The notes under the pieces: generated by a model | What the model was told of the DNA's origin: nothing | The model's database searches: none | What the model saw: only the letters and a program-made list of their open reading frames with translations | Shown here: in pieces, positions 1-32,553 of the stretch | How the letters are laid out: every line of letters begins with the position of its first letter | Numbering within the stretch: the first letter of the stretch is position 1 | Source: Candidatus Diapherotrites archaeon ADurb.Bin253 | Lineage (GTDB): Archaea > Nanobdellota > Nanobdellia > Pacearchaeales > GW2011-AR1 | Assembly (NCBI GenBank): GCA_002069705.1 | Contig: MWBV01000006.1 | Coordinates: forward strand, 1-32,553 | Reading direction: 5' to 3' | DNA: 32,553 nt | Program-made: the position numbers and the translations under genes

Positions 1-675
1 TCCACAAGTAACTTCCTGATAGCAATTATTTAACATTTTTCCACACTCTCTATCTCCACATGGGTCTTCAGGTATGCACCTTTGTGTGCATCCTGGAATT
101 TTTTCAACTATTCTGATTTCTTTGCAACTCGCAATTACAATTTTTCCTTTATCTTTCTTCCAGACTATTGGAACTATTTCAAGAGTGTATATTGGTTTTG
201 GAACTCCAACCATAGTGTATCTTTCAGTTTCTACTTCTCCAGGTAAAAAATCATTTTCTTGAGTTAAACGAGGGTCTTCAGGGTCAATTCCTAATTTTAT
301 TCCATTTATACCTAATTGATGTAACATAGGGCTAAATTCATCTGTATTATTTCTAGAAATATCTACTGTTGCTATTTGCTTTTCTGGATTATCTTTAACA
401 TAAACAAAATATCCTCCTATTGAGAATTGCCCTGTATTTTTAAGTTCAAAAGTTAATACATCATTATCACAATCATAATTTAAACTTGTTATCATAAGTG
501 AAGATTCATCTGGACACATTCCATGAGGGTCTTGAGGTGTGTAGGTTTTCTGCCATTTATAAACAATAACTCCCATTACAGCAGCAATTACAATTAACAG
601 AACATATCCTATTATCACACTCATTGCTTTTTTTGAAATTTTTTTCTTTCTATTCCCTTTACCCAGTGTAGACAT
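1..675 (-). CDS. Pilin-like secreted protein with Cys-rich C-terminus (3' end outside window)
   Basis: The frame is open from an ATG at 675 to base 1 (225 codons, no stop), so the gene is cut by the window edge. Residues 1-17 are very basic, with KKISKKA just before a hydrophobic helix (about residues 18-40, SVIIGYVLLIVIAAVMGVIV). This is the layout of an archaeal class III (type IV pilin) signal peptide cut by a prepilin peptidase. A beta-rich domain follows, then a Cys-rich stretch at the end (CTQRC, DPCGDREC, NNCYQEVTC). The start is fixed by a strong Shine-Dalgarno GGAGGTGA at 681-688, 5 nt from the ATG and inside the preceding gene. The two genes overlap by 17 nt, so translation is probably coupled. 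It could be a surface pilus subunit or a pilin-like adhesin. The family is inferred from the N-terminus only. Confidence 0.8.
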   Translation of the reverse strand, partial: MSTLGKGNRKKKISKKAMSVIIGYVLLIVIAAVMGVIVYKWQKTYTPQDPHGMCPDESSLMITSLNYDCDNDVLTFELKNTGQFSIGGYFVYVKDNPEKQIATVDISRNNTDEFSPMLHQLGINGIKLGIDPEDPRLTQENDFLPGEVETERYTMVGVPKPIYTLEIVPIVWKKDKGKIVIASCKEIRIVEKIPGCTQRCIPEDPCGDRECGKMLNNCYQEVTCG

Positions 676-1129
676 ATCTTTCACCTCCTTTGTCATAAAT
701 AATCACAAAATAAAAGTTTTTCCCTTCTTCTTTTGGAAAAGAGTAAGTCTTTTCATCCAGATTAAATTCAATTGTTTTAGGACCTACAAATAATCTGTCA
801 TTTAAAATTATTTTTTGGTTTCCATTAAACATATATGCTTCTTTAACAGGTGTTGCAGGATTATTATCAACAACAATATAATAGATTTCTTTATCTCTTG
901 CATAATCAGAGTATCTCATTGAGAAATCATCAAGAACTTCTTTATCATTTTTTAATTCATAATCCAGAACATATTCAGCCTCTATTTTTAACTCTTTTGC
1001 AATTTCTTCTGCTTCATATGAAACATTTTTTGTAGAATAATTTGCTAAATATGCAAGACTTATTAGAATCCCTGAAATTATTATTGCTGCAATTAAGTAA
1101 AATTGACCTCTTTTATCCCCTTTTTTCAT
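659..1129 (-). CDS. Pilin-like protein with class III signal peptide
   Basis: 156 aa. The N-terminus is short and basic (MKKGDKRGQ) and runs into a hydrophobic helix at about 9-29 (FYLIAAIIISGILISLAYLA), as expected for an archaeal type IV pilin-like protein anchored by its N-terminal helix. The rest is a mixed helix/beta domain without cysteines. It begins 16 nt after the stop of the tryptophanyl-tRNA synthetase gene and ends inside the next pilin-like gene, so the three probably form one transcript. The two pilin-like proteins differ: only the downstream one has a Cys-rich tail. I infer a minor pilin or pseudopilin role. A simple membrane-anchored protein is the alternative. Confidence 0.75.
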   Translation of the reverse strand: MKKGDKRGQFYLIAAIIISGILISLAYLANYSTKNVSYEAEEIAKELKIEAEYVLDYELKNDKEVLDDFSMRYSDYARDKEIYYIVVDNNPATPVKEAYMFNGNQKIILNDRLFVGPKTIEFNLDEKTYSFPKEEGKNFYFVIIYDKGGERYVYTG

Positions 1130-1145
1130 TTGTATACAATGTTTC

Positions 1146-2282
1146 TTATGTTTTTAAAATATACTGAGAAACAAGTTTTTTGGCTTTTTTCCTTCTTTCC
1201 TGATGTTCTCCCAAAAATTTGTTTATTTTTTCTATAGTATATTTTTTTAATTCACCTGTAGATAATTTTCCTGATTTGTAATCTTTCTCTATTTGTGCAA
1301 GTTTTTTATCATCTTCTTCAAAAAAATGTTTAAGATACTGGAAAGAAACATCAATTTCAGGATTTCCCCCAAGTTTTCTGTGTTCTTCAATTGTATCTCT
1401 TCCTCCTGAAAATGCATATTTGTTTATTTTGTTTTTAACTTCAGCAGGATTGTCAGTTGATAAGATACTTTTAACACCTTCACTGCTACTGCTCATCTTT
1501 CCACTAAAACCAGTGAGTGGAGGTAAAAAAGAACATTGTATGCTTGCAGGCTTATAATATCCTAATTTTGGAAGTATATCTCGTGTTATTCTGAAATGAG
1601 GGTCTTGGTCAATTGCATGAGGAATCAAGCAAGGAATGTTTTTCTTTTTCAGAATAGAAGGAAGAATTGCAGGAACAGCCTGCATTGCTGTATAGAAAAT
1701 GCTTCCAATATTATTGCTGTCATTAAACCCAAAACTTGATTTTATTGTTGAGAAAGTTATTTTCTTTGCTATTTTAACTGCTTCAGGATACATTATTCCT
1801 GCATGTTTGGTATCAATAATAAAATGAGTTTTTTTAGGATTAAATCCTATTGCTGCAACATCCAGCATATTTTCTTCTGTCCATTTTTGGACTTCTTCAT
1901 AACTTAAATCTTTATACAAAAATTTCTCATCATCTGTAAACTGAAAATATAATTCACAATCAAATTTATCTTGCAACCATTTTGTGAAATACCAAACCAT
2001 TAAATGTCCTATATGAATTGGTCCTGAAGGTCCACATCCAGTATAAATAAAAAATTTGTTGCCTTTTTCATATTCTCCAAGCAACCATTTTAAATCTCTT
2101 CCAGCAAAGAAGATTCCTCTTCTTAACATAGGATGAAGTTCATTCTTTGTGTGCTTCTTTATTTTCTTAAGAATATCCTCATCAATCTTTTCTAAACCAA
2201 ATTCATTAATTAATCTCCCATAATCTACATTTCCTTTAACTTCATAAGGATTAACAGTCATATTGCTTTTCTTCTCACCCAT
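1146..2282 (-). CDS. trpS: Tryptophan--tRNA ligase
   Basis: 378 aa, full length for an archaeal/eukaryal type class Ic synthetase. It charges tRNA-Trp with tryptophan using ATP in the cytoplasm. The Rossmann-fold signature HIGH is at residues 90-93 within CGPSGPIHIGHLMVW, and KMSSS is at 262-266 within GFSGKMSSSSEG. The family segment PHAIDQDPHFRITRD is at 221-235. The C-terminal half is the helical anticodon-binding region, ending in a Lys-rich tail. The upstream sequence has a TTTAAATA-type TATA box but no good RBS. Two pilin-like genes follow at once on the same strand, an unusual pairing of a housekeeping enzyme with surface-appendage genes. Identification is secure. Confidence 0.97.
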   Translation of the reverse strand: MGEKKSNMTVNPYEVKGNVDYGRLINEFGLEKIDEDILKKIKKHTKNELHPMLRRGIFFAGRDLKWLLGEYEKGNKFFIYTGCGPSGPIHIGHLMVWYFTKWLQDKFDCELYFQFTDDEKFLYKDLSYEEVQKWTEENMLDVAAIGFNPKKTHFIIDTKHAGIMYPEAVKIAKKITFSTIKSSFGFNDSNNIGSIFYTAMQAVPAILPSILKKKNIPCLIPHAIDQDPHFRITRDILPKLGYYKPASIQCSFLPPLTGFSGKMSSSSEGVKSILSTDNPAEVKNKINKYAFSGGRDTIEEHRKLGGNPEIDVSFQYLKHFFEEDDKKLAQIEKDYKSGKLSTGELKKYTIEKINKFLGEHQERRKKAKKLVSQYILKT

Positions 2283-2337
2283 CCTTATAAATAATAAGAA
2301 CTAATTTATTAATGTTTTTATTTAAAGAAAAATTGAT

Positions 2338-2625
2338 TTAATCGATGTCTTGTTTCATTTTTTCTTCTAATTCTTTTATTTTCTTTTCTATGCTTGGAGT
2401 TTCCTTTTTTTCTGATTCTAAATTAAAATTATTTAATATAGATGTAATATTTGAAAGTTCAGTAGAAACACTCTCTTTAAGATATTTTGAAGTTAAATTG
2501 CTTCTCTTATAATCTAATTGTTGAGAAGCCAGTGCCAGATACTTTGTAATATTATCTAAACTTCTATAAATACTATTTAAGTTTCTTAGCATCTCTTCTT
2601 CATCATATGTTACATATTTTTTCAT
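2338..2625 (-). CDS. Small coiled-coil protein, unknown function
   Basis: 95 aa, highly charged and almost all helical. There is no signal peptide or membrane segment. The last 25 residues (KKIKELEEKMKQ) form a short coiled coil, and the middle is Ser/Asn/Leu rich. It lies between the SRP RNA and the tryptophanyl-tRNA synthetase gene, on the same strand as both, and is probably a separate unit. I do not recognise the family. Confidence 0.6.
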   Translation of the reverse strand: MKKYVTYDEEEMLRNLNSIYRSLDNITKYLALASQQLDYKRSNLTSKYLKESVSTELSNITSILNNFNLESEKKETPSIEKKIKELEEKMKQDID

Positions 2626-2763
2626 GTCTTCCCAAACTATTTTTTATTTATAAGCATTATAGTCGTAAAAAGTATATTTTATCAAATATATGCAAGATTA
2701 ATTTTTATCAATAATTAAATATCTCTTCATCTAATCACAAAATTATTTTAGAATAATTTCAGT

Positions 2764-3021
2764 GTAGACAAGTGGTTAGCTACTAAGGGCCTCAAAGAAT
2801 TGCCTTCATTCTTCCTCAGCTCTGCAACCCGCTAAGCATTCCAATAGGTGTTTAGGGCTGCTCCGATCAAGGCCTGACCCAGTTCGCATCTACGAAATCA
2901 AAACGGACAAAGCGTCAACGTAGGAACCAAGATTCCTTGACACGCTTATCACGCCCCACTCGTAGTCTGCCATAAAGCCCGTTTGCAAGCAGCGGAGGGC
3001 TAACCCGCCGACATAGTCTAC
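2764..3021 (-). ncRNA. Archaeal signal recognition particle RNA (7S RNA)
   Basis: About 258 nt, markedly richer in G+C than its surroundings. The minus-strand 5' end GTAGAC (3016-3021) pairs with the 3' end GTCTAC (2764-2769), forming archaeal helix 1. The 5' part contains GGCGGGTTAGCCC and CGCTGCTTGCAAACGGGC, consistent with the Alu domain. The S domain has the helix 8 core GCGAACTGGGTCAGG followed by GGAGCAGCCCTAA, which binds the SRP54 M domain. The tip of helix 8 differs from the usual GNRA tetraloop (see findings). With SRP54 and SRP19 this RNA targets secreted and membrane proteins, relevant here given the many signal-peptide proteins nearby. The ends are set by the helix 1 pairing and may be off by a few nt. 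Confidence 0.93.
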
Positions 3022-3041
3022 AAAAATTCAAGATAATTATC

Positions 3042-3049
3042 ATTTAAAT
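3042..3049 (-). promoter_or_regulatory. TATA box of the SRP RNA gene
   Basis: ATTTAAAT lies 21-28 bp upstream of the inferred RNA 5' end at 3021, with an A-rich BRE-like stretch just upstream. The spacing fits an archaeal TBP/TFB promoter. Confidence 0.6.
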
Positions 3050-3074
3050 TACTTTTGGTTTGATTCTTTCAAGA

Positions 3075-3344
3075 TTAATTCAATTCTGGATAAGGTAATC
3101 CATAGAATACAAAAGCTTGGTAATATCTGGCATACTCCATTTCATAACACAAAATATAATCTTTTATCATATCTGTAAGTTCCTTCTTTTTTTTATCTGA
3201 TGCATCAAGTTTACTTATTTCTTTTTGATATAATTCTGCTATTTTGTGTTCAAGTTTTCTTCCTGCAGGAGAAAAATCCAATTTTCTGAATTCTTGCTCC
3301 CAAAATCTTTCATATTCATCATCCCAAAATCCCTCATCATCCAT
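3075..3344 (-). CDS. Small acidic protein, unknown function
   Basis: 89 aa, rich in Asp, Glu and aromatic residues (MDDEGFWDDEYERFWEQEF at the start). It is predicted helical, with no signal peptide or membrane helix. The middle is Lys rich (DASDKKKKELTDMIKDY) and the tail is Tyr rich (YEMEYARYYQAF). It lies between the SRP RNA promoter and a Cys-rich surface gene. I recognise no family; the reading frame is intact and the composition looks like a real protein. Confidence 0.55.
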   Translation of the reverse strand: MDDEGFWDDEYERFWEQEFRKLDFSPAGRKLEHKIAELYQKEISKLDASDKKKKELTDMIKDYILCYEMEYARYYQAFVFYGLPYPELN

Positions 3345-3378
3345 AAATAAATCTAGAAAACTACCTATATATTTTTTT

Positions 3379-4158
3379 CTAAGGGAGTAATTTTATTACA
3401 ATTCCTAAAAGAATAAAGAATATTATTAATTGAATTAATATCCAGACATTTCTAACAGATTTATTTTCTAAATAAACAGGAGAAAGGATTTCATCAACGC
3501 AGGAAGTTGTTTCAATTGGTTTATTGTAAGAATAAGAACATCTGTTCTCATCAATACATTTTCTTGTTGTTGTTCCATGAACACACTCTCCCCAAGAAGA
3601 GCATTTCCAGTTTGGTTCACAATATTGGACAAAGTGATTCTTTTTTATTACTTTTTCACCATATCCTTCTTCTTTTTCAATAAAACAGACTTTAGAACAT
3701 CCATCAAAATTCTTTGTGTTTCCATCATCACACTCTTCTCCTTCCTCTATTATTCCATTTCCACAATTCTCATTTAAATTACATTCTCCAACAGGACAAC
3801 TATAACAATACTTATTCTCTGAGGTTGGACACTCTCCACAATCTTCAGGACAAGTTGCACAGTTTTCTCCTTCAGATGGACTACATATACCATCTCCACA
3901 GAATTTAATTATAGGACAATCCCCACAATCACAAGGACAATTAAATACTGTTTCATAATTATTACATATCATATCTCCACAGAATTCAATTTTACAAAGA
4001 GCAGAACATCCATCTCCATCAATATTATTTCCATCATCACATTCTTCTCCTTCCTCCAATATCCCATTTCCACATACAGAAGTAGCATAAACACTTCCTA
4101 ATACCATAAGTAGTGCAAATGCAAAAAATATGAGTATATTTTCCCTTTTTCTCACCAT
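3379..4158 (-). CDS. Secreted Cys-rich membrane-anchored protein with ECDDGN repeats and a TSP1-like module
   Basis: 259 aa. A signal peptide (residues 1-25) is followed by Cys-rich repeats of the Myxococcus disulfide-repeat/DUF4215 type, with two EECDDGN copies. Other CGD/CxxC units (FCGDGICSPSEGENC) lie between them. Residues about 178-220 (EPNWKCSSWGECVHGTTTRKC) match a thrombospondin type 1-like module. A C-terminal membrane helix (about 235-257) with a short tail anchors it. These modules are known from extracellular, disulfide-stabilised proteins. A TATA-like TTTTAAG about 25 bp upstream suggests its own near-leaderless promoter. It follows the 1345-aa surface protein and repeats modules seen in the 619-aa and 1158-aa proteins, so it probably belongs to the same envelope set. 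An adhesin or surface-binding role is inference. Confidence 0.85.
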   Translation of the reverse strand: MVRKRENILIFFAFALLMVLGSVYATSVCGNGILEEGEECDDGNNIDGDGCSALCKIEFCGDMICNNYETVFNCPCDCGDCPIIKFCGDGICSPSEGENCATCPEDCGECPTSENKYCYSCPVGECNLNENCGNGIIEEGEECDDGNTKNFDGCSKVCFIEKEEGYGEKVIKKNHFVQYCEPNWKCSSWGECVHGTTTRKCIDENRCSYSYNKPIETTSCVDEILSPVYLENKSVRNVWILIQLIIFFILLGIVIKLLP

Positions 4159-4226
4159 AAAATTCTATAGTTAAAACCACTTAAAAGCATATGGGTTATA
4201 AAGAAGATAAGTTATTTTACTTGTAT

Positions 4227-7200
4227 TCAGTAAGGATTTTTTCGTATATATACAATTAAAACAAATACAATAATTATAACAGCAGCAAGGACAATTGAAA
4301 GTAAAATCCATTGGTATCTCTCTGCATTTAATGGTTTCTTTGCTCCTTGCCTATCAAATTCAACTTTAAGCTGAGGATTATATTCTTTTGAAGGTTTTTC
4401 CTTTATTCCTAAATTAACTGAACTTGTAGTTGGGAATAATCTTAAACTCTTTGTATTGCTTGTACTCTTAAGAACAACAGGAGTTTTAGTTGTTGTGCTT
4501 GAATCACTTGTTGAACCTAAATTTAATGGTTTTCCAGAAGAACCACTTGCACTGCCCGCAATTACAATATTTCCATTTAAATTAATAGGAGCATTTTGTG
4601 TTATAATCTCTTTCTTTGTTCCTGAAACTATTTCAAATTTTTCTGTTTTACTGTCTTCTCCATCTTTGTATATAACTGTTGCTTTAATTTCATACTCTCC
4701 ATAAGAAGCTTGCTGAGGGATGGAAATGTAGAAAGTTTTTGTTTCTTTGTTATCATCACCATATTTCTCTATTTCTATCTCCTCGCTCTTCTCAAGTATA
4801 TTTAACGAAGGTATTTCAACAATTATGCGAATATCTTCGTCTCCTCTTCCCAGGTTCTCCGCTTTAATCCTTACTTCTATTTCATCACCTGGAGAAGCAC
4901 TCTCTCTATTAAGAGTCATTTCACTTATAACAACCTCATGCTTCTTCCTTTTAACATCTATTTCAACATAATTTGAATTGCATTCTCCATCTTCACTCTC
5001 AACATAAACATAAATTGCAAAGTCTTTACTCCCAACATCTGTTGGTATTTTGAATTCAAACTCAATTTCCCCAGATTTTCCTCTATCAATATCTAAACTC
5101 TTTTCAATAGATTCAATGCTTTCCTCTTCTTCTACATCATAAAGGTGTATTTCAACATCAAAATCCACATCATCTTTTAATCTATTCTTCAACCTTATTT
5201 TTCCTTTTATTACTTCTCCTATTTCAAAATTATCTCCTTTACTAGGTTCTTTTATTGTTATTTCAATTAAATCATCTCTATCTTTAGATGAGCATGTTTC
5301 AGCATCAGAGAATTTAGGAGGTTCTTTTGTGTTTCCAACTAATATTGTTATTTCTTCAGAATCTTTTAATCCAGTATTATCTTCTGCAGTAAATTCAATC
5401 TTGTATGAACCAGATTGATTGTAATTCGGTATCCAAGTGAATGTTCCTTTTCCATCTCCATTATCAACAAAACTCGCTCCTTCAGGTAATTTGTTGGTGT
5501 ATAATGTTATTGGGTCTTTATCTTGGTCTGTAGCACTCACAATAAATTTGAGTTCATTACCTTCACTTGTAACTTTATTTCCTATTTTGTTTAATACAGG
5601 ATTATCTGGAGCACTTATATTAATCACCCAATCCTCTGTAGCTGTATTTGTGTTTGAGCCATCATCACATTTAATATTCCAACTATATATTCCATCCTGA
5701 AGATAATCAATGTAAAAGCTTCCAAGAGTATCATTCTCAAATTTAGAAGTTTCAAGAATTCTATCATTAACAATAATACTACACTTAATTTCTTCAGCCA
5801 TATTGTCTCTTACATAAAACTCAAACAGAACTTCTCTGTTCTCTGTGAAAAGTGTGTTTTCAACAGGAGAATCAAGTTCAACTTCGGGTTTTGTTACATC
5901 ATCTAAATTAGAAACACCTTTAGTAGGATAGTATAATATTTCCCAATTATCTGAACCATCAGGTATTCTTGCAAGACTTACAATGGAATTAAACCCACTA
6001 TTGAAATTTTCATATTCAACTCTGTTTACAATTATATTACTACATCTTAATTCAATATATCCACTATTTTGCAATGCATTCCATCCAAATGCAGCAAATC
6101 CTTTATTGTTTAATCTTCCATACATCTCTAATTCTTCAATCCCATTTGAAATAAAGCAATTATTCATGCTAAATGGAATTTCTTCTGGATTATACAATTC
6201 AACCCATCCTTCACTTCCTGTTACAATTTCATTTATGACAATTTTTTGCATTACATTGACTTTAACTGTCTTATATCCATAATCCTCTCCATCATAAGCT
6301 CCTATTAAAAATTCATAAATTCCAAATTCTTCTTCAGTTGTCTCCCATTCAAAATTATTTTCATCAGATACAAATCTTGAATCATTTATTTCATATGTAA
6401 TTTCATCTCCTTCAATATCACTTGCAAATACACTAAAGCTTAGAGTATCTCCTGCAAGCACAAATTGCTCTTCTATATCTTCTATTATAGGTGCATCATT
6501 AACTGAATTAACCTTTACAATAAATTTCAATTCAACTTGAAATTCTTCATCATTAACTATAATTTCAACTTCTTCTTCACCATACCAGTTTTCTTTAGGA
6601 ATTATTGATATTGAAAATAAATCTTCACTTAATTGGAGAGTTATATGTGAAGTGTTCTCAAAAGAATACTCCAATTCACTGTCAGGGTCATAAACTAATC
6701 CTTCTAAGATTAATTCATAAACTCCATCTTCATACATATTTATTACTTCAATATTCCCAAGAATAACAGGAGCATCATTTACAGGTAAAACTCTTAATGT
6801 TATGTTATTGCTGTAAACTACATTTAGCCCATCAGTAACTTTGAATATTATCCAATCTTCTCCAGACCAATCTTTTTTAGATTTAAAGTGTGCAACACCC
6901 CCTTCTATCTTTTCAAGTATTATATTTGAGTTGTCTGAACTCTCTGAAAACAAATAATATAATTTATCTCCATCTAAATCATAGAAATACTCTGTTAAAT
7001 CTAATGTGTGAGTAGTATCTTCATCCCATTCTTGTTCAGGTATATCCATAATTAATTCAGGAGCTTTGTTTCTATTCCAGACTTTAACACTAAACCTCTT
7101 GCTTGAAGTTAATTCTCCGTCGCTGGTTAAGACAAAGAAACTATAATCTCCTTCATCTTCATATCCTGTTTGCCAACTAAAATGAGTTGGGTCTTCTTCA

Positions 7201-8264
7201 TCCTGCACAAATCTTGAATCATTTATTTCATAGGTTATTTCATCTTCTTCAGCATCATATGCGATTATGTAAACTTCTACAATCTCACCCTCATGAACAG
7301 AAATTTTAGATATTGGCTCTATTATAGGAGCATCATTAACGCAATTCATATAAGGGTCACTTGAACCAGGATTAATCAATGGATTATCATCATCACAATC
7401 ATCTCCTCCAGCAATAACAGCAATAAATCCATCTCCATCTAAATCATTTAAATCACTTCCATCACAATCTTGGTCAATTCCATCATACGGTATTTCTTCT
7501 GCATCTGGATTTATATTTGGGTCTTTATCATTGCAATCTTCATCACTGAAAAAACCATCTCCATCTCTATCTTCTCCACCCATAGCCCACTCAATTGAAT
7601 TGTAAATTATTTCTTCTGCATCTGGAGTCAATAAATTTGTTTCTGTAAACCCAATAAACACTCCTCTTGCATTTGAAACCTGTCCTCCTCTTAATGCAGA
7701 ACCATTATTTATTGCTGCAACAATAGCTCCATTAAAATAATTTGGTTTATCTGTAACCATTACTTCAAGTCCTGGTGCAGGATAAAATCTTGAAATATAT
7801 TTTAATCTGTAAGAAATCATAACATTATCTTTATAATAAGGTATGAAAGCATCAGGAACATTCTGCGTTATTAAACTTTCAGAATCTCTAACATATATTT
7901 CACTTGGGTAATTTGAAGCTTTTGTTGAAACACTTCTCCCTGTCCATCCCCAGGTTCCAAGATGATAACTGTTAAATATAACTGAATTTTTTTGATTAAC
8001 AGGAATAAGTGAAGGATTGTTGAAATTTCCCTCTCCTACAATTATGACACTATACTTTGAAAAATCAATTAATGATAAATCATTCTGATAAATAACATCA
8101 TAAGTATAATTTGCATTATTCAATATATTAATTATTGCAGGATCAGTATAGCTTGCACCTCTGGTTATGTATGCAATATCTTTTGCTACAACACTTCCTA
8201 TTGTTACGAACATTAAGAATACTACTACGAGGCTTAAGAGGACTTTGTGTTTTCTATTTTTCAT
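4227..8264 (-). CDS. Giant multidomain cell-surface protein (MopE-like, cadherin-like, lamin-tail and CARDB-like domains)
   Basis: 1345 aa. Visible parts in order: signal peptide (1-27); an alpha/beta domain (about 28-228) reminiscent of ThuA/glutamine-amidotransferase-like folds; two DxDGDG..CND/CDG metal-binding repeats (about 232-300, MopE type); four cadherin/Ig-like repeats marked by NDAPIIE and [14 protein letters not shown] (about 310-670); a lamin-tail-like domain starting [17 protein letters not shown] (about 675-775). Further Ig-like and putative-Ig repeats follow ([17 protein letters not shown]), then a CARDB-like domain ([21 protein letters not shown]), a Ser/Thr-rich stalk and a C-terminal membrane helix ending KNPY. 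It starts 2 nt after the stop of the 203-aa gene, so the two are co-transcribed. Architecture points to a large calcium-stabilised adhesin or envelope protein. Domain limits are approximate. Confidence 0.88.
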
Positions 8265-8266
8265 TC

Positions 8267-8878
8267 TTATTTTCTTCTTACTTTTCTTTTACTTTTCTTC
8301 CTCTTTTTACCCCAAATGTAAATTAATATTAACAATACTACAAATAATATTAGTGTGTTTATTCCAAATATTTTGACTAATTTTGAAGGATTTGTCTGTT
8401 CCCTAGGGTTTTCTGGATTTGTTTCTTCCTGACTCTCTTTAGGTTCTTCTTTTTCTTTATATCCTTGGTCTTTCTTTGCAATAACTATAATTGTTGAAGA
8501 TAATACAACTCCTGCTTCCTTTCCTTCAACGGGTTTAAAGAAAACATTAACTCTCCCTTCATAGGTTCCTTCTTTTTTTACTTTTATTGTTATCTCAGCT
8601 TTTTTACTCTCCCCTGCTTCTAAAATAAATGTTTCATCAACTAATTCAATAAATTTAGAAGCATTTGAATCTAATCTAAGAGTTATATTTACAGGAATAC
8701 TATTAACATTGTTTACAAGAATTGTTTTTGGTATAACTGTGTTTGTCCAACCATTAACTTCCGGATAGAGTACCATCCTTCCATTTCCAATAGAGCCAGT
8801 AACTGCAGAAATCATTGTAATTCCTGTCATCAAAACTACAATTGCAAATGCAAACACCAGTGTTTTTTTATTTCTCAT
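8267..8878 (-). CDS. Membrane-anchored surface protein with an Ig-like domain
   Basis: 203 aa. A signal peptide (about 1-25) leads into a beta-rich domain (about 35-135, [16 protein letters not shown].. and [13 protein letters not shown]..) like the NPCBM-associated/COG1470-type Ig folds of archaeal surface proteins. A Glu/Pro/Asn-rich linker, one membrane helix (about 170-189) and a very basic tail ([13 protein letters not shown]) follow. It is the first gene of an operon with the 1345-aa protein and probably helps present or anchor it. A TATA box (TTTAAATA) 23 nt upstream indicates a nearly leaderless mRNA, and just upstream of that is an element shared with the 353-aa gene's promoter. Confidence 0.8.
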
Positions 8879-8901
8879 GTGACACTTTAGAATGAATACA
8901 C

Positions 8902-8947
8902 TATTTAAAGATTGTTGTCGTCGAGAAACTTATTATTTGTTATTACT
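8902..8947 (-). promoter_or_regulatory. Promoter with an upstream element shared with the 353-aa surface gene
   Basis: The TATA box TTTAAATA is at 8902-8909. Immediately upstream is ATTGTTGTCGTCGAGAAA (plus strand 8911-8928), identical to 17811-17828. A looser shared tract continues to about 8947 (TATTTGTTATTACTT against TTTTGTTGTTACTT). The TATA abuts the element in both promoters, as expected for a BRE plus an activator site. Confidence 0.65.
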
Positions 8948-8961
8948 TTTTTTTAATGAAT

Positions 8962-9840
8962 TTATCTTTTTTTCTTTTTTCTTGCAGATTCTAAGTCCTT
9001 TTTAGGGCTCTCTTTAACACTATTCTTCATCTCAAAGTAAAAGTTCTTTAAGAATAATATAAACATAGGTGTTACAACCAATGCAATTACAAAATCATAA
9101 ATTAAATTCAATGTAAGTGAACCTAAAAGCAATCCTAAAGAGATATTAGATGAGGAAATTGTTTTTAGTAAAACTGGAATACCTATTGGAAGTTTAATAA
9201 TTGATAATATTAGCACAAAAGCCAAAGTTACAAGTCCAAAAAGTATCATATATCCAAAAGTTTTCCACCATCTTTTTTTCACTATCCTTTTACTTTCTTT
9301 AAGAGAATCTATTATCTTCTGTTTTTTCTCCAAGAAAACATATGCTGCAAAAACCCAGTAAACTGCAAAAATAACTCCAGGTATTATAAGTAAAAGAAAC
9401 AAAAGCATAATAAATATAGTTACTACAATAGTAAATCCGAAGTATCTCCAGTAATTACTTTTTCCATTTTCAAGTATTTCTTTGTAAGAGAATTTATCTT
9501 TTTTAAGTGAAACTGCTATTAAACCCACACCTACAAATAAAGCTAAGAAAAAATAAACAATATTCAAACTAATTGAAACAATATCATAATAAATAGGTAA
9601 CTTTATGGTTCCTTGATTATATTGTCCAATCAAAAGAGGATTAGACATTATATTGAAAATTCTTTCATCTGTAATCAATGTAATTGAATTAAATAAAAAA
9701 GCAAGAACAAGTATTATTCCAAGAAAAATTAAAACAAGTTTTAATATTGGTTTGAAATTTCTTTTATATTCATTAACACTTTTATCAAACAAACTTCCGA
9801 ATGTGAACTTATCTTCACTCCCTCTCTTTTGTTTTTCCAT
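8962..9840 (-). CDS. Multi-pass integral membrane protein
   Basis: About 292 aa from the ATG at 9840. A TTG at 9855 is in frame, but the TATA box at 9865-9872 would place the transcript start at about the ATG, so I prefer 9840. The protein has a basic N-terminal tail (MEKQKRGSEDKFTFGSLFDKSVNEYKRNFK). About six hydrophobic helices follow, paired around a basic loop (KKQKIIDSLKESKRIVKKRWWKTFGY), and it ends in a Lys/Arg-rich cytoplasmic tail. The FxxxFxxxxxxYKRNF start and the helix pattern resemble the membrane domain of glycerophosphodiester phosphodiesterase-like and related archaeal proteins, but no catalytic domain is present. It sits inside the surface-protein locus with its own promoter. 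Its function is unknown. Confidence 0.75.
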   Translation of the reverse strand: MEKQKRGSEDKFTFGSLFDKSVNEYKRNFKPILKLVLIFLGIILVLAFLFNSITLITDERIFNIMSNPLLIGQYNQGTIKLPIYYDIVSISLNIVYFFLALFVGVGLIAVSLKKDKFSYKEILENGKSNYWRYFGFTIVVTIFIMLLFLLLIIPGVIFAVYWVFAAYVFLEKKQKIIDSLKESKRIVKKRWWKTFGYMILFGLVTLAFVLILSIIKLPIGIPVLLKTISSSNISLGLLLGSLTLNLIYDFVIALVVTPMFILFLKNFYFEMKNSVKESPKKDLESARKKKKR

Positions 9841-9864
9841 ATGTAAAAATAACAAAATATGTTT

Positions 9865-9872
9865 ATTTAAAT
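9865..9872 (-). promoter_or_regulatory. TATA box of the multi-pass membrane protein gene
   Basis: ATTTAAAT lies 25-32 bp upstream of the ATG at 9840. This spacing predicts a leaderless transcript and argues against the upstream TTG start. Confidence 0.5.
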
Positions 9873-9908
9873 ATTACTATTTTGATAAAACTAAAAATTC
9901 TTTCTTAA

Positions 9909-11768
9909 TTATATAGCTTCACCCCAGAAGTAAATCTGTCCAGTATCAAAATCACCATTACATGGTTCTGGAAGATTAAGTCTGAATATCAAAGTCATTT
10001 CTGCTCCAGGAGAAAGGATATTTGAAAAATAATATCCATAGTTATTATTTGCCTGTATTATTTCATTTCTGTTATAGAATCTGAAAGGGTCATTGAAACC
10101 TGTTCCATAATTTAAAGAACAGTATCCCTCATCATCACAAGTTCTTCCAACTTCCATATCTTGTTTTGTAGAGTAAGCTCCATTTGTTGCATAGTATGCG
10201 AAATTGCTTAAATCTAATTTGTTTGTAGTTGGACATTTAGCTCCTGAGCTTGATGAATCATAAAAGTCTGTTCCAGATATAAACATATCAAGTAAAACTC
10301 CTGAACCATATTCAGCATCATTTCCTATTATAACTCTTCTTGAATATGAACTTGTTCCAGGTCTTACTTCATCAAATTCAACTTCTCCATCAATTGAAAG
10401 CTGTATAACAGGATTAAACCACCAATATTCAACTTCATCCATTGTTCCAACAACATCATCTAAATCAATAGCTTCAATTAATACTTCAGAGTCACCTTGC
10501 ATTGATTCAAATGTTTCAACAGTTAAAACACACTCATAATAAGCCATTGTATTAGGATTGAATTTTGTTAGTTTCTCTTCTAATATTCTTGCATTACATG
10601 AAGGGTCAATCATATCAGGTGTTGGATTTTCTTCTTGAGTTCCTTCTTCTGGAGTTTGTGTTTCATTTTCTTTATCTTTAAGTCCAATTGAACCTCCACC
10701 AAAATTAAACAAAGAAATTCCACTAAAATCAATATCATTATTGCTTGGTGTGTATTGATAATTATTCATTCTTCTGCAATTAGCTTCAATATTTCCGTCT
10801 ACAGTAATATAAACATCTTTAACCTTGTCAATACCATTCTTGTCCATTACAAGAACTCTCCATTTGATTTGTTCTCCTTCAAAAGCATAATTGTTTATTC
10901 TTTCAACTAAAGGAGTTCCATGCATAGATATTCTTCCTGGTTCAGTTGCATCATCATAAACTACTCTACTGTCACACTGCCATACTAATGGTTCAAAATC
11001 TTCAACAATAACTTCAAATGGTTTCTTACATTCATTTGTACACCTATCATTGTTTATTCTGTTCCCATCATCACATCTTTCATACATTGTATTTAATATT
11101 CCATCTCCACAGTATTCCCCAAGAACAGTTATTATTTCACAATCACTTGAACAATAAGTGCATGAAGAACCATAATCAGCAGAACATTTTATTCCATTGT
11201 TTTCACCTTCATCACATTGTTCTCCTAAATCAATCTTTCCATTTCCACAGATTTTTTCTTCAGGACATAAATCAAATGCACAATTCAATGCAACATTTCT
11301 TGAAACATATGAACCATCTGCACATCTTTTCTTGTCAGTTGGACATGAAACAACTCCTCCATCTCCCCCCTCTTCCTCTTTGTCTGAAATATCACCATAA
11401 ACATAAACATCTTTGAAGTATATTGCAGGGCTACCAGTTAATGTTATACTTGTAACTTTTAGATTTATGTTTGGATTAATGAAACTCATTTTCAACCATT
11501 GGTTATAAACTGCATTTTGTAATGGAGCAGTATATTTTGTTCCACTCTCATAATTAAAAGTTAAAGTTGCATATTGATAATATCCTGCTCCTCTAACCAT
11601 TACTGTTGCATATCCTACATTAGAATCTGGGATATCATAATCATGTGAAGTATCATCATATTGTGCATTATTACTATAAATTAGAGATGCACTTGTTAAT
11701 GCAAACATACCTACAAGCATAATTAAGAATGCAAGCACCTTCAATGTTTTTGTTGTTTTGTTTATCAT
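9909..11768 (-). CDS. Secreted Cys-rich envelope protein, paralogue 1 (shared C-terminal domain)
   Basis: 619 aa. A signal peptide (1-27) precedes a beta-rich, Tyr-rich N-terminal domain (about 28-130), a Gly/Glu linker, and Cys-rich repeats at about 140-248 (CGNGKIDLGEQCDEGENNG, CGDGILNTMYERCDDGNRIN). From about residue 253 (VEDFEPLVWQCDSRVVYDD) to the end it carries the domain shared with the 1158-aa and 353-aa neighbours, interrupted by an extra Asn/Gly/Glu-rich insert at about 325-385. The shared domain has conserved Cys in WQC, EANC, CNARIL, YEC, GAKC and EPC, and ends in IYFWGEAI with nothing after it. It follows the 1158-aa gene by 17 nt, so the two are co-transcribed. It lacks a C-terminal membrane helix, so it must be held by protein contacts or lipidation. 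An envelope or S-layer-associated role is inferred. Confidence 0.85.
   Translation of the reverse strand: MINKTTKTLKVLAFLIMLVGMFALTSASLIYSNNAQYDDTSHDYDIPDSNVGYATVMVRGAGYYQYATLTFNYESGTKYTAPLQNAVYNQWLKMSFINPNINLKVTSITLTGSPAIYFKDVYVYGDISDKEEEGGDGGVVSCPTDKKRCADGSYVSRNVALNCAFDLCPEEKICGNGKIDLGEQCDEGENNGIKCSADYGSSCTYCSSDCEIITVLGEYCGDGILNTMYERCDDGNRINNDRCTNECKKPFEVIVEDFEPLVWQCDSRVVYDDATEPGRISMHGTPLVERINNYAFEGEQIKWRVLVMDKNGIDKVKDVYITVDGNIEANCRRMNNYQYTPSNNDIDFSGISLFNFGGGSIGLKDKENETQTPEEGTQEENPTPDMIDPSCNARILEEKLTKFNPNTMAYYECVLTVETFESMQGDSEVLIEAIDLDDVVGTMDEVEYWWFNPVIQLSIDGEVEFDEVRPGTSSYSRRVIIGNDAEYGSGVLLDMFISGTDFYDSSSSGAKCPTTNKLDLSNFAYYATNGAYSTKQDMEVGRTCDDEGYCSLNYGTGFNDPFRFYNRNEIIQANNNYGYYFSNILSPGAEMTLIFRLNLPEPCNGDFDTGQIYFWGEAI
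10237..10304. repeat. 68-bp segment identical to 16889-16956 (paralogue 1 / paralogue 3)
   Basis: The stretch beginning TTAGCTCCTGAGCTTGATGA is identical, in the same orientation, at 10237-10304 and 16889-16956 (offset 6652). It codes for the core around SSSSGAKC in both paralogues. The 3' ends of the two genes are also nearly identical in DNA, while much of the rest has diverged. This fits recent gene conversion or selection on this core. Confidence 0.85.
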
Positions 11769-11785
11769 TTTGTTTTCCTTTTTGT

Positions 11786-14700
11786 TTAAACAGCTTCAGC
11801 CCAGAAATAAATATGTCCTGAGTTGAAGTTTCCTATGCAAGGTTCAGGAACATTTACTCTGAATGTAAGTGTCATGTCTGCTCCAGGAGAAAGTAAGTTA
11901 CCAGTGTAATAAGGACCCACTTTTTGCACCTGTAGTATTTCATTCCTATTATAGAATTTATAAGGATTATGGAACTCGAAACCATAGTTTACACCACAAT
12001 ATCCCTCGTCGTCACAAGCTCTTCCAATTTCCATATCATCGACGGTAGAATATGCTCCGTTGACAGCATAGTATGCAATATTTTTCAAACTTAATTGATT
12101 TGTAGTTGGACATTTAGCTCCTGAACTTGATGAATCATAGAAATTTGTTCCAGATACAAATACATCTAATAAAACTCCTGAGTCTCTGTCTGCATCATTA
12201 GTTAATGTTACAGGTATAGAATATTCCATTGTTCCCGGTCTTAATTGACTGAACATTACTCCTCCTTGAACATTCAATGAAACAACAGGATTAAGGAACC
12301 ACACTTCTGTTTCATCCATCTGTCCTCTCTCTCCATTCAAATCTTCAGCTTCAACTGTTATTTCAGATGGTCCATACATTGAATCAGAGGTTTCAATAGT
12401 TAAAACACATTCATAATAAGCCATTGTGCTAGGATTGAAACTTGTTAATTTCTCTTCCAATATTCTTGCATTACATGTAGGGTCCATTTGGTTTCCATAC
12501 ATTCTTCTACAATTAGCTTCAATACTTCCATCTACAGTAACATAAACATCTTTAACCTTATCAATACCATTCTTGTCCATTACAAGAACTTTCCATTTGA
12601 TTTGTTCTCCTTCAAAAGCATAATTGTTCATTCTCTCAATCATCTCTTCACCATCATAAGTTATTCTTCCAGGTCTTGTAGCATCATCATACACTACCCT
12701 ACTGTCACACTGCCATACTATTGGAACAAAGTCCTCAATTGTTATATTTGGAGTGCACACTCCATTTGGACATTCAAATCTACATGTTTTTGAGCATCCA
12801 TCTCCATTAACATTATTTCCGTCATCACAATATTCATTTGGTTGTTTTATTCCATCTCCACAATAAGGTCCTCTTAGAGTAATTCTTTTACAATTTAATG
12901 AACAATAATTACAATATTTCCCATATGAAGGTTTACAAACCTGCCCATTTAATGCACCATCATCACATTCTTCTCCTTCATCAACTACTCCATCACCACA
13001 GTAATGATCTTCTTCTTCAATTTGACAATTTGCTGAACATCCATCTCCATCGATATTATTTCCATCATCGCATTCTTCATGAGGTCCTTGAACCACTCCA
13101 TCGCCACAATAAGGTCCTGTTAAAGTGATTAGTTTACAGTTAGCTGAGCAGTATTCACAAGATTTACCGTATAATGGATTACAGGGCTTTCCATTCAATA
13201 AACTTCCATAATCACATTCTTCTGTTATTTGGTTTATGATTCCATCTCCACATCTAGGTAATACATGCTCTATTTTACAATCACTTGAACATCCATCTCC
13301 ATCATCAGTGTTACCATCATCACACTCTTCACCTTCCTGAATTATTCCATCTCCGCATACAGGTTCTTCTTCACATATCAAATAAAAGCTTCTGCTTGCT
13401 TTATTATCAGAATCATCATCTTCAATACAAATAGGATTGTGTTGACTTACAACATCTAAAGATAAAGTATATCTTGTATCACACTCTAATCCATTTGTAT
13501 TTAATATCAATGTCTTTGAGTGGAATTTACTTATAAGATAATTATAATCTGCAAGAACATTTGAACCAACCTTAAAAATCATATGTGCATTGTTTTTTGT
13601 ATTTGGTATATTATTATCTACATAATATCTTACCTTATACATTCCTTTTGGAATTGTTGGAGTTACCTGAGAAATCCAGGTTCCATTCTCATATCCTAAT
13701 GCAATACCTGTTCCATAAGAATTCAAATAAGAATATCTAACTGATAAATCTTCTATACATTCTTCTTGTTCATCTTCAATCTTACATTCACTTGAACAAC
13801 CATCTCCATTATCATTATTTCCATCATCACATTCTTCATAAGGTTCCTGAACTATTCCATCTCCACAATAGCCGTCACTTAGAGTTATTTCTTTACATTC
13901 AGAGGAACAATAAGTACATGTTCCATCATAGGGTGCTATACAAACTTCTCCATTATCTTCTCCTAAATCACACTCTTCTGTTATTTGATTCACAATTCCA
14001 TCACCACAATAGGGTTTTTCTTCACAATTAATTTTTATTGTTCTGTAAGCATAATTATCACATGCGTTATCCTCAATACATATTCCATTACTCTCACTCA
14101 CAACTAACACAGTTATATTATGTAAAGAATCACATTCTAATTTTGAAGTATCTAAAATTAAAGTCTTGAAATGATAGTTCTTTATATCCTGATAATAACT
14201 TGCAAGTACACTTGGACCTAATCTTACTGTTATGCTTGCATTATTACTTTCTTCTTCGTGATTATCAACATAATATCTTATCTTGTGTATCCCTTTACTT
14301 AAAAGAGCAGGATTTCCTGAAACCCAATTATAAGTATCACTGCTGTTTATTGCAATTCCTGTTCCAAAAGAACTTGCATAATTTTTCCTTATAGAAATAT
14401 TGTATATACAATCTTCAAATTCAATTTTACAATCTGCAGAACATCCATCTCCATCAATATTATTTCCATCGTCGCATTCTTCTCCTTCATCAACTACGCC
14501 ATCACCACAGTAATGTTCCTCTTCTTCAATTTTACAATCTGCAGAACATCCGTCTCCATCAATATTATTTCCATCATCACATTCTTCATTTGATTGTTTT
14601 ATTCCATCACCACAATATTCTATTTTACAAGTATTAGAACATCCATCATTGTTATTCAAATTACCATCATCACATTCTTCACCTTCTTCTAGTATACCAT

Positions 14701-15262
14701 TTCCACATATTGGTGGACAATCAAAATCTACAAATAATTTATGAGTATTGCTTGTTTTCCATGATTCCTGATCACTCCATGCTTGGAAATAATTAGGTAT
14801 TTCAAAATCTCCACATTCTTCAGGTTCTAATACTTTAACTCTAATTAAGATTCTTCCAACTTCTCCTGGAGAAACAACATGAGCATTCCAAGTTAAAGTA
14901 TTTGTTAATCCATTAAATCCTACAATACCGTGATTAGAATGTCCAAAGCTTATTCCTTGAGCATCTCTATCATTGATTAAGTGTGTTGTGTAATTAAGAT
15001 ATTGTAAATTTTTATCCAAGATATCTCTTATCTCAACTCCTCCACCAGTGCATGCAACATTTCCTTTATTTTCATATTTCAAAGTATAAAGAACAATATC
15101 TCCTGGTTTAACATTTGCTTTATCAGCACATTTAACTATTTCAAGATTGCATCCAGAATTAGCTGCACTTATAAAACTTAAGATAAATATTATTGCAAAT
15201 ATGCTAACAATAGTTAAGACTAGTGTTTTCCCTGCTTTTTTTGTTTTCTCTTTTTGCACCAT
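11786..15262 (-). CDS. Large secreted Cys-rich envelope protein, paralogue 2 (shared C-terminal domain)
   Basis: 1158 aa. Order: signal peptide (1-33); a DUF11-like domain (about 35-180, VKPGDIVLYTLKYENKGN); Cys-rich repeats; a first copy of a beta domain (about 288-415, SIRKNYASSFGTGIAI); Cys-rich repeats; a second copy (about 505-630, SVRYSYLNSYGTGIALG); a longer run of Cys-rich repeats (about 635-845); and the C-terminal domain shared with the 619-aa and 353-aa proteins (about 855-1158). I count seven CDDGN units plus three variants (ECDLG, ECDYG, ECDDGA), so it is probably a disulfide-stiffened stalk. A Shine-Dalgarno GAGGTGA sits 16 nt from this ATG but only 4 nt from an out-of-frame ATG 11 nt upstream, so the start region is unusual. 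It lies 44 nt after the 382-aa gene and 17 nt before paralogue 1, probably in one operon. Confidence 0.87.
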   Translation of the reverse strand: MVQKEKTKKAGKTLVLTIVSIFAIIFILSFISAANSGCNLEIVKCADKANVKPGDIVLYTLKYENKGNVACTGGGVEIRDILDKNLQYLNYTTHLINDRDAQGISFGHSNHGIVGFNGLTNTLTWNAHVVSPGEVGRILIRVKVLEPEECGDFEIPNYFQAWSDQESWKTSNTHKLFVDFDCPPICGNGILEEGEECDDGNLNNNDGCSNTCKIEYCGDGIKQSNEECDDGNNIDGDGCSADCKIEEEEHYCGDGVVDEGEECDDGNNIDGDGCSADCKIEFEDCIYNISIRKNYASSFGTGIAINSSDTYNWVSGNPALLSKGIHKIRYYVDNHEEESNNASITVRLGPSVLASYYQDIKNYHFKTLILDTSKLECDSLHNITVLVVSESNGICIEDNACDNYAYRTIKINCEEKPYCGDGIVNQITEECDLGEDNGEVCIAPYDGTCTYCSSECKEITLSDGYCGDGIVQEPYEECDDGNNDNGDGCSSECKIEDEQEECIEDLSVRYSYLNSYGTGIALGYENGTWISQVTPTIPKGMYKVRYYVDNNIPNTKNNAHMIFKVGSNVLADYNYLISKFHSKTLILNTNGLECDTRYTLSLDVVSQHNPICIEDDDSDNKASRSFYLICEEEPVCGDGIIQEGEECDDGNTDDGDGCSSDCKIEHVLPRCGDGIINQITEECDYGSLLNGKPCNPLYGKSCEYCSANCKLITLTGPYCGDGVVQGPHEECDDGNNIDGDGCSANCQIEEEDHYCGDGVVDEGEECDDGALNGQVCKPSYGKYCNYCSLNCKRITLRGPYCGDGIKQPNEYCDDGNNVNGDGCSKTCRFECPNGVCTPNITIEDFVPIVWQCDSRVVYDDATRPGRITYDGEEMIERMNNYAFEGEQIKWKVLVMDKNGIDKVKDVYVTVDGSIEANCRRMYGNQMDPTCNARILEEKLTSFNPSTMAYYECVLTIETSDSMYGPSEITVEAEDLNGERGQMDETEVWFLNPVVSLNVQGGVMFSQLRPGTMEYSIPVTLTNDADRDSGVLLDVFVSGTNFYDSSSSGAKCPTTNQLSLKNIAYYAVNGAYSTVDDMEIGRACDDEGYCGVNYGFEFHNPYKFYNRNEILQVQKVGPYYTGNLLSPGADMTLTFRVNVPEPCIGNFNSGHIYFWAEAV
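12780..14710. repeat. Dispersed coding repeats encoding ECDDGN..DGDGCS units
   Basis: Short direct repeats resembling CCATCTCCATCAATATTATT recur at irregular intervals, for example near 12798, 13038, 13302, 13801, 14446 and 14550. They all fall in one reading frame of the 1158-aa gene and encode its Cys-rich units. A similar unit occurs near 4011 in the 259-aa gene. They are protein-coding repeats, and possible sites of unit gain and loss by recombination. Confidence 0.8.
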
Positions 15263-15306
15263 TTTTTCACCATTCTTTCACCTCTTAACACCATTCACGA
15301 AAATAC

Positions 15307-16455
15307 TTAATAATTAATAGTGAATGTTGCAGGAACAGCAATTACATGTCCTGCTTTGTCTGATATTTCAATTGACAATGAATAATCTCCCTTTGCGAAA
15401 GATTGTTTTTTATAACAATAACCATTAGTTAATCTTGTGCACATTGTTGTTGGAGAAGCTCTTGGATTAAGAGTATTTCTTGATGTTACTTTGTATAGAT
15501 TTTCTTCATCTATACTCAAATTAAATTCAACATATCTATTATTAACTATCTTGAAAAAGGAATTTGGATTATTTAATACAGGAGCCGTTGTATCAACTTT
15601 AACAAGAGTATTTCTTGAACTGTATTTATTTCCAGCAATATCTTCAATTTCAAAATAATATCCAATTGTCTGTCCACTATATTTCTTTAAATCAACATCA
15701 ATCTCACATATTTGTTTACCCACAGCATAAGTGCATTTATTCAAATCTAATGTTGCTTTATCAGTGCCGTAATGTAATGTTGCTTTCTTTGGATTTGCTT
15801 CTTTAAATTGAACTTCAAAGTTTCCATCTGCAAAACTATTAGATCTAGGATAAGTAGTGTAAGTTCTTGGTTTAATACTATCTACAAAGAAGCTCATATT
15901 TTCATAAGCAGTGTTTCCTCTTAAATCAACTGCTTTAAACATTAAATTATTGTTTCCTTCTTTGAATGTTATTTGTTTAGCATAAGAAGTTTGTGAAGCA
16001 GGACATTTAGAACAAATTCTTGTCCATGAAACTGTGCTTTTAGTTAAATCTCTGTAATAAACATCTGCAACTTCATTTAATGAGAAATTAAGATAGACTT
16101 TCCTTGAATTATATATTGTGTCTTTAACTGGGCTTTTTATTGTGAATTCTGGTGGTGTTACATCTAAATCAATAGGAGAACCAGATTCTCCACTACTGCA
16201 TCCACTTTTGCATAATCTAGGATTATGATTATAATAACAATTTTTTTCTGCATTATAACTTACACATGCCATACAGAATCCAGTTTTTACATCACAAGTT
16301 CTTTCAGGAGTACCACAATAGGTATATCTTTCTCCTGGCTGAAAGCATTTATTAAAATATTCTGTTGCACTTGCAAAATTAATGCTAATTACAAATATCC
16401 CTAACATTAATATTCCAAGCATTAGTGCTACTTTGTTTTTGTTGTTTGTTTTCAT
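15307..16455 (-). CDS. Secreted protein with Cys-rich head and Ig-like repeats
   Basis: 382 aa. A signal peptide (1-30) is followed by a Cys-rich head (about 35-90: CFQPGERYTYCGTPERTCDVKTGFCMACVSYNAEKNC and CKSGCSSG, described here by its cysteine spacing). Three bacterial Ig-like/Big repeats follow, marked by DVTPPEFTIKSPVKDTIYNS, DSIKPRTYTTYPRSNSF and DTTAPVLNNPNSFFKI. There is no C-terminal membrane helix. It heads a probable operon with the 1158-aa and 619-aa proteins (44-nt and 17-nt gaps). Its leader contains two strong hairpins after a T-rich terminator-like tract. An envelope-structure role is inferred from its neighbours. Confidence 0.8.
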   Translation of the reverse strand: MKTNNKNKVALMLGILMLGIFVISINFASATEYFNKCFQPGERYTYCGTPERTCDVKTGFCMACVSYNAEKNCYYNHNPRLCKSGCSSGESGSPIDLDVTPPEFTIKSPVKDTIYNSRKVYLNFSLNEVADVYYRDLTKSTVSWTRICSKCPASQTSYAKQITFKEGNNNLMFKAVDLRGNTAYENMSFFVDSIKPRTYTTYPRSNSFADGNFEVQFKEANPKKATLHYGTDKATLDLNKCTYAVGKQICEIDVDLKKYSGQTIGYYFEIEDIAGNKYSSRNTLVKVDTTAPVLNNPNSFFKIVNNRYVEFNLSIDEENLYKVTSRNTLNPRASPTTMCTRLTNGYCYKKQSFAKGDYSLSIEISDKAGHVIAVPATFTINY

Positions 16456-16483
16456 TTTATATTTATTTGTTTTTGTTTGTGAT

Positions 16484-16524
16484 TGAGAGTTTACTCTCAG
16501 TGATTACCCTCATTCTCCGAGGGT
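16484..16524 (-). promoter_or_regulatory. Two tandem hairpins in the leader of the 382-aa gene
   Basis: TGAGAGT-TT-ACTCTCA (16484-16499) and ACCCTC-ATTCTCC-GAGGGT (16506-16524) are perfect inverted repeats 6 nt apart, 29-70 nt upstream of the ATG at 16455. The second is G+C rich in an A+T-rich setting. They may stabilise or process the mRNA between two surface genes, or attenuate readthrough. Function is inferred. Confidence 0.55.
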
Positions 16525-16534
16525 TTGTGAGTAT

Positions 16535-16564
16535 AATAAAATAAAAAATAAAAAAATAAAAAAG
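16535..16564 (-). terminator. T-rich archaeal terminator after the 353-aa gene
   Basis: On the minus strand, four runs of five to seven T (TTTTTTATTTTTTTATTTTTT) begin right after the stop of the 353-aa gene. Archaeal RNA polymerase terminates at such U-rich tracts without needing a hairpin. Partial readthrough into the next gene cannot be excluded. Confidence 0.6.
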
Positions 16565-16569
16565 TGAAC

Positions 16570-17631
16570 TTAGATTGCTTCACCCCAGAAGTAAATCTGT
16601 CCAGTATCAAAGTCACCATTACATGGTTCTGGAAGGTTAAGTCTGAAGATTACTGACATTTCAGCACCAGGTGCTAGGATATTTCCAGTATAGTATGGTC
16701 CTATCTTTGTAGTTGACTGGATAATTTCATTGTTATCATAGAATGGATTTGGATCATTGAACCCAACACCATATTCTATAGGTACATATCCTTCAGCATC
16801 TTTTCTTACGTCCTTTTGAGTGCTGTAAGAACCGCTTGTAGCATAATATGCGAAATTTTCCAATTTAAGAACATTGCTTGTTCCACACTTAGCTCCTGAG
16901 CTTGATGAATCATAAAAGTCTGTTCCAGATATAAACATATCAAGTAAAACTCCTGATCCAGCTTCAGCATCATTTCCAACTAATACTCTCTCAGAGTATG
17001 CGCTTGTTCCTGGTCTTACTTCATCAAAAGTAATTTCTCCATCAATTGATAATTCAATTATTGGATTAAGGAACCAGTATTCCATTTCAACCATATTAGA
17101 GGTTAATCCATCTAAATCAACAGCTTCAACAGTTACTTCATATTCTCCTCCTGGCATTGAATCCGCAGTTTCAACAGTAAGAGTACATTCATAGTAAGCC
17201 ATTAAATCGCTATTGAAAGTGGTGATTTGTTCTTCCAAGATTCTTGCATTACAAGATGGAAGTATTGTTTCTTCGTGTCCAGAAATTCTAGCACAGTTTG
17301 CTTCTATATTTCCACCAACAGTAGCATATACATCAGCAACTTTGTCAATACCATTCTTGTCCATTACAAGAACTTTCCATTTGATTTGCTCTCCTTCGAA
17401 AGCATAGTTGTTTATTCTTTCTATCATTTCTTCACCAGCCATAGATATTCTTCCTGGTTCAGTTGCATCATCATAAACAACTCTTTCATCACATTGCCAT
17501 ACTATTGGTTCAAAATCTTCTGTTATAATATTAACACCGATTCCTGAGCCAACACTAACAGCAAAAACTCCTGGAATTACTGAAAGCATCAAAGCAGAAA
17601 CTACCAATAAGCTTAGTAATATTTTTTTCAT
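16570..17631 (-). CDS. Secreted envelope protein, paralogue 3: the shared domain alone
   Basis: 353 aa. A signal peptide (1-24) leads almost directly into the roughly 310-residue domain shared by the C-termini of the 619-aa and 1158-aa proteins (ITEDFEPIVWQCDERVVYDD to IYFWGEAI). It has no Cys-rich repeats. The common core includes GVLLDMFISGTDFYDSSSS and six conserved Cys positions. It is the minimal member of the family. A strong Shine-Dalgarno GAAAGGAGG (17641-17649) with 9-nt spacing, a structured leader of about 145 nt, a promoter with a conserved upstream element and a T-rich terminator all suggest high, separately controlled expression. I infer an abundant envelope subunit, possibly S-layer-like, on which the longer paralogues assemble through the same domain. 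The family name is unknown to me. Confidence 0.85.
   Translation of the reverse strand: MKKILLSLLVVSALMLSVIPGVFAVSVGSGIGVNIITEDFEPIVWQCDERVVYDDATEPGRISMAGEEMIERINNYAFEGEQIKWKVLVMDKNGIDKVADVYATVGGNIEANCARISGHEETILPSCNARILEEQITTFNSDLMAYYECTLTVETADSMPGGEYEVTVEAVDLDGLTSNMVEMEYWFLNPIIELSIDGEITFDEVRPGTSAYSERVLVGNDAEAGSGVLLDMFISGTDFYDSSSSGAKCGTSNVLKLENFAYYATSGSYSTQKDVRKDAEGYVPIEYGVGFNDPNPFYDNNEIIQSTTKIGPYYTGNILAPGAEMSVIFRLNLPEPCNGDFDTGQIYFWGEAI
16889..16956. repeat. 68-bp segment identical to 10237-10304
   Basis: Partner copy of the 68-bp identity described at 10237-10304. It lies inside the 353-aa paralogue and encodes the conserved SSSSGAKC core. Confidence 0.85.
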
Positions 17632-17800
17632 ATTTTATAACCTCCTTTCAACTGTGTAGGAAATCCTCTGCTAAGCAGATTCGTTATCGCAATCTTATCC
17701 GGATAACTATGAAGTAAATTCAAACAATAATACATGTTCTCTTTTTGTGCCTCTTTTGCACATCTTTTTTCAGTCATTATGAATTTCCTAAACCCAATTT
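17632..17800 (-). promoter_or_regulatory. Structured 5' leader of the 353-aa envelope gene
   Basis: With the TATA box at 17801-17808, transcription should start near 17775, giving a leader of about 145 nt. This is long for this window, where most promoters imply leaderless mRNAs. The leader holds a 12-bp perfect palindrome TTATCCGGATAA (17695-17706) and a hairpin TCTGC-TTA-GCAGA (17667-17679), and ends in the RBS. It probably controls mRNA stability or translation. No known riboswitch class is recognised. Confidence 0.55.
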
Positions 17801-17850
17801 CTTTTTAAGCATTGTTGTCGTCGAGAAAATATATTTTTGTTGTTACTTCA
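17801..17850 (-). promoter_or_regulatory. Promoter of the 353-aa gene with shared upstream element
   Basis: The TATA-like TTAAAAAG is at 17801-17808. Abutting it upstream is the 18-bp element ATTGTTGTCGTCGAGAAA (plus-strand 17811-17828) also found at 8911-8928, with weaker similarity beyond (TTTTGTTGTTACTTC). Two surface-gene promoters with the same element in the same place relative to the TATA suggest a common activator. Confidence 0.65.
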
Positions 17851-18127
17851 ATTAAATGAATACGTTTGTTTTAACACATTTATCGAATATGAAAATCTAT
17901 AATAATTCTTAAACATATCTGTTTTAAAATATATATTATTGAACCAAAATTGCAAAATGAGAAATAAAAATTGTTTTTCAAAAGTAACAAAAGATAACTC
18001 TTTTATTTTACCTGCAAACTTTTCATTAAATTTCTTATTCCAATTAGAAATATAATATATAATTAAATAATAAATATAATTGTTTAGGTTTATTTTTGCA
18101 CTTTTATTAATTTAATAGAAAATATGC
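17851..18127. other. A+T-rich intergenic stretch without visible gene
   Basis: This interval lies between the 353-aa gene promoter and the 141-aa gene. It is very A+T rich. I see no convincing ORF, RNA gene or repeat apart from TATA-like words. Confidence 0.6.
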
Positions 18128-18553
18128 TTACTTTTTTGACTTCTTTTTCTTTTTGTAGGTCTTTTTAGCTGCTTTCATTGCAGCTTGGAAAGTAGTATTA
18201 GGGTTCTTCTTTTTCATTGCTTTGTAAGTATCACTTAAATGAACTTGCCATGCGTTTACTTTCTTTCTATCATCATATATTGTTCTGTCTCCAGAATCTT
18301 CTTTTGTTTTTTTAGAATCTTTAGCTTCTTTTTTTGCAATTTCTTCTTCTCTTGCACCCATTTCTTCTCCAAACAAATTAAGTCTTGAAGCAGTAGCAGC
18401 TAGTTTTCTTGCTCTCTCAGCCCTTATTCTCCTTTTTCTTTCATCTCTTGCCTGTTTCAAAGCAATACATACTATAGCAATAAATAGAAGTACTATTAAT
18501 ATAGATAGCAATATTGGAATCAACATGCTTGGTTTGAAAAATAAAAATGCCAT
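18128..18553 (-). CDS. Membrane-anchored protein with a Lys-rich HMG/YABBY-like tail
   Basis: 141 aa. One membrane helix (about residues 8-30, SMLIPILLSILIVLLFIAIV) is followed by a basic helical region (QARDERKRRIRAERARKLAA), an acidic/basic linker, and a C-terminal segment (about 98-141). In that segment WQVHLSDTYKAMKKKNPN and TFQAAMKAAKKTYKKKKK resemble the short HMG-box/YABBY-like motif found in some archaeal and giant-virus proteins. It would place a DNA- or polyanion-binding tail on the membrane. An ATATATAAAAAG-type TATA about 30 bp upstream gives it its own promoter. The family call is tentative and the tail could simply be a Lys-rich cytoplasmic domain. Confidence 0.6.
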   Translation of the reverse strand: MAFLFFKPSMLIPILLSILIVLLFIAIVCIALKQARDERKRRIRAERARKLAATASRLNLFGEEMGAREEEIAKKEAKDSKKTKEDSGDRTIYDDRKKVNAWQVHLSDTYKAMKKKNPNTTFQAAMKAAKKTYKKKKKSKK

Positions 18554-18680
18554 TTTATTACTATAAAATGTTACAAAATGCCTTTTTATATATATTTGTG
18601 ATAAAATTTGCTATTTTTTGTCATTACTGAGAATTAATGATTTTTTAATTATTCATAACTCCTATAGATTATAATAATTC

Positions 18681-19139
18681 TTAAGCTTCTTGAATCCAGA
18701 AATGTATATCTACATTCATAGGATAATTAGGGTCAGGCCACCAAAGCTTTTCTTTGAATTTAGGTGTTTCTAAACTCAAATCCTTAGAAACATTCACAAC
18801 TATCTTTGTCCTATTTATATGATGTTCAAATTCAAAAGAATTCTGGACAGTATAACTCTCATCATGATTAAGAATAATTTCATCTGTTCTTAAATTATCT
18901 GTCAAGTTTCCCTTTTCATCATACATATCAATACTATAAGTATATCTCATCTTTTGATGTTCTAGATTGTGTATTGTAAAAGAATAATTGTAGGTCTTAC
19001 CTAATTCAATAGTAGATGGAAGCTGAGTGTGATTTTCAAAATAAACCTCAGTTAATGGCTCAATACCTAAAGGAATAAATGTAAGCACAACTAAGAATAT
19101 AGCCAGCAATACAATGCCTGCAATGAACACTTTTTTCAT
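18681..19139 (-). CDS. Secreted or membrane-anchored DUF1616-like protein
   Basis: 152 aa. The N-terminal hydrophobic helix (about 4-24) may be a signal peptide or an anchor. The remainder is a beta-sandwich-like domain (LPSTIELGKTYNYSFTIHN.., MRYTYSIDMYDEKGN, NSFEFEHHINRTKIVVNVS) resembling the archaeal DUF1616 family, with possible N-glycosylation sites (NHT, NLT, NRT, NVS). Its start overlaps the stop of the HEPN-like gene by 4 nt (ATGA), so it is translated from the nucleotidyltransferase/HEPN transcript. A surface protein downstream of a toxin-antitoxin-like pair is unexpected and may be a chance operon merger. Confidence 0.65.
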   Translation of the reverse strand: MKKVFIAGIVLLAIFLVVLTFIPLGIEPLTEVYFENHTQLPSTIELGKTYNYSFTIHNLEHQKMRYTYSIDMYDEKGNLTDNLRTDEIILNHDESYTVQNSFEFEHHINRTKIVVNVSKDLSLETPKFKEKLWWPDPNYPMNVDIHFWIQEA

Positions 19140-19558
19140 TTTTTGATTTCTCCTAATAAAATCTTTATTTTCTTCCTTAATAAAGTTATAGAATTTATAA
19201 CCTTTCTAGCATCCTCTATTGAAATTCTCTTTCCATAATAATTTATTGAATTTCTAACAATCCTTACTTTATCAAATTCTTCCCCTAATCTAGGTTCATT
19301 GATAATTTCTTTAAGAAATGCAGTGTAACACTCATGATTGTAAATTTTAAATCCTTTTTTCAAAGCAAGAGCTTCAATTAATTCTCTTAAAGAATCATAA
19401 GCTGTAGGTATGTAAACCAAAGCACTATTTTCATCTATTTCCACAGAGTTAACTATTTTCTCTTTTATACTAGACATTTCTATCAAGGATTTTATTAAAT
19501 TCTCATCTTTTCTTGCATCCTTAACAATTCTTTTATCCCAACATTCTTTCCAGTCCAT
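19136..19558 (-). CDS. HEPN-like protein, partner of the MNT nucleotidyltransferase
   Basis: 140 aa, all helical, with the layout of the HEPN fold (HepT-like). HEPN proteins paired with MNT nucleotidyltransferases are usually RNases neutralised by adenylylation. The active-site helix reads VRNSINYYG: Arg102 and Asn103 match the RN of the canonical RX4-6H motif, but Tyr107 stands where His is expected. The gene overlaps the nucleotidyltransferase stop by 1 nt (TAATG) and the next gene by 4 nt, so all three are translationally coupled. Whether this protein cleaves RNA, or is a non-catalytic partner of the nucleotidyltransferase, cannot be told from sequence. Confidence 0.75.
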   Translation of the reverse strand: MDWKECWDKRIVKDARKDENLIKSLIEMSSIKEKIVNSVEIDENSALVYIPTAYDSLRELIEALALKKGFKIYNHECYTAFLKEIINEPRLGEEFDKVRIVRNSINYYGKRISIEDARKVINSITLLRKKIKILLGEIKK

Positions 19559-20064
19559 TATATTTCTACCTTCCCAGATAAAGAATATCCATTTAATATA
19601 TTATTTTTAAGTTCTTTAGGTATTTTACTTAAATTATCAAACCAGAATACTTGAATTTTCCTTTTTAATTTTTTTTCATAATCTTCTAAAGATATATTCT
19701 TTTTAGAAGAGATTATAGCAATATCTATATCTGACTCTGGAGTAACTTCTGCCTTTGATAAAGAGCCAAAAAGAATAATTGTAGGATTTACAGTTTTATT
19801 TTCAATATACTCCACAACTTCCTTTAATCTATCCATCCAATATATCTTTGATAATCCTATAAACACTTTATTTTCTTTGTTTGCAAAGAAAAACAAATAA
19901 TTTCTATCTTCTTGCCTTTTCAGAAGTCCTTCTTTATAATATTCCATTAATATTTTGGATGCTGTTGGAGGTGAAACTTTTATTATCTTTGCATACTCTC
20001 TCACACTTATTCTTCTATAACAATCCTCAAAGAAAGGAGTTAAGTTGTTAATTATTTCTAACAT
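19558..20064 (-). CDS. wHTH-MNT nucleotidyltransferase (antitoxin-like)
   Basis: 168 aa. The N-terminal winged helix-turn-helix (about 15-65: SVREYAKIIKVSPPTASKIL, then a basic wing KRQEDRNYLFF) is fused to a minimal nucleotidyltransferase domain (about 85-168). The NTase motif LFGSLSKAEVTPESDIDIAI gives G100-S101 and D112/D114. In MntA/HepT systems such enzymes AMPylate the HEPN toxin. The fused wHTH suggests that this one also represses its own operon. A perfect inverted repeat lies between its TATA box and the ATG, exactly where an autorepressor would bind. Confidence 0.82.
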   Translation of the reverse strand: MLEIINNLTPFFEDCYRRISVREYAKIIKVSPPTASKILMEYYKEGLLKRQEDRNYLFFFANKENKVFIGLSKIYWMDRLKEVVEYIENKTVNPTIILFGSLSKAEVTPESDIDIAIISSKKNISLEDYEKKLKRKIQVFWFDNLSKIPKELKNNILNGYSLSGKVEI

Positions 20065-20096
20065 ATGTTAAATTATCTTAACATTTATTTAAATAT
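20065..20096 (-). promoter_or_regulatory. Promoter and operator-like inverted repeat of the MNT/HEPN operon
   Basis: ATGTTAA-ATTATC-TTAACAT (20065-20084) is a perfect 7-bp inverted repeat immediately upstream of the ATG at 20064. A TATA box (ATTTAAAT, about 20086-20096) lies just upstream of it, so the transcript should be nearly leaderless. A repressor on the repeat would block initiation. Confidence 0.6.
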
Positions 20097-20104
20097 GTTT
20101 CTGT

Positions 20105-20524
20105 TTATCCTTTAGGAAAAACTCTCTTATCAAAGAAAACATGTGGATAACCCATTTTATTGATTTCTCCAATCATTATATCTCCTTTGTTAGCTGTCTC
20201 TCCACCTAAATTTAATACAACATCTCTTCCACAATTATCTTTTCCAATATAAAGGTAAGCAATTCTCGAGATTTCATCTAACCAAACCTCTCCACTACCG
20301 TATTTTCTTGTACCTCTTATTGTTCTTATTGAATCAGGAAGCTCGTATTTTCTCTTTTTTTTCAGCACATCCATAACTGTAAGCATTCCTTTACATTTTT
20401 GAGCATGCGGAACTAAATCTATACATGCACAATATCCTTTTTCTTTTCTATTTGGATACAATTCTTTGTATTCCTTTAAATCTGCATTAAGTATTCTTCC
20501 AAGGTTTTTTCCATTTATTTCCAT
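20105..20524 (-). CDS. Unknown small protein with conserved-looking Cys/His
   Basis: 139 aa, no signal peptide or membrane helix. It contains CACIDLVPHAQKC near residues 32-44, a possible metal-binding cluster, and a basic strand region (KKKRKYELPDSIRTIRGTRKYG). The tail is NKMGYPHVFFDKRVFPKG. It lies 59 nt downstream of the 167-aa gene on the same strand and may be co-transcribed with it, although an A+T-rich region in front could be a separate promoter. I do not recognise the family. Confidence 0.55.
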   Translation of the reverse strand: MEINGKNLGRILNADLKEYKELYPNRKEKGYCACIDLVPHAQKCKGMLTVMDVLKKKRKYELPDSIRTIRGTRKYGSGEVWLDEISRIAYLYIGKDNCGRDVVLNLGGETANKGDIMIGEINKMGYPHVFFDKRVFPKG

Positions 20525-20583
20525 TTTAATTTTTAGAATCTGTATAATTAACAGAATTGTAAATACTGTTTCTTGAATTCATT

Positions 20584-21087
20584 TTACAAGCTTTTAAGCA
20601 TTGCTTTAAAGAGTTCAATATTGTTTATTGTATTCATTCTTTCTTTCCCACCATTTACAGCCAATTCATTATAGCATTGATATAAACAAGTTGAGAAATA
20701 TATTTCATCTATTGCTTTTCTTGAGTTCTTTGAACCTATTTTCTTGCCTTTTCCAATTATTTTTTCTGCACACTTAGGAATATACATTTTTACAAATTCA
20801 TCATTTGCAAGTATTCTTGTTTTAAAATCAGGATATTCTTTGCATTCAAGAGCAAAATTAACAAGCTTTGAAGCATTTTTAGCATATTTAGCTGGAACTC
20901 TTATTGTCCTTGAATCATCTGATCTTAAAGTGTATTTAACATTGCCTAATCCATCTAATTCTCCTAAAATTTTCTTGTAAAACTCTTCTCTATTATTTCT
21001 ATTAGAGTGTCCAGAATAATTTCCATTTACTTCTCCACACTCGTGTACATGTACATTCCCTTCTAAGCTATTAAATGTGTTCACCAT
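20584..21087 (-). CDS. Unknown protein, first gene after a shared promoter element
   Basis: 167 aa, soluble, Asn and Lys rich. The N-terminus holds HVHECGEVNGNYSGHSNRNN, and a central segment reads RTIRVPAKYAKNASKLVNFAL. Several Cys are scattered (ALECKEYPDF, YIPKCAEKI, STCLYQCYNEL). A clean TATA box CTTTATAAAC (21108-21117) sits 21-30 bp before the ATG, and the 20-bp element at 21131-21150 lies just upstream. The 139-aa gene follows. No family is recognised, and no function is inferred. Confidence 0.55.
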   Translation of the reverse strand: MVNTFNSLEGNVHVHECGEVNGNYSGHSNRNNREEFYKKILGELDGLGNVKYTLRSDDSRTIRVPAKYAKNASKLVNFALECKEYPDFKTRILANDEFVKMYIPKCAEKIIGKGKKIGSKNSRKAIDEIYFSTCLYQCYNELAVNGGKERMNTINNIELFKAMLKSL

Positions 21088-21130
21088 GATATCAAGACAG
21101 AATAATTGTTTATAAAGTTTTCTATATTAT

Positions 21131-21150
21131 AACCACTATATAGTTACACA
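21131..21150. promoter_or_regulatory. Copy 1 of the 20-bp shared element
   Basis: AACCACTATATAGTTACACA matches the consensus AACTACTATATAATTACACT at 17 of 20 positions. It lies between divergent genes: 13 bp upstream of the TATA of the 167-aa gene (minus) and about 70 bp upstream of the 181-aa gene (plus). Confidence 0.6.
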
Positions 21151-21221
21151 ATTTATGATAATGTTTTGAAATATAGTCCTTTAAACAAGAATCTTTATAT
21201 CTTTTCAATTTATATGATTTT

Positions 21222-21767
21222 ATGATAGATTATACTCATGGAAAAAGAGTGATGCACATTGATACAAGTCATAAGCTGTATGAAAAACATGTAACTGGAA
21301 TAGCCTATAAGATTGTTAAAACAAAAGAACATCGAGGGACAGCATTAAGTCCAAAATTAAAAAAAGAATTGGAAAAGAAGTTAGATGCAAATTATGACAG
21401 GGCAAGAATTTATGCAATAGTTATATACTTTTTAATTAAAGATAAATTGAATCTTTTTGATGATCTAATTATATGTAATGATGAAGATTTTCAGTCAGTT
21501 AAAGAATACTTATACTTATTATTTCAAGGAGATAGTGATTATCTTAAAAAGAATGTGAAAAGCATATCTGAACTAAGGGTGGAAACAGGAGATAAAAATC
21601 TTAGATCTTATGCAGATGACATTGCTTATTCTTACATGAAAAGAGCATTAAGGTCAATAGCTAGAAGACAAAAAGGAATTCCACTTAATGTCCTTAAAAT
21701 AACTTTTGATATGTTTAAGGAAAAGTGGATGGAAATTGAAAGAAAAATAAAAGCAGGTGGAGAGTGA
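21222..21767 (+). CDS. Unknown protein, possibly RNase H-fold
   Basis: 181 aa, basic. The first strand (VMHIDTSHKLYEKHVTGIAYKI) puts an Asp in the place of the first acidic residue of RNase H-like folds, and LFDDLIICNDEDF at about 85-97 could supply another. The C-terminal half is helical and Lys/Arg rich (MKRALRSIARRQKGI). The similarity to DUF3800/RNase H-like nucleases is only in pattern, so this is a weak call. A TTTATAT TATA about 28 bp upstream gives a near-leaderless mRNA. It is one of the few plus-strand genes in this part and is divergent from the 167-aa gene across shared element copy 1. Confidence 0.5.
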   Translation: MIDYTHGKRVMHIDTSHKLYEKHVTGIAYKIVKTKEHRGTALSPKLKKELEKKLDANYDRARIYAIVIYFLIKDKLNLFDDLIICNDEDFQSVKEYLYLLFQGDSDYLKKNVKSISELRVETGDKNLRSYADDIAYSYMKRALRSIARRQKGIPLNVLKITFDMFKEKWMEIERKIKAGGE

Positions 21768-21903
21768 ATTATCCAAACCATTTATCAGCTTTCGCCTTGG
21801 ATACTTTACATACATAAAGATTTTACAGGGTCAGTCCACCTAATTTATATAAGAGTATGCTTTTTATAAGCTTTTCCATTTATTATTTTAGAACCTACAC
21901 AAT

Positions 21904-22302
21904 TTATAGATATTTCCACACTCTTTCTAAATCATCTTTACTTTTAGATTTGTCATCATCTTGTAAAAGATTAAGGTATGTGTTTATTTCTTTTTCTATA
22001 CTATCAAGTTGTTCATAGTTCTTAGTTAATTCAAATCTCCCAATTAAAATATAAATCAAATCTTTGTCTTTTGAAAGTCTGTATTTACTATATCTATAAT
22101 TTGTATCTGAAATATCTTTTTTTAAGAATTTATACATATCTTTGAAAACACGGTCTTCATCTAACATTTTCATTAAAACACTTTTTTTATTTTTAGCTGA
22201 TTCTGCAAGCGAAAAGAAATGCCTTACATGAGCCAGAGTCCCTTCTGGCAATTTGATTTTCTTTCCAGGATTTGAAGATAAATTATATTCAATTGTTTTC
22301 AT
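21904..22302 (-). CDS. Family B small soluble protein, copy 3 (last gene of the ten-gene operon)
   Basis: 132 aa. It starts MKTIEYNLSSNPGKKIKLPE, matching the openings of the other two family B members (MKTVEYKLKTLPGKSIKLPE and METLKYKSLSFPRKIIDLPK). A second shared block is DLIYILIGRFE near residue 80 (DLFYILVGMRE and DHIYVRLGEYY in the others). The N-terminal block looks like two beta strands around a PGK turn; the rest is helical. It has no signal peptide or membrane helix. It follows the 106-aa gene by 1 nt. Its distance from the other two copies, behind three unique genes, suggests an older duplication. Function unknown. Confidence 0.65.
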   Translation of the reverse strand: MKTIEYNLSSNPGKKIKLPEGTLAHVRHFFSLAESAKNKKSVLMKMLDEDRVFKDMYKFLKKDISDTNYRYSKYRLSKDKDLIYILIGRFELTKNYEQLDSIEKEINTYLNLLQDDDKSKSKDDLERVWKYL

Positions 22303-22303
22303 T

Positions 22304-22624
22304 TTAATTATATTCTCTTCTAGTTAATTCTTTAATATATTCTATAATCTGTTCTCTTAAAGGGTGTTCTCTCTCAATAAAAACAGCTCCAATAGGATTA
22401 TTGAATCTATCTACATCTCTTCTAGATAAAACTACTGCATATGGGATAGAATTTTGTTTTAATTGACGTGTTAAAAAAATCCTATATCCTTCTCCAGAAT
22501 ATGCTTTTAATCTACACTCTTTATTTAAATATTCTTTAATCTTATTGTAGAATTTGCTCTTATCAAATATTATTTCATCTTCAAATCTGTTTGACATTTT
22601 TCCTGTTAAATCTTTCTTTGCCAT
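22304..22624 (-). CDS. Small basic protein, unknown (ten-gene operon)
   Basis: 106 aa, soluble, mixed alpha/beta, with a charged N-terminus (MAKKDLTGKMSNRFEDEI) and a C-terminal helix (LREQIIEYIKELTRREYN). The middle has strand-like segments (YRIFLTRQ, PYAVVLSRRDVDRF, IGAVFIEREH) rich in Arg. It follows the 143-aa gene after 6 nt and is followed by family B copy 3 after 1 nt. I do not recognise it. A nucleic-acid-binding role is possible from charge alone but is not supported by a motif. Confidence 0.6.
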   Translation of the reverse strand: MAKKDLTGKMSNRFEDEIIFDKSKFYNKIKEYLNKECRLKAYSGEGYRIFLTRQLKQNSIPYAVVLSRRDVDRFNNPIGAVFIEREHPLREQIIEYIKELTRREYN

Positions 22625-22630
22625 ATTATT

Positions 22631-23062
22631 TTAAATAAGTTCTTTTTTAGTTAAATAATCTTCAAGTAGTTTTGATGTTTTTAGACCGTAATTTCTGATT
22701 CCTCTCCCTTCTTTTTGATTATGCCTATATAATCTTACTAAATGGATGTCTCTAATATCGTCTCTATAAATAATTTTGTCTAAAACAAGTCCTTTCTTGA
22801 ACAGTATATGATTAACCTCCATAGCAGCATTACACATTCTAGAGATTGTATTTTTGTTTCCTTTATCAAGATTTTTTAAGAGTTCAAAATCAACTTTCTC
22901 ATTTAATTCCCCTTCTTTTGAAGAATATCCTTCAAGACCTTCTCTTAAATACTCTCCAAGCTTATCATAATTAATCAATTCATTATGGTAATTGACTTTA
23001 AGGAAATTGACCTGCCTTGCAACAATCTCATTTTTTACTCTATCTGTTAATTCTTTTGCCAT
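22631..23062 (-). CDS. Small helical protein, unknown (ten-gene operon)
   Basis: 143 aa, soluble, basic, mostly helical. It starts MAKELTDRVKNEIVARQ, much like the next gene's MAKKDLTGKMSN. A segment RMCNAAMEVNHILFKKG holds its only Cys. The C-terminal third is Arg/His rich (RDDIRDIHLVRLYRHNQKEGRG). It follows the 97-aa gene by 1 nt. No family recognised. Confidence 0.6.
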   Translation of the reverse strand: MAKELTDRVKNEIVARQVNFLKVNYHNELINYDKLGEYLREGLEGYSSKEGELNEKVDFELLKNLDKGNKNTISRMCNAAMEVNHILFKKGLVLDKIIYRDDIRDIHLVRLYRHNQKEGRGIRNYGLKTSKLLEDYLTKKELI

Positions 23063-23063
23063 A

Positions 23064-23357
23064 TTACATAAGTTCTAGATAAGATATTTTATGTATTAAT
23101 GGAAGCATTTTATGTCCTTCAATTGCTTCTCTCAAACCTAATTGATTATTAATACTGGATATTCCTGGAGTTGCTTCAGTATATAATAATATTGGTGTTC
23201 CATGTTCACTTTCAACTATTCCTTTGTAATAAACCATCTGAGTGTATGTTTCATTATCTGGTAAAGGATGTTTATCTGGTCCTATAGAAGTGTTTAATGT
23301 TAATTCAATTCTCTGTCCTAGCTTTAAATCCAAAGCTTCAAATTCTTCTAGTTTCAT
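23064..23357 (-). CDS. Small beta-rich protein, unknown (ten-gene operon)
   Basis: 97 aa, soluble. LKLGQRIELTLNTSIGPDKH and a later strand TPILLYTEATPGISS suggest a compact beta fold. The opening layout (LDLKLGQRIELTLN) loosely resembles that of the 125-aa protein encoded at 31069 (IKPLDEIELNSYSL), and both continue with a strand containing TE and Pro. The resemblance is too weak to call homology. It starts 2 nt after family A copy 3. Confidence 0.6.
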   Translation of the reverse strand: MKLEEFEALDLKLGQRIELTLNTSIGPDKHPLPDNETYTQMVYYKGIVESEHGTPILLYTEATPGISSINNQLGLREAIEGHKMLPLIHKISYLELM

Positions 23358-23359
23358 TT

Positions 23360-23617
23360 TTACTCCTGAACTTCTTTTTCTAGGTTATTCTTTTTAGTAT
23401 CTTCTTTTATTTTTGCTTCTTCAAGAGCCTTTCTAATTTCTCTAGCTCCCACATAAATATTTCCTGATGCTATAGCTCCAAGTGTTACATATGATGCTAT
23501 AGCTCCTTTTTTAGTGAGTGCTTTATTGTGGTTTGTGTTATATGCACAATATGTAATACCACCTAATGCTACAACTCCTAATGAACCCAATATAAGATAG
23601 TCCTTTATTTTTTTCAT
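23360..23617 (-). CDS. Family A small two-helix membrane protein, copy 3
   Basis: 85 aa. A short basic N-terminus leads into a first membrane helix (DYLILGSLGVVALGGITYCA), a short loop (YNTNHNKALTKKG), a second hydrophobic segment (IASYVTLGAIASGNIYVG) and a charged helical tail ending KKNNLEKEVQE. Copies at 23981-24250 and 24253-24525 share DYIVMGSLGI, ALGG, TK.G and the KKNNLEKE(I/V)Q tail. The three are closest in the first helix and the last ten residues, which suggests that both parts matter. It follows a family B gene by 1 nt. Confidence 0.7.
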   Translation of the reverse strand: MKKIKDYLILGSLGVVALGGITYCAYNTNHNKALTKKGAIASYVTLGAIASGNIYVGAREIRKALEEAKIKEDTKKNNLEKEVQE

Positions 23618-23618
23618 T

Positions 23619-23978
23619 TTAACTTAATTTATCTAAATAATTTTGAAGATTTCTGTAAATCATATTCTTCTTTATATGAAATATACTTCTTTTTGTTTTA
23701 TCTATTTCTCTCATTCCAACAAGAATATAGAACAAGTCAGTTGCTTTTTGTTTTTTTGGACTTTCTGGAAGAGATTCAAAAAATCTAAATCCATTACTAT
23801 ACATCCTGCTATCAAAATTATAATCATAAGGTTCTCTATCAAGAGTAGGTATAACTTCATTAATTTTTTTCAGTTTTTCTAAATCTTGAATTAAATTTTC
23901 TGCTTTCTCAAAATATTCTTCTGGAAGTTTGATACTCTTACCTGGAAGAGTCTTTAATTTGTATTCAACTGTTTTCAT
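23619..23978 (-). CDS. Family B small soluble protein, copy 2
   Basis: 119 aa. It opens MKTVEYKLKTLPGKSIKLPE, is helical in the middle, and carries ESPKKQKATDLFYILVGMRE, which aligns with AESPRKKAFIDHIYVRLGEYY in copy 1. It ends NLQNYLDKLS. No membrane helix or signal peptide. Neighbours on both sides are family A membrane proteins with 1-2 nt gaps, so an A-B pairing appears twice in the operon and suggests that A and B proteins work together. Confidence 0.7.
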   Translation of the reverse strand: MKTVEYKLKTLPGKSIKLPEEYFEKAENLIQDLEKLKKINEVIPTLDREPYDYNFDSRMYSNGFRFFESLPESPKKQKATDLFYILVGMREIDKTKRSIFHIKKNMIYRNLQNYLDKLS

Positions 23979-23980
23979 TT

Positions 23981-24250
23981 TTAATCTTGAATTTCTTTTT
24001 CTAGGTTATTCTTTTTAGTGTCTTTTTTTGGTTTTGTTGCTCCAAAAATATCTTCGGCTGCAGTAACTCTCCAATAACAAGCTCCCAATATTGCAGCTCC
24101 AATTGCCACACCCCCAACTTCAATTCCTGTTTTAGTAATTTTTTTATTGTAAATTGTATCGTATAAAGCATATCCAGCTCCACCTAATGCTGCAATTCCT
24201 AATGAACCCATTACAATATAATCTGCTATTTTTCTATTTATTTTTTTCAT
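23981..24250 (-). CDS. Family A small two-helix membrane protein, copy 2
   Basis: 89 aa. Helix 1 is DYIVMGSLGIAALGGAGYAL, then a loop with KKITKTG, helix 2 (VGGVAIGAAILGACYW), and the conserved tail DTKKNNLEKEIQD. It is adjacent to copy 1, 2 nt away, a likely tandem duplicate that has diverged most in helix 2. See copy 3 for the family pattern. Confidence 0.7.
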   Translation of the reverse strand: MKKINRKIADYIVMGSLGIAALGGAGYALYDTIYNKKITKTGIEVGGVAIGAAILGACYWRVTAAEDIFGATKPKKDTKKNNLEKEIQD

Positions 24251-24252
24251 TT

Positions 24253-24525
24253 TTACTCCTGAATTTCTTTTTCTAGATTATTCTTTTGAATATCTTCTTT
24301 TAGTTTTGTTGTTTCTTTAAGAGATTCTTCAATTAATTTAGACCCTCTATAACAAATTCCTAATGCTGTAGCTCCAAGTGCTACATAAGCTGCTGAACTT
24401 CCTTCTTTAGTAATCGTTTTATTGTGAATTGTGTTATATGCACAATATGTAATACCTCCTAACGCTACAATTCCTAGCGAACCCATTACAATATAATCTG
24501 ATATATTTTTCTTTATTTTTTTCAT
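24253..24525 (-). CDS. Family A small two-helix membrane protein, copy 1
   Basis: 90 aa. Helix 1 is DYIVMGSLGIVALGGITYCA, the loop is YNTIHNKTITKEG, helix 2 is AAYVALGATALGICY, and the charged tail ends KNNLEKEIQE. It is nearer to copy 3 in its helices (ALGGITYCAYNT is identical) than to its direct neighbour copy 2, so the duplications did not simply spread outward. It follows family B copy 1 by 1 nt. Confidence 0.7.
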   Translation of the reverse strand: MKKIKKNISDYIVMGSLGIVALGGITYCAYNTIHNKTITKEGSSAAYVALGATALGICYRGSKLIEESLKETTKLKEDIQKNNLEKEIQE

Positions 24526-24526
24526 T

Positions 24527-24901
24527 TTAATTAAATCCGTTATTATATAGTCTTAAACTTAATAAATCAATTTCTTGCACGAGTTTAGGATATTTTTCTG
24601 TTATCCTTTTTCCAGAAGAATAATATTCACCAAGTCTAACATAAATATGGTCTATGAATGCCTTTTTTCTAGGACTTTCTGCTTTTGCAGACATAATATA
24701 ATTTGCTCTTCTCAAAAGAGAACTCCCATTTTCTGCAATATGCCTAAGAGCATCATGTTCATTGATTCTTTCAATTAAATCCTCTTTACTATTTGATTTT
24801 TTTATTTTTTCAATAAAATCATTTCCTACTTCAACAGCTTCTTTTGGAAGGTCGATAATCTTTCTTGGAAATGATAGTGATTTGTATTTTAAAGTTTCCA
24901 T
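24527..24901 (-). CDS. Family B small soluble protein, copy 1
   Basis: 124 aa. The N-terminus METLKYKSLSFPRKIIDLPK is a diverged form of the family opening, and AESPRKKAFIDHIYVRLGEYY is the second conserved block. The rest is helical and charged. It follows the 131-aa gene by 1 nt and precedes family A copy 1 by 1 nt. Confidence 0.7.
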   Translation of the reverse strand: METLKYKSLSFPRKIIDLPKEAVEVGNDFIEKIKKSNSKEDLIERINEHDALRHIAENGSSLLRRANYIMSAKAESPRKKAFIDHIYVRLGEYYSSGKRITEKYPKLVQEIDLLSLRLYNNGFN

Positions 24902-24902
24902 T

Positions 24903-25298
24903 TTATCTCCTTATTATCTCCAATGCTTCTTTTTCTCTTTCATATTTTTCATCAATTCTTTTCTTAATTTCAGCTTTACGTTCTGCATCTCTTGTAGTTC
25001 CAATCTTATCAAGTAAATTACTATATCTTTTTCCTGCTTCTTTGTAAACAGGAGAATTATAATAAGTATATGTATCTCCATTAACTTTAACTTTTCTTAA
25101 ATCTTTTCCAAAAAAAGTTTGATAATAAACTATTTTATCTGATTCTTTATATTCCACAACTTTTCCTGTTCTTGTTCTGTATTTGACCCTGTTTCCATCA
25201 ATATCATATTTTGAATATGGGCTTCCAATACCTGTAACTAAGATTAGCCCAGTTGCCAGTGCAATTCCTCCTATTTTGGTTATTAATCTTTTGTCCAT
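24903..25298 (-). CDS. Membrane-anchored protein, first gene of the ten-gene operon
   Basis: 131 aa. A hydrophobic N-terminal segment (about 7-25, TKIGGIALATGLILVTGIG) is an anchor or signal peptide. A beta-rich middle follows, with repeated Lys/Tyr strands (YDIDGNRVKYRTRTGKVVEY, KIVYYQTFFGKDLRKVKVNG, DTYTYYNSP), and the C-terminus is a charged coiled helix (RDAERKAEIKKRIDEKYERE). A TATA box (TTTAAAAA, 25319-25326) lies 21-28 bp upstream, and the 20-bp element is at 25341-25360, so this is the operon head. A 59-bp internal piece is repeated exactly at 26399-26457. It is likely membrane-bound with an exposed beta domain. Function unknown. Confidence 0.65.
   Translation of the reverse strand: MDKRLITKIGGIALATGLILVTGIGSPYSKYDIDGNRVKYRTRTGKVVEYKESDKIVYYQTFFGKDLRKVKVNGDTYTYYNSPVYKEAGKRYSNLLDKIGTTRDAERKAEIKKRIDEKYEREKEALEIIRR
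25077..25135. repeat. 59-bp perfect direct repeat, copy 1
   Basis: Identical to 26399-26457 (offset 1322). It lies inside the 131-aa gene and encodes IVYYQTFFGKDLRKVKVNG. The two copies bracket the epimerase gene. Confidence 0.95.
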
Positions 25299-25340
25299 AA
25301 GAGACTAATTTCTCATGCATTTAAAAACATTACTGTCATT

Positions 25341-25360
25341 AACTACTATATAATTACACA
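25341..25360. promoter_or_regulatory. Copy 2 of the 20-bp shared element (ten-gene operon promoter)
   Basis: AACTACTATATAATTACACA, 19/20 to consensus. It is about 14 bp upstream of the TATA box of the ten-gene operon, the same relative place as copy 1 has for the 167-aa gene. Confidence 0.65.
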
Positions 25361-25373
25361 ATAATCCACTCTA

Positions 25374-26324
25374 TTAGAAATTATTTTGATAATACTCTTT
25401 ATACCACTTAACAAAGTTTTTAATTCCCTCATTTATTGATGTCTTTGGTTTATAATTTAATAATTTTCTCGCTTTCGTAGTATCTGCAAAAGTTTCTAGA
25501 ACATCCCCCGCTTGCAAAGGCAACAAATTTCTTTTAACTTTATTACCAACATTCCTTTCTATTTCATCTATAAAATTTATTAGTTCTTCTTGCTTCCCTC
25601 TTCCTAAATTAAAAATCTCAAAAGCGTAACCTTTGTCTATTGAACTTAGTATACCAGATACAACATCATCAATATAAGTGAAATCTCTTTTCATTTTTCC
25701 ATTGTTATACACATCAATAGGCTTGTTTTCGATAATATTCTTTGTGAATTTGAATATTGCCATATCTGGCCTACCCCATGGACCATAAACAGTAAAGAAT
25801 CTTAAACCAGTCATATTTATTCCAAATAAATGATGATAAACATAAGCATATAATTCATTTGCTTTTTTTGTTGCCGCATACAAAGAGATAGGAGAATCTA
25901 ATTTTTGTGATTCTTTGAATGGGACCTTCTTCTCATTTCCATAAACAGAAGATGAGGAGGCATAAATTATTGTTTTTATTTTATTATTTCTTGCAAATTC
26001 AAATATGGTTAGTGTTCCAAGCATGTTTGATTTTTCATATTCAAATGGGTTTTCTAAACTATATCTCACTCCTGCTTGTGCTGCTAAATGACAGATAACA
26101 TCTATTTTTTCCTTAATTTTAATACCATCTTCTATATTTTGCTTGTAAAATTTAAAGTTGCGATATTTCTTTAGAATATCTAATCTAGATAATTTTAACT
26201 TCGGGTCATAATAGCTATTTAAATTGTCTATGCCTACAACTTTATCTCCTCTATCAAGTAATGCCTTAGATGTATGAAATCCTATAAATCCTGCTGCCCC
26301 CGTTACTAAAATTGTTTTTTTCAT
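25374..26324 (-). CDS. NAD-dependent sugar-nucleotide epimerase (UDP-glucuronate 4-epimerase-like)
   Basis: 316 aa, full-length short-chain dehydrogenase/reductase of the extended type. The NAD-binding GAAGFIG is at residues 9-15, the catalytic Ser cluster at 123-126 (YASSSSVYG), and the Tyr149-x3-Lys153 pair in YAATKK. The substrate-side segments GIDNLNSYYDPKLKLSRLD and YGPWGRPDMAIFKFTK are typical of UDP-glucuronate/UDP-GlcNAc 4-epimerases of the CapI/WbpP group, which make sugar nucleotides for surface glycans. It fits with the GT2 glycosyltransferase further along. It lies between two copies of a 59-bp repeat, and the stretch in front of it is a decayed copy of the 131-aa gene, so it was probably inserted or rearranged here. 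Exact substrate is not determinable. Confidence 0.88.
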   Translation of the reverse strand: MKKTILVTGAAGFIGFHTSKALLDRGDKVVGIDNLNSYYDPKLKLSRLDILKKYRNFKFYKQNIEDGIKIKEKIDVICHLAAQAGVRYSLENPFEYEKSNMLGTLTIFEFARNNKIKTIIYASSSSVYGNEKKVPFKESQKLDSPISLYAATKKANELYAYVYHHLFGINMTGLRFFTVYGPWGRPDMAIFKFTKNIIENKPIDVYNNGKMKRDFTYIDDVVSGILSSIDKGYAFEIFNLGRGKQEELINFIDEIERNVGNKVKRNLLPLQAGDVLETFADTTKARKLLNYKPKTSINEGIKNFVKWYKEYYQNNF

Positions 26325-26386
26325 AAAATGTAAAACACTTTTTAGTTTTTAATGTTTTCTTCTAAAATTTTATTGAACCCACAACT

Positions 26387-26486
26387 TTATCTACCCAATC
26401 CATTAACTTTAACTTTTCTTAAATCTTTTCCAAAAAAAGTTTGATAATAAACTATTTGAGCTTCCTTATATAATTTAATTTTTCAG
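26387..26486 (-). pseudogene. Decayed fragment of a second 131-aa-type gene
   Basis: In one minus-strand frame this region reads KIKLYKEAQIVYYQTFFG then KDLRKVKVNGLGR and a stop at 26387-26389. It matches YKESDKIVYYQTFFG then KDLRKVKVNG of the protein at 24903-25298. A TGA precedes it and there is no start codon. A copy of the 20-bp element (26514-26533) still stands upstream, as at the intact gene. It is therefore a remnant of a duplicated operon head. Confidence 0.75.
26399..26457. repeat. 59-bp perfect direct repeat, copy 2
   Basis: Identical to 25077-25135. The flanks differ at once on both sides in DNA, although protein-level similarity continues toward the YKE residues. Perfect identity in otherwise decayed sequence points to a recent copy or gene conversion. 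Confidence 0.95.
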
Positions 26487-26513
26487 AAAAAATAAACCCT
26501 CATTTCTATTATT

Positions 26514-26533
26514 AACTACTTTGTAATTACACT
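26514..26533. promoter_or_regulatory. Copy 3 of the 20-bp shared element
   Basis: AACTACTTTGTAATTACACT, 17/20 to consensus. It lies upstream of the pseudogene fragment on the minus strand (TATA-like TTTATTTTTT near 26490) and 47 bp upstream of the methyltransferase ATG on the plus strand. Confidence 0.6.
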
Positions 26534-26579
26534 AAATTAATGCACATATTTATTTATTATTTAATCTATTCTTATTAAT

Positions 26580-27122
26580 ATGATAAACATCAAAGAAACT
26601 AAGAAAGAATTCATTCTTGAATTATTAAATAAAGATATTTATAAAGTTCTTGATTTAGGATGTGGAGAAATGCTTCTTTCAAAAGCTTTTCTTAAAAATA
26701 ATTCATTTGTAAAAGGAATTGATATCAAAGAACCTTTGGAAATTCCAGAGGGTGCAGTTTTTGTGAAAGGAAATTTCTTTCAAGAAGAATTTGAAAAAGA
26801 TTATGATTTGATTATTGCTTCACTTATACTTCATCTCACAAAAAAAGAATTTACACCTAAACTTATCCAGAAAATACAAGATTCAACAGCTAAAAACGGA
26901 TATAATTTTTTAATCTTACTCTCCAATAAAGATTCTCTTTCAACAGAAGAAAGATTCTATCCTTCTATGAGTGAAATAATGGAATTTTATCCTGGTTCTG
27001 AGTGGAAACTCATCAAAAGCTTGGAAGATGAAACAGAACCAGAACAACATGGCAATGCACAAACCCCAGATAACATTCCCCACACTCATCACTTGATTTT
27101 TGCAATATTTCAGAAACAATAG
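26580..27122 (+). CDS. Class I SAM-dependent methyltransferase
   Basis: 180 aa. Motif I VLDLGCGE is at residues 23-30; the acidic end of strand 2 is VKGIDIKEP; motif IV region is YDLIIASLILHLTKKE. It is short, one Rossmann-like domain only, with no recognisable substrate domain. The tail carries HGNAQTPDNIPHTHHLIFA. It precedes the metalloprotease gene by 45 nt on the same strand and is probably co-transcribed. A TATA-like ATTTATTTATTA lies within 40 bp upstream. Substrate unknown; a small molecule or a modified peptide are both possible. Confidence 0.8.
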   Translation: MINIKETKKEFILELLNKDIYKVLDLGCGEMLLSKAFLKNNSFVKGIDIKEPLEIPEGAVFVKGNFFQEEFEKDYDLIIASLILHLTKKEFTPKLIQKIQDSTAKNGYNFLILLSNKDSLSTEERFYPSMSEIMEFYPGSEWKLIKSLEDETEPEQHGNAQTPDNIPHTHHLIFAIFQKQ

Positions 27123-27167
27123 ACCTCCATAACAAGAAATTTAAAGTATAATCCCAAACATAAAACT

Positions 27168-27917
27168 ATGAAATTAATAGTATTACCTAATAACTCATTT
27201 AATGAATCTAAAAAAGAAGATTTAAATAAGATAATATTTTTTGCAGAAAAACTGCTTGAAAAAAATGATATCCCTCTACCAGAAAAAATTTATTTTTATA
27301 ATTCATTTGAAGAATTTATAGAAAAGGTAATCCCAGAAGTAATAGGTTATGGTTTCAGTAAAGAGATTTCAAAGGAGATAATAAAATGTGCTTTAAATAA
27401 CGGGACCTACGGAACATTAAATTACCAGGAAAACTCAATAATAGAAATGAATTTTAATCCATTTAACAAAGGAGAATATAGTGCTGATGATTTTCTGGAA
27501 CTGTTAATTCATGAATCACTGCATTTGCAATTATCTAATCATATGAATAAAGATATTAATTCTATTAAGTTTAAATTCAGTAAAGGAAAGTTCTTAGGAA
27601 ATCCTAGAATTATCCAGCTTGATGAAGGTTATGCAGAATTTATGACTAAAAAAATTCTGGAAGACCCCGAATTTTATGAAATAAATAAAATAATTAAAGA
27701 AATAAAAATACCTTTCCACAACTTGGAATCACCTTCCTACAAGAAAAATATTGATTATCTAGATATAAATGAATTTGATAGTGCATTTGAAACATTGTTG
27801 CTTTCAAATAGAGATAAGGGGTTTAAACTTTTTAGAAGTGTTTTCAAGGAAAAAAAAGGATATACCTCTAAACAGATTTTAGATTTTGCAGCTAAAGAAC
27901 TAAAAGAAATTATTTGA
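27168..27917 (+). CDS. Putative zinc metallopeptidase (HExxH)
   Basis: 249 aa. LLIHESLHLQL gives the zinc motif H115-E116-x2-H119, and LDEGYAEFMTKKI (about 151-163) gives a likely third ligand of the gluzincin type. There is no signal peptide, so it acts in the cytoplasm unless exported otherwise. The N-terminal part is alpha/beta without a known domain. It ends convergently with the radical SAM gene, the coding ends overlapping by 18 bp. Because it neighbours a candidate RiPP operon it could be the leader peptidase, but it is on the opposite strand and this is inference. A general protease of the DUF2268/DUF4157-like type is equally possible. Confidence 0.75.
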   Translation: MKLIVLPNNSFNESKKEDLNKIIFFAEKLLEKNDIPLPEKIYFYNSFEEFIEKVIPEVIGYGFSKEISKEIIKCALNNGTYGTLNYQENSIIEMNFNPFNKGEYSADDFLELLIHESLHLQLSNHMNKDINSIKFKFSKGKFLGNPRIIQLDEGYAEFMTKKILEDPEFYEINKIIKEIKIPFHNLESPSYKKNIDYLDINEFDSAFETLLLSNRDKGFKLFRSVFKEKKGYTSKQILDFAAKELKEII

Positions 27918-29309
27918 ATGCATAAAAGTTATATCTCTAATATGAAAATCTTTTTTCTTTGTTTTATTTTCTATACTTTTATTTAACAACCAATTTAATG
28001 TCATCTCTGTATGCACACAAAATGGTTTATCTCTAGCATATATATTTTCTTTTGAAATTGTTTCAGCATTAAATGGGCAGCCTCCGCCACATATTCCTAT
28101 TGCAGGACAATATACACACTCTTTCATATTCAAAGGATATCTTTCTGTCCAGTATTTTATAACAGGGCTTTTTTCCAATTCGTCTACTTTAAATTTGTTT
28201 ATGTTGCCTATTATTGAACCCTCATTGCAAAGATAAGCTTCACAAGTGCCAATATTACCATTAGGAAAAAATACGAGCTGATTTCCGACACCGCCACAGT
28301 CCTTAAATCTTGGGATTCCATTAAATGCAATTGCTTTTCTTTGTATTCTATCTTCATAAACTCCTTTTTTACTGGCTTCTTCAGAAGCATCTAAGAGATT
28401 TTTATTTAAAGTAGTTAAATCAACTAAAGGTATATTTGAATATCTTGCATTTAATAATATATTAAATCCAATGCTTTTTGCTCCTAATTCAATAAAATGA
28501 TTTACGTTTTCTTTTAAAGAACTTATATTGTGTCGGCTTATTGTACATGAAATTCCAAAAGGTATCTTTTCCTTGTTTAAAAGCTGGATTCCTTTTATTA
28601 TTTTGTTATAAGTCCCCTTATCATCTTGGGTTACTCTCATAGTGTCATTTATTTCTTTTTTTCCGTCTAAAGAAACAGACACTCCAACTTTAAATTTTTT
28701 AATTGCATCTATAATTTCTTTATCAAATAAAGTCCCATTAGTAGTTATCTGAAAATCAGGTATAATTTTGTTTTTCTTGCATATATCCTGAATTTTTCCA
28801 AGACTTTTTATAAAAAATTCTTTTGAAATCAAAGGCTCAGAGCCATAATAAATAAAGGTTATCTTTTTTTTATTTGGAGATTTTGATTTTTGATATTCAA
28901 TTAAATTATCTAAGTATTTTATTAAATTTTCAAAAGTTTCATTACTCATATTTATATCTTTGAAATTAGGTTCAACACTTCCTTCAACATAACAATACTT
29001 GCATTTAAGGTTGCATTTTGTATTAAAAAGTAAATAGATTATTTCCAAATCAAATTTGTTTAATTTATAATTTTCTTTGATATAATCAACAAATTTCTTT
29101 TCTGAATATGAATCTGGAACTAAAATATGGCTTTTTTGTAATGTTTTTATGTTTTCTTTGAATTTTTTGTTTTTCAATGAATCAATCAGCTCTTTGAATT
29201 CAATTTCCTTGAAAAAGAATGATTCATTGGTTATAGAATGCCTTATAATATAATACAAATTATTCTTACTAACACATTCATAAATACGAGAAAATTTAGA
29301 GAATCTCAT
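27900..29309 (-). CDS. Radical SAM/SPASM peptide-modifying enzyme
   Basis: 469 aa. The N-terminal domain (about 1-90) has no membrane segment and may be a peptide-binding region. The radical SAM core begins with CNLKCKYC (Cys99, 103, 106), which binds the SAM-cleaving 4Fe-4S cluster, with YYGSEP (about 154-159) in place of GGEP and SVSLDG at 211-216. A SPASM domain (about 335-435) has Cys338, 356, 361, 398, 401, 407, 411 and 431 in the CxxCx5Cx3C pattern for auxiliary clusters. This architecture is known from RiPP maturases and anaerobic sulfatase-maturating enzymes. No sulfatase is seen in the window, but a 44-codon ORF lies 30 nt upstream on the same strand and is its likely peptide substrate. 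Confidence 0.9.
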   Translation of the reverse strand: MRFSKFSRIYECVSKNNLYYIIRHSITNESFFFKEIEFKELIDSLKNKKFKENIKTLQKSHILVPDSYSEKKFVDYIKENYKLNKFDLEIIYLLFNTKCNLKCKYCYVEGSVEPNFKDINMSNETFENLIKYLDNLIEYQKSKSPNKKKITFIYYGSEPLISKEFFIKSLGKIQDICKKNKIIPDFQITTNGTLFDKEIIDAIKKFKVGVSVSLDGKKEINDTMRVTQDDKGTYNKIIKGIQLLNKEKIPFGISCTISRHNISSLKENVNHFIELGAKSIGFNILLNARYSNIPLVDLTTLNKNLLDASEEASKKGVYEDRIQRKAIAFNGIPRFKDCGGVGNQLVFFPNGNIGTCEAYLCNEGSIIGNINKFKVDELEKSPVIKYWTERYPLNMKECVYCPAIGICGGGCPFNAETISKENIYARDKPFCVHTEMTLNWLLNKSIENKTKKKDFHIRDITFMHSNNFF

Positions 29310-29339
29310 CTAAGGTAGTGTAAATTACAATCCTTTTAC

Positions 29340-29474
29340 TTATTTATAACTAAAATATTCGGTGCTTGGGAGTTTAACTATGTAATCTGGTTCTGAGCCT
29401 TTATGACACCAACCTTTACACCTAAACTCACCTTCCGGAGGAAGAGTTTTAGCTACTATTTCTAGTTTTTCCAT
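29340..29474 (-). CDS. 44-aa putative RiPP precursor peptide
   Basis: ATG at 29472-29474, stop at 29340-29342. The peptide opens MEKLEIVAKTLPPEGEFR, then holds CKGWCHKG (Cys19 and Cys23 around Trp22), and ends in an aromatic-rich tail (Tyr31, Tyr40, Phe41, Tyr43). A short charged leader followed by a core with Cys, Trp, Tyr and Ser/Thr is the form of substrates for radical SAM/SPASM enzymes that build thioether or carbon-carbon crosslinks. A very good promoter lies in front (TTTATAAATT at 29493-29502, after GGAAAAG), predicting a near-leaderless mRNA that starts with this ORF and reads into the enzyme gene 30 nt later. The coding call rests on context and promoter; it could be a free small protein. 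Confidence 0.65.
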   Translation of the reverse strand: MEKLEIVAKTLPPEGEFRCKGWCHKGSEPDYIVKLPSTEYFSYK

Positions 29475-29492
29475 AATTTTACATATCTCAGA

Positions 29493-29509
29493 AATTTATA
29501 AACTTTTCC
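29493..29509 (-). promoter_or_regulatory. Promoter of the peptide/radical SAM operon
   Basis: On the minus strand GGAAAAG (BRE-like) is followed by TTTATAAATT, 19-28 bp upstream of the peptide ATG. It is among the best archaeal promoters in the window. Confidence 0.65.
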
Positions 29510-29544
29510 TCAAAATCAGATTCTAGTGTAAAAATACATTTAAG

Positions 29545-29564
29545 TACTACTCTATAATTACACT
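29545..29564. promoter_or_regulatory. Copy 4 of the 20-bp shared element
   Basis: TACTACTCTATAATTACACT, 18/20 to consensus, about 43 bp upstream of the TATA box of the peptide/radical SAM operon. Copies 4 and 5 also share a preceding TTAAG. Confidence 0.65.
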
Positions 29565-29597
29565 AAAGAACAAGACATCTTTACCCAATGAGATTCC

Positions 29598-29933
29598 TTA
29601 TCTTATCTTCATCTCTTTTAAAACTTCTTCTACAACTTCCTCAACGCTCTCTAAATCAATATTTTCATAACCTTTTTCTATCCTTATTCTTAACTCAGAT
29701 TTAACTTTATTTACAATCCTCTTTCTTATTTCTTGTATCTCTTTGTCAGCAAGTTCCTTTTCTACAGGGTTTATTTTCTCTCTGTACCTTTTTGCTATAT
29801 TCCAGCTGTTAATTATCTCTTTGTTGTATCTTTCAGAGATTTCAGGAATATCTATTGCATTTTCCAATATTTTGTGAACCACTGCATTAGAAAGATTAGA
29901 TACAAACAATGTAAGAAGTTTATTTCTATTCAT
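29598..29933 (-). CDS. Small helical protein coupled to the second nucleotidyltransferase
   Basis: 111 aa, fully helical and charged. The N-terminus (MNRNKLLTLFVSNLSNAVVHKILENA) is amphipathic and the C-terminus is a coiled coil rich in Glu/Lys/Arg (ESVEEVVEEVLKEMKIR). Its start overlaps the stop of the 272-aa nucleotidyltransferase gene by 4 nt (ATGA), so the two are made together. By position it corresponds to the HEPN partner in the first module, but I see no clear RX4-6H motif. It could be a toxin-like partner or an accessory subunit. Confidence 0.6.
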   Translation of the reverse strand: MNRNKLLTLFVSNLSNAVVHKILENAIDIPEISERYNKEIINSWNIAKRYREKINPVEKELADKEIQEIRKRIVNKVKSELRIRIEKGYENIDLESVEEVVEEVLKEMKIR

Positions 29934-30748
29934 TTTCTTTCTTCTCCTTTTATATTATCCAGAACAAGCGAGAAAGTTTTATTGAAGATTTCTTTATATT
30001 TCAATATAAAACTTTCTTCAATCATATTTCCTTTCAAATCATTTATCTTTATATCAAATAATTTTTCAATTTCTTTTTCAACAATCTCCTTGCTTAATTT
30101 TTTATTTTGTATAAACATCAATATTGAAACCATGTTAAGAGTAAGGTAATACTTTTCATCCCCATTTAACATATTAAAATTTTCAATTAAGTTTTTGCTT
30201 TTCAGTAAATTCAAATCTAGGAGCTTGTAATTTATTTTTCTTTTTACATTAAATATAATCTTGTTAAGTGAAACACACTTACTTAACATTAAATTGTACA
30301 AAGGATCATTAGATAATCCTGAAGAAAGAGTCTTATTACTCAAACAGATTAAATGAGGTTTTATTCCACTAAATTCTTCTATTTCTTTTTTTATTAAACT
30401 AATTTCTATACTCTTCTCAGATTCACTTATCAGAAGAATATCAATATCATTGAATCTAAATCCTTTTTCAAGAAAGCTTCCAGTAAAGATTATATTATCT
30501 ACCTTGACTTTATTTCTTATTCTTTTAACAATCTCCTCTATCAAGTTTACTTTAACTGGTTCAAGTTTCTTTAACCCATAAAAATTGAGTTTAACACTCA
30601 ATTCTTTTTCACCTAGATGGTTTACTAATGGACTTATAATCACATACTCTCCTGGAATAAAACCAATTCTTCTTTTTGGGAGATATATTTGGTCCATCTT
30701 GCTACCTCTGCTTATTCTTCCAATAATAGTTATTTCATTATTTACCAT
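29930..30748 (-). CDS. Nucleotidyltransferase-fold protein with AbrB-like N-terminus
   Basis: 272 aa. Residues 85-108 (DNIIFTGSFLEKGFRFNDIDILLI) hold the polymerase-beta-type NTase motif G90-S91 and D101/D103. The N-terminal 60 residues (RISRGSKMDQIYLPKRRIGF, then IPGEYVIIS) look like a swapped-hairpin AbrB/SpoVT domain, which would bind DNA. The C-terminal about 100 residues are helical. It is larger than a minimal MNT. With its small overlapping partner it resembles an NTase toxin-antitoxin module, and an odd palindrome between its TATA box and ATG is a likely operator. The AbrB call is tentative. Confidence 0.7.
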   Translation of the reverse strand: MVNNEITIIGRISRGSKMDQIYLPKRRIGFIPGEYVIISPLVNHLGEKELSVKLNFYGLKKLEPVKVNLIEEIVKRIRNKVKVDNIIFTGSFLEKGFRFNDIDILLISESEKSIEISLIKKEIEEFSGIKPHLICLSNKTLSSGLSNDPLYNLMLSKCVSLNKIIFNVKRKINYKLLDLNLLKSKNLIENFNMLNGDEKYYLTLNMVSILMFIQNKKLSKEIVEKEIEKLFDIKINDLKGNMIEESFILKYKEIFNKTFSLVLDNIKGEERK

Positions 30749-30756
30749 ATTACGTA

Positions 30757-30780
30757 ATAGTACGGTACTATATATAAATA
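30757..30780 (-). promoter_or_regulatory. Operator-like palindrome and TATA box of the second NTase operon
   Basis: ATAGTACGGTACTAT (30757-30771) has 7-nt arms around one central base. TTTATATATA lies at about 30770-30780 on the minus strand, so the palindrome occupies the TATA-to-ATG interval (ATG at 30748), as the inverted repeat does in the MNT/HEPN promoter. Confidence 0.6.
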
Positions 30781-30902
30781 TTTCGCTTATTTACAAATAT
30801 TACATTTGTAGCCTGATGATTCTGTATGCTTATTAATCCAATATAGATATCTTCCTTTGGCTGACCGCTAACATCAATATAAAACTGAAGAGCAGGTTTC
30901 AT
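30768..30902 (-). CDS. 44-codon ORF resembling the N-terminus of a DUF3800/RNase H-fold protein; possibly truncated
   Basis: ATG at 30900-30902, stop at 30768-30770. It reads MKPALQFYIDVSGQPKEDIY then IGLISIQNHQATNVIF and so on. YIDVSG followed by a second strand is how DUF3800-type RNase H-fold proteins begin, but these are normally over 150 aa, so this would be a truncated remnant. A TATA-like CTTTTATAG about 20 bp before the ATG suggests that the front end and promoter are intact, with shared element copy 5 further upstream. The stop lies within the promoter of the downstream NTase gene, so the truncation may date from arrival of that module. A genuine small protein is possible. Confidence 0.5.
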   Translation of the reverse strand: MKPALQFYIDVSGQPKEDIYIGLISIQNHQATNVIFVNKRNIYI

Positions 30903-30976
30903 AGGTTAGCTGAGAATACGAACTATAAAAGTTTTATTCTACTTTACTACCCATCCCAACTTAACTTTCAATTAAG

Positions 30977-30996
30977 TACTACTATATAATTACACT
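30977..30996. promoter_or_regulatory. Copy 5 of the 20-bp shared element
   Basis: TACTACTATATAATTACACT, 19/20 to consensus, between the divergent 44-codon ORF (minus) and the 125-aa gene (plus). A TATA-like ATTTATAAAG (31007-31016) follows 10 bp downstream on the plus strand. Confidence 0.65.
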
Positions 30997-31068
30997 AAAA
31001 AACAACATTTATAAAGCCAAAAAACAGAGTATACTTACAAATAAATTATATACTTTCATCAAGACAAA

Positions 31069-31446
31069 ATGGTAAAAAAACAGATAAGTAATGTAAGTGA
31101 TTTAGAAAAGATTAAACCTCTGGATGAAATTGAATTAAATTCATATTCTCTTCCAGACAAAATGTTCAACTCTCCACAAATAACAGGGATTTTAGGTGGA
31201 AGTTTTGACATAGATAGTGAAAAATATTTTGTTGTTACAGAAGTTGGCCCTTCTATGAGATTCCCTGATGGATATTGTATAAAATCTTCTCTTTACAAAG
31301 CAAAAGAAAAAGGAATAGATTCTGCTCATGTTATACTAAATGGACATTACAATAAAGCTAGGCCTGGTTTTAATTTGGAGGAAACAATAAGAGATCAAGT
31401 TAGCATATTACATAATAAAACATTATTTTTTTTAGAGAATAACTAA
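31069..31446 (+). CDS. Small alpha/beta protein, unknown
   Basis: 125 aa, soluble. Strands are visible at DEIELNSYSLPDKMF, ITGILGGSFDIDSEKYFVVTEVGP and DSAHVILNGHYNKARPG, and helices near both ends. It may be a small barrel; the LDEIEL opening loosely recalls the 97-aa protein at 23064. Two TATA-like boxes precede it (31007-31016 and 31043-31052), the second fitting a leaderless mRNA. It is the first of three tightly packed plus-strand genes ending in a glycosyltransferase. Function not recognised. Confidence 0.6.
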   Translation: MVKKQISNVSDLEKIKPLDEIELNSYSLPDKMFNSPQITGILGGSFDIDSEKYFVVTEVGPSMRFPDGYCIKSSLYKAKEKGIDSAHVILNGHYNKARPGFNLEETIRDQVSILHNKTLFFLENN

Positions 31447-31451
31447 ACAAA

Positions 31452-31763
31452 ATGACAAACGAAACACAATACCCCCCAAAACCAACAATGAAGATAAAAG
31501 TTCTAAAAGGCATTGAAAAATTATGTTATACAGGAGCAATTACCGGACCTATATTATTATTTGGAGGAGATGCAATGGATAATTATAATTTATCTTTAAC
31601 AGGTGCTGGACTTTTTGTAGCAACTGTATTTGGAGCACTTTATACAAATACTAAAAGAAAAGAACTACAATTAGAACAATATTGGAAGGAAGAAAAACAG
31701 AAACATGATGAAAGATATTCTGAATTAAATGATTTTGTAAAGGAATATTCGGGAAGGAAGTAA
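31452..31763 (+). CDS. Small two-helix membrane protein with coiled-coil tail
   Basis: 103 aa. A soluble N-terminus (about 1-20) leads into two hydrophobic helices (YTGAITGPILLFGGDAM and LTGAGLFVATVFGALYTN) and a long charged helix (KRKELQLEQYWKEEKQKHDE). The architecture, helix-loop-helix then a charged tail, is like family A in the ten-gene operon, but the sequence is not clearly related. Gaps to its neighbours are 5 nt and 1 nt, so it is co-translated with the 125-aa protein and the glycosyltransferase and may anchor or regulate them. Confidence 0.65.
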   Translation: MTNETQYPPKPTMKIKVLKGIEKLCYTGAITGPILLFGGDAMDNYNLSLTGAGLFVATVFGALYTNTKRKELQLEQYWKEEKQKHDERYSELNDFVKEYSGRK

Positions 31764-31764
31764 A

Positions 31765-32523
31765 ATGCCAAAAAAAACCCCAACCCCTAAACAACCAGAT
31801 AAAAAATTCAAGAAAATAACACTTATGATCCCCTGTTACAATGAAGAAGCTAGTATAGCAAGTGTTATTGATGGAATCCCTCTTGAAAAATTAAAAAGTC
31901 AAGGTTTCAAAATAGAAGTTCTTGTAATAGATAATAATTCTAAAGATAAAACAGCAGAGATTGCAAGATCAAAAGGAGCTAGAGTCATTTCAGAGCTTAA
32001 TCAAGGCAAAGGAAATGCAATAAGAACAGGCTTCAACAACATCCCTAAAGATGTTGATTATGTTGTAATGCTTGATGGAGATAATACTTACAAACCAGCA
32101 GAAATCCTAAGATTAATTGAACCTTTAGAAAGTGGTTTTGCTGATGTTATTGTAGGCTCAAGATTAGAAGGGCAAATGACAACACATGCTATGAGCCGTT
32201 CCCATAGACTAGCAAACTGGCTTTTCACATTCTTAACAAGATTCATATATGGGGCTAATGTAACAGACACTTGTACAGGATATTTTGCTTGGACAAGAAA
32301 ATCTATTGATATTCTCAATGGAAATATAGAATCAAAAGGCTTTGCAATTGAGGCAGAAATGATAAGTAAAATGGCAAGACTAAAACTCCGTGTCTACTCA
32401 GTACCAATAACTTATGCTCCAAGAGTAGGAGAAACTCACTCAAAGCTCAGCCCATTTAAGGATGCTTTAAAAATAATATGGATGTTAATAAAGAATAAGA
32501 GATGGAAGCCGAAAAAGGAGTGA
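31765..32523 (+). CDS. Family 2 glycosyltransferase (dolichyl-phosphate-mannose synthase-like)
   Basis: 252 aa, GT-A fold. The nucleotide-binding start ITLMIPCYNEEASI is at about 18-31, VLVIDNNSKDKT at about 52-63, GKGNAIRTGF at 81-90, and the metal-binding DxD D104-G-D106 in VVMLDGDNTY. IVGSRLEG follows. The acceptor side has FAIEAEMISKMARLKLRVYSVPITY. It lacks C-terminal membrane helices, as in single-domain DPM1/UgtA-like enzymes, which charge a polyprenyl phosphate at the membrane. It probably supplies sugars for N-glycosylation or other surface glycans and fits the epimerase at 25374. Its stop overlaps or abuts the next gene's start. Confidence 0.9.
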   Translation: MPKKTPTPKQPDKKFKKITLMIPCYNEEASIASVIDGIPLEKLKSQGFKIEVLVIDNNSKDKTAEIARSKGARVISELNQGKGNAIRTGFNNIPKDVDYVVMLDGDNTYKPAEILRLIEPLESGFADVIVGSRLEGQMTTHAMSRSHRLANWLFTFLTRFIYGANVTDTCTGYFAWTRKSIDILNGNIESKGFAIEAEMISKMARLKLRVYSVPITYAPRVGETHSKLSPFKDALKIIWMLIKNKRWKPKKE

Positions 32524-32531
32524 AAAGGAAG

Positions 32532-32553
32532 ATGAAAATCGCCTTTGTATCTG
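32532..32553 (+). CDS. Start of a further gene (cut by the window edge)
   Basis: An ATG at 32532 begins MKIAFVS and runs off the end. A GTG at 32520, overlapping the glycosyltransferase stop by 4 nt (GTGA), is in frame and an alternative start. MKIAFVS is a common opening of family 4 glycosyltransferases, which would suit the position, but seven residues are not enough to identify it. Confidence 0.45.

Follow-up and report, generated by a model that had tools for sequence, protein, structure and literature searches.

A very probable three-gene radical SAM RiPP cassette with a repeated RCxGWCH core in DPANN archaea

Does the 44-codon open reading frame that lies directly ahead of a radical SAM/SPASM gene in a small archaeal genome encode the substrate of that enzyme, and what would the enzyme make of it? 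The locus is part of a window of 32,553 nucleotides (the whole stretch of DNA analysed, from contig MWBV01000006.1 of Candidatus Diapherotrites archaeon ADurb.Bin253), the source genome being a DPANN MAG of 95 contigs and 0.88 Mb. Minimal genomes and a life attached to hosts are generally assumed of DPANN archaea. A sequence-only reading had placed the open reading frame 30 nt before the gene for the 469-residue enzyme, on the same strand, and had given it a promoter of its own; position and gap are as described (Table 1), and a TATA-like TTTATAAA, accompanied by a GAAAAG element, does lie 20 nt before the ATG. To judge from its sequence, this promoter is arranged as in leaderless archaeal transcription units, and AT-rich TATA-like boxes stand at similar positions before the homologous peptide genes of the two closest relatives described below.

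Table 1. Positions of the features discussed, in coordinates of the window
Feature	Position	Strand	Details
Putative precursor peptide gene, 44 aa, MEKLEIVAKTLPPEGEFRCKGWCHKGSEPDYIVKLPSTEYFSYK	29340..29474	-	leader 1-17, core RCKGWCH 18-24, C-terminal tail 25-44
Core motif RCKGWCH, repeat unit	29403..29423	-	1 copy in window peptide
BRE/TATA-like element GGAAAAG TTTATAAA	29495..29509	-	TATA-like part 29495-29502; 20 nt before ATG
Radical SAM/SPASM peptide maturase (predicted), 469 aa	27900..29309	-	
N-terminal RRE-like domain, residues 1-80, beta-beta-beta-alpha-alpha-alpha	29070..29309	-	AF2 model, pLDDT 90 or more
Radical SAM motif CxxxCxxC (C99, C103, C106)	28992..29015	-	conserved
SPASM cysteines C338, C356, C398, C401, C407, C411, C431	28017..28298	-	two auxiliary clusters
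Convergent HExxH protein, 249 aa, putative zinc peptidase	27168..27917	+	HESLH 115-119, DEGYAEF 152-158
HExxH motif of putative peptidase	27510..27524	+	

A search of 200 genomes of the order with the enzyme sequence gave as the closest enzymes, identical over their full length at 70% and 62% of positions, those of Candidatus Pacearchaeota RS_7_11 (JAGLOA010000001.1) and Nanoarchaeota GH57 (JAQICZ010000021.1), both of the same family as the source genome. Had the pairing of peptide and enzyme been fortuitous, such relatives might have lacked the small open reading frame, yet both carry a homologous peptide directly upstream - MEKLEAKAEEFVGKMELRCKGWCHDKYEMRCKGWCHDGTPKMYDTDFPNVEYFN in RS_7_11, with a gap of 36 nt, and a peptide of 107 residues in GH57, with a gap of 7 nt - and both peptides keep the CxxxC spacing and the C-terminal Tyr-Phe. 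All three begin with a MEKLEAKAE-like leader and end in a common tail (EYF or KYF). Between these lies the heptapeptide RCxGWCH, present once in the window peptide, twice in RS_7_11 and three times in GH57; x is K, L or Q, and Gly-Trp-Cys-His is invariant in 6/6 cores, so that within this trio neither Trp nor His varies any more than Cys does.

Since the alignment of the window peptide to the other two scores better than all 2000 shuffles, the open reading frame is more than a chance occurrence. The similarity does not depend on the core: with the cores deleted, that of the window peptide was reached by 0/5000 shuffles for RS_7_11 and 5/5000 for GH57, and that between RS_7_11 and GH57 by 6/5000. 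Conservation extends to codons: comparing the six fixed core codons between genomes gives 25 differences that are synonymous and 0 that are non-synonymous; by this sequence measure, the core is under purifying selection. At the DNA level the RCxGWCH pattern has exactly six sites in the 200 genomes of the order, all of them in these peptides (a reversed control pattern has 1 match), and the 378 class genomes yield one more, antisense to an unrelated 620-aa gene; our class- and phylum-wide searches covered a sample of genomes. A peptide in which the core is repeated while leader and tail stay fixed has, as far as sequence can indicate, the look of a multi-core precursor, and the repetition marks RCxGWCH as the modified unit.

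What of the enzyme itself? Pfam assigns it a Radical_SAM domain above cut-off and a SPASM domain below cut-off, and conservation covers the radical SAM cysteines and the complete set of seven SPASM ligands. Its AF2 model is confident (pLDDT 91.9, pTM 0.90) and most closely resembles, among PDB folds, CteB (5WHY/5WGG), TigE, anSMEcpe, ChlB and SuiB, with alignments to CteB and SuiB running over the full length. The N-terminal extension implied on first reading takes the form, in this model, of an RRE-like domain, for which recognition of the leader is predicted. With a conserved peptide at both close relatives and such a domain on the enzyme, there is a strong case, built from sequence and model, that the 44-aa peptide is the substrate; we infer this relationship, as the sequence-only reading did. 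Only the enzymes of the RCxGWCH trio have two further cysteines, C12 and C361; C361 follows the SPASM ligand C356 by five residues and might act in catalysis. Among the viral contigs that gave matches there were no close relatives, identity being 20-32%.

On the opposite strand, a gene for an HExxH protein converges on the maturase gene, and the two overlap tail to tail by 18 bp in 3/3 loci (27900-27917 in the window, 2893-2910 in locus L021 and 1495-1512 in locus L022). The HExxH protein is kept in RS_7_11 (64%) and GH57 (51%) with both HExxH and DEGYAEF conserved, and a profile of its family finds only the same three genomes among 180. A zinc metallopeptidase of the gluzincin type would combine HExxH and a downstream Glu with a zincin fold; for this protein, Pfam and NCBIfam gave no family, and the AF2 model is too poor for classification (pLDDT 56), with no solved fold matched confidently. 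On the grounds of its motif and strict co-occurrence, we assign it, with moderate confidence, a role as peptide-processing protease. Two elements thus go beyond the earlier reading: RCxGWCH is the unit that repeats, and the HExxH gene converging on the maturase gene is a member of the cassette.

Genes further out are unrelated among the three loci, and the cassette is absent from the two same-genus genomes (incomplete MAGs, 82-87%), in which the neighbour genes did not lead to an empty site for comparison; the three genes therefore behave as an accessory module. Complete cassettes were found in only three genomes, all drafts. The methyltransferase gene at 26580-27122 was considered as a further member and rejected, being missing from RS_7_11 and GH57; a methyltransferase also follows the more distant enzymes of genomes G045 and G416, and that of G045 is only 31% alike to the one in the window. 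The G045 locus also encodes an HExxH protein, not detectably related to that of the window: as a candidate homologue it was rejected, only the HExxH helix aligning, with a probability of 0.1%.

Taken together, these observations make it very probable that the locus is a three-gene radical SAM RiPP cassette consisting of a precursor, a cross-linking maturase and a trimming HExxH protein. The RRE-like domain would bind the leader of the precursor, and perhaps also its conserved tail, and the enzyme would then cross-link every RCxGWCH unit by radical chemistry; a thioether involving a core cysteine, of the kind that CteB/PapB-type maturases form, is the most likely bond. The HExxH protein would probably then cut off leader and tail and, in precursors with two or three cores, part these from one another.

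Which known systems does the cassette resemble? The best-scoring family for the enzyme is FibroRumin (maturase TIGR04136, target TIGR04135) at 200 bits against a cut-off of 400, followed by the PapA/PapB ranthipeptides (NF047865) at 165 against 340, and it scores 109 against 425 with the SCIFF maturase model (TIGR03974), to which CteB belongs; such bit scores, like the E-value of 1.5e-19 that makes CteB the best solved relative by sequence too, say nothing on chemistry. Falling below all three cut-offs, the enzyme is a variant of the radical SAM/SPASM RiPP kind that belongs to no named family. In FibroRumin systems, as here, one or more short Cys-containing peptides lie directly upstream of the maturase. 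The targets are rich in CxCxC and lack RCxGWCH, unlike the window peptide, which has no match to TIGR04135 at E 0.1; the RS_7_11 and GH57 peptides have none at E 1. With CteB the enzyme shares its fold, the N-terminal RRE-like domain and a SPASM domain with two auxiliary clusters, at about 21% identity, whereas the SCIFF precursor has six Cys in forty-five residues and the window peptide two. In CX3D units PapB joins a Cys to the residue at position +4, and it accepts other spacings too (PMC9413430). The cysteines of CxGWC are likewise four apart, but neither Asp nor Glu stands at the acceptor position. The window peptide thus differs from FibroRumin, PapB and SCIFF precursors alike, in keeping with the remark on first reading that it fits no known precursor class.

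Beyond the trio, the nearest enzymes with intact upstream DNA are those of G045, G180 and G416 (33-36% identity); a closer one, in G005 (46%), begins at a contig end and its upstream DNA is lost. Each of the three is preceded, by a few to 25 nt, by a different Cys-rich peptide. The FibroRumin maturase of the Campylobacter sp. RM16187 plasmid p16187MP2, 32% identical over 94% of the enzyme, has two Cys-rich peptides upstream, both of which match TIGR04135; the gene next to it is UvrA/ABC-like, in contrast to the HExxH gene of the window cassette. In a maximum-likelihood tree the trio forms one clade (100/100) and the G045, G180, G416 and Campylobacter enzymes are nearest by path, although the fork joining them to the trio is weak (79/77). 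We considered whether the peptides of this other branch are homologues of the window peptide and rejected the idea, as their similarity does not rise above that of shuffles; an xY(F/W/I) ending is common to both. That the nearest enzymes pair with other Cys-rich peptides indicates that Cys is the shared substrate feature. The FibroRumin-like archaeal loci are L002 1134-4113 (G045), L099 1270-3559 (G416) and L023 187-3036 (G180). In G180, peptide and maturase are followed by genes for a HAD phosphatase and a kinase-like protein; the enzyme of G491 (L104 787-2679) has a HAD-like domain fused at its C-terminus where G180 has a separate HAD gene, and no Cys-rich peptide lies upstream of it.

What bond is formed in RCxGWCH? 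As PapB tolerates more than one spacing, the spacing of the cysteines does not by itself decide the bond type. We lean slightly towards a Cys thioether, with weak to moderate confidence: Cys alone is common to this peptide and those paired with the nearest enzymes, and thioethers are what the nearest relative of solved structure makes. The main competitor is a carbon-carbon link of the cyclophane type on the invariant Trp, for instance a three-residue W-C-H ring, with the cysteines left to form a disulfide or bind metal. In favour of such a ring, Gly-Trp-Cys-His is completely invariant, and the enzyme scores weakly with the cyclophane-forming maturases YhhB (121 bits) and DynA (142 bits); on the other hand, the substrates of the nearest enzymes share Cys and not Trp-Cys-His, and it is CteB, a thioether-former, that is the best solved relative both by sequence and by fold. 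We accordingly regard the cyclophane as possible but distinctly the less probable of the two bonds. Heme c-type binding by CxxxCH was also set aside, a signal peptide not being apparent.

The nature of the product can be questioned independently of the bond. Instead of a secreted bioactive compound, the peptide, once trimmed by the HExxH protein, could yield a small cofactor of redox or metal type - similar to PQQ or mycofactocin, or a metallophore. It is in line with such a function that a dedicated protease-like gene is conserved while no exporter or immunity gene is conserved across the three loci, and the core offers three potential metal ligands. Against this, the core varies in copy number from 1 to 3 and in its variable residue, the distribution is very patchy, and no co-conserved dehydrogenase or user enzyme adjoins the cassette in the three loci, which makes a cofactor unlikely. 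The patchy, context-independent distribution is more suggestive of an accessory trait than of a housekeeping cofactor.

Lower still in probability is the view that the small protein is a zinc-binding regulator or partner with C-x3-C-H sites, co-transcribed by chance, and that the enzyme acts on another protein. Its Cys/His pairs could indeed bind metal, and the peptide has a Pfam Torus domain match, at chance level (E 0.16); a regulator would, however, account neither for the expansion of a 7-residue core between conserved leader and tail nor for the RRE-like domain on the enzyme, and the peptide occupies the position of the annotated target peptides of FibroRumin systems. We consider this very unlikely.

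How often does a short Cys-containing frame precede a gene by accident? Counting frames 30-120 aa long that contain two or more Cys, on the same strand and just upstream, 13/130 large genes in these loci have one; 5/13 are maturases, leaving about 8/125 unrelated large genes (~6%). The 44-codon frame is short and such coincidences do occur, but with a homologous peptide in two other genera, its core codons under purifying selection and its leader and tail retained, the conservation data rule out a chance open frame, the probability of which is virtually nil.

What does the cassette add to what is known of DPANN peptides? The sequence-only reading held that RiPPs are little documented in small-genome symbiotic archaea. 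This stands only in part: antiSMASH surveys have already counted RiPP clusters in DPANN (PMC12153355), including, in the accessible part of one survey, ranthi- and sactipeptide types across the group (PMC12144867), and a MAG survey lists Nanoarchaeota clusters (PMC9902471), but the open-access literature searched holds no characterised RiPP from DPANN. As far as that accessible part goes, the archaeal radical SAM RiPP clusters predicted in PMC12144867 are survey counts. Neither RCxGWCH precursors nor the three-gene cassette are described in the open-access papers searched. The evidence suggests that these modified peptides form a new family, in an archaeal group without characterised ones.

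A more far-reaching proposal would be a new DPANN RiPP class in which multi-core precursors with leader and follower give RCxGWCH rings of unprecedented Cys/Trp/His connectivity, excised by a new family of HExxH peptidases and used against or with host or rival cells; as a whole we find this doubtful, and the action of a product on host or rival cells is speculation. The cassette is small, three genes with natural 1-, 2- and 3-core variants, and DPANN products are therefore directly testable by heterologous expression. RCxGWCH as a new precursor motif and the HExxH protein as a candidate new peptidase family are both usable for genome mining.

Other peptides beside radical SAM/SPASM genes were seen in passing. 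In G141 (L033 3465-3931), another radical SAM/SPASM gene is followed directly, on its own strand, by two paralogous peptides of 69 and 81 residues that have IMGH...NPHIRRAIKQRGGFLF in common; this is probably a second, unrelated radical SAM RiPP type in the same archaeal family. In G004 (L016), a 68-aa peptide ending CDPCDACGPDACASDDGCFLD lies 17 nt upstream of a radical SAM/SPASM gene at 994-2064 on the minus strand, which scores highest with the model for the ACGX system (183 bits against a cut-off of 400).

Elsewhere in the window, positions 3379-15262 encode several large, secreted-looking proteins with repeated Cys-rich CGDGxxxxGEECDDGN units, and several paralogous large proteins there have a common EDFEPIVWQCDSRVVYDDAT region. 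Positions 22304-25298, which may be mobile or plasmid-like, hold a run of small genes with repeated paralog pairs, one kind reading MKKIxxxIxDYIVMGSLGIVALGG... and the other MKTVEYKLxxxPGKxIKLPEE....
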